DNA from: Akkermansiaceae bacterium
Lineage (GTDB): Bacteria > Verrucomicrobiota > Verrucomicrobiia > Verrucomicrobiales > Akkermansiaceae
Reading direction: 5' to 3'
Length of the DNA stretch: 48,345 nt
Assembly: GCA_025362955.1 (NCBI GenBank)
Contig: JANYFB010000308.1
Coordinates: 1 to 48,345, forward strand
Translations under genes and position numbers: made by a program
The notes under the pieces: model-generated
Seen by the model: only the letters and a program-made list of their open reading frames with translations
Told to the model about the DNA's origin: nothing
The model's database searches: none
Shown here: one piece after another, positions 1 to 48,345 of the stretch
How the letters are laid out: each line of letters opens with the position of its first letter
Numbering within the stretch: position 1 is the first letter of the stretch

Positions 1-210
1 AAGGATTTGGATACAACAGACGTGGGCAGTAAAGGAATCAGTGATACTTTCTTAGATACTAAAGGCTTCGGCGAATACAAAGACACAAAGCCAAAGGACC
101 AGTCCTACGTTTGTATTAGCTTTGGAAAAGACGCGAAGAAGGGGAAAATGGGTGCGACACCGAGTGCTGTCGTTCCTTACGCTGGATCGGACGATGTGAT
201 CTCTTGGTAG
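1..210 (+). CDS. C-terminal end of a probable type II secretion pseudopilin-like protein (5' truncated)
   Basis: The reading frame is open from base 1, so the TTG at base 7 is probably not the real start and the gene continues to the left of the window. About 69 residues are visible. The tail combines a 'SFGKDAKKG' stretch with a terminal 'GSDDVISW', which resembles the ends of verrucomicrobial type II secretion/pseudopilin proteins, where a 'GxDG...DDI.SW' ending closes the globular domain. The diagnostic hydrophobic N-terminus is outside the window, so the family call rests only on this tail. It is convergent with the phosphatase gene, 5 bp away. It could be any other secreted protein with a similar C-terminus. 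Confidence 0.45.
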   Translation, partial: KDLDTTDVGSKGISDTFLDTKGFGEYKDTKPKDQSYVCISFGKDAKKGKMGATPSAVVPYAGSDDVISW

Positions 211-215
211 GCTTT

Positions 216-701
216 TTATCCGATCCCGAGCGATTTTAATATTCCTCCGCAGCCATCCTCAAGCAGTGCGATTACGTGGTCGAACCCACGTTGCTCACCA
301 TAATAGGGGTCAGGCACTCTGGGATCGTCGTGGGAGTGACAGTAGCTCACGAAGGGGTGAACCTTGGAATGGTAAATCCCGGTTTTATCGAGTGCTTTCA
401 CATCCGAAAAATTGGATTCATCCATGGTTACAATTAGGTCGAAATTTTCCAAATCTTCGGCTTCAATTTTTCTCGCATTTCCATGAATCGAGTAGCCTTT
501 ACGCTTGAGAGCGTCGGACATGCGGGCGTCGGGCGACGACCCTTGATGATGCCCGATGGTGCCTGCCGAATCGACCACGAAGTCCTGCTTGCGGCCGGCA
601 TCGCAGACGAGTTTCGTGAAAATAATCTCGGCAGCAGGAGACCTACAAATATTACCCAGGCACACGAAAAGGACTCGGCAAGGCGGAGGTGAGTTTGGCA
701 T
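216..701 (-). CDS. Low molecular weight protein-tyrosine phosphatase
   Basis: A cytoplasmic phosphatase of 161 aa, the usual size for the family. The phosphate-binding loop C-X5-R is present near residues 14-20 as 'CLGNICRSPAAE', and the general-acid loop appears near residue 131 as 'DPYYG'. These are the two catalytic signatures, so the enzyme should be active on phosphotyrosine. Bacterial members often control capsule or exopolysaccharide tyrosine kinases, but no such kinase is visible here, so the partner is unknown. It lies 147 bp downstream of nagB on the same strand and could be read from the same transcript or from its own promoter in the gap. Confidence 0.93.
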   Translation of the reverse strand: MPNSPPPCRVLFVCLGNICRSPAAEIIFTKLVCDAGRKQDFVVDSAGTIGHHQGSSPDARMSDALKRKGYSIHGNARKIEAEDLENFDLIVTMDESNFSDVKALDKTGIYHSKVHPFVSYCHSHDDPRVPDPYYGEQRGFDHVIALLEDGCGGILKSLGIG

Positions 702-753
702 TTTGGAGGGGAATTACTTTCGCGGAAACTTCTTAGTTTTTGGATTTTTGAAC

Positions 754-791
754 CGCAGATGAACAGGATAAACGCAGATGAAGAGGATTGG
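754..791. repeat. Two tandem copies of a 19-bp CGCAGATGAA-type repeat
   Basis: In the gap between the phosphatase and nagB there are two adjacent copies of a 19-bp unit, CGCAGATGAACAGGATAAA and CGCAGATGAAGAGGATTGG. The wording is like the dispersed 'ACCGCAGATGAACACGGATAA' intergenic repeat found in many environmental bacteria. It does not belong to either neighbouring gene. Its function is unknown; it may be a remnant of a small dispersed element. Confidence 0.6.
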
Positions 792-848
792 GTATGATCC
801 TAAACGACTTGAATTATGATATTAGGGGCGATGCCGCTTGTTCAAGCC

Positions 849-1622
849 TCACCTGCCATGAGATTTTTGGTCCAGAATCAAGCTGGCAGGCACGTCCAGA
901 TAGATTCTGGCCGCAGGGTGGGTTTGTAAATACGAGGCGCAGGTTTTTGGTGAAACCGGCCCTTCAACCGCCCGCCGGACAATTCTGTTTTTCTTCGACC
1001 CCCAGGCTAGCAGGGCAATCTTGCGGGCCTTCAAGATTGTGCCGCAGCCCATGGTGACCGCCTGCGTGGGGACGTTTTCGATTTCACCGAATGCACTGAT
1101 CGCATCGGTACGAGTCATTTCATGGAGATCTACTTTCCGCGTTCTGGAACTGATGGGAGTGCCGGGCTCGTTGAACCCGATATGGCCATTTCGACCAATG
1201 CCGAGGATCTGATAGTCGATCCCGCCCGCCTGCACGATCTCCTTTTCGTATCCGGCGCAACGGGCGGCTACACAGGCATCAGCGACGCCCGATAGAAAAT
1301 GAATATTGGCCGCTGGAATGTCCACATGATCGAAAAATTCCCGCTGCATGAAGAACCTCATGCTGCGCGGATCGGTGTCTCGCAGCCCGAGGTATTCGTC
1401 CAAATTGAAGGTGACTACATTTTGGAACGACAAACCTTCCTCGCGATGCAGATAGACGAGTTCCTGATAGAGCGGGCGGGTTGTTTTTCCAGTGGCCAGA
1501 CCGAGGACGGCACTGCGACCCAGGGTGGCCCGCTCACGGATCAGTTGGGCAATTTCTGCTGCGACTTGAACACAGGCCGAGTCCGGACTTTCGAACACCC
1601 GGTATTGGATCGGAGGAAGCAT
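849..1622 (-). CDS. nagB: Glucosamine-6-phosphate deaminase
   Basis: Converts glucosamine-6-phosphate to fructose-6-phosphate and ammonia in amino-sugar catabolism in the cytoplasm. The 257-aa length fits the family. The sugar-phosphate loop 'LGLATGKTTRPLYQEL' is at about residues 40-55, 'FNLDEYLGL' with the catalytic Asp is at about 73-80 (D75), and the catalytic segment 'GIGRNGHIGFNEPG' is at about 141-154. The Asn in 'RNGH' replaces the Asp of the E. coli enzyme, a variant I believe also occurs in Gram-positive NagB proteins. It lies 18 bp downstream of the RidA-like gene on the same strand, so co-transcription is likely. No nagA is visible. Confidence 0.93.
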   Translation of the reverse strand: MLPPIQYRVFESPDSACVQVAAEIAQLIRERATLGRSAVLGLATGKTTRPLYQELVYLHREEGLSFQNVVTFNLDEYLGLRDTDPRSMRFFMQREFFDHVDIPAANIHFLSGVADACVAARCAGYEKEIVQAGGIDYQILGIGRNGHIGFNEPGTPISSRTRKVDLHEMTRTDAISAFGEIENVPTQAVTMGCGTILKARKIALLAWGSKKNRIVRRAVEGPVSPKTCASYLQTHPAARIYLDVPASLILDQKSHGR

Positions 1623-1640
1623 CTTGGACTCGCAGCAGCT

Positions 1641-2096
1641 TTAAGCTTCGATCTCGACAATCAGATTGATCTCAACAGCGACGTTGAGCGGAAGGGCTGC
1701 CGCGCCGAGTGCAGTGCGGGAGTGTTTTCCACGCTCGCCGAAGATTTCGACGAGAAGTTCGGAAGCCCCATTGATGACTTGAGGATGGCCGTAAAAGTCC
1801 GGCTCGGAATTGACGAACCCGGTGAGTGCGACAATCTGCTTCACCTTGTCCAGCGAGCCGATCTCAGCCTGAATCACGGCGAGCCGGTTAAGCACGATCA
1901 TGCGGGACGCTTCCTTGGCATCCTCAATGGACACCACCGTCGGGACTTTCCCGATCACCTTCTTTTCGCCGTCAATCGGCAGTCCGCCTGATAGAAATAG
2001 CAAATTTCCACTGCGGACGCAGTTGACATAAGCCGCGACGGGCACGGGCACCTCGGGAAGAGTGAGGCCAAGTGAGTTGAGTTGTTCAAGGATCAT
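1641..2096 (-). CDS. RidA/YjgF family protein
   Basis: A small cytoplasmic protein of 151 aa with the YjgF/UK114 fold. It begins like the longer RidA-like subgroup ('LNSLGLTLPEVPVPVAAYV'), has 'LFLSGGLPIDG' in the middle and ends with 'SRTALGAAALPLNVAVEI', which contains the Arg that in RidA proteins binds the carboxylate of imine/enamine intermediates. RidA removes reactive 2-aminoacrylate; members of this subgroup are less well defined, so I do not assign a substrate. Its ATG overlaps the stop of the upstream M23 peptidase gene (ATGA), which indicates translational coupling. Confidence 0.88.
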   Translation of the reverse strand: MILEQLNSLGLTLPEVPVPVAAYVNCVRSGNLLFLSGGLPIDGEKKVIGKVPTVVSIEDAKEASRMIVLNRLAVIQAEIGSLDKVKQIVALTGFVNSEPDFYGHPQVINGASELLVEIFGERGKHSRTALGAAALPLNVAVEINLIVEIEA

Positions 2097-3142
2097 GGAT
2101 GAACGGGTTTCGGAATGGGAGGAGCAACCGGGAAATCGTCGGACAGCAGCGCGACAAGTTGTTTCCCCGCAGGTGTTAGGCTGGCTTGATTTCCTTCCCC
2201 AAGGACCAGGCCTCGGGTCAGGTAACGTTGCGGTACCGTGGAAGGCCGGATTGAGGTAACGAGCGGTGCGGCGACCTCACGTGTGCTGGGATTGAAGGCC
2301 AAAGGCAGCCCGGTGGCGCTGAAGCTAATTTCCCAGGAGACGGCACTTTCTGCAGCACCGTGATTGAGCCACGGGTAGCGCTTGACGAAATCCGGAGTGC
2401 CATGCGACGGGAGCGTGACTTTGAAATAGACAGGAGTGGTGGAAATAAATCGGCTGAACTGAAGCTCTGGACTTGCCTTTTGTTCAACGAAAAACCGCGA
2501 AACTTCAGCACCGATGATGTTCATGCCGTTGAAGTTGCCGTGGTAGTTTTCCGCCCCGCCGGATTTTTTGGTCCAATCGTCATAGCGCGTGCTCATCAGC
2601 ATCCCAAGCTCAAGGTGGCAATGGGCGCGTGTGCGGTCGATTCCGGCGCCGGTAAACCCCATTTTCCCCAAAACCGCACCGGCGTCCACCGCATCGCCCG
2701 GCTGACAGGTGATTTCTGCAAGGTGGGCGTAAATGGAATAGAACAACGAGTTCTCCCACGGATGCTCGACGACCACGTATTTTCCGTAGTTGCTACGCCC
2801 GGCGATGGGGCTGGTGTGGACCACGCGCCCCGGGGCGATGCTGGAAACGAGGTCGAGCGGGTTGCCTAGTTTGTCACGGTTCATCGGAGCGATATCAATG
2901 CCTTCATGAAATTTGGTAAGCACGATCTGGTCGCCCACCCGGATCGGCGAACGGACGATTCCAAAACATCCCGCCTGCCACTCCTTGGAGCTCTGCCCCT
3001 CGAAGTTCCGGTCCACATACATGTAAAATTGGTCCAACTCGCCCGTCAGCAGATGGTGGTTCTCTGTCGGCAAGCGGAGATCGATCGGGGCGGCCCCCAG
3101 CACGCTGGCTAAGGAGAAAATGAGAGCGATCAAGCGAATCAT
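2093..3142 (-). CDS. Secreted M23 (LytM-type) zinc metallopeptidase
   Basis: A 349-aa exported peptidase probably acting on peptidoglycan cross-bridges. The N-terminus 'MIRLIALIFSLASVLGAAP' is a signal peptide. The M23 zinc ligands are visible: 'HEGIDIA' near residue 80 (H-x3-D) and 'HCHLELGM' near residue 175 (HxH). The segment 'VVEHPWENSLFYSIYAHL' between them is typical of the fold. About 160 residues after the catalytic domain have no motif I recognise. It sits between the secreted 164-aa protein (9 bp upstream) and the RidA gene (overlapping), so it is part of one minus-strand operon. Confidence 0.9.
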   Translation of the reverse strand: MIRLIALIFSLASVLGAAPIDLRLPTENHHLLTGELDQFYMYVDRNFEGQSSKEWQAGCFGIVRSPIRVGDQIVLTKFHEGIDIAPMNRDKLGNPLDLVSSIAPGRVVHTSPIAGRSNYGKYVVVEHPWENSLFYSIYAHLAEITCQPGDAVDAGAVLGKMGFTGAGIDRTRAHCHLELGMLMSTRYDDWTKKSGGAENYHGNFNGMNIIGAEVSRFFVEQKASPELQFSRFISTTPVYFKVTLPSHGTPDFVKRYPWLNHGAAESAVSWEISFSATGLPLAFNPSTREVAAPLVTSIRPSTVPQRYLTRGLVLGEGNQASLTPAGKQLVALLSDDFPVAPPIPKPVHP

Positions 3143-3151
3143 TTGAGTGTG

Positions 3152-3640
3152 CTATTTCTTCTTTTTCTCCTTCGCGCCGACGCGTGGCAACTCGGCATCC
3201 AATAGCGCGATATCCGCTAGAGTCACGCCCTTCCAAATGACGAGGACGCCGTCATCGACCTGCTTATCAATCATCACGCCACCCACGATCCGACCGTTCA
3301 TTTGCGAGAGCATCCACCTACCTTGGCTAGCATTGGTGATAGCGGACAATCGGTTCGCGATATTCCCCTTAAGCCGGAATGCTACGCCGTAATCGTCCCC
3401 GACATCTGCGGGAAATGGGCTGAAAGCCACCATGTCCTTGAGGGAAAACTCTGGAATGCGGCGGAAATAGCGGGTCTGTCCGTTCGTCAACTGCGGGAAA
3501 ATCATTTTCTGGTTGTCCGTGCCCTCAGTCTCCATGTGAAAAGTGACGGAACATTTCTCCTCCTTCTTCCCACCCGCGAAAACGGAGGGAGCCAAGGCCA
3601 GAATGACCATCATCGTGACTGCTGCGATGCGCGTCTTCAT
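3152..3640 (-). CDS. Secreted protein of unknown function
   Basis: I do not recognise this family. The track starts two codons earlier at GTG/ATG context 'MVM', but the second Met (MKTRIAAV...) gives a classical signal peptide with a hydrophobic core 'MMVILALAPSVFAGG', so I place the start there. The mature protein is about 140 aa and ends in a strongly basic 'KEKKKK' tail. The central part alternates hydrophobic strands ('NGRIVGGVMIDKQVDDGVLVIW'-like pattern) and looks like a small beta-rich domain. It is the first gene of the minus-strand row with the M23 peptidase, which suggests a cell-envelope role, but that is inference only. Confidence 0.72.
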   Translation of the reverse strand: MKTRIAAVTMMVILALAPSVFAGGKKEEKCSVTFHMETEGTDNQKMIFPQLTNGQTRYFRRIPEFSLKDMVAFSPFPADVGDDYGVAFRLKGNIANRLSAITNASQGRWMLSQMNGRIVGGVMIDKQVDDGVLVIWKGVTLADIALLDAELPRVGAKEKKKK

Positions 3641-3779
3641 GACCAAAGTGAAGCAGAAGATGGCGATCCCGGAAGGAAAATCGCGAAGCTCCGCTGTCCT
3701 GATCGTTACGAGATGCTACCCGGTGATGGATTTGGATTCAAGGGCTGAGAAACCGTTAGCCACTGGAATAAGAAGGAAG

Positions 3780-3814
3780 TACGAGGACTGGGATTCGAAC
3801 CCAGGACCAATTCC
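3780..3814 (-). other. tRNA 3'-end-like fragment, possible attachment-site remnant
   Basis: On the minus strand a perfect 5-bp T-stem with canonical T-loop is present (CTGGG-TTCGAAT-CCCAG), followed by seven bases TCCTCGT that would be the 3' acceptor strand and a discriminator A; no CCA follows. No matching 5' acceptor strand (ACGAGGA), D-arm or anticodon arm occurs upstream, so this is not a complete tRNA. It abuts the broken end of a DUF4186 pseudogene and precedes the polysaccharide region. Integrases commonly leave tRNA 3' ends as att sites, so this may be an island junction. A chance T-loop match remains possible. Confidence 0.38.
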
Positions 3815-4049
3815 GCAGGTGCTGTGGCGAGGTGGGCAAACAAATGCCGGGTGCCCGCGCATAGGTGCCTGCTTGAGGTCTCTTCGAGGCTCGGCGGGCG
3901 CCAACTGTTAGGCGAGGAAATCGCGGGCGTGATTGAAAATGGTCGACAGCATTGTCTCCCAGATAGAGAAGATCGCTAGCTCTTAGCCGAAAACGTCGCC
4001 GGAATGAAGACCGTTCGAGTGCCTGAAATAGTTTATCAATGTCCCGCAT
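3815..4049 (-). pseudogene. Decayed DUF4186 family gene (frameshift, internal stop, lost C-terminus)
   Basis: Three reading frames together spell most of a DUF4186 protein. The first frame gives 'MRDIDKLFQALERSSFRRRF' and continues to 'YLGDNAVDHF'; a one-base shift gives 'NHARDFLA', then an in-frame TAA, then 'QLAPAEPRRDLKQAPMRGHP' and 'AFVCPPRHSTC'. Intact members, as I recall them, read '..HA.DF...RLAPA.P..DGKQTPMRGHPVF.AQHATATCCR..' and continue about 45 more residues. Here the sequence stops matching at the 'STC' position, exactly where the tRNA-like sequence starts. The gene is therefore broken in three ways. Its function is unknown even when intact. Confidence 0.75.
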
Positions 4050-4349
4050 CGTAATAACGCTTTGGTTTTCTCCCGGCCTGACGACGGGGGTGTATTATTT
4101 GTTTTCGTCAGCTCGTCAAAACCTCAGTTCGCTCCCGTGCCTTGGGTGCCGGCGACGCAAAATAGCCCGTGAATGACGCAATTTCACCCTAGAACCGGCA
4201 CGAGCAAGCCTGCTATGCATCTGCTACGTCTTTTAAAATGCACTGGGTTGATTTGCGAAATTTTCGTTCTCAGGAATTGATTTAATGGCTTCCAAGACAA
4301 CCTGAAAAGTTGAACTTCGAAAACCCATTGCCGAAGAACGCTTTTTTTC
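4050..4349. other. Intergenic region upstream of the symporter operon
   Basis: A 300-bp non-coding stretch between the DUF4186 remnant and the first gene of the polysaccharide region. It contains the 21-bp-phased regulatory repeat (separate entry at 4154). A possible -10 element TATGCA lies about 25 bp after the second repeat. The last 100 bp are AT-rich. I see no other gene, hairpin terminator or RNA here. Confidence 0.6.
4154..4190 (+). promoter_or_regulatory. Predicted AraC/XylR-type operator, copy 1 (symporter operon)
   Basis: Two direct half-sites, GACGCAAAATAGCCC at 4154 and GACGCAATTTCACCC at 4175, start exactly 21 bp apart. The same bipartite element appears at four other promoters in the window. 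It lies about 160 bp upstream of the Kelch-symporter start. The -10-like hexamer seen 12 bp after the CCCCT of other copies is not conserved here. Confidence 0.72.
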
Positions 4350-6959
4350 ATGAACCCACCTCACAAACTCCACTCCTTCTTGAGTCCTAATTGCCCATGG
4401 AGTCAATTGCTTTGCTTGCCTGTTGTCATGCTATTTCTGTGGCTGATTCCGGCGGCCAATTCTTCAGCTGCCGCGGAAGGATCGACGGTGGCCGAGCAGC
4501 AGAAGTTTGAACTCATACAGCGTGAGGTATCACCCCTGGTGGCGGATCTCAGCGGGGGATTTGCGGCCGCGTGCGGGGAGTTTTTGATGGTCGGAGGGCA
4601 AGAGGGTCCCGGAACATCTGGGATTTCAATTTGGTCGCTGCCGTTGGATCACGATGGAAAAGTCTCGTGGACGAAGGCGGAGGTGAGTGGGCCAGTTTGG
4701 AGCGGCTCTGCAGTTTGGAGAGATAGCGTCATCTGCGCCGGCGGCCTTGTGGAAGGGAAGCCCACGGATCGGGTTTTGAAAATCGTGATGTTAGGCGGTC
4801 AGATGAGCGCGAGCGAACTTCCGAAATTACCAAAGCAACTAGCTGGTGCGGGGGCGGCGGTGATCGGCAAGAATCTGTTGGTTTTCGGTGGCCTCTCGTC
4901 AGTCGATCCGCCTGTTTTTGAAAATACCCTGTGGACTCTCGATCTTGAAAAATCAGGGGCGCAATGGGCTGCCGCCACGCACTTGCCGGGAGCGGGTCGT
5001 GCTTTTGCGGCAGTAACGGCTCAATATGACGCTTTGTGCGTTTTCGGCGGACTCGGAGCAGGCGAGACGACCGCAACCACGGTATCGAACGAAGCTTGGA
5101 TGTTCCGCCTCACTCCGCCGGAAGCGTCCTTGCGTTCCGGTTGGACGCGGGTGGCCGACGTCCCACATCCCTCGGTAGGTGCCGTGGCGTTTCCCGTTGG
5201 ACAGGCAGCTGTCGCACTTGTGGGAGGAAGCGAGATTCCGCCTGCCGCGTTGTTTCCAACACGTATGGAACTGACAGGCGGCCGCGCACCGAAACTTTTC
5301 CACACCATCACTGACGCTTGGTGTGATTTCGACCAGCCGCTCAGCAGGCAGTGCGTTCTAGCAGCGCAGCAAACCTCGAAGCTTGAAACCAAATTTCTGC
5401 TGCTAGGCAGGGTTCCGGGTTCCGATGAAATCCGCATGGATGAGTTCAAACTCGTGCGCACCGTCCGCAGCCTCTCGTGGGTCGATTACCTGGTCATCGC
5501 CTGCTATTTCCTGTTCATTGCGACAATCGGAATGATCGCGTCGCGGCGGCAGAAATCGAGCGCGGACTTCTCACTCGCAGGCCGCAATGTGCCGTGGTGG
5601 GTCGCAGGCATCAGCATGTTCGCCACGGGGGCGAGTGCCATCAGTTTCATGGCTATCCCGGCGCTGGCGTTTTCTACCAACCTGGTTTTCCTGTTCCCGA
5701 TCATCATCTATGTCATGGCGTATTTCGTGCAGTCACGGTTGATTTTCCCGCTGTTGCGACGGATGGAAATCACCTCGACCTACGAATATCTTGAGCGCCG
5801 TTTCAACTGCACGCTGCGGCTTATTGCCAGCGCTCAATGCATCGTGTTCCAGACGTTCGGCCGCGCCAGCGTGGTGTTGGTCCTGCCGTCGCTTGCCATC
5901 TCGGCCACGACGGGTATCAGTGTTTATGTTAGCTTGGTGCTGATGTGGGCGATCACCACGGTTTATACAGCAGCGGGCGGCTTCCAGGCCGTGGTTTACA
6001 CCGACGTTTTCCAAGGAATTTTGAAATTTGTCGCGCCGCTTTGCATGATCGGACTTTGCATTTTCACGATCCCTGGTGGAGCGAAAGAGTTCGTACACAT
6101 CGGCATGTTGCATCACAAATTCGACTTCGCGCTGATGACTTGGGATGCCACCCTGCCAGCGGTGTGGATCTTGTTCATCGCCACCTTCATGGCTGGAACG
6201 ATCGTGCAGGCGGGCGATCAACCGACGATCCAGCGTGTCTTTTCCTCGCCGGAAAAAGAAGTGCGCCGGGTGGCAGCGATGAGTGCCGCGTGTGGCATCT
6301 TGATTTCCATTGTTACGAATGTGCTCGGCATTGCGATTTTCTCCTACTTTCACGCGAATCCAGCAAAGCTCGATCCGCTCGCGCAAAACGACAAAATTGT
6401 CCCGCTTTTTGTCATCCAAGCGCTGCCACACGGCTTCGTCGGCATGGTCATCGCCGCAATTTTCGCATCGGCCATGACCACCGTGGCCAGCAGCATGAAC
6501 AGCTCGGCCACGGTTTTCACCGAGGACTTCTACATGCGTTTCAAACCAGCCGCGACCGACAAACAGCGCGTGCGGGTTCTGCGGATCAGCTCCACGCTGG
6601 TGGGGCTGGTGGCACTCGGCATCGCGCTGCTGCTGGCCACGCTCAATCTCAAGTCGCTCATGGTGACATGGTCGATCATCAGTGCTTTGTTAGGCGGAGG
6701 AATTGTCGGCGTCTTCTCACTGGGCATGTTTACGCGTCGGGCTAACGGTTTCGGCGCGGTGTCCGGAGCAATCCTCAGCATCGTGATCACGGCCTGGGTG
6801 AAATTTTATACACCGCTCCACTGGCAGACTCTCATCCCGATCGCAATCATCTCCTGCATGGTCACGGGTTATTTCCTCAGCCTTTTCTCACCCCAAACAA
6901 ACAACCTCGAAGGCCTGACGGTTTTCACACCCAAAAAACCTGCCGGTGAGGAACGGTAA
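4350..6959 (+). CDS. Kelch/mutarotase-like domain fused to Na+/solute symporter (SSS family)
   Basis: An 869-aa membrane transporter with a large exported N-terminal domain. A signal sequence with 'LPVVMLFLWLIPAA' is followed by a six-bladed-propeller-like Kelch region at about residues 50-375 (repeats with 'LLVFGGL', 'LCVFGGLGAG', 'VALVGGSE'), similar to N-acetylneuraminate epimerase/cyclically permuted mutarotase domains. From about residue 380 an SSS-family symporter follows, with 'GRNVPWWVAGISMFATGASA' early and 'ASSMNSSATVFTEDFYMRF' late, plus about a dozen membrane segments. The propeller may equilibrate sugar anomers before uptake; this is inferred from the fusion. It is the first gene of an operon led by the predicted operator at 4154; the next gene starts 9 bp downstream. 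Confidence 0.9.
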   Translation: MNPPHKLHSFLSPNCPWSQLLCLPVVMLFLWLIPAANSSAAAEGSTVAEQQKFELIQREVSPLVADLSGGFAAACGEFLMVGGQEGPGTSGISIWSLPLDHDGKVSWTKAEVSGPVWSGSAVWRDSVICAGGLVEGKPTDRVLKIVMLGGQMSASELPKLPKQLAGAGAAVIGKNLLVFGGLSSVDPPVFENTLWTLDLEKSGAQWAAATHLPGAGRAFAAVTAQYDALCVFGGLGAGETTATTVSNEAWMFRLTPPEASLRSGWTRVADVPHPSVGAVAFPVGQAAVALVGGSEIPPAALFPTRMELTGGRAPKLFHTITDAWCDFDQPLSRQCVLAAQQTSKLETKFLLLGRVPGSDEIRMDEFKLVRTVRSLSWVDYLVIACYFLFIATIGMIASRRQKSSADFSLAGRNVPWWVAGISMFATGASAISFMAIPALAFSTNLVFLFPIIIYVMAYFVQSRLIFPLLRRMEITSTYEYLERRFNCTLRLIASAQCIVFQTFGRASVVLVLPSLAISATTGISVYVSLVLMWAITTVYTAAGGFQAVVYTDVFQGILKFVAPLCMIGLCIFTIPGGAKEFVHIGMLHHKFDFALMTWDATLPAVWILFIATFMAGTIVQAGDQPTIQRVFSSPEKEVRRVAAMSAACGILISIVTNVLGIAIFSYFHANPAKLDPLAQNDKIVPLFVIQALPHGFVGMVIAAIFASAMTTVASSMNSSATVFTEDFYMRFKPAATDKQRVRVLRISSTLVGLVALGIALLLATLNLKSLMVTWSIISALLGGGIVGVFSLGMFTRRANGFGAVSGAILSIVITAWVKFYTPLHWQTLIPIAIISCMVTGYFLSLFSPQTNNLEGLTVFTPKKPAGEER

Positions 6960-6968
6960 ATTCCGATC

Positions 6969-9227
6969 ATGATTCCTTCTTGCATCACCGATGTGAACGA
7001 GTGGCTGGCCGGCCAGCGCTGCGTAGTCACAGCGCGGCTCGGTCAATATGCGCCGGAGCGATTCAACCTGCTGGTGAATGAAGCGAGGACTAAGCTAACC
7101 GAAAAGCCGTGTGAGGTGCATCTGTCCGGTTCTCGTTGGGTGGTAACAATGAAACGGACGCCAATCTTGGGAGATGTGCGGGCTTTGGATCTGGAGGTCG
7201 TCTTCACTTGTGAGTCGGGATTCTTACCGACGGCCAACGTTTCCGTGGAGTTGAATTTTTCCGATTGGTCTGATAAGAACTACGTGCTCATGCCCGCAGC
7301 CGCGTATGATGGAAATCGTTTCACTTCTCGCCGGTTGCCGTATTCCCCGAAGTTATGGTTTGTGGAGGATATCGGTCCTGACAAGCCAATCATCGTCACG
7401 GACATTCCGAAACTCAATGAACGTGGCGGTCCCTCACGCATTCAGGAACGCAGCGGCAGCATGTCGGTTCCATCCATCGGATTCCGATCCGCTGCGGATC
7501 GCAGGGGATTTTGGGTCAGGACTGGTCAGGGGAATTCACTTGGCGACTATGGCATCAGTATCGAGGAAAATCGCGATCGCACCAAGGCGACAATTTCCAT
7601 CAACTCCCCCCTGGTCCGTGAATTATATAGTTACCGGATATGTGACATGCGGTCTCCTTCGATGGATGTGCCGATGGATTTTAAAACAGGCGACGAGGTG
7701 AGAATTTCGTTTCGCCTCTACGCCTTCGATGCTCCGTCAGCACAATCGCTGTTCGATGAGTATGTAAAGATAAGGAAACCTGCCGTCACGCAACTCATAA
7801 ATCTCCTGCCATTTTCCGCATGTTTCGAGTTACAGGAAGAAAAATTCAATCGCGACAATTTCGTTCCTGAACACGGCTACTATTCCGTGGGACCACGCCA
7901 GAATTTTCTTCAGGACTGGCAGATCGGTTGGACCGGAGGCATGATCAGCACCTATCCGTTGCTCTTCGCGGGCGACGAACGCACGCGCGGCAATGTGTTG
8001 CGGAATTTCGACTGGCTCTTCCCTAACGGAATTAGTCCCTCGGGGTTTTTCTGGGACAGTGGAGCTCGCGGCACGGAATGGTATGGTGGTGACATCCGCA
8101 AGCCTCACACCGCGAACTGGCACCTCATCCGCAAAAGCGCCGACGCGGTTTTCTTCATCATCAAGCAATTCATGCTGATGGAGAAGCTTGGCATCGAGGT
8201 GAGACGATCCTGGAAGGAGGGCACGCGTTTGGTTTGCGACTCGTTGATGAGGCTGTGGAGGGACAACGGACAATTCGGGCAGTTCGTAGATTCGGTGTCA
8301 GGGGAGATTCGCGTTGGCGGCTCGACCAGCGCCGCGATTGCGCCCGCCGCGCTCGTGCTTGCGGCGGAATATTTTGAACAACCTGTCTATCTCGAAGTGG
8401 CGGTGGCCTCGGCCGAATATTTCTATCAAAACTACACCGTCGCCGGTTTGAGCTGCGGTGGGCCCGGAGATGCCTTGCAGAACCCCGATTCGGAATCCTG
8501 GTATGCGTTGATTGAATCCTACGTCGCGCTTCACGATGCCACAGGAGATCCGAAATGGATCGAGCGGGCAGGGGAAGCGGTCCGCCAGTTTTCGACATGG
8601 GTAGTGTCATATGATTTTAAATTTCCCCCGGAATCGATGTTTGGAAAAGCTGACATCCGCACGACGGGCTCGGTTTATGCAAATACCCAAAACAAACACT
8701 CCGCGCCGGGGCTGTGCACGTTTTCGGGGCTTGGCCTGTTCAAGTTGTTTCGGGCAACCGGTGATCAGTTCCCGCTGAATCTGTTGAGGGACATCGCCCA
8801 TGGACTGCCGCAGTATCTGCCGCATCCATTAAATCCGCTTGGTGATGCCGTCATCGGCCACATGTGCGAGCGAGTGAACATGACCGACTGGGAAGGCCCA
8901 GAGCGCATCGGTGAGACGCTTCGCATGACGACTTGGGCAGAGACCTCGCTGATGCTCACGACGGTTGAAATACCGGGAATCTATGTTCAGGCGGATCGAT
9001 CACTGGTTATCGCTTTCGATCATGTCATTGTGGATATCGTCTCGGATGATGAGGCGGAGTTTAGCGTGAAGATATATAATCCTACTGCGGCCACGGCCAG
9101 CGTTAGGATTTTTTCGGAAATTGCCGCCGGGTTGCTACTGCCTTTGCCTGAGAATTATCTTTTTGAGTGTCCTGCCGTAAACCTCATGCCCGGCGAATCA
9201 ACCGAAATTGCGTTTTCGAAATCATGA
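6969..9227 (+). CDS. Cytoplasmic six-hairpin (alpha/alpha) glycosidase-like protein, unassigned family
   Basis: A 752-aa protein without a signal peptide. About 270 N-terminal residues look like beta-sandwich sequence ('LDLEVVFTCESGFLPTANV'). From about residue 275 to 690 there are aromatic-rich helical hairpins typical of the (alpha/alpha)6 superfamily, such as 'WQIGWTGGMISTYPLLFAG' and 'WYALIESYVALHDATGDPKW'. A short beta domain closes the protein. The architecture is that of cytoplasmic six-hairpin glycosidases or phosphorylases, but I cannot match it to a named GH family. It is tightly packed between the symporter gene and the 9224 gene (ATGA overlap), so a role on imported oligosaccharides is likely. 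Confidence 0.62.
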   Translation: MIPSCITDVNEWLAGQRCVVTARLGQYAPERFNLLVNEARTKLTEKPCEVHLSGSRWVVTMKRTPILGDVRALDLEVVFTCESGFLPTANVSVELNFSDWSDKNYVLMPAAAYDGNRFTSRRLPYSPKLWFVEDIGPDKPIIVTDIPKLNERGGPSRIQERSGSMSVPSIGFRSAADRRGFWVRTGQGNSLGDYGISIEENRDRTKATISINSPLVRELYSYRICDMRSPSMDVPMDFKTGDEVRISFRLYAFDAPSAQSLFDEYVKIRKPAVTQLINLLPFSACFELQEEKFNRDNFVPEHGYYSVGPRQNFLQDWQIGWTGGMISTYPLLFAGDERTRGNVLRNFDWLFPNGISPSGFFWDSGARGTEWYGGDIRKPHTANWHLIRKSADAVFFIIKQFMLMEKLGIEVRRSWKEGTRLVCDSLMRLWRDNGQFGQFVDSVSGEIRVGGSTSAAIAPAALVLAAEYFEQPVYLEVAVASAEYFYQNYTVAGLSCGGPGDALQNPDSESWYALIESYVALHDATGDPKWIERAGEAVRQFSTWVVSYDFKFPPESMFGKADIRTTGSVYANTQNKHSAPGLCTFSGLGLFKLFRATGDQFPLNLLRDIAHGLPQYLPHPLNPLGDAVIGHMCERVNMTDWEGPERIGETLRMTTWAETSLMLTTVEIPGIYVQADRSLVIAFDHVIVDIVSDDEAEFSVKIYNPTAATASVRIFSEIAAGLLLPLPENYLFECPAVNLMPGESTEIAFSKS

Positions 9228-10282
9228 ACAAGCGCTATCTGTTTGCTGTTTTCTCATTTCTCCTTCTGCCAATCCATACCGGATGGTCTGGGGATGTTTC
9301 CGGCAATCTTGCATTTGAGACCAGTGCTCTAATGAAGGAATTCGCCCATGTGGAGAGGAAGAAGCCACCGGTGGATTGGCAGTCGCGATCCGGCGCATCC
9401 GGTATGAATTTACTGTGGGAGGCGGACCATTCCAAACCTTGGTATATCGAATACCAAAAGGAGGGGAGAAACTTCATCACGGCGGGTCTGGCTTATGATA
9501 ACAAGGAATCGGTCCACTGGGGTCTGAAAATCCTTGCCTGGGGATTCTCTCGGATGGCCCCGGATGGACAGTTCAAGCATCCGGATTGTTATCATAGCGC
9601 ATCGTTTTTAGTGGAAGCTGCCGCCCATTCCATACTTCTGCTAGAGTCATCTCCATGGCGCGATGAATTCGCCGATGAAACTGCAGCGATCAAGCCAATG
9701 TTACATGCTGCCGCCCGCTGGATGATCCGACCGGATATCGACGTACTCAATTGGCCCGACGACAACAACTATCCACGCATTTTCGGCGAGCGGCGCTATG
9801 CCCACCGCCGGTTCCTCGATGCTGCGGCGCTTGGCGAGGTCGGTATGATTTTTCAAGACAAGGAGTTGTTGGAAAAAGCGGTCTGGCTGGTCCGCAATGG
9901 CATCGCTTTCCAACAGTCGGATGGAGTCAATCCGGAAAAATATGGGCACGACACGTCCTATCAGGCACTCGGTCTGACTTACGCCTGCCGTTACTATCAG
10001 ATCGTAGCCAGTGATGCCACGCGTATAGAAATGCAGCCGATGCTGGACAAGGGATTTGGCTGGTTACTTAATCGCATCCAGCCGGATGGAAGTGTGAATG
10101 CCACAGGCAACACGCGGACTGGACCCGCCGCAGAACCGGGCCGTGATGGCAAGCCTAAAGGACTCGACTATCAAACGACCGCTGTCTGCATCGCTTGGCA
10201 CTCACAGCTCGTAGGTCGCCCGGACTTGGAAAAAACCGCGCGCCGGGTTTTTGAATTCGATCTGAAATCCAAAGGGAATTGA
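9224..10282 (+). CDS. Secreted alpha/alpha-toroid protein of unknown function
   Basis: The track start at 9167 lies inside the preceding gene. I prefer ATG 9224, which overlaps the upstream stop (ATGA) and gives a clean signal peptide 'MNKRYLFAVFSFLLLPIHTG'. The mature protein is about 330 aa and built of helical repeats with conserved aromatic and acidic positions ('PDCYHSASFLVEAAAHSILL', 'KYGHDTSYQALGLTYACRYY'), like the toroids of polysaccharide lyases and GH88/105 enzymes. I do not recognise a specific family. Its location inside the operon suggests that it acts on the same polysaccharide in the periplasm or outside the cell. Confidence 0.62.
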   Translation: MNKRYLFAVFSFLLLPIHTGWSGDVSGNLAFETSALMKEFAHVERKKPPVDWQSRSGASGMNLLWEADHSKPWYIEYQKEGRNFITAGLAYDNKESVHWGLKILAWGFSRMAPDGQFKHPDCYHSASFLVEAAAHSILLLESSPWRDEFADETAAIKPMLHAAARWMIRPDIDVLNWPDDNNYPRIFGERRYAHRRFLDAAALGEVGMIFQDKELLEKAVWLVRNGIAFQQSDGVNPEKYGHDTSYQALGLTYACRYYQIVASDATRIEMQPMLDKGFGWLLNRIQPDGSVNATGNTRTGPAAEPGRDGKPKGLDYQTTAVCIAWHSQLVGRPDLEKTARRVFEFDLKSKGN

Positions 10283-10287
10283 ATTTT

Positions 10288-11808
10288 GTGGCTTACAAGA
10301 ATCCCATTATCCCCGGCTTTTATCCCGATCCAAGTGTCTGCCGGGTTGGGGAGGATTTTTACTTGGTCAACAGCTCGTTCGAGTATTTTCCCGGAGTTCC
10401 GATCTGGCATAGCCGGGATCTGGTGAACTGGCGGCAGATTGGCAATGTGTTGTCCCGCGAGTCTCAATTGCCCCTTTACGGCTGCGCTTGTTCCGATGGG
10501 ATTTATGCGGCCACGATCCGCTATAACGCAGGAGTATTTTATATGATCACGACGCTGGTGAAATCCGGCGAGTATCTAAACTTTTACGTGACCGCCACCA
10601 ACCCAGCCGGTCCATGGTCGGAGCGGGTAATTTATGACCAGAGCGGCATTGATCCCTCGTTGTTTTTCGATGATGATGGAAGGGTCTATTTCCAGTCGAA
10701 TCGGGGCATGACTTTCAAGATGGCGCGGGCCATCTATCAAAGCGAGATCGATGTCAATACCGGGCGACGGCTCTGCGAACCGAAGTTACTCTGGCCCGGA
10801 ACAGGCGGATGTTATGTGGAGGCGCCGCACCTTTATAAAAAGAACGGCTGGTATTACCTGATGGCAGCGGAGGGCGGCACTGCATACGGACACATGGTGA
10901 CTATAGCCCGTAGTCGCAGTGTCTGGGGGCCATTTGAGTCGTGTCCTCACAATCCGATTCTCTCGAACCGCCATGCCTACGAGGAACTTCACGGCACCGG
11001 CCATGGCGATCTAATCGAAGCCCCAGGCGGCTCATGGTGGATGGTGCACCTCGCGTTCCGCAAAACCGTGGGAGATGTCCATACGATAGGCCGGGAAACG
11101 TGTCTTGCTCCGGTCACATGGATGGACGACTGGCCGGTGGTGAATGGAGATGGAACTAACAAAGAGTTGGTGGATGTGCCGGTCTTGCCGCAACAACTTT
11201 GGCCGACGGTGGCTGATGACTTTGCCGGGGTGGAGTTACCATTCAACTGGATGTATCTCCGAAACCCCAAGGCCTCTAATTACTCACTGAGCGAGCGCAA
11301 AGGATATCTCCGATTGCATGGCGCGGCGGAAACTCTAGGAGAGATCGCTTCACCTACTCTCGTCGCACGGCGTCAGCAACATTTTGACTTCCAAGCTGAA
11401 ACCCGGTTGGAGTTTGATCCGCTGAACGAAAACGAAGAGGCTGGGTTGACCCTGCTGATGACGAACGAGCATCATTATGATTTCCATATCACTCGCAAGA
11501 ACGGCCAGCGGATGTTGCTGGTCAAATATACTTTGGAGACCATCCGACAAACTGCAGCGGAGATTCCGCTTATGGAAGGGGCGGTCGATCTTCGGATTTC
11601 AGGCACCAGGGCATACTATCATTTTTCATTCGCACAACGCGATGGGATCTTCGGGGAAATCGCCAAGGTTAATACCCGCTATTTAGCGACGGAAGTCACT
11701 GGCGGCTACAATGGCGTCGTCATCGGGCTTTATGCGACGGGGAATGGTGAAGCCTGTGCTGCCAACGCGGACTTTTGCGGATTCAAATATCTACCGGGCA
11801 ATCATTAA
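10288..11808 (+). CDS. Glycoside hydrolase family 43 (beta-xylosidase/arabinofuranosidase type) with C-terminal beta-sandwich
   Basis: A cytoplasmic exo-glycosidase, five-bladed propeller plus a GH43 C-terminal sandwich. All three catalytic acids are visible: the base Asp in 'FYPDPSVCRVG' near residue 13, the pKa-modulating Asp in 'GIDPSLFFDDDG' near residue 125, and the acid Glu in 'VEAPHLYKKNGWYYL' near residue 180. Residues after about 310 form the accessory sandwich. I choose GTG 10288 (506 aa) rather than TTG 10279, because AAAGGGA lies 11 bp before the GTG and only 2-3 bp before the TTG. There is no signal peptide. Family 43 members of this layout usually remove beta-xylosyl or alpha-arabinosyl units; the exact sugar is not decided by the sequence. 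Confidence 0.9.
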   Translation: MAYKNPIIPGFYPDPSVCRVGEDFYLVNSSFEYFPGVPIWHSRDLVNWRQIGNVLSRESQLPLYGCACSDGIYAATIRYNAGVFYMITTLVKSGEYLNFYVTATNPAGPWSERVIYDQSGIDPSLFFDDDGRVYFQSNRGMTFKMARAIYQSEIDVNTGRRLCEPKLLWPGTGGCYVEAPHLYKKNGWYYLMAAEGGTAYGHMVTIARSRSVWGPFESCPHNPILSNRHAYEELHGTGHGDLIEAPGGSWWMVHLAFRKTVGDVHTIGRETCLAPVTWMDDWPVVNGDGTNKELVDVPVLPQQLWPTVADDFAGVELPFNWMYLRNPKASNYSLSERKGYLRLHGAAETLGEIASPTLVARRQQHFDFQAETRLEFDPLNENEEAGLTLLMTNEHHYDFHITRKNGQRMLLVKYTLETIRQTAAEIPLMEGAVDLRISGTRAYYHFSFAQRDGIFGEIAKVNTRYLATEVTGGYNGVVIGLYATGNGEACAANADFCGFKYLPGNH

Positions 11809-11826
11809 TCGATTCCACAGCATTAT

Positions 11827-13581
11827 ATGTCCGCATTCATTCTTGATATGGTCCACCACAATCCGGGCGAACCGCCGTTCCAGTCGCGGTTTCTTGATCC
11901 CGCGCATCTGGTGGACTACGGGTTCAATGGCCAGGTTTTCAAACACATCAATTGCATCGCCACGTTTGAAAAGCTGGGTGTGGATGTGTTTCCCGCGGGC
12001 ACGCCAGAGCGGAAGTGGCTGGATGAGTTCACGCCGGGGATTGAGCAGCAGATCGCGGCGGCCAAAGCAAAGGGGCTGACGGTTTTCTATCATATTGATC
12101 TTTTCGTTCTGCCGAAGCGGTTGGTAGATCATTTCCGGGAAGAGATATGTGATCCGGTATCCGGGCGAATCCTGTTGGAGCGGCCCATGACTTTGGAAAT
12201 CCATCGTGCTTTGTTCGCGGAGCTTGTAGAGCGCTTTCCGGAGGTGGATGGTTATATCATCCGTGTGGGTGAAACATATCTATTTGATACGCCCCACCAT
12301 GTCGGAAATGGCCCGATTCCAAGAATAGGAGATGCGTGGTCGCCCACCTATCTTTATGAAGAAACTCTGGCGAAAACCCAGGGCGGGCAGGTTTGGACAT
12401 CCGCGCAGGTGGAGGCCTATGTCGAACTGATCGGCTTCCTGAGGGATGAAATTTGTGTGATCCATGACCGGATGCTTTTTTTCCGCACATGGGATATCTT
12501 TCCGGATAAATTCCATGCGCGGCTTGATCACTATCTGGAAGTGACGGATCAGATCGAGCCTCATGCAAATTTGGTTTTTTCCGTCAAACACACGGCTCTC
12601 GATTTCTGGCGGCATGTGAAATTCAACGAGTGCCTGACGAGGGGAAGGCATCGCCAAATCATCGAGGTCCAATGCCAACGCGAGTATGAAGGCAAGGGGG
12701 CCTATCCGAACTATGTGATGGATGGCGTGATCAACGGCTTCGAGGAGAATGCCATAAAAAAGGGTCTGGGTGAGGTGCTGGACGATCCTTTGATTGTCGG
12801 AGTCTATGCTTGGTCGCGAGGCGGCGGATGGTATGGTCCTTACATTTCAAATGAACTGTGGCCCGATTTGAATGCCTTCGTGTTGGCCCGGTTCGTCAAA
12901 GATCCGTCGCGGTCGGAGGAGGAGATATTCCACGAGTATGCAGTCGGTAAAATCGGACTCACGGCGGCAGACGCGAGGCGCTTCCGGCAACTTTGCCTGC
13001 TCTCGGCGACGGCAATTCTCAAAGGACGGCACTGCGAGGTGTTCGACCGTGAGTTGGATGAAGCAGTGCTTCCGACCGCTTGCTGGATGCGTGATGATCG
13101 GCTCGGCGGACGCGAACAGTTAGGGCTCGTCCTCGACTACCTATCAAAAAACGATCTGCTCGTTCATGCGCTTACTGAGAAAGCCGAAGCGGTTGCGATC
13201 TGGCGGCAAATCGCGGATCTCGCGAATACCATCGACTGGCCGGAGGGGCCTGCGGGCGGATTCGCAAGAATTTCTGCTGAATATGGGCGGTTGCTGTTTG
13301 AAATCATCCATCACGGCTGGCGGGTGCTGATCGCCGGACAGCGCGGAGAGAATGCGGGGGATTATGACTCCAAGGAACTCGCGGATGCGATTTTCTGCTA
13401 CTTGGAAAGCTGGCAGGATTACCGTTTGCTGGCAGCCCATCATGGTTGCCCGTCGCTTTATCGGGGAGATTACTTCAGTTTGCCGGGTGCTCCGGCTGCT
13501 CCCGGATTGAATGAATCGGTCTCGCATTACAAGAGACTTTCACTGTTAGGAAAAACGTCTTTGAACCAATTACCGAAATGA
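11827..13581 (+). CDS. GH67-like (alpha-glucuronidase-related) TIM-barrel glycosidase
   Basis: A 584-aa cytoplasmic protein without signal peptide. The middle part resembles GH67 alpha-glucuronidases in order of motifs: 'FSVKHTALDFWRHVKFNECL' at about residues 250-270, then 'IEVQCQREYEGKGAYPNYV', comparable with the 'KNGP.DF.PRE' and 'E.Q..QEY.G' blocks of that family. 'IIRVGETYLF' near residue 145 supplies a candidate catalytic Glu. The N-terminal domain of true GH67 enzymes is missing, so it may be a separate related family. If the activity is conserved it would remove glucuronic acid side groups. It starts 19 bp after the GH43 gene and its stop overlaps the next start. Confidence 0.55.
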   Translation: MSAFILDMVHHNPGEPPFQSRFLDPAHLVDYGFNGQVFKHINCIATFEKLGVDVFPAGTPERKWLDEFTPGIEQQIAAAKAKGLTVFYHIDLFVLPKRLVDHFREEICDPVSGRILLERPMTLEIHRALFAELVERFPEVDGYIIRVGETYLFDTPHHVGNGPIPRIGDAWSPTYLYEETLAKTQGGQVWTSAQVEAYVELIGFLRDEICVIHDRMLFFRTWDIFPDKFHARLDHYLEVTDQIEPHANLVFSVKHTALDFWRHVKFNECLTRGRHRQIIEVQCQREYEGKGAYPNYVMDGVINGFEENAIKKGLGEVLDDPLIVGVYAWSRGGGWYGPYISNELWPDLNAFVLARFVKDPSRSEEEIFHEYAVGKIGLTAADARRFRQLCLLSATAILKGRHCEVFDRELDEAVLPTACWMRDDRLGGREQLGLVLDYLSKNDLLVHALTEKAEAVAIWRQIADLANTIDWPEGPAGGFARISAEYGRLLFEIIHHGWRVLIAGQRGENAGDYDSKELADAIFCYLESWQDYRLLAAHHGCPSLYRGDYFSLPGAPAAPGLNESVSHYKRLSLLGKTSLNQLPK

Positions 13582-16133
13582 AACTCATCTTAGCTCTCAT
13601 CTTCGCTTCTGCGACTATCAAACCGTGCGCTTTCGCACAGGATGTAGTGCAGCGCAAACTTTCGACTGAATCGAGTGCGGACGAGGTTCTCGATGGCAAG
13701 TATCCTTTCCCTCCTTCGCCCGAAGTGAAAACCGGGAGTGATCTTGCGGGATTTGCTGAGGACCGGATTTCCAAGGTTCCCGCGCCCGGAATCCATCCGA
13801 GGATCTTGCTCAGTCCGCAAGATTTGCCGGACCTCCGCCGCCGGCTGAAGGACACAGAAACCGGACGCGCGCTTTATGCCACGTTGAAATTCCGCACCGC
13901 CGGCGCGCTCCGCAACCCGAAAGAATGGAGCAGCCAACTGTATGCCAAGCTCGCTGCGGGGGATGAAGCCGGGGTGTTGGCGTTGGTGGAAGAGCACAAG
14001 GGTTTTCCTCCCGGCATCGGGCACTATCAGCCTTGGTTGTATGCCATCGTCATGGAGTCGTTCGACGCGATGATTTCCGGCGACGAGGCGCAGGGAAAAC
14101 AGGCCGCCACCGCCATCGCCACCTATGCGAAACTGATTCAGCCAAATTTGGAGCGCGTTCTCAACGGGCCGATGAATGACGACGTCTGGCGAGCGAAAAC
14201 CTCCGGTCCCACCACAGGCTATGGCTCATCCGATCAGGGGATGCGCGAGGGAGTGGGCGGGCATTTGTTAGGATATGCCTATGATTTCAGCTATAACTTC
14301 ATGTCGGACTCACAGCGCGCCACGGTGCGTGGTGTGATTTCAACGGCCACCAAAGGCCGCTTGTGGATGGGGGCGCGGCTGCCGCATCATTTCAGGAATT
14401 GGAACTGGATCGCGGTGGGTCTCCAACAGCCGTTGTTGGCGCTGGCAATCGAAGGTGAGGAGGGTTCCGATCCGCGGGTTTATAAAATGGGGGTGGAGAT
14501 TGCCCGGGACTATCTAACTTACGCCATTTCTCCTAGTGGTGAGTCAACGGAAGCGGTGGGCTACACCCAATTCGGCTTGGTCTGGGGAAATCCGTTTTTT
14601 GTCGCTGCCACCCGGCGCGGAGACAATCTGCTAGGCCACAGCCATCATCGGGCGATGCTCGACTGGTATATCCAGAGCATGGAGCCAAGCCTGGACCATT
14701 TCACCAGCCATGGCGATGGCGGCGATGGCCCGCCGACGATCTGGACGCTCTCAATGTGGCATTACTTTTTCCCTAAAGACCGGCGGGCGGACTTTCTTTG
14801 GCATTGTTTCCTAACGAAATCCGAAGGCACACCGCTGGCGGCAAACGCGCTCGATGTGCAGAACGATCCCGCCACGCGACACCTCCCGGTGCCAGAGAGT
14901 TTCAGTCCGCTGAAGGGGAATTTCCACATCATCGAGCCGATGCTGTGGGCCAGCGACGACCGCATGGATCTGTCGGTCAAACCCGGCGATTTTAAATTTC
15001 CGACGATGAGATTCGACCCCGTTCGCGGATCGCTGAATGCCCGCAGTGGTTGGGATGCGGATGCGACGGCGGTGCAGTTCGAGTGTCGTGTGGATTCCGT
15101 CGGTGGAAGCCATGAACATGCCGACCGCACGAATTTCACCTTATTCGCGCTCGGGCGCGCCTGGGCATCAGATTAATTTCGCTCGGTCGAGACGCGTCAT
15201 CATAACAACATTTTGATCGACGGTCTGGGGCAGGGGTTCTGGCCAGGACCGGGCGAGTGGCTGGGCTATCAGGAGAAGGGCGGCGTGATCATCGCAGCGG
15301 CGGATGCAAAGGACGCCTATAACTGGGTGTGGCCCAAGCAGATCGCCAGTGAGCCAGCGGAGTTCGAACGTTTCAAGTTTCCGCGCTGGGAGAGTTATGC
15401 CCAAGAGTCCGAGATTTTCCGAGAGAAGTATGCCAATGTGCCGGTCGAGCGTGACACGCGGCCCGGGGTGGTTGCATTTTGGAAAGGCTATGAAATGACC
15501 GATCCGAGGTTGTGGGATGAAGACGCCTGGCCGGTGCGGCTGCCCCATAATCCGGTGCAGCGTGCATTTCGAAGCATTGCATTTAACCGGAATGAAAAGC
15601 CATGGCTGCTCGTCGTCGATGACATTCAAAAGGGAGATACGGAACACCTCTACGAATGGCTGATGCAGACCGGCTTCAACACCGAAACGATTTCCATCAA
15701 TGGCAACGACATCATTCTGGGTGATGCCACGGTAAAGCGCGATGCAAGGGGCATGCCCGCTCCGCAGAAGGGTGATCGGCAGCTTCTGGTCCGTGTGCTG
15801 GACTTGAAGGATCCCGCTGATCCGCGTTTTTTCTGCACTAAGCCGTCTTTCCGGTTAGAGGCGTTCGAGCGCAAGGACACGCTGGTTCCTGAGAATAAAA
15901 CGGGGGCACTCAGCGGTGCGCGTTCTTTCGGGATGGACAAGCGGCTCGTCATTGCAAGCCGTGCGGTAGCTCCGGATTTTAAAATCCTGTTGTTTCCCCA
16001 TCGTAAGGGCGACGCATTGCCGGTCACGAGCTGGAGTGAGGATTCTACGCGGCTTACGATTGAGACAGGTAGCGAAAAACACACGCTTACCCTGAAAAAA
16101 GAAGGCGGGCGGACGCTACTGTCGTCAGAATAA
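13578..16133 (+). pseudogene. Heparinase II/III-family polysaccharide lyase interrupted by an in-frame TAA
   Basis: One continuous reading frame of about 850 codons is split by a single TAA at 15174-15176 (codon 533). Before it: signal peptide 'MKLILALIFASATIKPCAFA', the 'APGIHPRILLSPQDLPDLRR' entry motif near residue 70, an (alpha/alpha) toroid, and 'SHEHADRTNF' near residue 512. Directly after the stop, in the same frame, the beta-sandwich continues with 'FRSVETRHHNNILIDG' and runs to a normal stop at 16131. One base change (for example AAA, CAA or GAA to TAA) explains the break. The truncated product keeps the toroid but loses most of the sandwich, so it is probably inactive unless the stop is a sequencing error. 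The start overlaps the upstream stop (ATGA). Confidence 0.88.
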
Positions 16134-16145
16134 AAGCATGGAGCT

Positions 16146-16183
16146 GACGCAAAAAAGCCCCACTGCGACGCAACAATGCCCCT
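16146..16183 (+). promoter_or_regulatory. Predicted AraC/XylR-type operator, copy 2 (isomerase-GH105 unit)
   Basis: Half-sites GACGCAAAAAAGCCCC at 16146 and GACGCAACAATGCCCC at 16167 start 21 bp apart, in the 91-bp gap after the heparinase pseudogene. The track ORF at 16138 reads through this element, so that start is most likely false. Confidence 0.75.
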
Positions 16184-16195
16184 CAACAAGTGCTG

Positions 16196-16201
16196 GATAC
16201 T
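16196..16201 (+). promoter_or_regulatory. Predicted -10 element GATACT
   Basis: GATACT begins exactly 12 bp after the CCCCT that ends the second half-site. Equivalent hexamers lie at the same spacing after the operators at 20138 (GATACC) and 44608 (GATGCT). The -35 region would then fall inside the second half-site, as in activator-dependent AraC promoters. Predicted transcription start is near 16208. Confidence 0.5.
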
Positions 16202-16224
16202 GCGGCAGAATTTCAGGCGATCCA

Positions 16225-17094
16225 TTGAACGCAACCCTGCACAACCCCGTGTTCCGTCTGGGAATCCGCGCCCACGACATCGGTCAGTTTCCCGCCAAGG
16301 TCTTGGCACGCATGGTTTCGGACAAGGGATTGGACTGTGTCCAACTTGCCTTGGGAAAGGCCATTGAGGGATTGGACCTTAAACCAGGGCTGATCACTAC
16401 AGCCTTGGCTGCCGAGATAGGTGGAGCCTTTGCAACACATGACGTGCGGATCGAGGTTCTGGGTTGTTATATCAATCCAATCCATCCCGATTTGACAGTT
16501 AGAAAATCACTGCTGGGACTGTTTAAGGAGCATTTGAGGCACGCGCGGGAGTTCGGTTGCAACATCGTGGCACTCGAAAGCGGATCTTTAAACGCTGATT
16601 ATTCGCCTCATCCGGGCAACTCGGGCGAAGCCGCGTTTCTTGAGCTATTGGAAAGTGTCCGCGAACTGGTAGCTGAGGCGGAATGCTGCGGAGTCTGCGT
16701 CGGAATTGAGGCGGTGACCCACCATGTGCTTTCGACACCCGAGCGGATGCGGCGCTTATTGGATGAGATTCCTTCGCCCCACCTGCAGGTGGTTTTCGAT
16801 CCAGTGAACCTTCTCTCGCTGGAGAATTGGGTGGCGCAGCGTGAGATTTTGCAGCGTTCGTTCGATCTGTTTGGGGATCGAATCGGCGTGGTCCACGCGA
16901 AAGATTTCCGGATCGGGCAGGGCCGTCTGCTGGTCTGTCCAGCGGGCACCGGGCTGTTGGATTTCAGACTGATCCTTTCCTGGCTGGCACGCCACAAGCC
17001 TGGGATAGCAATGTTGTTAGAAGAGGTCGCTCCAGAACACATCGCCTCGTGCGCCAGTCATCTTGAATATTCCAAATATCTATCCATTTCATGA
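16225..17094 (+). CDS. Sugar phosphate isomerase/epimerase (xylose-isomerase-like TIM barrel)
   Basis: A cytoplasmic TIM-barrel protein of the AP-endonuclease-2/sugar isomerase family. Metal-ligand-type residues appear in the usual order: 'VALESGS' near residue 115, 'CVGIEAVTHHVL' near 160, 'LQVVFDPVNLL' near 190, 'IGVVHAKDFR' near 223 and 'MLLEEVAPE' near 268. I place the start at TTG 16225 (289 aa), preceded by CAGGCGA at a good distance and downstream of the predicted promoter; the annotated ATG 16138 would put the operator inside the gene. It probably converts a monosaccharide released by the pathway; the substrate is not visible. Its stop overlaps the next ATG. Confidence 0.82.
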   Translation: MNATLHNPVFRLGIRAHDIGQFPAKVLARMVSDKGLDCVQLALGKAIEGLDLKPGLITTALAAEIGGAFATHDVRIEVLGCYINPIHPDLTVRKSLLGLFKEHLRHAREFGCNIVALESGSLNADYSPHPGNSGEAAFLELLESVRELVAEAECCGVCVGIEAVTHHVLSTPERMRRLLDEIPSPHLQVVFDPVNLLSLENWVAQREILQRSFDLFGDRIGVVHAKDFRIGQGRLLVCPAGTGLLDFRLILSWLARHKPGIAMLLEEVAPEHIASCASHLEYSKYLSIS

Positions 17095-18899
17095 AAAGTC
17101 CGTTGAAAACCGTCAGCAGGATCGGAGACAAGCTCATCCGTGACACGCCATTTGAATACCGCCTGGAAGTCGCCAAGGTGACACATCTGTTGGACAGGAT
17201 GCATTGTGTGGATTTCGGCCGGACATTCGGACTCGGTCGTGCGGCGGTGGCCTATGCTTGGACCTGTCTCACCTGTGTGGAGGAGACGGTTTTATCCCTC
17301 CAGGTGGAGCACAACGACGGCTGCAGCATCTGGTTGAACGGCGAGTTAGTTTACAAACAATTCGGTGACCGTGTCATCCAATTGCATTTCGAGGAGCGCA
17401 GCCTGGTGATGTCAAACGAAGTCGTACTGCAGTTGCGCCGAGGCACGAACTCCCTGCTGGTAAAGTCCGAAACCCGTGGTGAGGAATGGAAGGTTTTTGT
17501 CCAGCCACCCGCCACGAAGGGTGCGGTTCTCGCCGAAGATCCATGCCATCCGGAAATCGGTCTGCACGGGGTGAGGAACATCGATCCGAAAGTCGCGGGG
17601 TTGTCGAACTGGCTGGTGGTAGGGCCGTTTGCGAATCCCTCCGATGGCTCCCGTCGCACGGGTCTTGAAGAAGTGATGGCACCTGAAGCTGAGTTTCGCT
17701 TCGGTAGGATGTACGCCGGAATCGACGGTCCCGTGACATGGACGATTCCCAAGGTGGAAGTCCTCGGCGGATTAATCGATCCATTGCCCTGGGGGACCAA
17801 CTATAACTGGAACTATCACAACGGCGGTGTGGCGTGGGCGATGCAGGAGCTGGCGGATCTTTCAGGGGATTCACAATACAGCGCCTATGCGTCCCGTTTC
17901 TGCGACTTCCATCTCGATGGCATCCCCTTCGTCAGCTATCAGGTGAAAAAACTGAATGCCGTGGACTCGGCGAACCATTTCATCATCGACACTCCGTTGC
18001 TGGATTTCACGCTGGCACCGTCGTTGCCGTTTATCAGCCGCCTGCGGAGGGAGGCCTGGTTTCCCAAGCGGGAGAGATATGTCAATTGGATCGCACAAAT
18101 GATCCGATATGCGCGCGACACGCAGGTCCGCCTGCCAGCCCACAACATTTTCACACGCACCACTCCAGTAGAATTCACGACGTGGGTGGATGACATGTTT
18201 ATGGGTATCCCTTTCCTGGTGCAGGCGGCGCTTTATTGCGATGGCGAAGACGCGCGCGCCGCGTTCATGGACGATGCCGCCCATCAGGTGTTAGAATTCA
18301 ACACCCAGGTTTGGGACGATGAGGCAGCGCTATACATGCATGCCCGTTACCATGGAAATCCGGTGAAACTGCCCCATTGGTCGCGCTGCAACGGCTGGGC
18401 GATCTGGGCGATGAGCGAGGTGCTCATACATCTGCCTCCGTCACATAAAGACTATCAGAAAATTCTCGCCCATTACAGAACCCACTGCACATCACTACTC
18501 CGATATCAGCACGCAAGCGGACTTTGGCCGAATGTGCTCGATCACCCGGAATCGGCATTGGAAGTCTCGGGATCTGCGATTTTCGTGATGGCGATGGCAC
18601 GCGGTGTGATGCACGGCTGGCTGGACGCGGCGGTCTATCAGGCGGCGGTCATCAAGGGCTGGAATGGTCTGGCATCCCGCATCGAGGACGACGGCACGGT
18701 TCACGGGATTTGTGTGGGGACGATGTGTACCGAGGATGTGAATTACTACGTGAACCGCCCGTTTTATGACAACGATACGCACGGATTGTTCGCAGTCTTG
18801 TTCGCGGGAATAGAAGTGGAGCGGATGCTGGGAGCGCCTGCTAGTCGCGATGAAATGGAGGCGGATCATTTGGCAATGCGAGCGCCGGTGACGGCCTGA
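17091..18899 (+). CDS. GH105/GH88-like unsaturated uronyl hydrolase with N-terminal beta-sandwich
   Basis: A 602-aa protein with no signal peptide. Residues 1-190 form a beta-sandwich of the kind attached to GH2-type enzymes ('VEHNDGCSIWLNGELVY'). Residues 200-590 are a six-hairpin domain with GH105 hallmarks: 'TTWVDDMFMGIPFL' near residue 365 containing the catalytic Asp, 'WSRCNGWAIWAMSEVL' near 427, and 'SALEVSGSAIFVMAMARGV' near 490. Such enzymes hydrate and release the 4,5-unsaturated uronic acid left at chain ends by polysaccharide lyases, which fits the heparinase-fold proteins nearby. The N-terminal sandwich is an unusual addition for GH105. The ATG overlaps the isomerase stop. Confidence 0.85.
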   Translation: MKSPLKTVSRIGDKLIRDTPFEYRLEVAKVTHLLDRMHCVDFGRTFGLGRAAVAYAWTCLTCVEETVLSLQVEHNDGCSIWLNGELVYKQFGDRVIQLHFEERSLVMSNEVVLQLRRGTNSLLVKSETRGEEWKVFVQPPATKGAVLAEDPCHPEIGLHGVRNIDPKVAGLSNWLVVGPFANPSDGSRRTGLEEVMAPEAEFRFGRMYAGIDGPVTWTIPKVEVLGGLIDPLPWGTNYNWNYHNGGVAWAMQELADLSGDSQYSAYASRFCDFHLDGIPFVSYQVKKLNAVDSANHFIIDTPLLDFTLAPSLPFISRLRREAWFPKRERYVNWIAQMIRYARDTQVRLPAHNIFTRTTPVEFTTWVDDMFMGIPFLVQAALYCDGEDARAAFMDDAAHQVLEFNTQVWDDEAALYMHARYHGNPVKLPHWSRCNGWAIWAMSEVLIHLPPSHKDYQKILAHYRTHCTSLLRYQHASGLWPNVLDHPESALEVSGSAIFVMAMARGVMHGWLDAAVYQAAVIKGWNGLASRIEDDGTVHGICVGTMCTEDVNYYVNRPFYDNDTHGLFAVLFAGIEVERMLGAPASRDEMEADHLAMRAPVTA

Positions 18900-18959
18900 C
18901 ATCGTCGAATCCCCTTGTATTTCCGGGCGTCCGGGATTGTCCTTAACCTCCGACAAGCT

Positions 18960-20126
18960 GTGAAATCCAAAAAGAAACGCATTGCCCTGATCGGACTGCC
19001 GGTCCTGCAGTCGGTGAACAACCTTTCCAACGCCGCGATAGCCCGGCACGCGGAAGAGGGAGGCAACTGGAGCTTCGTATTCAGCGCTGAGGCTTCGGTG
19101 GATGCTTTCAAATTCCTTAGAACCTTGAATTGTGACGGTGCCATCGTCCGCATCATGAATACGGCGATGCTGCGCGAGGCTAAAAAAGTCCAGTTTCCGC
19201 TGGTGAATGTGTCGTCGTGGTTAGAAAAACCAGGAGTGCCCACCGTGCGGCACGACTACGCTGCGGTAGGCCGGATGGCTGCGGAACACCTGTTAGAAAA
19301 AGGCTTCCGCCGCTTCGGCTGTGTGGTGGTGCCGGGAGGCTGGTTTCTGGAACAGCGACACAATGCTCTCGTCCGCTCGATCCGTGAGCACGGAGGCTCC
19401 TTGAAGTCGTTTCATCTGGAAACCACGATGCCGGGCCTTATCCAACCCGTTACTCAAGCCGAGCGGCGTCGCTTCGTGGAGTGGGTGCGGACGCTGCAAC
19501 GCCCGGCGGCACTGGTTCTGATGGACGATTGGGATGCCCCACTTCTGATGGAACTTTGTCGCGAGGCGGGCTACGAGGTTCCGCGGGATCTGGTGATGAT
19601 CACCACCGGCTGCCACAGCGAGGTGCTGCCTCTCTGCCGGGTGCCTCTGAGCGCCGTCCAGGAGGATCAGGAGCTCCAAGCAAGACTCGCCGTCGGATGC
19701 CTTGATGTTCTCATGACCGACAAGCAACCGCGCGAGACGATGATCAGCGTGCCGCCTCTTGGAATCGTGGAGCGGGCTTCAACCGCCACCATGGCCATTG
19801 AGGATCTCGAGGTTGCTCATGCCGTCGAGTTCATCCGTGGCCATGGGTTTGAACCGATCAACGTGACTGATGTCAGTAGCCGGGTGCAAGTCGCGCGGGT
19901 GACGCTCGAGCGGCGTTTCCGACAGTTGATGGGCAAGACCATGCACGAGTACCTCACCGAGCTGCGGGTGCGCCGGGCGAAAGAATTGTTAGGCGGCGAA
20001 TCACCTCTCAGTCTTCAAGCCATCGCCCAGCAATGTGGTCTGGCGGACCGCAGGCGTCTCAACCAAGTGTTCATCAGCGTTACCGGGAAAACACCTGCGG
20101 CGTGGCAGCAGGAGCAATCGGAGTAA
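18960..20126 (+). CDS. XylR-like transcriptional regulator (periplasmic-binding-type sugar sensor + AraC HTH)
   Basis: A DNA-binding regulator of about 388 aa. Residues 10-270 form a LacI/periplasmic-binding-like sugar sensor ('RIALIGLPVLQSVNN', 'VVVPGGWFLEQRHNALV', 'LMDDWDAPLLMELCREAGY'). Residues 285-385 carry a double AraC helix-turn-helix ('VTLERRFRQLMGKTMHEYL', 'SLQAIAQQCGLADRRRLNQV'), the XylR arrangement. The track starts at TTG 18915; GTG 18960, directly before 'KSKKKRIAL', suits the domain better, but neither start has a strong ribosome site. It follows GH105 by 60 bp and ends 12 bp before the operator at 20138. It is the best candidate for the protein that binds the five 21-bp-phased sites. 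Confidence 0.88.
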   Translation: MKSKKKRIALIGLPVLQSVNNLSNAAIARHAEEGGNWSFVFSAEASVDAFKFLRTLNCDGAIVRIMNTAMLREAKKVQFPLVNVSSWLEKPGVPTVRHDYAAVGRMAAEHLLEKGFRRFGCVVVPGGWFLEQRHNALVRSIREHGGSLKSFHLETTMPGLIQPVTQAERRRFVEWVRTLQRPAALVLMDDWDAPLLMELCREAGYEVPRDLVMITTGCHSEVLPLCRVPLSAVQEDQELQARLAVGCLDVLMTDKQPRETMISVPPLGIVERASTATMAIEDLEVAHAVEFIRGHGFEPINVTDVSSRVQVARVTLERRFRQLMGKTMHEYLTELRVRRAKELLGGESPLSLQAIAQQCGLADRRRLNQVFISVTGKTPAAWQQEQSE

Positions 20127-20137
20127 TCACGGTCGGC

Positions 20138-20175
20138 GACGTAAAATTCCACGCTCGCGCCGCATTTTCGCCCCT
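20138..20175 (+). promoter_or_regulatory. Predicted AraC/XylR-type operator, copy 3 (giant-protein operon)
   Basis: Half-sites GACGTAAAATTCCACG at 20138 and GCCGCATTTTCGCCCC at 20159, again 21 bp apart; the second is the most divergent of all copies. It lies 12 bp after the regulator gene and upstream of the longest co-directional gene run (20.2-40.2 kb). Confidence 0.68.
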
Positions 20176-20187
20176 GTCTCCGGGTGC

Positions 20188-20193
20188 GATACC
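20188..20193 (+). promoter_or_regulatory. Predicted -10 element GATACC
   Basis: GATACC lies 12 bp after the CCCCT of the operator, as in copy 2. It implies transcription from about 20200, downstream of the track start codon at 20184, and so supports ATG 20232 as the real start of the next gene. Confidence 0.45.
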
Positions 20194-20231
20194 TGCTGTT
20201 ATTGTTTCAACCCATTCTTGGTTTCGAGTCC

Positions 20232-23200
20232 ATGACCATAGTTCGCTTTTTTTTCAGTCTAGCAGTTTTATCCTGCTTTTTACTGCTCGGCTCCCCGGCC
20301 TTGCTTGCTGGCCCTGACGATCCCGCCTTGCGTGCGAAGGTAATTCCTGCAGGCCAGCCCCTCACCGCGGCCCACCAACCGATTCTTGCGCTGCCACTCT
20401 TTGGCCCTGCCTCCGCCACACTGGTCGCGGAGGCGTTTCAGTTTGCTCCGACAAATTATGTTTGGTCGCAGGTTCTGCCCGTGTCCTCGCATCTCCATGC
20501 TGCCAAAGCAGCGGTCACTTTCGGAGCCACCTCAACCTCCGTCCCGCAGACCAGCGTTTCGTTTCCCGAGCGTGGCATTTATGAACTGCAGGTGGTCGCT
20601 ACCGACGGTACCACCAACGCATCCCACTCCATCTGGATTCAAGTTTGGGACCGTCTCTCGGGATTGAATCCGCTCCAGCAGATCGGCCGCAGTCCGGGCA
20701 TCGCGCCGCCTACTTCCGTCCGCCAACTCTCGCCCGATCCCGGTCCCTATCAGCACCCGCGACTGCTATTCTCTGATGCTGACTGGCCCGAATTCAATGC
20801 CAAGAGCACCGCATCTACCGATGTCGCCAGTTCGCTGGCGTCCCTGCAAACCTCACTGAATAGCAATTTCGACAAAACCACCGGAAGCCTCCGTCTTTAT
20901 GCCAATGCCCTCGTCACATGGTCAAATGGAGGCTTTGGTTCAAGTGCATTTACCTCCAGCGTCCTACCTGTTTATAATTATTCCGCTAGCAGCATTCTAT
21001 GCCGTGATCCCGGCGGTCAAATGCCCGATGCCCTGCTTGCCGCCGCTTATCTGGCATGGGTTCGCACCAATCCCGCGCTGGCACAAAGCGCTGTGCCTGT
21101 CTCTGATCAGGCGCGTTTCCGCTACCTTGCTCAGGTCGCCGCTGCCGCCGCCCGCGCGGAACTCACCCGTGCCGAAATTGGAGCGTCAGCCAGCCCGCCA
21201 GTTACTCCCGTTCCAGCGCATGATATGGCGGTCGTTTACGATTTACTTTATGATTGGATGACCGAGGCCCAGCGCACCGATTTCCGCGATTATCTCTACG
21301 CCATCGGCTACGGTTACTACAATACCGGTGGTGGTGGCATCGCCCGCAACGTGCAACCTACTTATTCCGCCAATGGCGATTTTCCGAATCTAGCGGATGC
21401 CGTCACCTTATCCGCACTGGCCATCGAGGGTGAGGAAGCGAGCGTATCTCCCGCCATCATAGCCATCCATGGTCCGACCGCACCCGTCGCCACCGGACCG
21501 GATGCTTGGCCGCATGCCTCGCCCGCCTCGGTGTGGAACACCTACCGCATGGCCCGTTGGTATTCTGAATATTTCATCACTCCATGGGGCTCCCCGCTCA
21601 ACCACCACGCCTATCTGGAATTAAGCACCGGATCATCCGCCGGTGCCATGCTCGCGATTGCCCGCCGCGGACAAAATATTTTCGTCACCGGCAATCTCTA
21701 TCAGGCGTCGCTCCATGCCTTCAATAACCTTAACCCGCGCCCGTCCGATGGTAATATGGTCCTATGGGATCACCACGATAGCATGGGCTTCGGAAATGGC
21801 CCCAATGCGTACGCCGGACGCTATATCCTGCGCTATATGTTCCCCGACGATCCACTGATGGACTACGTTTACGCGTCGTTCCGTCGCGAAAACAACAATT
21901 CGTTTCTCACTGCTGTCTTCCATGTGGACCGGGCAACACCGTCGCTTTCGACCGTCGCGACCGCCAAGCAAGCTTCGCTCACCCGCTTCGATCCCTTTCG
22001 CGGAGCCGCAGTCACCCGCAATTCGTGGGCGGAAAACGACCTCTCTCTCTACTTCGAGTGCCGCCCTGACGTTCAGGGCCACATGCACGCCGAGGCTAAC
22101 AATTTCTCGCTCTACGCACTGGGCCGTGCTTGGGCCTCGCCTTCTGGCTATCACATCACGGTCAATGACGCCGCCTCCACCGTCCTCATTCAAGATCCTA
22201 CCCTTGCCGCTGATCCTGCTACCCAAGGTTACATCGGGCAAAGCGGCAGCTCCGCCACTACCACCACCAGCCGCAGCCAGTTTCCCACACCACCGGCCAA
22301 GTTTCTCGAAGCCACTGAAGATCCCGGTGGTCATTGGGCGCTATTCGCCGGTGATGCCACTTCCGCGTATCAATATGCCTTCGAGCGAAACGGCACCAAT
22401 GTGAACACCGGTCGGCGCACTGCATCCTATTACTACGGCGAATCGCGTGCCCAGCTCTATGCCGGCTATGATGCTGCGGCCGATAATGCCACTCTATCTG
22501 CTAGTAATCTTGCCTACAATCCCGTCCAGTATGCCCTGCGCTCCACTCTAACAGTGCGTGGTCCCCGCCCCTACGTGCTGGTCATGGACGACATTACTAC
22601 CGATGGCGTTACTCCACGAAATTTCCGCTGGAACATGTCCGCCGCAGTGAGTTTCGGCGGCAGCGGCGGCCGTTACGTCAATGCCCTTGGCCAGGAAGTT
22701 TATTCGTCCATGCGGATTCAACCCGGCTCCACCGCCACCGATGCCGTCCTCTATCACGAGGCCGATGCGGTCTCCGGCCCGCGCCTGCTAGTGCGCGATC
22801 TCACGGAGCAATCCACCTCAGGCCAGCCATCCATTTTCCTCGATACCCGCCCGTCCAACCATCCGGGCGGAGCACTCACCTATGGTTATGATAACAACTC
22901 GGGCACGTTTACTAACTTCTCCAGCAATCGCTTGCTCATCCCCCGCCTGAACGTTGTGAGTCCGAAATTCAAGATTCTGCTTTTCCCCCATCAGTCTGGC
23001 GAACTTACCCCGCTGACTTCGTGGAATGCCGCGCAAACCATCGCCACCATCGATCTGCGCAACGGCTTCACCGACCATCTAACACTTGACTCCACCCGCG
23101 CCGACAAACGCACCCGCGTCACCGCCTTCACCCGCACCAAGTCTGGTCGCGCCGCGCCTGTCCTCACCCTTCCGGGCAATATCACGATTGCCGCTGTTGC

Positions 23201-26200
23201 CGCCACTCCCGCCTTTACCGGCCAGCCAGGTGCTGTCGTCACCTTCAGCGTTGCCGCGACTTCCGATACCGCCGCAAGCCTCACCCCGTCGGTTAGCTCG
23301 CCCTCCGGCACCATTTTTCCCGCCGGGGCGAATACCGTTTTCGTTACCGCCACCGATAGCGAAGGTCAGGTCAGCTCCGGCCAATTCACCGTCACCGTCG
23401 TTCCCGCCGGACCCGTTGTCACCGTCACTTCGGCCACCAATTTCCCCGGCGCGACTGATGGCGTGAACCTCCGCTGGACGCCTGTCACCCGCGCCACCTC
23501 CTACTCGGTCAAGCATGCCACCACTTCCGGTGGCCCCTACACCGTCGTTTCGGAGCGCCAGACCGGCCTCACATTCGGGGAAATCGGTCTGCCGGATGCC
23601 GTCTATCGCTACGTCGTTACGGCATGGTTCGATGACTTGGAAGGTGCCCCAAGTGCGGAAATATCGCTGGCGCCGCCTGTTAGCGGACCCTTTCTTGGCA
23701 CTCAGATCGGCACTGCGGTCAGCGATACCGGCGTCTATCGGGATGGCAATAACTACCTTCTAACCGCCCGGTCGGGAAATAGCGGCGGCTCGGGTGACAA
23801 TGTCGCATACGCCTACACGCCGTGGACCGGCGATGGCTCCTTCATCGTCCGCGCCACTTCGCTAACAGGCTTCGGGGCGAATGTTAGCGAGTTCCTCAAT
23901 CTCGGGATCAGCCTTCGCGCCAGCCTCGCCAGCAACGCCATTTCGGCGCTCTCCGGCTACACCAGCCATCCCGCCGGCCCGTGGTTGTTTTCCTATCGCA
24001 CTGCCACCGGCGGCGGTTCGACCTCGGCGGGACCGGGCATTTCCGGCTACCAGCCACTGCCACTATGGTTCCGCGCCACCCGCGTAGGTAATTTCGTCAC
24101 GGCGTTCTATTCTTATGAGGGCAACACCTGGACCCCTATGACTGCTGGCACCACGCTGAACCTCCCGCCCACCTGCTTCGTCGGTTTCGCGTTAGGGGCG
24201 CAAAACACCACTCTCACCAGCGCGGTTTTCGATAACATCGTCTTCCTCGGTAAGCCCGCCGTCACCACGACCGCCACCTCGGCCACGCTCGATTGGTCCG
24301 GTGCCACCGCCCGTTCTTTCTCAGTCCAGCGCGGTTCATCACCCGCCGGCCCATTCACAACCATTGCCGAGGGACTGGAAACGACAACCTACACCGATCT
24401 AGCAGTCTCCCCCGGTCAGGTCTTTTATTACACCGTCACCGGCATCAGTGAGAACGGAAGCTCGACTGTTAGCCCGGCCGTGAAGGGCGCGATCACCAAG
24501 ATTAACTTCAATCTGCCCGCACCGATCAGCGCGACTACCGACAACGCGGCGGGTGCCCCCGTGACGTTCAGCGTCACTGCCAGCGACACAATCGACGGCA
24601 GTCTAACACCCTCCGTCGCGCCGGTATCCGGTAGCATCTTCGCCCCTGGGACCACTCAAGTCATGGTCACCGCCACCAATTCCAATGGGATCATTGCCAC
24701 GGCATCGTTTCCGGTCACAGTCACGTTACTTGCCCCGCAAAGTCCGACCAATTTTACCGTCACCTCCGGCTTCACCACGAATGCCCTCACTTGGTCTGCC
24801 GCCACCGGCGCGGTCAACTATTTGGTGAGACGCGCCACCTCCGTTGGTGGCCCCTACACCCTGATAGCCACTGTTCCAAGCGGCACCACGGCTTATACCG
24901 ACACCGGCCTCGTCACCGGGGTCACTTATTTCTATAAGGTCTCATCCATCAACCCCACCGCTGAATCTGCCGCTACTGCCACGACCGGAGGCACGCCGAT
25001 CCCCGGCACTGCCACCAAGGCGAACAACACCACCGCGCTCGATCTCGGCGCGAGTTGGAGCACGGGCACCGTGCCCACTCCCGCGGACGCCGCGCTGTGG
25101 AATGGAACTTATGCAAATGGCAGCGTCGCCATCGGCAGCGGACTCGCGGTGAGCCGACTTCAGCTAACAAGTCCGTCGCAGGGCATCACGATCAACTCCG
25201 GCACGGGTCCGCTGGCACTGGGTTCGGGCGGCCTCGACATGAGCGCCGCCACCCAGAATCTAACGATCAATGCACCCGTCTCGCTGGCCACCAGCCAAAG
25301 CTGGAACATTTCCAGTGGCCGCACGCTCACCGTCAACGCCGGGGTGGGGGAAAGCGTCGCGAATCAGGGAATCAACCTCGACGGTTTCGGGACAATCGTT
25401 CTATCAGGGGTAAATGCCTTTTCCGGCTCACTGCTGATGGCTCCGCCTGCGGGTGGACTTACGGTCTATAAATACGGCGGGAACAATCCTTCTTCCTATC
25501 TCAAGCTCACCGGCGGCAGTTCGCCAGGGCCGATCACCGCGCAGGGCCGGCTCGATATCACCGGCGGTCTTTCCAATATCGGGACGCTGTCGGGAAGCGG
25601 AGCGATCGGCTTGATCTATAACTCGAGCACGGTGGGCAACATCATCCGGTTCTCGGCGGGCAGCAGTTTCTCGATGTTCCAGATCGGGGCGAACAATGCC
25701 AGCGCCACCCTGCGGCAGACCGGCGTGGGCGGCGTATCGTTTGCTTACTTCGGTTACAATTCCGCCTCGCCCGGTGCTGTGCACACTTTCGACGGCGGAA
25801 CCTGGGTGATCAACCAGATCGGCCAGAACAACACCGGCGCCCAAACCAGCGGCACCTGCACCATCACTAACGGCGCGAATTTAACAGTTACGAACGGTGG
25901 CTTCGCGCATGGAACCTGGAACGTTACTAACGGACAGATGCAGTTCGGCAGTGCCGTTAGCGAGGGTAACGGGAGCAGCACCGCCAATGCCACCTCACTC
26001 GTCTTCAATGTAAATAATTCGGGCGGCGCTCCGGGCTTCTTGAAATTCGCTAACACCCTGACTCTGGCTGACGGCGGCAGCGCTACTAACACCAACTCGC
26101 TGGTCATCGGAAACGGCGGCACGGTGCAAATCCTGCCGAGCGGGCAATTGACTCTCGGCAGCACCACTGCACGCACGGCGGAAAACGATACCGTCACATT

Positions 26201-27122
26201 GCAAAGCGGCGGCAAACTCATTCTTAACGGAACGCTCGCCGCCGCTGCTACCGCCGCCGGACAAACGCGCGTGTTCGAGTGGACCGGCGGACAGTTGACT
26301 GCATCCGTCATCACCGCTGGCGCAGGCTTCACGTCTCCCGCCTCCGGCGGCGGATTGACGGCAACCACTCTGGCGCAAAATTCCGGCACCCTCGCCCCCG
26401 GTGACGTGGGAATCGCTGGCAAGACCTCGATCACCGGAGCCTACAGCCTTGGCGCCTCGGGCACACTTGCGATCGACCTTGGCGGCACTACTCAGGCCAC
26501 CGCATTCCAGACCGGCCAATACGATTACCTAACCGTGTCCGGCACCACGGTGCTGGCAGGAAAACTTTCGGTGAATTTGGTTAGCGGCTTTACACCATCC
26601 AATGCGACCCCCTTTACTGTGGTGAACTCCACTGGCGCACTCACCGGCGGGTTCTCCAATGTCGCCGCCGGGCAGCGGGTAGGCACCTCCGGCGGGGAAG
26701 GAAGTTTCCTCGTCAGCACTGCCAGCAACAAGGTCACCCTCAGCGGCTACACGGCACTCACTCCACTTCAATCCTGGCGATTTGCATATCTCGGCGATAT
26801 CAATTCTCCTGACACTGCCGATCCGGATGGTGACGGCATGGCCAACCTGATGGAGTATGCTCTCGGCACCCTGCCGAACTCCGCCGCGTCCATGGTGGCG
26901 CCTGTTCTAGCCACAGTGGCAGACCGGCTCACGTTAAATTTCACCCGCGTCCGTAGCGACGTGACCTACATCGTCGAGGCGGGCTCCAATCTCGCAACAT
27001 GGACGTCGCTCGCCATTAACCCCGGCATAGTCGGCCAAAACGTCACCGTGACGGACAGCGTCCGTATTTCCACTGCCAATCCGCCGCGCCGTTTTCTCCG
27101 CCTCAGGGTCAGCAATCCATGA
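20232..27122 (+). CDS. Giant secreted multidomain heparinase II/III-fold protein with HYR, FN3 and autotransporter-like repeats
   Basis: About 2296 aa from ATG 20232, which yields the signal peptide 'MTIVRFFFSLAVLSCFLLLG'; the track Met at 20184 precedes the predicted promoter start. Approximate layout: PKD-like 40-150; heparinase II/III toroid and sandwich 172-970 ('HPRLLFSDADWPEF', later 'GHMHAEANNFSLYALGRAWA'); HYR 978-1055; FN3 1062-1150; concanavalin-like 1154-1339; FN3; HYR 1424-1499; FN3 1501-1584; autotransporter-associated beta-strand region 1594-2172; and a C-terminal domain from 2175 with 'DPDGDGMANLMEYALGT' (calcium-loop-like) and a beta-sandwich. The catalytic part should cleave a uronate polymer; the rest looks built for surface attachment or carbohydrate binding. 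No beta-barrel follows the repeats, so it is not a classical autotransporter. Confidence 0.85.
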   Translation: MTIVRFFFSLAVLSCFLLLGSPALLAGPDDPALRAKVIPAGQPLTAAHQPILALPLFGPASATLVAEAFQFAPTNYVWSQVLPVSSHLHAAKAAVTFGATSTSVPQTSVSFPERGIYELQVVATDGTTNASHSIWIQVWDRLSGLNPLQQIGRSPGIAPPTSVRQLSPDPGPYQHPRLLFSDADWPEFNAKSTASTDVASSLASLQTSLNSNFDKTTGSLRLYANALVTWSNGGFGSSAFTSSVLPVYNYSASSILCRDPGGQMPDALLAAAYLAWVRTNPALAQSAVPVSDQARFRYLAQVAAAAARAELTRAEIGASASPPVTPVPAHDMAVVYDLLYDWMTEAQRTDFRDYLYAIGYGYYNTGGGGIARNVQPTYSANGDFPNLADAVTLSALAIEGEEASVSPAIIAIHGPTAPVATGPDAWPHASPASVWNTYRMARWYSEYFITPWGSPLNHHAYLELSTGSSAGAMLAIARRGQNIFVTGNLYQASLHAFNNLNPRPSDGNMVLWDHHDSMGFGNGPNAYAGRYILRYMFPDDPLMDYVYASFRRENNNSFLTAVFHVDRATPSLSTVATAKQASLTRFDPFRGAAVTRNSWAENDLSLYFECRPDVQGHMHAEANNFSLYALGRAWASPSGYHITVNDAASTVLIQDPTLAADPATQGYIGQSGSSATTTTSRSQFPTPPAKFLEATEDPGGHWALFAGDATSAYQYAFERNGTNVNTGRRTASYYYGESRAQLYAGYDAAADNATLSASNLAYNPVQYALRSTLTVRGPRPYVLVMDDITTDGVTPRNFRWNMSAAVSFGGSGGRYVNALGQEVYSSMRIQPGSTATDAVLYHEADAVSGPRLLVRDLTEQSTSGQPSIFLDTRPSNHPGGALTYGYDNNSGTFTNFSSNRLLIPRLNVVSPKFKILLFPHQSGELTPLTSWNAAQTIATIDLRNGFTDHLTLDSTRADKRTRVTAFTRTKSGRAAPVLTLPGNITIAAVAATPAFTGQPGAVVTFSVAATSDTAASLTPSVSSPSGTIFPAGANTVFVTATDSEGQVSSGQFTVTVVPAGPVVTVTSATNFPGATDGVNLRWTPVTRATSYSVKHATTSGGPYTVVSERQTGLTFGEIGLPDAVYRYVVTAWFDDLEGAPSAEISLAPPVSGPFLGTQIGTAVSDTGVYRDGNNYLLTARSGNSGGSGDNVAYAYTPWTGDGSFIVRATSLTGFGANVSEFLNLGISLRASLASNAISALSGYTSHPAGPWLFSYRTATGGGSTSAGPGISGYQPLPLWFRATRVGNFVTAFYSYEGNTWTPMTAGTTLNLPPTCFVGFALGAQNTTLTSAVFDNIVFLGKPAVTTTATSATLDWSGATARSFSVQRGSSPAGPFTTIAEGLETTTYTDLAVSPGQVFYYTVTGISENGSSTVSPAVKGAITKINFNLPAPISATTDNAAGAPVTFSVTASDTIDGSLTPSVAPVSGSIFAPGTTQVMVTATNSNGIIATASFPVTVTLLAPQSPTNFTVTSGFTTNALTWSAATGAVNYLVRRATSVGGPYTLIATVPSGTTAYTDTGLVTGVTYFYKVSSINPTAESAATATTGGTPIPGTATKANNTTALDLGASWSTGTVPTPADAALWNGTYANGSVAIGSGLAVSRLQLTSPSQGITINSGTGPLALGSGGLDMSAATQNLTINAPVSLATSQSWNISSGRTLTVNAGVGESVANQGINLDGFGTIVLSGVNAFSGSLLMAPPAGGLTVYKYGGNNPSSYLKLTGGSSPGPITAQGRLDITGGLSNIGTLSGSGAIGLIYNSSTVGNIIRFSAGSSFSMFQIGANNASATLRQTGVGGVSFAYFGYNSASPGAVHTFDGGTWVINQIGQNNTGAQTSGTCTITNGANLTVTNGGFAHGTWNVTNGQMQFGSAVSEGNGSSTANATSLVFNVNNSGGAPGFLKFANTLTLADGGSATNTNSLVIGNGGTVQILPSGQLTLGSTTARTAENDTVTLQSGGKLILNGTLAAAATAAGQTRVFEWTGGQLTASVITAGAGFTSPASGGGLTATTLAQNSGTLAPGDVGIAGKTSITGAYSLGASGTLAIDLGGTTQATAFQTGQYDYLTVSGTTVLAGKLSVNLVSGFTPSNATPFTVVNSTGALTGGFSNVAAGQRVGTSGGEGSFLVSTASNKVTLSGYTALTPLQSWRFAYLGDINSPDTADPDGDGMANLMEYALGTLPNSAASMVAPVLATVADRLTLNFTRVRSDVTYIVEAGSNLATWTSLAINPGIVGQNVTVTDSVRISTANPPRRFLRLRVSNP

Positions 27123-30100
27123 ATAAATTTCTAGCAAATCATTCCCAAGGAACGTTAGGGCTGCTCCTTGCAGCGGGAAAGATCATGGGCGGCTCAATCT
27201 GCAGTTGGCTGTTTTTGATTACCGCACCGGCCGACGCGGCCACGAAATCTTGGGATGGGGGAGGGGCGGTGGATAACTGGAGCGATAGCCTGAATTGGAA
27301 TGCCGACGGCGTGCCGAGTTCGAGTGATGTGGTGGTGCTCGATAACAGCGTGGTCAGCCCGTTGTCGACGATCAATGCCCTGTCCGGCGCCAATTGCGGG
27401 ACGTTGAGGTTCGATGGCACTGTGACTGGTAATTTTCTCAGCTATGCCGGGGCCACGCCTTATGTCCTGAATATTTATGGCGCAACGGTCAATGCCGTGA
27501 ACACCGGCCCGCTCATTACAGTCACTGCGAACGCCCAGTCTTCCTGCGCCGTCAACAAGCTGAATTTTCAGCTTCGCACGAACGGCGAGTTCTATGTCGA
27601 GACCGGGAAAAAGCTCACTCTAACCAACAGTTTTATTTCCGAATCCGGCTCGCGTGTTCTAACGAAATCAGGCGCCGGCACGCTCGACTTTTCGGGTAGT
27701 GGACCAAAAGTGACCTTCACGGGCGGCCTCAACATCGCGGCGGGCATATTCAACCCTTCGGCTCACACGTTATGCCTGCCCACATCAGGAACGATCACCT
27801 TTACGAATCCAGTTGGCACTCCAGCGGAAATCCAGTCCAGCCAAAGTCACACGATTGCCGCTCTCGCCGGTGGAAATGTGGACAGCACCCTTATTGTCAC
27901 AGGCACCAGCGGACTGACGGTGAATGGCTCGGCTAACACCACGTTCGGAGGTGTCATTTTGGACAACGATACCGGAACTAGCCTCACAGCTCTAACTTAC
28001 TCAGGCAGCGGCTCGCTCACGCTTACGGGTGCGAACACCTACTCAGGCGCAACGACCATCACCTCCGGCAAGCTCGCCCTTGGTTCCACGGGTTCCCTCG
28101 ACAGCCTTATTTTTGCAATCTCAGGTGGCGCGAAGTTCGATGTCAGCGCGCTGGCGTCCGGCTTCACCCTTGGCAGCGGCGGCACGCTCACCGGAGGCTC
28201 CGGCGTAAACGCAGGCCTCGTGAGTGGCTCCTTCATCGCAGGGAGCAACTCCACCATCTCGCCGGGTGGCACGGGGACGGGGACACTCTCTTTTTCTAAC
28301 GGTTTCACTCTCGTTTCGGGTGGCCACTTGCCTTTCCACCTCAATAGCACGACGCCGGGTACGGGCTACGATCAACTCCTCGTCACGGGTGGTAACGTCG
28401 CTCTCGCTGGCGACCTGGGTGGTTCCCTGTTGGGCTACGCTCCGGCGATCGGCGATACCTTTTACCTTATCCGCAATACGGGGTCCGGCAGCACGAGCGG
28501 AACCCTCAATGGAATCGCAAATGGCGGCAAGCTGGACTTTGGCGGCCAGTGGTTTCGCGTCAGTTTCACCTCCGTTCAAGGCGGCGCGGGTTTCCAGACT
28601 GCAGGGACCGGAAAAGATGTCGCCATCCAGCGAATCAATGATCCGACTCCCAGTGCATTCAAGGCCTCCATCGTCGGCCCCACCGACCAGAGCGTGGTCC
28701 AACTTCAAATAACTTGGCAGGACAACGCCTCGACTGAAACGGGCTTCCATATTTACCGAGTCGGGGATGGCGGCACTTTGCAACTCGTCTCTACGCTCGC
28801 CGCCAATGCGACATCGTATTCGGAAACGATCTCTGGTTCCTCGATTTTTACTTACGCGATTCAGGCTTTCAATGCCTCTGGCCCAGTCGGCGATCTCAAT
28901 TACGTAACTTCCCCCAACTTGGGGAATACTCTCGCCGACCGCCAGAACTTGATCCTCAACTACCTCAACACTAACACGCCCAATCTCGGCCAGACCGGCG
29001 CCGGCCCGCACCGCGTCGGCCGCACCGGATTCTGGTTCGGCGAGGGCCGCCTGCAACGTGGCGACACCGTTACGGGCCTGAACTACATCGCCACCGCCGT
29101 GGAGGATGCCGATGCCGAAAGCTCCAACGCGGGCTTCTCACTGTGGCCGGGTATGGACGCCTACTTCCGCTGGGGTTCCATGTTCTCTCCCGCGCTAAAA
29201 AGCCGCTATCAGACGATCTACACTTCCGCTTCCCGCTACAACGCGGGCTCGACGCCGAATCAGCGCTTCATGATCTGCGCGGCCTCTTATCTGGCCAACA
29301 CAGTCTGGGGGACCGCTACTAACACGGTCTCCAACGCCGGTTACCAGACCATCAACCTCCTCGGGCAAGTGGATAACACCACGGCCACCGATCACACCGG
29401 CCTGACCTACCTAAAAAAGGAAACCGAGCGCACTCCGCGCCGAGGCTTCGAGGAGGATGACTCCGTCCATTATCTGCACTTCACCCTCGCCCCGACCCGG
29501 ACACTGGCCCTGTTTGCAGCCGATCCAGACCTACGGAACAAGGCTCGGATGGTGTTCGACTACGGCATGGCCGTAGGGGCATCGGGTTGGTCAAACGGCC
29601 GGAGCGCGATTTCCTCCTCCCGCGGTGGTGTCACCGGTCAGCAGAACGCCTACGACATCACGACGCGGACGTATTGGCTCGGATTCGGAGGCGTGACACC
29701 CGGCAGTTTCACCGAAGCCGAAAACACGGCCATTTTCGCCCAGCCTGACTTCACCGGGGTGCTGCCCGAGATCGCCGCTGCCGCCACCGACCGCACGCAG
29801 TCCTACACGCGCAGGTCCATCGCCCAACGCCAGATCGGCCCCGAAGTCATCTACTTCAAGCAAACCTGGATGACGCCGCACTACGCGTTGTGGAGTCAGG
29901 CCGAAGGCGAAGTCGGGTTCAATCCCGGAGACGCTAGCTTTACCCTCAAAAATCTCAACGTCCAGGCGATCCACGATGGCTGGCAGGCTCAACGCTGGGC
30001 GCTGGTGTGGGACGATCCGACCAGTTCCGATTCCCTCATCAGACTAACCGCCCCGACCAACTACAGCACTGCGACGAACGCGGGGATGTCCATCTACGAA

Positions 30101-32083
30101 GACACCCTTCAGAAGGAGGACACGATGGTCGCCGTTTACAACATCCCGACCAACGATTTCACCAGCGGCAACAACGGCGTGTCACCCTGCCACCTGCTCA
30201 ACGGTCACATCTCTCTCAACTACCTCGCGATCACTGACGAAGCGGCCACCAGCGGTCGGATCTTCCTGCATTATAACAACGTCCTGGTTGCCCTCTACCT
30301 CAGCGCGCCTTTTTCCTGGTCTAACGATTTTCAAATCAGCCCATGGAGCAAGGGCTCGCTCGCCGTGGAAACGGCTCCCCTCAGTGACTACCCACAGGCT
30401 ACTGCGGCTGCGCGACTAGCCGCATTTCGAAGCGATGTGCTCACTAATGGAAGTGTCAACATCAGCTCAATCAACGCTACAGCCCCGCGTTTTATCTATA
30501 AAACACGAAAAGGCCGTATCCTCGACCTGACCTATGGCCAAGCCGGCATCGTGGACAGCGATCCCGTGGATTACCTCCAGTGGCCCATGCTGGAGAGTCC
30601 GACGATGTACCAACCGCAAATGGGAAATCTAACCATCACCGGGCCCAACCGCACCATTCTTTATAACTATAACGATTGGACAACGACTATCAACAACCGT
30701 CCGACCCTTTCCTCCACGCCGCTTTTCACGCTTTCCGCTCCTATGGACATTGACCTCGCCACACGGGCAAGTGACGTGGAAACGACTTCCAGTAAATTGG
30801 CCTTCGCCGTAAGCGGTGCGAGCAACGGCACGGTGCAACTCCTGCCGGATGGTCATACGGCGCGCTTTACCCCAACCGCGGGCTACCTCGGTGCTGCGGC
30901 CTACAACATCGCGGTGAATGACCGTGGGATCGATCCGAGGCTTGTGCTGGACTATGACTTCGAATCGCCCTCCACGCTTTCCGGCGGGATAATCGACGTT
31001 TCCCGCAATGCCCGCGACGCTACCGCACAAGCCGTGGCCAGCGGCACCGCGAGCCTTGATGCGGATGTTCCTTCGCCACTCGGTGCTAACAGCGCCCAAT
31101 CCCTGCGGCTCAATGAAAACGGCACGTCGGGCTACCGGCTGTCCCGCACCGTTACGCCGAGCAACCTGCAGATGAGCAATGGGAGCTGGACCTTTGCGAC
31201 CTGGTTCAAGCGGGCAAGTCGCACCACGGACGATTTCATCTTCTACGCTGGAAATGGCGATGGTTTGGGCGGCAGCGGCGATGAACTCCAACTCTGTTGC
31301 GCGGCTAACACAGATACCCTGTCCTTGAAGCATTATAACGCAGCGAATGTAATGGACATTAATCTCTCCTCCGCTGTCACCGTTGGCGTCAATGAATGGC
31401 ATCATGTCGCACTCACATTTACCCGTACCTCCGCGAATACCGGCACTGTGCGGTTATATCGGGATGGTGTGCTTTCCGCCACCTCCACTCCTATCACTTG
31501 GGCGCTGCATCAGGATGTGCCTCTCATCTTCGGTGGCCACGCTTCGACGAGTGCTTCGATCAATCGTTACTTCAACGGTTGGCTCGATGACCTCGCGCTT
31601 TTCCGCGGAGCGTTAGATGCTGGCGAACTTGCCAATCTCGCTCGGCAGAGTGTGGCTACCTTTGGGGGGCTCAGTGCAGGCGGTACGGTGAACGTCATGG
31701 TTCTCACGCCATTGCAGGCATGGCGTCGGCAATATTTCGGCACCACCGCGAATACAGGCGCAGCAGCCGATACGTCTGATCCCGACGGCGACGGCGCGGC
31801 CAACTTGCTCGAGTATGCGCTCGGAACCGCCCCGGATTCCGCAGCCTCCACTGTGAAGCCCGTACTGGGAAAATCTGGGAATTTTCTGACCTTGAGCTTT
31901 TCCCGATTGCGCGGCGACCTCACCTACGTGGTCGAGGGAAGCTCCAATCTTACCACATGGTTGCCCGTTGCCAGTAACCCCGGCATGGTCGGGGGGGCTG
32001 TTACGGTGACTGACAGCTTCAATATTTCTAACTCGAATCCGCCTCGCCGCTTCCTGCGCCTGCGGGCAATGTCCACTCCATGA
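27119..32083 (+). CDS. Giant secreted multidomain protein: autotransporter-like repeats, FN3, unassigned toroid enzyme, LamG, C-terminal sorting-like domain
   Basis: A 1654-aa exported protein whose ATG overlaps the stop of the previous giant gene. Signal peptide to 'APADAAT' near residue 40. Residues 45-500 are autotransporter-associated beta-strand repeats ('GSGSLTLTGANTYSGATTI'). FN3 at about 510-595. Residues 600-1185 are a helical toroid followed by a beta-sandwich ('GPHRVGRTGFWFGEGRLQRG', 'RGFEEDDSVHYLHFTLAP'), an enzyme-like module I cannot assign; a polysaccharide lyase is the likeliest reading. A cadherin-like domain (1195-1270) and a LamG domain (1275-1515, 'VNEWHHVALTFT') follow. 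The last 120 residues repeat the C-terminal domain of the preceding protein. Confidence 0.8.
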   Translation: MNKFLANHSQGTLGLLLAAGKIMGGSICSWLFLITAPADAATKSWDGGGAVDNWSDSLNWNADGVPSSSDVVVLDNSVVSPLSTINALSGANCGTLRFDGTVTGNFLSYAGATPYVLNIYGATVNAVNTGPLITVTANAQSSCAVNKLNFQLRTNGEFYVETGKKLTLTNSFISESGSRVLTKSGAGTLDFSGSGPKVTFTGGLNIAAGIFNPSAHTLCLPTSGTITFTNPVGTPAEIQSSQSHTIAALAGGNVDSTLIVTGTSGLTVNGSANTTFGGVILDNDTGTSLTALTYSGSGSLTLTGANTYSGATTITSGKLALGSTGSLDSLIFAISGGAKFDVSALASGFTLGSGGTLTGGSGVNAGLVSGSFIAGSNSTISPGGTGTGTLSFSNGFTLVSGGHLPFHLNSTTPGTGYDQLLVTGGNVALAGDLGGSLLGYAPAIGDTFYLIRNTGSGSTSGTLNGIANGGKLDFGGQWFRVSFTSVQGGAGFQTAGTGKDVAIQRINDPTPSAFKASIVGPTDQSVVQLQITWQDNASTETGFHIYRVGDGGTLQLVSTLAANATSYSETISGSSIFTYAIQAFNASGPVGDLNYVTSPNLGNTLADRQNLILNYLNTNTPNLGQTGAGPHRVGRTGFWFGEGRLQRGDTVTGLNYIATAVEDADAESSNAGFSLWPGMDAYFRWGSMFSPALKSRYQTIYTSASRYNAGSTPNQRFMICAASYLANTVWGTATNTVSNAGYQTINLLGQVDNTTATDHTGLTYLKKETERTPRRGFEEDDSVHYLHFTLAPTRTLALFAADPDLRNKARMVFDYGMAVGASGWSNGRSAISSSRGGVTGQQNAYDITTRTYWLGFGGVTPGSFTEAENTAIFAQPDFTGVLPEIAAAATDRTQSYTRRSIAQRQIGPEVIYFKQTWMTPHYALWSQAEGEVGFNPGDASFTLKNLNVQAIHDGWQAQRWALVWDDPTSSDSLIRLTAPTNYSTATNAGMSIYEDTLQKEDTMVAVYNIPTNDFTSGNNGVSPCHLLNGHISLNYLAITDEAATSGRIFLHYNNVLVALYLSAPFSWSNDFQISPWSKGSLAVETAPLSDYPQATAAARLAAFRSDVLTNGSVNISSINATAPRFIYKTRKGRILDLTYGQAGIVDSDPVDYLQWPMLESPTMYQPQMGNLTITGPNRTILYNYNDWTTTINNRPTLSSTPLFTLSAPMDIDLATRASDVETTSSKLAFAVSGASNGTVQLLPDGHTARFTPTAGYLGAAAYNIAVNDRGIDPRLVLDYDFESPSTLSGGIIDVSRNARDATAQAVASGTASLDADVPSPLGANSAQSLRLNENGTSGYRLSRTVTPSNLQMSNGSWTFATWFKRASRTTDDFIFYAGNGDGLGGSGDELQLCCAANTDTLSLKHYNAANVMDINLSSAVTVGVNEWHHVALTFTRTSANTGTVRLYRDGVLSATSTPITWALHQDVPLIFGGHASTSASINRYFNGWLDDLALFRGALDAGELANLARQSVATFGGLSAGGTVNVMVLTPLQAWRRQYFGTTANTGAAADTSDPDGDGAANLLEYALGTAPDSAASTVKPVLGKSGNFLTLSFSRLRGDLTYVVEGSSNLTTWLPVASNPGMVGGAVTVTDSFNISNSNPPRRFLRLRAMSTP

Positions 32084-32102
32084 TCCAGCATTCCCTTACT
32101 CT

Positions 32103-34268
32103 ATGATATCACACCGTTACTCGATCCTGTTAAATCTGGCGGTTTTTGGCCTCGCCGGTTTCGCTATGGCGAAAGACAAAAGCCTTACCCTCTACGTTTC
32201 CCCCAGCGGTGACAACGCCCGCGACGGGCACACGGAAGCAGGAGCGTTCCAGTCAATCAATCGCGCCCGAGATGAAATTCGCAAACTTAAATCCGGCGGG
32301 ACGATGCCTGACAATGGGGTCACCGTCGAAATTCTGGGGGGTAAGTATGTGTTGAAGGATTCCCTCGATTTCAATGAATCGGATTCGGGCACCGCCCCGG
32401 CACCGGTGATCTATCGCGCCTTCAGAAATCAGACTGTGGAGCTAATCGGCGGGCGGGTGTTGCAGACCTCAGACCTGCGCCCTGTTGCCGACGCAGCGAT
32501 GTTGAAACGCCTCGATCCTGCGGCGAAGGGCAAGGTGCTTTGCGCATCAATCGCGGCGCTTGGCTTGAGCCACGCAGATCCATATCCCCCAAAATTCGAT
32601 GATAACGGCGGGATTTTCGAATTGTTTTGGAACGGCAAACGCCTGCCCATTTCGCGCTGGCCTAACGAAGGCTGGACGACCATGAAAGCGGCCATCGTCA
32701 ACGGGGATAACAAGACGCCCGGCGTGTTCGAGTATCGCGATGACCGCCCCGAACGTTGGGTGAACAATCCCAACGTCTGGCTCAAAGGACAGTGGCGGGT
32801 GGCCTGGGAGGAACCGGCGATCAAGGTCGCAAAGATTGACGCTGTCGCACGCAAGATCACCTTTGCCGAAGGGATCGCCCAAGGCATCGGCAATAAATAC
32901 ACGCGCCCAGCCGGTAACGGCAAGGAACCTTGGTGCGCGCTGAATCTTCTGGAGGAAATCGACACGCCGGGCGAGTGGGCAATCGATTTCGCCACCCGGA
33001 CATTGTATTTCTGGCCACCGGATGGCTCGGGTGAACTGAGTATTTCGCAACTCGAAAAGCCGATGATCACGGTGAACGGAGCGGCTCATTTGCAATTCAT
33101 CGGCCTGACTCTCGAATGTTCGCTCGGTGATGGTATAGTCATCCAAAAAGCGGAGTCGAACCTGATCGCCGGGTGCACCTTTCGCAACCTGGCTAAGAGT
33201 GGGGTGGTGATAGACGGTTACCGCAGCGGTGTGCGAAGTTGTGACATGTATGATCTCGGCGCGGGATGCATCCAGATTTCCGGCGGCGATCACAAACAGC
33301 TCACCCGATCGGAGAACTTCGTGATCAACAACCATCTGCATGACTACGGGAAATTGAAGGCAATGTATTCCGCAGCGGTGGATGTTGGCTTCGGTGGTGC
33401 TTCGAATGCGGTAAATCACAAGATCGCAGTGGGCGTGCGGGTGGCTAACAACCTGATCCACGATGCTCCGCGTGACGCCGTGCTGGTGTCCGGTCAGGAC
33501 AATCTCTTCGAGTTGAATGAAATCTATCGCTGCGGTTTCGCCTCGGCGGATGTAGGCGCATTCTACTCATGGCTCGACTGGACAATCCGCGGAGTGGTCA
33601 TCCGCCACAACTACATTCATGACACTGTCGGCGGAGTGAATCCAGATGATGGTGCGTCAGGTAGCCTTATTGAGGGCAATATCTTCGCCGGTCCGCGCAC
33701 CGGTGTTTGGATTGCCTCCGGCTCGGATCACATCACGACTAACAACATTTTTATAAAAAACGAAGGGCCGGTGTTCGGCATGGACGATCGTGGTGTAAGC
33801 CGGGGCTACGCAAAGAATCCAAAACTGCTAGATGGTGTCAATGGGATCAAGCCACAGGAAAAACCGTGGTCCAAGCATTTCCCGGAGATGGCCACTTTGC
33901 TTGAAAGCCATCCCGAACTTCCTTTGCGGACAAAGTTCACCAAAAACCTCGTCGTGATCCAGAGCGGAGATCCTCTAAATTTGAAGTTAAACAAGGAGAA
34001 CAAGGCAAATCCCGCCCTGTTTGAAAGCAGCGGAAATTTTGTTACAGCTACCGATCCCGGTTTCATGGATGTGGCTAACGGAAATCTTGGGCTAAAATCG
34101 GACTCCGAAGTTTTCAGTAAAATCCCCGGCTTCAAGCCGATCCCATTCGAGAAGATCGGACTCTTAAAAGATGAGTATCGTCGCAAATTGCCAGACAGCA
34201 GTGTCACCCGCCGTCCCAAGGGTAATCCGATGTTTAAGAAAGAGGACGAGAAAAATTTCGGCACATGA
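32103..34268 (+). CDS. Secreted right-handed parallel beta-helix enzyme
   Basis: A 721-aa exported protein. After a signal peptide ending 'GFAMAKD' comes the pattern 'LYVSPSGDNARDGHTEAGAF', the typical opening of beta-helix glycosidases and lyases such as the GH141/GH120-like groups. The helix coils are visible from about residue 330 to 570 ('ESNLIAGCTFRNLAKSGVVI', 'GSLIEGNIFAGPRTGVWIAS'). A 'FELFWNGKRLPISRWPNEG' block near 175 is common in this architecture. Exact family and sugar specificity are not decidable by eye; a glycosidase acting on side chains is plausible from the context. It lies 19 bp after the giant gene. Confidence 0.78.
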   Translation: MISHRYSILLNLAVFGLAGFAMAKDKSLTLYVSPSGDNARDGHTEAGAFQSINRARDEIRKLKSGGTMPDNGVTVEILGGKYVLKDSLDFNESDSGTAPAPVIYRAFRNQTVELIGGRVLQTSDLRPVADAAMLKRLDPAAKGKVLCASIAALGLSHADPYPPKFDDNGGIFELFWNGKRLPISRWPNEGWTTMKAAIVNGDNKTPGVFEYRDDRPERWVNNPNVWLKGQWRVAWEEPAIKVAKIDAVARKITFAEGIAQGIGNKYTRPAGNGKEPWCALNLLEEIDTPGEWAIDFATRTLYFWPPDGSGELSISQLEKPMITVNGAAHLQFIGLTLECSLGDGIVIQKAESNLIAGCTFRNLAKSGVVIDGYRSGVRSCDMYDLGAGCIQISGGDHKQLTRSENFVINNHLHDYGKLKAMYSAAVDVGFGGASNAVNHKIAVGVRVANNLIHDAPRDAVLVSGQDNLFELNEIYRCGFASADVGAFYSWLDWTIRGVVIRHNYIHDTVGGVNPDDGASGSLIEGNIFAGPRTGVWIASGSDHITTNNIFIKNEGPVFGMDDRGVSRGYAKNPKLLDGVNGIKPQEKPWSKHFPEMATLLESHPELPLRTKFTKNLVVIQSGDPLNLKLNKENKANPALFESSGNFVTATDPGFMDVANGNLGLKSDSEVFSKIPGFKPIPFEKIGLLKDEYRRKLPDSSVTRRPKGNPMFKKEDEKNFGT

Positions 34269-34279
34269 TCTAAACTGTT

Positions 34280-35815
34280 ATGAAGATAATTTCGCTACAT
34301 GTAGTCTTCGGAGTTTTATGGTGGAACCTTGCATCCGCAGAAGTCCGACCCAACTCGCTTTTCAGTGACCATGCGGTCCTGCAACAATCAGCCGAGGTGC
34401 CTGTGTGGGGCACTGCGAGAGATGGGGAATCGGTCACGGTTGAGTTCCAGAATCAGAAAGTCACGACCATCGCTGCCAACGGAACGTGGATGGTGCGATT
34501 CAAAAACCTGAAGCCCGGCGGCCCCTTCATCATGTCATTACAGGGGGACAATCAGATTGTTCTCAAGGATCTGCTGGTGGGCGAGGTCTGGCTATGCACT
34601 GGGCAATCTAACATGGAATGGGCGCTGGCAAAATCTGATGGCGGCGCGGAGGCAGTGGCCAGTGCTAACAACTCCATGCTAAGAATGTGCCGCGTGCCAC
34701 ACAATCCGCAGCTGACTCCGCAGAGCGAAATGAAGGTCAAATGGGAGGAAACCAATCCTACCACCGCGAAATATTTTTCCGCGATTCCTTACTGGTTTGG
34801 TGAAAAAATACAAAAGGAAATCGGTGTTCCGGTCGGCATCATCAACAGCGCGTATGGTGGCACTGGGATTGAAGCGTGGCTGTCGGCGGAAACTCTCAAA
34901 AGGGGACCGTGGCCACAGAATAAATGGACCGATCCCACCCTGGCGAAAGCCGAATACGATCAGAGAGCGGAATCTGCCCGTCCTCTCAAAGAAAAATACG
35001 AAGCCGACAAAGCCTCCGCTCGCGATCAAAAACTTCCATCACCGCCCATGCCATCGGGATTAGTTGGTGAATTCAAGGGCGTCACCACAGTTTGGAACAG
35101 TGAGGTCGCTCCCATGTTGAATTATCGGATTCGCGCTGTGGCGTGGTATCAGGGGGAGAGCAATGCCTATGTCGGTGTCGCGAGTACATACAAAGATTTG
35201 CTTCCCGCACTGATTAAAGAATGGCGTGCTGGCTTTAATCAACCCGACCTGCCATTCTTGATTTTTCAAATTGCCCGTAACCGCAAATGGCAGACCGATC
35301 CCAATGAAAAAAGTGGGAATGCCGAGCTGCAGGAAGCGCAGCTGAAAACCGCTCTAACCACTCCCCACACGGCTCTGGTTGTCACCAACGATATGGGAGG
35401 ACCCGATGTCCATTACACAGGAAAAGAACCCGTGGCAGTTCGTGCTACGAAAGCAGCTCTTAGCTTGGTTTATGGTCGCGAAATTTCCAGCTCCAGCCCG
35501 ATCTATCAGTCCGTTGAATTTCTTGCTAACCAAGCCATCGTTCACTTCACTCATATCGACGGAGGCTTGGATGCGAGGGAAGGGGCACTCACCGGATTTG
35601 TGATTGCGGGCAAAGATCAGAAATTCGTTTTCGCGGAGGCCAAGATCGAAGGCGACACGGTGATTGTCAGTAGCTCAGATGTGCCAGAACCCACTGCCGT
35701 GCGTTACGGTTGGGCCGATTTGCCAAAAGTAAATCTATTTAATAAATCAGGCTTCCCCGCGTCTCCGTTCCGTACCGACTCCTGGTCAATTAATCAAACC
35801 AGTCCCCCAAAATAG
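34280..35815 (+). CDS. Sialate-O-acetylesterase-like (SGNH) carbohydrate acetylesterase
   Basis: A 511-aa secreted esterase of the SASA/SGNH type. Signal peptide 'MKIISLHVVFGVLWWNLASA'. The nucleophile block 'GEVWLCTGQSNMEWALA' is near residue 105, the Gly block 'INSAYGGTGIEAWL' near 190, the Asn block 'WYQGESNAYVG' near 290, and the Asp-His pair 'GGPDVHYTGKEPVAVRA' near 375, so the catalytic set is complete. It begins with the jelly-roll domain usual in these esterases. It should remove O-acetyl groups from sugars; together with the neighbours this suggests that the target polymer is acetylated. It is 11 bp from the preceding gene. Confidence 0.9.
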   Translation: MKIISLHVVFGVLWWNLASAEVRPNSLFSDHAVLQQSAEVPVWGTARDGESVTVEFQNQKVTTIAANGTWMVRFKNLKPGGPFIMSLQGDNQIVLKDLLVGEVWLCTGQSNMEWALAKSDGGAEAVASANNSMLRMCRVPHNPQLTPQSEMKVKWEETNPTTAKYFSAIPYWFGEKIQKEIGVPVGIINSAYGGTGIEAWLSAETLKRGPWPQNKWTDPTLAKAEYDQRAESARPLKEKYEADKASARDQKLPSPPMPSGLVGEFKGVTTVWNSEVAPMLNYRIRAVAWYQGESNAYVGVASTYKDLLPALIKEWRAGFNQPDLPFLIFQIARNRKWQTDPNEKSGNAELQEAQLKTALTTPHTALVVTNDMGGPDVHYTGKEPVAVRATKAALSLVYGREISSSSPIYQSVEFLANQAIVHFTHIDGGLDAREGALTGFVIAGKDQKFVFAEAKIEGDTVIVSSSDVPEPTAVRYGWADLPKVNLFNKSGFPASPFRTDSWSINQTSPPK

Positions 35816-35820
35816 TATTT

Positions 35821-38509
35821 ATGAATTTCCACATTGTAGCCTTAACGATTCTGATCTTGCCCACTCTTCAGTCAGGGCTTTCTGCTGATACGATTGCAAC
35901 TGAGGATGTCTCAAATTTAGCCGTCCCATGGCCTCCGCCGCATGACCCGAAAGATTCGCCTTTCGCAAAAATGCCCTGTATTTCTTATGCCGGATACAAA
36001 AGCAACAACACCCTCGTCAATCCCATCTGGGGAGATATAGAACCGGAAGATTTCGGCCCGCGGCCAGTTGCTTTTGACCAAACCGGGGTGCGTCAATTAA
36101 ATCAAATCCCAGCTCCTGGCATCCACCCCAGAATCTTTTGCACTCCTGCCGATCATGACAATATCCAGCGCCGGTTAAAGGAAACGCTCTGCGGCCAGGA
36201 GGCTTGGAAGAATCTGCTTTGTTATGTGAACTTTATTCACGGTACCTATGATCCAAAGGCGGACTATGCAAGAGCTCCTGAAATTGCTGGTTCCCCGGAA
36301 GGTAAGCCAAGGGGTGTCTTAGGTGATCTGCAGGGCCCCAAAACTGCGGATGCCGCAAAGCAATATCAGGCTCTCATCGCCGGAGATATGAGCCAGAAGA
36401 CAGATAGACTATGGCATGTGTTCCCTCTGGAAGCCTTTCGATGCTGGATTGAAAATGACGGAACTTCTGCTAAAGCTCTGGCCTCTGCGGTGGCTACCGC
36501 GTTGAAAATCGACCAAGCTCGAAGGAGCGCGGATCCGAGTCGAAAGCCTGGGCCGCTTGAACAACCCATTGCAGGCATTCACCTAGCATACACCTATGAT
36601 TTTCTCTACAACTGGCTGAATGCCGATCAGAAAAAGGCGATCCACGATGAATTGGCCAACGCTACCTGGAATCATGACAACTATGGCACCTTCAATGATG
36701 CGAGCCTTACCCGGAGCAACTGGGACTTTTTCCTATTGGTTGATCGAAACGCTCGCCATCGAAGGTGAACCCGGCTTCAACGATCTGAAGATTCGCGGAA
36801 TTTATAAAGGGTGGCGCAATCTCATGACCTACGGCTGGTTCCCATCGGGAGCCAACTACGAAGGCGAAGCCAAAAACCAACTGGGAGGCGATGGAATCCT
36901 GGCGCTGGCGATCCGGTGCAAGGCCTATGGATTTGATAATCTGGCAGGCCACCCCAATGTGTGCGCTAACATTCAGAATTTCACTCCAAAAAGCATCATC
37001 CCCACTCGCGATGGATTTGTAAAATATGATCTGCTAGGAGGAGTCCACCTCAAGCCGTTCCCGGCCGATCTTCTTGCCCTTAAATACCTAATGCCGGACA
37101 ATAAAACCATCGACTTTGCTTACCGATGCTCCATCGGCGAACATTATGAAAATGTCCCCAGCCGTTCCAAAGCCGGAAGCTACGATGCGATCAAGTGGGG
37201 CGGCTACACCCATCCGATGATTCCTTTCCTCGTTTTTGCATCGGACTTCGATCCCGCAAACAACGATCCCGCAAAACTCGGCATCGAGAAAACGTTTTTC
37301 TGCGGCGACCGTGCGCTCATGATGACCCGCAGCAGTTGGGACACGGATGCACTCATGGTCAATCTTCATGTCCGGCAAGCCAATGGCGGCCACCCTTTTG
37401 CCGACCGCAATTCGATCATGATCGCGGGCGCAGGTCGGGTCTGGGCTCCCATCTACGGCTGGGGATGCGAGGCATGGAAGAATAACAACAATGCGCAGGT
37501 GGTGATTGACGATCAGCCTCAGGCCGACCACACGCCCGCAAGAATGGTCGATTTTGTGGACGCGCCACTAGCAACTTTTGCAGTGGGCGATGCCAAGTAT
37601 ACATGGGATTGGAACTGGAAATTTAACGAGACATGGGGTCCGCGCGGCCATTACACCAAGGAAGATTACGATCAGGGCACCATCAAATTGGATAAGGGTT
37701 GGGAGTATGAGACCCATACCGTCAACGATTTCAGTTTCACCAAACATAACGAACCATTCCTGAATGAACCACTGGCTTTGCAACCCGAGTGGCTGCGCAT
37801 GAAAGGCTCCATCACTCCCATCGTGAAAGAGATTAACTACCCCGTGCAATACGCATTCCGCACTGCGGGATTGGTGCGTGGACCGCATCCTTACGCTCTC
37901 GTCATTGATGATATCAGGAAAGACGATGCGGCGCACAACTATGCCTGGTATTTCACTCTCGAATACGATGTGCAGATCGCCCAAGTCAAAAGGCCCAACG
38001 ATCATGAAATGGATATCATACTTACAGGAAATGATCCTCGGCAGACCAATGTGCCCAGCAAGGACGCAAAGACAATCAGCCCAGCCCTTCCTGCCGTTCG
38101 CAACCCCGATCAGCCCATCCCAGCCGGCCAACCGATGTTGCTGGTTCGGTTCCTGAATATTAAGAATGCTCCTAACGGCAGCGCGTCCAAGGATGGCGAG
38201 ACGCCAACGATTCTGGAGGATAATCCGCCGGCAAACTTCAAGGGTAGCTATTTACAGCGGGTCCGCCGGTTGGCCGTTCGCGCACAAGCCATCAGTCCTG
38301 AGTTCAAGGTTCTGCTTTTTCCATACCACCAAGGTGACGCGCTGCCGAAAACTGAATGGATCGATAGAAAAGCTGTAGCTATATCATGGTCGGAACAGAA
38401 AGATTTCTTGAGATTCTCCTCAGCTCCTTCCGGGAAAACCGATCTGATTGTGACTCGTGGTAACGTGGCGCTTCTCTCCATCGACAAGCCTATCGCGCCA
38501 ATTAGATGA
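35821..38509 (+). pseudogene. Heparinase II/III-family protein split by a +1 frameshift in a T5 run
   Basis: Two overlapping frames encode one protein. Frame one starts at ATG 35821 with signal peptide 'MNFHIVALTILILPTLQSGL', includes 'APGIHPRIFCTPADHDNIQR' near residue 98, and reads properly to 'LTRSNWD' at 36726. There a run of five T (36727-36731) occurs; removing one T restores 'NWDFSYWLIETLAIEGEPGF' and continues to 38509. The rejoined protein would be about 895 aa. The sandwich part has 'NGGHPFADRNSIMIAGAGRV' at the position of the His-containing motif of the other three lyases. The break may be a real mutation or a homopolymer sequencing error; the rest of the frame shows no other damage. 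Confidence 0.85.
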
Positions 38510-38583
38510 ATCTATAGATGCGACTGGATTCATTATTCTAACAAGAAAACGGACTTTTTCTTTTATATCTAAAAACTACCCCG

Positions 38584-40200
38584 ATGCCCCAAATCCAGAA
38601 TCCCGTTCTGACAGGCTTCAATCCCGATCCCTCCATTTGCCGGGTCGGCGCTGATTACTATATTGCGACTTCCACATTCGAATGGTTTCCCGGCGTGCAA
38701 ATCCATCACTCGCGCGATCTCGCGAATTGGCGGTTGCTAGGACGTGCGCTGGACCGGGTGTCCCAGCTCGACATGCGCGGTTGCCAGAACTCCGGCGGCA
38801 TCTGGGCTCCATGTCTAACCCACGCGAACGGGAAATTCTGGCTGCTCTATACGAATGTCCATCATCACATGGGAGGTGTTGTCATGGATACGCCGAACTA
38901 TCTCGTTACAGCTGACAGGATTGAAGGTCCGTGGAGCGAGCCGGTTTTCCTCAATGCAAGTGGCTTCGATCCGAGTTTGTTTCATGATGATGACGGCAGG
39001 AAATACGTTGTCCAAATGCAAATGGGTGAAGCTCTAACACCAATCCGGTTCGATGGCATCTGGTTGCGCGAATACGATGCCGGGAAAGAAGCGTTTGTCG
39101 GCAAGCCGTCGAAGATCTGGGAGGGCAGTTCCATCGGCATCACCGAAGGGCCACACCTGTTAAAAAAGGACGGCTGGTATTATCTCATCACGGCCGAGGG
39201 CGGCACCTCGATGCGCCACGCTGTCAGCGTTTGCCGCAGCCGGGAACTTTGGGGGCCGTATGAAATCCACCCGGATAACCCAATGCTCACCTCGTTTGAA
39301 AAGGACCACCTCGTCCTAAAGTCCGCCGGGCACGGGTGTTTTGTGGAAACGCAAAATAGTGAGTGGTTCACCGTGCATCTTTGCCAGCGGCCATTGCAAC
39401 GTCCGGGACGGCAGGTTGGTGCTCGCGAGGAAAACAAGTCCGTTCCGCTTGGCCGGGAAACTTCGATTCAAAAACTGCGCTGGGATGCCGATGGCTGGCC
39501 GCGTCTCGCACAAGGAGACAACTCGCCGCTCGAAATTGTGGAGGTGGATCTAATTTCCCATCTATGGGCAACGGATGTCTTGCGAGATGATTTCGACGGA
39601 CCGGCGCTTAATCTTCATTTTCAAACCCTGCGCGAGCCAGTTGATGATTCATGGTTCTCTCTCACACGCCGCAAGGGTTGGCTCAGCCTGCGTGGCCGCG
39701 ATTCGTTGGCTTCGACCTTCGAGCAAAGTCTAATCGCCCGGCGGCTCCAACATTTTGCAGCACGCGCGGAAACCTGTCTCGCTTTCCAGCCATGGAATTT
39801 CAAACAGTCCGCCGGACTCATCGCTTATTATGATCGGTTTCACTATCATTACTTCCGAGTCACCTCTGCGGGTGATGGGACAATAAAACTCGGTGTGATT
39901 TCATCGGAAAATACCAAGTTGGATTATGTCCATGTAGTCGAGCTTCCCCTTGCCGCAGGGAATCAGCTTTTCCTACGGATGGAGAATGATTGGGCGGAAC
40001 TCCGCTTCTCGTGGTCCACGGATGGAGTTGAATGGCAGGTCGTCGATTGTGTCTTCGATGCCACCATGCTGGGTGACTGGGTTTCCCCGCACAGCAATTT
40101 TACAGGCACTTTCTGGGGCGTCTGTTGTCAGGATCTATCAGACCGCACGGCCTGGGCGGACTTCGATTACTTCGACTATCAGCCAATCGGCGAGTTATAG
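38584..40200 (+). CDS. Glycoside hydrolase family 43 enzyme with C-terminal beta-sandwich (second copy)
   Basis: A 538-aa cytoplasmic GH43 protein, clearly a paralogue of the one at 10288. The catalytic base is in 'TGFNPDPSICRVGADYYI' near residue 14, the second Asp in 'GFDPSLFHDDDGRKYV' near 125, and the acid Glu in 'GITEGPHLLKKDGWYYL' near 190. The C-terminal sandwich from about residue 325 is complete. Layout suggests exo-acting beta-xylosidase or arabinofuranosidase activity. It lies 74 bp after the frameshifted lyase in an AT-rich gap and its last 6 bp overlap the end of the convergent minus-strand gene. No signal peptide is present. Confidence 0.9.
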   Translation: MPQIQNPVLTGFNPDPSICRVGADYYIATSTFEWFPGVQIHHSRDLANWRLLGRALDRVSQLDMRGCQNSGGIWAPCLTHANGKFWLLYTNVHHHMGGVVMDTPNYLVTADRIEGPWSEPVFLNASGFDPSLFHDDDGRKYVVQMQMGEALTPIRFDGIWLREYDAGKEAFVGKPSKIWEGSSIGITEGPHLLKKDGWYYLITAEGGTSMRHAVSVCRSRELWGPYEIHPDNPMLTSFEKDHLVLKSAGHGCFVETQNSEWFTVHLCQRPLQRPGRQVGAREENKSVPLGRETSIQKLRWDADGWPRLAQGDNSPLEIVEVDLISHLWATDVLRDDFDGPALNLHFQTLREPVDDSWFSLTRRKGWLSLRGRDSLASTFEQSLIARRLQHFAARAETCLAFQPWNFKQSAGLIAYYDRFHYHYFRVTSAGDGTIKLGVISSENTKLDYVHVVELPLAAGNQLFLRMENDWAELRFSWSTDGVEWQVVDCVFDATMLGDWVSPHSNFTGTFWGVCCQDLSDRTAWADFDYFDYQPIGEL

Positions 40201-40899
40201 AGTCGCAGCATCCGTGATGCGTTGGACTTCGGTGGTGCCGTTCACCGGATAGATGATGACCATGGTGCGCTGGCCGGGGCGGATGACCCAGTTGTTCGAG
40301 TAAAGCCGCCGGTCGTCCGCTAGGGATACGGTAGCGAAGCGGGTCTCGGGTTTTTCTCCGATCCCGGTTTTAAAAAGTTCCACGCTTGCGGGGGTGATGG
40401 TGGCTGCGGAATCTCCAAGCGTGGCAGCGAGGCGGGCGGCGGTGAGGTTGATGAACCGACAGGTGGTGTCGGGGAACGACTTTGGATCATCCGCTAACAC
40501 GAGAGTCATGAGGATTTCCGGGCGATCCGGATGGGGCAGAAACAGAACGAGAGGCAGGCTGCCACCTTTGGACAAATCTGCCTCTGCTACGACCTTGCGG
40601 ATGGGTTTACCATCGGCACCGACGGCCTTGCGAAAGAACACCACTTTACCGGGACCGAGGCGGTCGTAGTAATTGGAGCGGCTGCTGTCGAAAATGCCGA
40701 TGGTTCCTTCCTTGCCCAATTCCTTCTGGGGCGTGCCAGCCTCAGGCATCGCGGCGTAGGAGAGTTCCTCCACAGTCACCCGGCAGCCGAGAGTACGGAA
40801 CGTTCCCTTGCGATTTTGGTCGGACTCCTGGGCCGTTAGGGGCAGGAGGGCGCTGAATAGAGCGATGATGCTGCAGGGAATTTTTAGTTTAGATCTCAT
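40195..40899 (-). CDS. Secreted protein encoded with Verru_Chthon cassette A
   Basis: I do not recognise the family. I use ATG 40899 ('MRSKLKIPCSIIALFSALLP'), which overlaps the end of the cassette A gene by 11 bp and gives a signal peptide; the track start at 40944 lies in the upstream gene. The mature protein is about 210 aa, with a beta-rich look and a hydrophobic 'GSLPLVLFLPHP' and a C-terminal 'VIRPGQRTMVIIYPVNGTTE'. The tight coupling to the large prepilin-like gene suggests that the two act together at the cell surface. It converges with the GH43 gene, overlapping by 6 bp. Confidence 0.72.
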   Translation of the reverse strand: MRSKLKIPCSIIALFSALLPLTAQESDQNRKGTFRTLGCRVTVEELSYAAMPEAGTPQKELGKEGTIGIFDSSRSNYYDRLGPGKVVFFRKAVGADGKPIRKVVAEADLSKGGSLPLVLFLPHPDRPEILMTLVLADDPKSFPDTTCRFINLTAARLAATLGDSAATITPASVELFKTGIGEKPETRFATVSLADDRRLYSNNWVIRPGQRTMVIIYPVNGTTEVQRITDAATL

Positions 40900-43800
40900 T
40901 GGGTGAAAGCCAGCGGAAGGAGGTGATTGTGAAACTACGACCAAAAATCTTGTTCTTTTCGGATTTCAGGTCGGCCAGGGAAGCTTCTGCGGGATCGGTG
41001 GAGCCGTCGAGAAATTCGGGCAGGCGCTGGACCACCGCCTCGGCGATCACTTGGGCGATGACTCGCCCACTAGCGTCTATCGCCTGTCCGCAGGCTCTGA
41101 CGGTGAAGGTATCGGAGCGCACCGTCATCGCTGGGGAAAACGCCTGCACGATATCCTGCTGCATGAGATATCCCGGCATGCCGGTGGCGGTGTTGAGGGT
41201 GTTTCCTTTCGCGTCCTTCAGATTACCGGGGATCATGGCGGGTGTGCCACCGGTGACGGTGGTGGGCACGCCTGCCGCCTTGGCGGTGGCATTGACATCG
41301 GGCGAAGTATTGTCGATGGCCGCCTGGAGCGCCCCGGCGCGAGTGAGCGGGCCGTCGGGGCCGAGGCGGCGATTGAGAAAATCCGCCATGCTGAGAAACG
41401 GCCCGCGGAGCTTTACCTGCTCGACGATCCGTGCCGCGAGTTCATCCAGCTCCGCGTCATTGAGCACGCGTAATCCGTCCCATGCGGAGTTTGGGTTGCA
41501 ATTGGCGGAAGCAGACCAGAAGCGTGGGATGGGATTTTTGTTAGGACCGGTGCCGAGATCGAGAGTGGTCGCATTGCCTGAGGTGGCGTTGAAAAGGCGC
41601 AGCTTGTTGCCGGACAGGCTTCCGAGGAGCGCCTTCCAAGCACCGGTGGAGGTGGAGTTGACGTTGAAGGCACCGTCGAGAATCAAATTGGCTGCGGCTT
41701 TTTCCACCGACCGCAACTCATCCATGCGGAGGGGTTTGCTGGCTGGCGAGCGCGGCTTGATGCGTCCGTTGAGCAGCGGTTTATTAAAGTCAATGAGGAC
41801 GCTGCCTGCATTGGCGTCATTGAAATCATTCCAATAAGCAGGCAAGGTGGTACCCGACGAAGCAGCGGCGGGGGGCACGGTGGAGAGGAAAAATCGGTCG
41901 AACAAGGCCTGGTTGGCCAAGAACGAATCATCCAGGAAAAGGGTGTCGCTGGTGACACTTCCGGCGACGGTGGGTGAGGTCAATGCGTTATTGTCCAACG
42001 GGATGACTGGCGAAGGGAGCGAACCACCAACAAACATCGAACCCATTCCCAAATAGGCAAAGTTTCCAATTGTTAGGAAATTCATCGCTGGCATGTGCAT
42101 GAATTGTCCCAGCGAAACCAACGGCTGGCGCGGCACGTCGCGCAAGATGTATCGATTGCTGGGCATTCCGGATCCAGCACTGGCATCGCCGAACGAAGTC
42201 TGCCAGACATTCGGGTTGCCAGCCGGGTGGACGATCTGAACATCTGTCTGCCCATTGGTATAAATCCCGCCGAAGGGGCTTAGATAGACTTCCTTCCAAG
42301 GGTATGAGGCGGAGTCCTCCAACGGAGTGAACTGGCTGAAATTGCCATGAAACAACGGGATCTGGTTGGCGGCGTTGGAATAGGTAAATGTAGAGGCAGA
42401 GGGCTTCAGGCCTTTCTGGCGGATGTAAAAGCCAATGATCCTGCGGGGTTGGCTATTCATCTGGCTGATGGAAAGTTTCTGCCAGCTTCCCGCCGATGCC
42501 GGTTGCTGATAGGAGCCGCCCGCCTGGGCGCGGGCGGAACCATCGTTGTCAGGCCATTTGTAGTTGGGAGGATTGCAGAAAGTGTCCACGGCCTGGCATC
42601 TCAGTGAGGGTGCGCTGAGCTGGATGCTGATCTCGGCGTTCGGATCGGTAGTGGAGAAGGGAGTTCCCGAGCTTTTACCGGTGGTGGCATCAGCGGTGGC
42701 GGGCAGGTCACAATATTGCGAGTAGTCTGCGGACATTCCGGGGTTGGAAACCAAGTCGCTGAAGGTGATCGCCGCTTTCGGGTCGCTTTTCAACTCATCC
42801 GCATCGAGCGCAAAAACACGCGTCTCGCCAGGTTCAAGCGTGGCGCAGGCACCGGCTTTTGTTTTGAGGGTAAGGCGTCCGGCGTCTGCTTGGTTGATGA
42901 GAGAGTAGGGAACCGTAATCGTGGTGTTTCCGCTTTTGGCAGAAACCTTGATGCAGGTCACGGTGGGTGATGCCGCATTGTAGGATCCGGCAGTGGCGAA
43001 GGCTCCGAAGTTTCTCTGGAACTGATAGTCGCTGGCTTGAATTCTAGCGGAATAGGGATTGTAGAGAACGAGCTGTGGGTAGTAATGAAGCCTGAGCCTC
43101 CAAGCCGGCGTGGTTGCGTTACCGGCATTATAGCTGGAGATCGCGACATCGACGCGGAATGCGATTGGCATCGGTGCGATACCGGCCTGCTTGGTGCTGG
43201 AGCCTGCGAGTTTGACTCCATAATAGCGTGGAGAAAGGACATTGGGCAGGGTTTCCGGTGTTCCTGAACTCGTCGGTGCGGTGGAAGGCTTGCCACTGGA
43301 CGCTATCGGGGAACTCATTAGACTTTTATAAGTGTTGTAATGGAAATAGAGCGAATGCCACGGCAGGCCATCAGTGATTTCCGGATTGGCGGGCTGCACT
43401 CCTGAAGGAATCGTGGGATCGGTGTTGGCGCTGTTGGTGGAATAGCGGTAGAGCATTGCCGCACCGTTGCCGTAGTTGTTGAGCAAGCTTTCGAATGCCG
43501 AAGGGGTTTCAAATGCCGCAGTCAGGTCTTTTTTTAAACCGCCGTGACGAACGTCAGCGATTACCCCCTGGCTGTTCACGGTAAAATCGGGAGAATAACG
43601 GGCGATCGGGTTTTTCATCGAAACCTCGGGCAGCAATTTAACCGTTTCGAGAGTCAGGAATTTCGCCATGGTTTCCGGCGGTGATTTTCGCAAATCCAGT
43701 CCTGTGGAAGCCATTGGCAGCACCTTCTGCATGGCATTCGCCTGAGGTGCGAGATGATGGAGTTGATCGATGGCTGCCAGACCGCTGGAGAACGTGAAAT

Positions 43801-44518
43801 CTACCAGATTGGCCTTCGCCTTCAATCCCTCATCGCAAACCCAATATCCGTAGCGACCGCCGGGCGTCGAGATGGTGGAGCCTGGCACCTTCACCAGCGG
43901 CACCGTCACCTCCGCCAGATCAGCCCCAAGATTTTTTGCAATGACGACACCATCCGCATCGGTGTTGTTAGATATCGCAGTGTACCCAATAGGATCGAGC
44001 GGATTCTGGCTGCCCGGCTGGGGATTCGACACAAGCCAACGGGCGGCTAGCGTACGGCTGGTGCCTATGCTGTCGGTCCTTTGCGCTTCAGTCGGCTTGC
44101 TCCCGGTTTTCCAGACACCGGTCCAATACTTCTGGTTCACACCCTCCACTGCAGGTGTGTCAGGCTTGGAGTCCAGAATTTCCGCCCTCGCGGTGATGCG
44201 CTGATCGGGCCCGGCTTCTTTTTGAAGCTCACCGATGGCCAGCATCAGACCCATGCGGGCATTGGCACGCGCGGTCGCCATGGCCTCTTCCTGTGTGGAA
44301 CTGCGCAGCGAGATACTGGAAAGCGAGAGCAATCCGATGGCGATGACCGTGAGCAGAATCATCAGGCTTAACGTGACAACAAGCGCGAAGCCCCTGTTAG
44401 TTTGCGGGGAGCTGTCATGGCAGCGGGGAGATCGAAAAAAGGCAAAGGTCTCCCCTGTTGCCAAATCCTCCCCAGGGTCTAACGAACTATTCACGCTGTA
44501 ACCATCATGTTGATTCAT
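40889..44518 (-). CDS. Verru_Chthon cassette protein A (giant prepilin-like protein)
   Basis: About 1209 aa. Near the N-terminus there is a single prepilin-type hydrophobic helix preceded by Arg-Gly: 'RGFALVVTLSLMILLTVIAI', followed by 'ARANARMGLMLAIGELQ'. The C-terminus 'VIAEAVVQRLPEFLDG' plus 'IFGRSFTITSFRWLSPNEI' is the typical end of the Verru_Chthon A family (TIGR02600). These proteins occur in Verrucomicrobium and Chthoniobacter, usually in four-gene A-D cassettes with type-IV-pilin-like leaders; here only A and one small partner are seen. Function is unknown. The true start is uncertain: the track ATG 44557 lies inside the predicted operator, ATG 44518 (13 codons in) is my choice, and GTG 44494 is possible. 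Confidence 0.85.
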   Translation of the reverse strand: MNQHDGYSVNSSLDPGEDLATGETFAFFRSPRCHDSSPQTNRGFALVVTLSLMILLTVIAIGLLSLSSISLRSSTQEEAMATARANARMGLMLAIGELQKEAGPDQRITARAEILDSKPDTPAVEGVNQKYWTGVWKTGSKPTEAQRTDSIGTSRTLAARWLVSNPQPGSQNPLDPIGYTAISNNTDADGVVIAKNLGADLAEVTVPLVKVPGSTISTPGGRYGYWVCDEGLKAKANLVDFTFSSGLAAIDQLHHLAPQANAMQKVLPMASTGLDLRKSPPETMAKFLTLETVKLLPEVSMKNPIARYSPDFTVNSQGVIADVRHGGLKKDLTAAFETPSAFESLLNNYGNGAAMLYRYSTNSANTDPTIPSGVQPANPEITDGLPWHSLYFHYNTYKSLMSSPIASSGKPSTAPTSSGTPETLPNVLSPRYYGVKLAGSSTKQAGIAPMPIAFRVDVAISSYNAGNATTPAWRLRLHYYPQLVLYNPYSARIQASDYQFQRNFGAFATAGSYNAASPTVTCIKVSAKSGNTTITVPYSLINQADAGRLTLKTKAGACATLEPGETRVFALDADELKSDPKAAITFSDLVSNPGMSADYSQYCDLPATADATTGKSSGTPFSTTDPNAEISIQLSAPSLRCQAVDTFCNPPNYKWPDNDGSARAQAGGSYQQPASAGSWQKLSISQMNSQPRRIIGFYIRQKGLKPSASTFTYSNAANQIPLFHGNFSQFTPLEDSASYPWKEVYLSPFGGIYTNGQTDVQIVHPAGNPNVWQTSFGDASAGSGMPSNRYILRDVPRQPLVSLGQFMHMPAMNFLTIGNFAYLGMGSMFVGGSLPSPVIPLDNNALTSPTVAGSVTSDTLFLDDSFLANQALFDRFFLSTVPPAAASSGTTLPAYWNDFNDANAGSVLIDFNKPLLNGRIKPRSPASKPLRMDELRSVEKAAANLILDGAFNVNSTSTGAWKALLGSLSGNKLRLFNATSGNATTLDLGTGPNKNPIPRFWSASANCNPNSAWDGLRVLNDAELDELAARIVEQVKLRGPFLSMADFLNRRLGPDGPLTRAGALQAAIDNTSPDVNATAKAAGVPTTVTGGTPAMIPGNLKDAKGNTLNTATGMPGYLMQQDIVQAFSPAMTVRSDTFTVRACGQAIDASGRVIAQVIAEAVVQRLPEFLDGSTDPAEASLADLKSEKNKIFGRSFTITSFRWLSPNEI

Positions 44519-44527
44519 GTTTGAAAA

Positions 44528-44565
44528 CAGGGTTGTTTTGCGTCGGTATAGTGTCATTTTACGTC
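44528..44565 (-). promoter_or_regulatory. Predicted AraC/XylR-type operator, copy 4 (cassette A unit)
   Basis: On the minus strand GACGTAAAATGACACT starts at 44565 and GACGCAAAACAACCCT at 44544, again 21 bp apart. It faces the Verru_Chthon A gene. The track start codon of that gene (44557) falls within it, which argues for a later start. Confidence 0.7.
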
Positions 44566-44607
44566 AGAATCAGCGGGATGAGTGCAATCCGGAGTGAGTG
44601 CGGTCTT

Positions 44608-44645
44608 GACGTAAAATTGCACGCCATTGACGCAAAATCGCCCCT
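44608..44645 (+). promoter_or_regulatory. Predicted AraC/XylR-type operator, copy 5 (last lyase gene)
   Basis: Half-sites GACGTAAAATTGCACG at 44608 and GACGCAAAATCGCCCC at 44629 start 21 bp apart; this is the copy closest to the consensus. It lies 124 bp before the start of the 1078-aa heparinase-fold gene. Confidence 0.75.
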
Positions 44646-44657
44646 CTTGCGGTGAAT

Positions 44658-44663
44658 GATGCT
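44658..44663 (+). promoter_or_regulatory. Predicted -10 element GATGCT
   Basis: GATGCT starts 12 bp after the CCCCT of the operator, the same spacing as GATACT at 16196 and GATACC at 20188. Predicted transcription start near 44670 leaves an untranslated leader of about 100 bases. Confidence 0.42.
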
Positions 44664-44768
44664 TGAAACAAACTTTCGTATGAAAGCCCCGCCATGATTC
44701 CGATGGTGACCATATCCAGATCAATCGGCCGGAGCGCTAATTTTTAAAAAGCAGGCCAAAGTAATCAC

Positions 44769-47700
44769 ATGATAAATTTCCAACGTTTCCTTTTCAGCGT
44801 GATCTGTCCGCATCTTGCGGCGTTGCCGCTGGCGTTTTCCCAAAGCGTGCCAGCTCCCCTTGCTCCCCCCCAGCAGGATCGCGGACTACCCTATACCCGA
44901 ACGGCTATTCCGGCTGCACTCGAAAAGATCCGAGGCGGGATCGCCGTTTTTCCGGGTAGCCGCTATGGTTACGTGAAGGGCTTGCGGGTGCGGTTAGACG
45001 AGAAGGATTTGCTGCGGGCGGAAGCCGTTTCGAAAGACGGCGTGGTGTACGTGCCGGGTTCATTTGCCGCTCTGGTCGGAATAGCGGAAATCAATCCCGC
45101 GCCTGTGCCGGAGGATCTTGCCGCCATCGCGGATCGTTGGGTTTACACCCCTGGCGAGTTGGTTGGGAAAAGTCGCGGGGCATACACTCCCGCTGGAAAT
45201 GTCCGAACGCTGAAAGTTCGTGATGCGACCTACTACGCGATTGATGATGTGGCAGCGGCAACGGGTCTGAAAGTCACGAGCCATCCGCGTGGTCTGGTCT
45301 ATCTGGGAGAAAGCGCTCTCACCTTCGGAGCAGACGAGGACGCAGTGCTGGATTCCGTCATCACTCTTTTTGACACGCCGGATAAATTCGCCGATCCGGA
45401 CATCGCGACGAGATCAATCCCGAATCTAACACGCCAAGGTAAATGGACGGACCATGTCAAGGTCACTCCCGAGCAAATGGCCATTTTACACGGACCGGAA
45501 ACCGAATGGCCGACGGTGCCGAAGAATCAATATAATTTCAAAGGTTTCGACAAGACGTTGCTGGGTTCGGAAATGCCAGCGCCGGGAATCTATCCGCGTC
45601 TGCTCTTCAGTGCCAAGGACGTGCCAATGCTGGCCGCCAGAGTCAAGGCCACGACGGTCGGACAGATGTCGCTCATCGAAATGGAGCATCTATTCAAAAA
45701 AACTTTCTGGGATCCGCAAACGAGCGATGGAGAGGTTTTTCAAAAACTCGCGTCGGGAAATCTCACCGGTCTGGAGTGGCCGGACGATGTTCGCCCGGAG
45801 CAGATCGCTACCGTCAACACCGCGCAGCAGTTCAAAGGACAGAAACAGGGGATCTACAATTCACACGTTGCCTATATGCCGGAATGCCTGACCTCAATGG
45901 CGCTCTATTGCTTGATCGCCAACGACGACGATCATGGTCGCCAAGTGGCTGCGGCGGTCGCCAACTACTATAAACTGCGCGAGCCGTTGATCGACGAGTG
46001 GCTCAAAATCAGCGATTCAGAGTTCGGCTCATCACTGCGCAAACCGGATGGAACTCTCGTCTCGCTCAACGCATCGGGTGCCCGCACGCACTGGCGGAAC
46101 ATCCACGGCTTGGTCGCCCACATGAATCTCGGACTCTCTCTCGACCTCGCCGGAAAATGGATGAATGCGGTACAAAAAGACGTGATGCGCCGCGTCATCG
46201 CGAAGGCGACCTATGGCAGACGGTCCTATGGCCAGGATGCACCGGTTAGATTCCGCGATGTGAACTGGATGGCCTGGGATCTTCCCCATTTCATTGCGTT
46301 GGCGGCGATTGAAGGGCTGCCGGGATTCGACGCGGAAGCCTACGCCTCGGGGGCGGAAAGCGTGCGTGCGTTTTGTGATTGGGGAATCGACGAAGCCGGC
46401 GTGATTTTTGAAAGCACTGGGAAAAACCCCGGTGCGCTGGAGTTTGAACTCCTCTCGATGGTGATCATGGCGCGGCACGGTGAAAACCTTTTTGGCCATC
46501 CGCACTGGCGAAATCTAATGGAGGCCTCGGTCCAGATGAGCTCGCCGACAGGCCGGGTCATGGTGAACAGCGGGACGCAATATTCTCCTTTCAGCCGTCA
46601 GAAGCTGTCGCGCTTCCTCGTTCCTGAATTGAAGTGTTTCTATCCGGAAAGCCGCCTGCCGGACTATTGGCTGACATCGATGTTCAACGACGCCGGAGCC
46701 GACCCTAACGACCCCACCTGCCTTCTGCCACCCGATAAGTTTTCCGCCGATGATTACCGCGCGAAAGTCCCTACCCTCCCGCGCCTGCGACTGCCTAGCG
46801 TGACCTATCCGGGGATGGCACGGAATGTGTTATACGACGCCGATATTCAGCCGACGAAGCGCTCCGACCTAAAACTGCCGCTGGATTTTAACGCGCCATG
46901 GCAGGGTGCCTTTTCCAGCTACAGTGATCGGACGGTGGAGGCGGCATGGATGCATCTTTACGTGCGTCCCCATCATTATCTCGGTGCCGGCCATCATCAT
47001 GCCGATGCGGGCATGTTCCACTTCTCCGCGCTGGGAGTGGACTGGTTCACCCAATCGCCTTTCTCCCAAACCTACGACGGAAAGTACTATAACCTCGTCC
47101 AAGTGGACGGCGAATCCGAGCCGACCGCAATTTCAGGCGGGCCGTTAGGCTACAACGGTGCAGCCACCTATCTTGGAGCGGTGATCGGAAATGATGCCTC
47201 GGTCGGTAGCGCGGATCTAACTTACGCCTATTCATGGAGATGGAACACGCAGCCGCCGCAAGTCTGGTCGGACGAACTCGGTGCCATGGGCTGGGAACTC
47301 GATCCGTCTCCGGAAAATCTCCGTATCTGGGCGGGCACGGCCCGATACAAAATGCGGCCGTGGTGGTCTAACTACAATTATTCCAACTACATCCCGACCA
47401 GCCGTGCGCCGTTTAATCCAATGCAATATGTCTTTCGGAGCACTGCGCTCATTCGTGGAGTCCAACCCTATGGTATAGTTATAGATGATTTGAAAAAGGA
47501 CGAGTCACCGCATCTCTATCAGTGGGCAGGAATGCTGAATGGTGGAGTATGGAAAGCCGAGGTTCCGGGGCTCGCGTCCAACCAAATCGCTTTGGCCACA
47601 AATGGTCTTGATCCGGATTTGAATGCGAGTGAAACCCGGAAGACGCTGGAGCCGAAAGCGGGTGATCCGCTGTTGATCGTCACGGCGCTTGGCATGGATT

Positions 47701-48005
47701 CGAGTGGTGATTCCAAGCTGCATCTCCTTCAGGTGGAAACGGCCCCGGGACCGTCGGATCGAAACGGCAAGCCGATGTTTCATGATCGCCTGCTGATCAA
47801 CCGGCGTGCGGTCTCGGCGAACTTCCGCGTGCTTCTCCTGCCAGTGCGGGCCGGCAGCCCGATACCTGTCGTTTCGTGGGACGCCACCCGCCAAACCGCC
47901 ACCGTCAATTTCCCCGGACAGCCCGACACCTTGCACTTCAACATCGCCGACGATCAACGCACCCGCCTCGGGGCAAGCCGCGGTGACAAGGTGATGATTC
48001 ATTAG
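44769..48005 (+). CDS. Secreted heparinase II/III-fold lyase with N-terminal copper-amine-oxidase-like stalk domain
   Basis: A 1078-aa exported protein with an intact frame. Signal peptide 'INFQRFLFSVICPHLAALPL' to 'AFSQS'. Residues 45-180 look like Cu-amine-oxidase N-terminal/stalk repeats ('DGVVYVPGSFAALVGIAEI', 'TYYAIDDVAAATGLKVTSHP'). The toroid starts near residue 272 with 'APGIYPRLLFSAKDVPMLAA', and the beta-sandwich carries 'GAGHHHADAGMFHFSALGVD' near 741, the His-rich motif of this lyase fold. It is probably a polysaccharide lyase acting outside the cytoplasm. It begins its own transcription unit after operator copy 5, and the next gene follows 11 bp later. Confidence 0.86.
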   Translation: MINFQRFLFSVICPHLAALPLAFSQSVPAPLAPPQQDRGLPYTRTAIPAALEKIRGGIAVFPGSRYGYVKGLRVRLDEKDLLRAEAVSKDGVVYVPGSFAALVGIAEINPAPVPEDLAAIADRWVYTPGELVGKSRGAYTPAGNVRTLKVRDATYYAIDDVAAATGLKVTSHPRGLVYLGESALTFGADEDAVLDSVITLFDTPDKFADPDIATRSIPNLTRQGKWTDHVKVTPEQMAILHGPETEWPTVPKNQYNFKGFDKTLLGSEMPAPGIYPRLLFSAKDVPMLAARVKATTVGQMSLIEMEHLFKKTFWDPQTSDGEVFQKLASGNLTGLEWPDDVRPEQIATVNTAQQFKGQKQGIYNSHVAYMPECLTSMALYCLIANDDDHGRQVAAAVANYYKLREPLIDEWLKISDSEFGSSLRKPDGTLVSLNASGARTHWRNIHGLVAHMNLGLSLDLAGKWMNAVQKDVMRRVIAKATYGRRSYGQDAPVRFRDVNWMAWDLPHFIALAAIEGLPGFDAEAYASGAESVRAFCDWGIDEAGVIFESTGKNPGALEFELLSMVIMARHGENLFGHPHWRNLMEASVQMSSPTGRVMVNSGTQYSPFSRQKLSRFLVPELKCFYPESRLPDYWLTSMFNDAGADPNDPTCLLPPDKFSADDYRAKVPTLPRLRLPSVTYPGMARNVLYDADIQPTKRSDLKLPLDFNAPWQGAFSSYSDRTVEAAWMHLYVRPHHYLGAGHHHADAGMFHFSALGVDWFTQSPFSQTYDGKYYNLVQVDGESEPTAISGGPLGYNGAATYLGAVIGNDASVGSADLTYAYSWRWNTQPPQVWSDELGAMGWELDPSPENLRIWAGTARYKMRPWWSNYNYSNYIPTSRAPFNPMQYVFRSTALIRGVQPYGIVIDDLKKDESPHLYQWAGMLNGGVWKAEVPGLASNQIALATNGLDPDLNASETRKTLEPKAGDPLLIVTALGMDSSGDSKLHLLQVETAPGPSDRNGKPMFHDRLLINRRAVSANFRVLLLPVRAGSPIPVVSWDATRQTATVNFPGQPDTLHFNIADDQRTRLGASRGDKVMIH

Positions 48006-48016
48006 AAAATCCATTC

Positions 48017-48345
48017 ATGAAACGATTCCTGCTGATCTTCCCGACGATGCTTTTGTTCGGCGGTGCCGTTGCCGGTGAGTCCTTGGATACTTTCGAGCAA
48101 AGAAGGCAGACCGTTCTCAAGACTTTCGCCGGGGAAGGATCGGATATATTTATGCGGGCGGAATGCCTGTTCACTCTAGGTCGCGACAAGGAGGCATTGA
48201 TCGAAGTAAACAAGGGCCTGGACCCGCTGGTGCCAGGTAACAAGATCAATCGCTGGATGCACGGTGGAAACACCGGTTTCATCGCTTGGCCGGGTATCGA
48301 TTGTTATATTAGATTTGAAAAACTCCTCGATGCGGCGACCAAGGA
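48017..48345 (+). CDS. Secreted protein, 3' truncated by window end
   Basis: Absent from the ORF track because no stop is reached. ATG 48017 gives a signal peptide 'MKRFLLIFPTMLLFGGAVAG' and at least 109 residues are visible. The mature start 'LDTFEQRRQTVLKTFAGEGS' and 'LFTLGRDKEALIEVNKGLDP' are helical and look like the beginning of another alpha/alpha-toroid protein, but the visible part is too short to name a family. It lies 11 bp after the lyase gene and is probably in the same transcription unit. Confidence 0.7.
   Translation, partial: MKRFLLIFPTMLLFGGAVAGESLDTFEQRRQTVLKTFAGEGSDIFMRAECLFTLGRDKEALIEVNKGLDPLVPGNKINRWMHGGNTGFIAWPGIDCYIRFEKLLDAATK

Follow-up and report, generated by a model that had tools for sequence, protein, structure and literature searches.

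Tandem giant proteins with lyase-like modules in an Akkermansiaceae bacterium share a C-terminal domain that is common in Verrucomicrobiota

Background

Verrucomicrobiota are major polysaccharide degraders of lakes, soils and guts; to our knowledge, the export and positioning of their giant enzymes are poorly known. The draft genome of a freshwater-type Akkermansiaceae bacterium (GCA_025362955.1, 3.9 Mb in 352 contigs; hereafter G000) contains, on contig JANYFB010000308.1 (C78), two adjacent genes, p1 and p2, for proteins of 2296 and 1654 aa. A first-pass annotation, made from the sequence alone, described these proteins as combinations of lyase modules with binding modules and autotransporter-like repeats that lack the expected beta-barrel, and suggested that they form paired surface-bound degradation machines. 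The locus thus raises the question of what these giants do, whether they act as a pair, and how they are exported and placed when neither ends in a barrel. Here, "the window" denotes the whole stretch of DNA analysed, 48,345 nucleotides of this contig.

Results and discussion

Gene pair and module architecture

The gene lengths and boundaries given in the first-pass annotation are correct, and the coupling that it proposed is seen as an ATGA overlap between the p1 stop and the p2 start (Table 1). The two frames are not fortuitous because each is a single open reading frame of such size with homologs. Both proteins begin with a signal-peptide-like segment (residues ~1-26 in p1 and ~1-41 in p2).

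In p1, the enzyme module, M1, comes first and is followed by HYR, FN3 domains and a DUF1349-like stretch, beta-strand repeats and a C-terminal domain (CTD), whereas p2 starts with PATR repeats, followed by M2, a Big_9 region, LamG and the CTD; the enzyme-first versus repeats-first arrangement noted earlier is thus borne out. The accessory modules hold in part: HYR and FN3 are present in p1 and LamG in p2, but p1 contains no LamG, and the FN3-like stretch of p2 has no match to any model. Likewise, autotransporter-type repeats had been ascribed to both proteins, but PATR scores are obtained for p2 only, with no Pfam PATR match in p1, the repeat region included. The DUF1349-like stretch of p1 is a probable concanavalin-like binding module, a call that goes back to similarity to a protein (L077) whose own DUF1349 match is below the cut-off.

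No tandem repeats are detected at the DNA level, so that p1 and p2 are repetitive in protein sequence only and their repeats have diverged. Scans for promoters and terminators give signals that are not clearly above those of shuffled sequence, and neither RNA families nor tRNAs are found in the window. GC skew is strongly negative over p1 and p2 (-0.08 to -0.20 in 20001-32000) and mostly positive over the genes before them, which probably reflects Ser/Thr/Ala-rich coding rather than a boundary.

Table 1. Genes and predicted modules in the window
Feature	Coordinates	Strand	Residues	Description
Symporter fusion	4350..6959	+		kelch/mutarotase-like + sodium:solute symporter
GH43	10279..11808	+		GH43 + GH43_C2
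M1 gene	13578..16133	+		one in-frame TAA (15174-15176)
Uronyl hydrolase	17091..18899	+		GH88/GH105-type (PF07470)
Regulator	18915..20126	+		AraC-type, sugar-sensing (Peripla_BP_3 + HTH_18), just upstream of p1
p1	20232..27122	+	1-2296	heparinase-type giant; ATG 20232, stop 27122
p1 M1	20709..23156	+	~160-975	predicted heparinase II/III superfamily toroid + beta domains
p1 HYR	23184..23399	+	985-1056	PF02494, 3.6e-6
p1 DUF1349-like	23679..24251	+	~1150-1340	similarity to L077 protein
p1 second HYR-like copy	~24489-24725			p1 self-match
p1 FN3	24732..24980	+	1501-1583	PDB 3mpc, 3.2e-12
p1 beta-strand repeats	25029..26741	+	~1600-2170	homology to parts of CTD proteins that bear PATR
p1 CTD	26757..27119	+	2176-2296	EF-hand-like loop DPDGDGMANLME, six strands, end RRFLRLRVSNP
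ATGA overlap	27119..27122	+		4 nt, p1 stop / p2 start
p2	27119..32083	+	1-1654	M2 giant
p2 beta-strand repeats	27242..28648	+	~42-510	PATR 8.5e-9 / TIGR02601 1.4e-7
p2 M2	28916..30688	+	~600-1190	predicted lyase-like toroid + beta fold
p2 Big_9	30695..30925	+	1193-1269	Ig-like; weak, 0.0034, below cut-off
p2 LamG	31151..31630	+	1345-1504	PF13385, 2.6e-18
p2 CTD	31694..32080	+	1526-1654	
Beta-helix protein	32103..34268	+		right-handed, 721 aa
Acetylesterase	34280..35815	+		SASA-type
M1 gene	35821..38509	+		split over two overlapping ORFs by frameshift near 36.7 kb
GH43	38584..40200	+		GH43 + GH43_C2
M1 gene	44769..48005	+		1078 aa
Second M2 gene, start	48017..48343	+		cut by contig end, directly after M1 gene

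Surrounding locus

Judging by the predicted functions of the neighboring genes (Table 1), to which a sugar isomerase-like TIM barrel is to be added, the region around p1 and p2 is a polysaccharide-degradation locus. Three proteins of the locus (6969-9227, 9167-10282 and 11827-13581) have no match in Pfam or NCBIfam, and the first and the third have none in PDB either. The M1 gene with the in-frame TAA shows homology on both sides of the stop, which indicates either a nonsense mutation or an assembly error. On the minus strand, 40889-44557 encodes a 1222 aa protein, the N-terminus of which matches the Verru_Chthon cassette A and T2SS GspK models; a minus-strand gene of similar size is located near an M1 gene in another genome (G032, L076:7505-11080).

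The p1 enzyme module

A profile search started with 13 M1 homologs identifies in PDB the PL15 alginate lyase Atu3025 (3a0o, 7e-10), dermatan-sulfate epimerase (6hzn, 9e-10), GAGase II (8khv, 1e-6) and PL35 (0.0016), and the profile also matches heparinase II/III. In addition to these matches, M1 of p1 resembles the PL15/epimerase/PL35/GAGase branch in its HPR-L-F entry segment and in the aligned catalytic Tyr and His residues. It differs from this branch in that it stays under every Pfam heparinase cut-off (only DUF4962 scores, below its cut-off as well), in the D to E change of the metal-site motif (GHMHAE), and in being embedded in a 2296 aa multi-module chain.

In the alignment, p1 keeps Tyr461, His617 and His619. 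The first of these aligns with the Tyr that is catalytic in PL15 and dermatan-sulfate epimerase, and the PDB entry 3afl, which we take to be the H531A mutant of Atu3025, would mark the aligned His617 as catalytic. A degradative role for the toroid modules presupposes catalytic residues, and p1 appears to retain them, with Tyr461 and His617 at the aligned catalytic positions. Some M1 paralogs in the window have Lys at the position equivalent to Tyr461; the M1 set is heterogeneous, and p1 is among the members that look competent.

The p2 enzyme module

The lyase assignment of the first-pass annotation is well supported by profile for p1 and extends to p2 by fold only. The p2 module belongs to a family, M2, that consists mostly of standalone proteins of ~620 aa; most of the named carriers are MAGs of Verrucomicrobiota, many apparently of lake or pond origin, and a few are Planctomycetota. 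None of 21 M2 members has a credible match in Pfam, and a PDB sequence search with the M2 profile yields nothing credible. The AlphaFold model of the p2 module (pLDDT 81, pTM 0.87) consists of an alpha toroid followed by beta sheets. A Foldseek search started with this model identifies GAGase VII as the best match (E 2e-6, probability 1.00), along with GAGase II, PL17 and PL15 (to 1e-4), and then PL8. The predicted toroid and beta-sheet architecture of M2 resembles that of GAGase II/VII, PL17 and PL8, and its polar core of conserved Asn, Tyr, Arg and His residues probably has counterparts there; M2 differs from these lyases in having no detectable sequence family and in a low global TM to lyases, 0.29-0.36 (0.34-0.36 in the best matches).

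In the alignment of 48 M2 members, Asn714, Glu779, Tyr785, Arg835 and His1051 are conserved in virtually every sequence, and this polar core is intact in p2, too. The p2 clade has its own residues at positions 783, 789, 828, 836, 837, 839 and 988, which are conserved in the rest of M2. Such departures, at least seven in number and including the RSYPD and ASRPY motifs, might indicate that M2 of p2, although related to lyases, has lost catalysis or serves in binding only; we regard this as unlikely given that the family-wide Asn/Glu/Tyr/Arg/His core is intact across the whole p2 clade and that the substitutions are partly common to this clade, a pattern that fits changed specificity. We read M2 as a lyase-like family in which the p2 clade would have a different specificity, and as a candidate new polysaccharide-lyase family; its standalone ~620 aa members represent a form that is open to direct assay. 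Overall, p1 and p2 are probably giant exported enzymes, namely, lyases acting on acidic polysaccharides.

Pairing of the two giants

In G036, the gene for a giant with the PATR-heparinase-LamG-CTD organization (L080:1030-6174) is joined to an M2 gene through an identical ATGA overlap. The order of modules in this protein is that of p2 (PATR, lyase, Big_9, LamG, CTD), with the difference that the lyase slot is occupied by a bona fide Pfam Hepar_II_III_N/C enzyme. This repetition of gene order and overlap, together with the ATGA coupling of p1 and p2 themselves, the second M1-M2 neighborhood in the window and the nearly matched CTDs of p1 and p2, is compatible with an obligate paired surface machine in which p1 and p2 cut one polymer together. 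However, two p2 orthologs, full or partial, that were found in G002 and G012 adjoin other giants, a pectinesterase giant in the case of G012, with no heparinase module within the stretch seen. The contig of G047 that carries the best match to the p1 module outside G000 contains no M2, and M1 genes are present in only 3 of the 31 M2 loci, which were collected with a pattern from a narrow M2 alignment (a broad alignment yielded no pattern). Furthermore, no interaction domain was found. An obligate pair is thus quite doubtful. The pairing is recurrent but not obligate: the paired machine proposed initially is partly supported, by the signal-peptide-like starts, two lyase-type modules with conserved core residues, the binding modules, the surrounding degradation locus and the recurring order of heparinase giant and M2.

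The missing barrel

The absence of a terminal barrel is confirmed: neither protein has an autotransporter match in Pfam or NCBIfam, and the last ~125 aa of each are modeled as the CTD. This domain, missed in the first-pass annotation, replaces the barrel as the end of both giants. The description of the repeats as autotransporter-like is misleading, considering that the barrel domain PF03797 has no matches in the whole of G000 (the control matched in Escherichia coli and Caulobacter) and that PATR is common there in non-autotransporter proteins. Given the lack of barrel matches in this genome and the presence of other tails on PATR-type giants, the absent barrel is not an anomaly.

The PATR repeats and the existence of true autotransporters in related Akkermansiaceae genomes, with 17 barrel matches in G119, could be taken to mean that p1 and p2 descend, as remnants, from autotransporters or trimeric adhesins in which the barrel was lost. 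We consider this highly improbable because p2 orthologs elsewhere have a full CTD where the barrel would sit, the CTD is phylum-wide, and G000, with no barrel match, offers no living family from which a barrel could have been lost.

Among components of other export routes, G000 encodes three secretins, one exosortase and six PEP-CTERM proteins, the last six of these on other contigs; neither p1 nor p2 has a PEP-CTERM match in Pfam or NCBIfam. The CTD resembles PEP-CTERM in being a short C-terminal module common to exported proteins of one genome that also has an exosortase, but it is a predicted folded domain with an EF-type loop and beta strands and contains neither a PEP motif nor a transmembrane helix. 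To the C-terminal domains of T9SS the CTD can be likened by function only, as a putative beta-type tag that many secreted proteins without relation to each other carry at the C-terminus; models of the Por_Secre_tail type match neither p1 and p2 nor any of 44 CTDs, and a search of G000 for SprA, run without a positive control, gave no matches.

The shared C-terminal domain

The CTD of ~125 aa that ends p1 and p2 contains a Trp, an EF-hand-like loop and six strands, with the consensus ADPDGDGxxNLxEYALG in the loop and RRFLRLRVTxP at the end. Its predicted structure (pLDDT 91.7) combines an EF-type loop with a small six-strand domain, which suggests Ca2+ binding. No Pfam or NCBIfam family covers the domain in a scan of 44 CTDs, a fold search yields no match at E 0.001 (the non-significant ones are mostly FN3-like), and paper searches found no description of it. 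The top PDB sequence matches, to adaptin and calmodulin, are at chance level. The NCBIfam model Amuc_1099, which is pilus-like, matches 22 of the 44 CTDs (best 1e-7), but membership is not counted because the one alignment range examined spans only the ~32-residue EF-loop part.

Of 54 CTD proteins, 49 have the end of the domain no more than 4 residues from the stop, and in an independent sample of 20 proteins from other genera, 18 have it within 5 residues; a few matches are internal. In a survey confined to Verrucomicrobiota, the domain is found in 196 of 289 sampled genomes, with 36 matches in G000, 70 in its relative G237 (a complete genome of 4.0 Mb) and 5 in G119, a minority of them partial, and none in G103. 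Genomes of the Akkermansia type (genus g21, which we take to be Akkermansia) have the domain as well, in a few copies. The proteins that bear the CTD are otherwise unrelated, including a true heparinase, phytase-like, lectin, LRR and PATR proteins, and the domain also occurs on proteins of 294-538 aa that are not giants. An N-terminal hydrophobic stretch is present in 31 of 42 CTD proteins. Tandem CTD genes recur: two more in G032 overlap by 4 nt (L076:1680-1683), and a further case is L140.

Elsewhere in G000, the EF-loop half of the CTD has a match near a secretin gene (C325:527-673 and C325:3401-3823). Together with the Amuc_1099 matches, this allows for a possible link between the CTD and pilus-like machinery.

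A comparable case is the dockerin/cohesin "planctosome" model of freshwater Planctomycetes, in which Ca2+-loop and HYR modules are part of exported degradative complexes (PMC6461901); the p1-p2 pair is similar to it in both kinds of modules. However, dockerin has two EF-type Ca2+ loops, whereas the CTD has only one and no dockerin match.

Exchange of the CTD within the operon

The p1 and p2 CTDs are 62.5% identical and group together (support 97/87), whereas identity between the p2 CTD and those of its orthologs in G002 and G012 is only 30.8%; for the whole of p2, identity to the G002 ortholog is 53%, and for M2 alone, 56%. Since the p2 tail is closer to that of p1 than to those of the orthologs, it has been swapped or homogenised between the neighbors independently of the protein bodies. 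Such exchange within the operon fits a module that serves the whole operon and is not tied to one enzyme.

In our reading, the CTD is a tag for export or attachment that its carriers have in common. More specifically, and tentatively, with odds that we put below even, it could be the tag by which an undescribed export or surface-attachment system, present throughout Verrucomicrobiota, recognises its cargo; in each genome, such a system would handle unrelated enzymes and adhesins by the dozen, and the tag sequence would be kept matched between neighboring cargo genes.

Type II secretion needs no linear tag, and it is conceivable, again at less than even odds, that p1 and p2 leave by this route and are free in the medium, the CTD being a structural end-cap, or a weak glycan-binding module, that prevents aggregation of beta-rich giants. 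The three secretins of G000, the small beta domain with its FN3-like, non-significant fold matches and the few internal CTDs are all compatible with such a role, and T2SS has already been proposed for alginate lyases of another member of Verrucomicrobiota (PMC13274419). However, the CTD also ends proteins other than repeat giants, such as LRR and phytase-like ones and those of 294-538 aa, and its near-absolute C-terminal position and exchange within the operon are better compatible with a recognised tag than with a cap.

Conclusions

The observations on this locus can be combined in a scenario to which we assign a probability of roughly 55%. Under this scenario, p1 and p2 would be depolymerases with multiple modules that are exported via Sec and belong to a single polysaccharide-degradation locus. 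M1 of p1 would be an eliminative lyase of the heparinase II/III superfamily, possibly an epimerase, acting on a uronate-containing polymer, and M2 of p2 would represent a separate family, similar to toroid lyases, that has no name yet and a specificity of its own. The HYR, FN3, LamG and beta-strand repeat regions would provide spacers and binding arms, the repeats not being an autotransporter passenger. The GH88-type hydrolase, the two GH43 enzymes and the esterase of the locus would complete the breakdown of the products, which the symporter would then import. The CTD, with its Ca2+-type loop, would be a portable tag through which many exported proteins of Verrucomicrobiota, otherwise unrelated, are routed or attached to a common putative receptor or exporter.

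In its enzyme content, the locus appears to be a member or variant of known polysaccharide-degradation loci, and the CTD is the part that merits specialist pursuit. Found in two thirds of the sampled genomes of the phylum and lying outside Pfam and NCBIfam, this domain offers a concrete handle, one putative tag with many cargos, on how Verrucomicrobiota export and place their giant enzymes.

Follow-up and report, generated by a model that had tools for sequence, protein, structure and literature searches.

A gene encoding a giant pilin-like protein of an uncultured Akkermansiaceae bacterium (40889..44518, minus strand; 1209 residues from ATG 44518) is predicted to specify a GspK-like minor pseudopilin with a large insertion, and it is faced by a copy of an operator that recurs at genes of a neighbouring sugar cluster. 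In light of these features, we propose that the protein is a GspK-type tip of a type IV filament which, wired into a XylR-type sugar-responsive regulon, sets the substrate of the filament, a reading to which we give about an even chance. The DNA under study, here referred to as the window, comprises 48,345 nucleotides and constitutes an entire contig of a genome of 3.9 Mb, which is 90% complete and distributed over 352 contigs. Both the giant gene and that of its small secreted partner (40195..40899, minus strand) are present as claimed in a preliminary description of the region, whose further interpretation is revised below.

The assignment of the giant is based on its prepilin motif, on the alignments A1 and A2 and on a predicted structure with its match to GspK. 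The prepilin motif, RGFALVVTLSLMILL, lacks the glutamate at position 5 of the mature chain, which is found in none of the 64 relatives that are readable at this position and which is likewise missing in GspK of E. coli K-12 (RGVALLIVL). Cleavage is expected after Gly 43, with the mature protein starting from about 44389, and alternative later starts of the gene at GTG 44494 or TTG 44464 are possible. In its C-terminal part, the protein contains a stretch FNVNSTS...AARIVEQVKLRGPFLSMADF that resembles LNVNTAS...AENIVDARGREGFQSKDDF of XcpX, so that similar NVN-S/T-A/T-S and R..PF.S..DF motifs are shared with the GspK/XcpX proteins. The landmark motifs of GspK are separated by 674–854 residues in 36 relatives of the giant compared to about 119 in K-12 GspK, and this widened spacing suggests an insertion of about 600 residues in the giant, whose length is 1209 residues compared to about 300 in GspK/XcpX. 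As estimated from the alignment and the motifs, the insertion would extend over about residues 235–950 (41671..43816, minus strand).

Searches with family models matched the protein at its N-terminus only. The GspK model NF037980 scores 24.3 bits and does not reach its cut-off of 130, with N-terminal matches found in 16 of 19 relatives, and an hhalign comparison with K-12 GspK (P of 0.001, vs 0.17 for GspJ) is confined to the same end of the protein. The preliminary description had identified the giant as Verru_Chthon cassette protein A. Although the two share a similar length, TIGR02600, the model of this family, yields 23.8 bits at a cut-off of 332.3 and matches positions 1–59 of 1296 only, and we have thus rejected membership; the same model also matches 17 of the 19 relatives. 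A Pfam search of the giant returned nothing useful, a profile of the 19 relatives found no match among PDB sequences, and a single-sequence match to 9xfv_A (‘bacteria pilus (like)’, E 0.1) was regarded as chance. The name Verru_Chthon was not encountered in any paper of our literature search.

The relationship to GspK is manifested in an AlphaFold (AF2) model generated from 65 relatives (pLDDT 75, pTM 0.83). In a comparison of this model with PDB chains by VIA-align, the first four ranks are all occupied by GspK/XcpX structures (6utu_C with a Z-score of 11.2, 5vtm_X with 10.9, 9a1f_T with 10.8 and 3ci0_K with 10.7), which match over 226–258 residues at 3.1–3.3 Å, whereas rank 5 falls to a Z-score of 3.7. 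Foldseek alone retrieved 5vtm_X at an E-value of 1.4 only. Since the matched range extends across the whole model, the GspK fold would be assembled from both ends of the giant, and the prediction thus shows a GspK-like minor pseudopilin in which N- and C-terminal parts combine to a complete GspK. The about 600 inserted residues would then form an exposed module on the GspK scaffold. This module is modelled with middling to low confidence and lacks a strong fold match; a part of it (about 42460–43150) bears a weak likeness to Ig/FN3-type β-sandwiches (Z about 3), and no carbohydrate-binding fold was recognised in the fold comparison of the predicted insert.

In 68 of 87 relatives, a gene of the same strand encoding 207–347 residues is located directly downstream of the giant, and several of the exceptions resemble gene-calling errors. 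The ordinary unit therefore consists of two genes, the giant and a secreted β-sandwich protein of about 240 residues. The partner in the window, a protein of 234 residues, carries an ordinary signal peptide, has no NCBIfam match and is predicted to fold into two transthyretin-like sandwiches (AF2, pLDDT 90). Its best PDB matches are the extracellular domain of PepT2 (Z 11.9 over 173 residues) and a domain of AlgF (Z 10.2), in lists where the absence of a family does not exclude that family, and we take the likeness of the predicted fold to these domains to indicate no function. Among the open reading frames of the window, no other prepilin-type N-terminus was detected and no gspG-H-I-J genes adjoin the giant gene. 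The observation that cassette members B, C and D are not visible, another distinction from the Verru_Chthon cassette, thus holds for the window, whereas the reduction that had been concluded from it is ruled out, since a two-gene unit is the normal arrangement. This arrangement also sets the giant apart from GspK/XcpX proteins, as it is encoded outside a gsp operon and in many copies per genome and is accompanied by a secreted β-sandwich partner, besides scoring below the GspK cut-off.

The operator is a direct repeat with 21-bp spacing whose two half-sites are followed by CCC (GACGYAAAAT...GACGYAAWAT...CCC). The region between the divergent genes (44558–44768) contains two copies, one per strand and each oriented to the adjacent gene, in agreement with the preliminary description. 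The copy at 44530..44565 (minus strand) faces the giant pilin-like gene and the copy at 44608..44643 (plus strand) faces a gene for a secreted protein of 1078 residues (44769..48005, plus strand). Three further copies on the plus strand are located at 4154..4189, before the gene of an SSF transporter (4350–6959), at 16146..16181, at the start of a run consisting of an isomerase gene (16138–17094), a GH88 gene (17091–18899) and a regulator gene (18915..20126, plus strand), and at 20138..20173, before the genes of a 2312-residue secreted protein (20184–27122) and of a 1654-residue PATR/laminin-G protein (27119–32083). The 2312-residue protein contains an HYR domain and shows a faint match to DUF4962 at its start. 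When up to three mismatches were allowed, a search of the whole genome located the operator seven times, namely five times in the window and twice on another contig (C97), while a reversed control pattern in the same search gave no match. Both sites on C97 precede PATR/autotransporter-repeat proteins (locus L043, G000:C97, 986–4726 and 3–752).

The protein at 44769..48005 had been called a lyase, a label that is backed by neither a Pfam nor a PDB-sequence match. An HHHAD motif as well as the relatives and neighbours of the protein suggest a lyase-like, putatively heparinase-like, enzyme, with orthologues of 73–77% identity in two related genomes, G117 and G127. Two other lyase-like genes of the window are interrupted, one by an in-frame TAA (13578–15176 / 15213–16133) and one by a frameshift (35821–36768 / 36620–38509). 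Both are single open frames in G117, and the interruptions are due either to decay in the recent past or to errors in the assembly. A further strong operator-like site lies beside a heparinase-like gene of another genome in the genus (L162, G013:C72, position 3930).

We have scored the sites with a matrix built solely from six sites of the orthologous clusters in G117 and G127. On the window, this matrix finds exactly five sites with scores of 43.4, 37.9, 37.2, 32.7 and 21.6, all of which exceed the maximum of 17.8 obtained for other verrucomicrobial DNA (2.0 Mb). The site facing the giant is the lowest of the five. With a second matrix, derived from the three other strong sites of the window and thus excluding it, this site scores 25.1, compared to a best score of 15.0 in 12 simulated windows. 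Because the five window sites top everything in the 2.0 Mb of other DNA, the operator set, including its weakest member, is confirmed to be far above chance. The weakest site ends 11 bp upstream of ATG 44518, and an upstream in-frame ATG of the giant gene (44557) overlaps the operator. Its low score and its position very near the reading frame would also fit a role as an accessory element or a decoy at the promoter of the lyase-like gene, in which case the pilin-like gene would be outside the regulon. AraC-family regulators often use extra sites, and the orthologous locus of G117 keeps the lyase-facing site only. Conversely, the site is oriented towards the pilin-like gene in the same way as the other sites are towards theirs and shares with them the 21-bp spacing and the terminal CCC; we find a decoy improbable.

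A candidate for the protein that binds these sites is encoded within the cluster. The regulator (18915..20126) has a LacI-type sensor and, for DNA binding, a domain of the AraC type (Peripla_BP_3 and HTH_18). Its orthologues in the G117 and G127 clusters, which contain the same operator, are 79–80% identical, while other matches to it in the host genome are weak. In all three genomes, the operator precedes the SSF gene and is also present at the run of isomerase, GH88 and regulator genes, and from this co-occurrence the regulator appears as the probable owner of the operator. The organization corresponds to XylR-type AraC regulons, in which a sugar cluster includes a regulator with Peripla_BP_3 and AraC HTH domains and its genes are preceded by direct-repeat operators with a spacing of about two helix turns, and it differs from these in the inclusion of a pseudopilin and of PATR surface proteins in the predicted regulon.

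The two related clusters qualify the place of the giant in this regulon. In G117, the genes of the lyase-like protein (73% identity) and of the pilin (47%) likewise diverge, with an operator found facing the former and no recognisable one facing the latter. G127 contains a complete orthologous cluster including the regulator (80% identity), with neither the pilin nor its partner in it. Common control of the giant with the lyase-like genes, as had been suggested, is thus consistent with the correctly oriented operator in the window and is not mirrored in either of these relatives. Elsewhere in G117, the same operator accompanies a PATR/autotransporter-repeat protein (L222, contig C38) and a weaker copy is located upstream of a secreted protein (L223, contig C57).

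For the giant of the window, we envisage a place at the tip of a type II secretion pseudopilus or of a similarly built pilus, and it would be made together with the transporter, the GH88 enzyme, the lyase-like enzyme and the large secreted PATR/β-helix proteins. The host genome encodes three secretins and four GspE/PilB-type ATPases, and the tip would most likely cap filaments of a shared machinery. While the polysaccharide is present, its insert may set what the filament handles, which could be an exported cargo or the glycan. In case of export, the giant would pick exoproteins of the regulon, such as the lyase-like enzymes and the PATR/β-helix giants, for type II secretion. Such a role is in line with XcpX, the GspK of its system, which forms the top of the type II secretion tip complex (PMC6211770). 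The regulon contains large secreted proteins, and PATR-type proteins with the operator are encoded on C97 of the host and on C38 of G117, which are the two genomes that have both the cluster and the pilin. However, the same set of enzymes is found in G127 without a giant, and PATR proteins are not generally enriched next to giants (2/218 vs 2/683 in a crude motif test), which leaves export a possible though somewhat doubtful specialization.

Handling of the glycan itself would imply that the insert binds the polysaccharide and aids attachment or uptake. In Akkermansiaceae, a type IV-like pilus locus, MUL2, has been reported for attachment to fucose-rich glycans, as has the uptake of fucoidan (PMC13174399), and the predicted glycan-inducible control of the giant gene would fit such a function. 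MUL2 belongs to the same bacterial group and includes a pilin-like protein proposed for glycan attachment, but MUL2A (Amuc_1102) is another type of pilin encoded in a conserved locus with PilM, whereas the giant is found outside such a locus. A precedent for an extra module on a pilin scaffold is provided by the type 4 pili of Streptococcus sanguinis, where a tip-located minor pilin complex bears a lectin module (PilC, besides PilA; PMC9934059). There, glycan binding is established in an unrelated lineage, while the giant is known from its sequence and a model. Within the family of giants, a fully supported clade of six members including the window protein is located at carbohydrate loci in every case, a count biased by marker genes that were partly chosen from those very loci; the closest relatives of the window protein, within this clade, are found near a GH29-like gene, near uronate isomerase and LacI genes, and near LacI, esterase and β-helix genes. 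Against capture, the insert is devoid of a recognised carbohydrate-binding fold and the giants in general are not linked to carbohydrate loci, and we regard it as unlikely.

Giants of this kind are found in 139 of 145 genomes of the bacterial family of the host, with six copies in the host and 4–20 in six complete relatives. Only the window copy of the six host giants has the operator, and each is paired with a small secreted β-sandwich partner where the contig permits a view. Akkermansia genomes contain 3–6 match places each, giants included; in one genome of the Akkermansia group (2,664,102 bp), two GspK-type giants form a divergent pair (L216, G119:C1:203000-222999, 8867–16033). Of the 74 giants encoded in the six complete genomes, 14 have a Peripla_BP_3 regulator at a distance of up to 10 kb, compared to 7.4 expected (p 0.017). 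Sugar-sensor regulators account for 9 of 218 next-door genes vs 10 of 683 far genes (p 0.027), a weak adjacency. The carbohydrate enzymes looked for were not enriched among the next-door genes, and the carbohydrate-locus label does not cluster on the tree of giants. With placement close to random, a tie to carbohydrate loci has to be rejected as a general property of the family. Most giants are placed elsewhere, with single members wired into sugar regulons, and the family does not in itself represent a carbohydrate system. In view of this distribution and of the exceptions in G117 and G127, the role suggested for these proteins, that they capture, secrete or take up a polysaccharide, is put forward here as a hypothesis for the window member only.

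The described features endow a large, previously unexplained protein family with a predicted structural identity, that of GspK, and with a first regulatory handle. It is conceivable, albeit speculative, that Verrucomicrobia keep giant GspK-type tips with variable inserts and partners, from which sugar-sensing regulators would select the one to be placed on a shared filament, its specificity thus being set by transcription. If tips were exchanged by regulon in this way, it would reveal how a single filament machine is directed to different substrates in bacteria that lack SusCD-type systems. Since giants are also found in Akkermansia genomes, the idea is testable in cultured strains.
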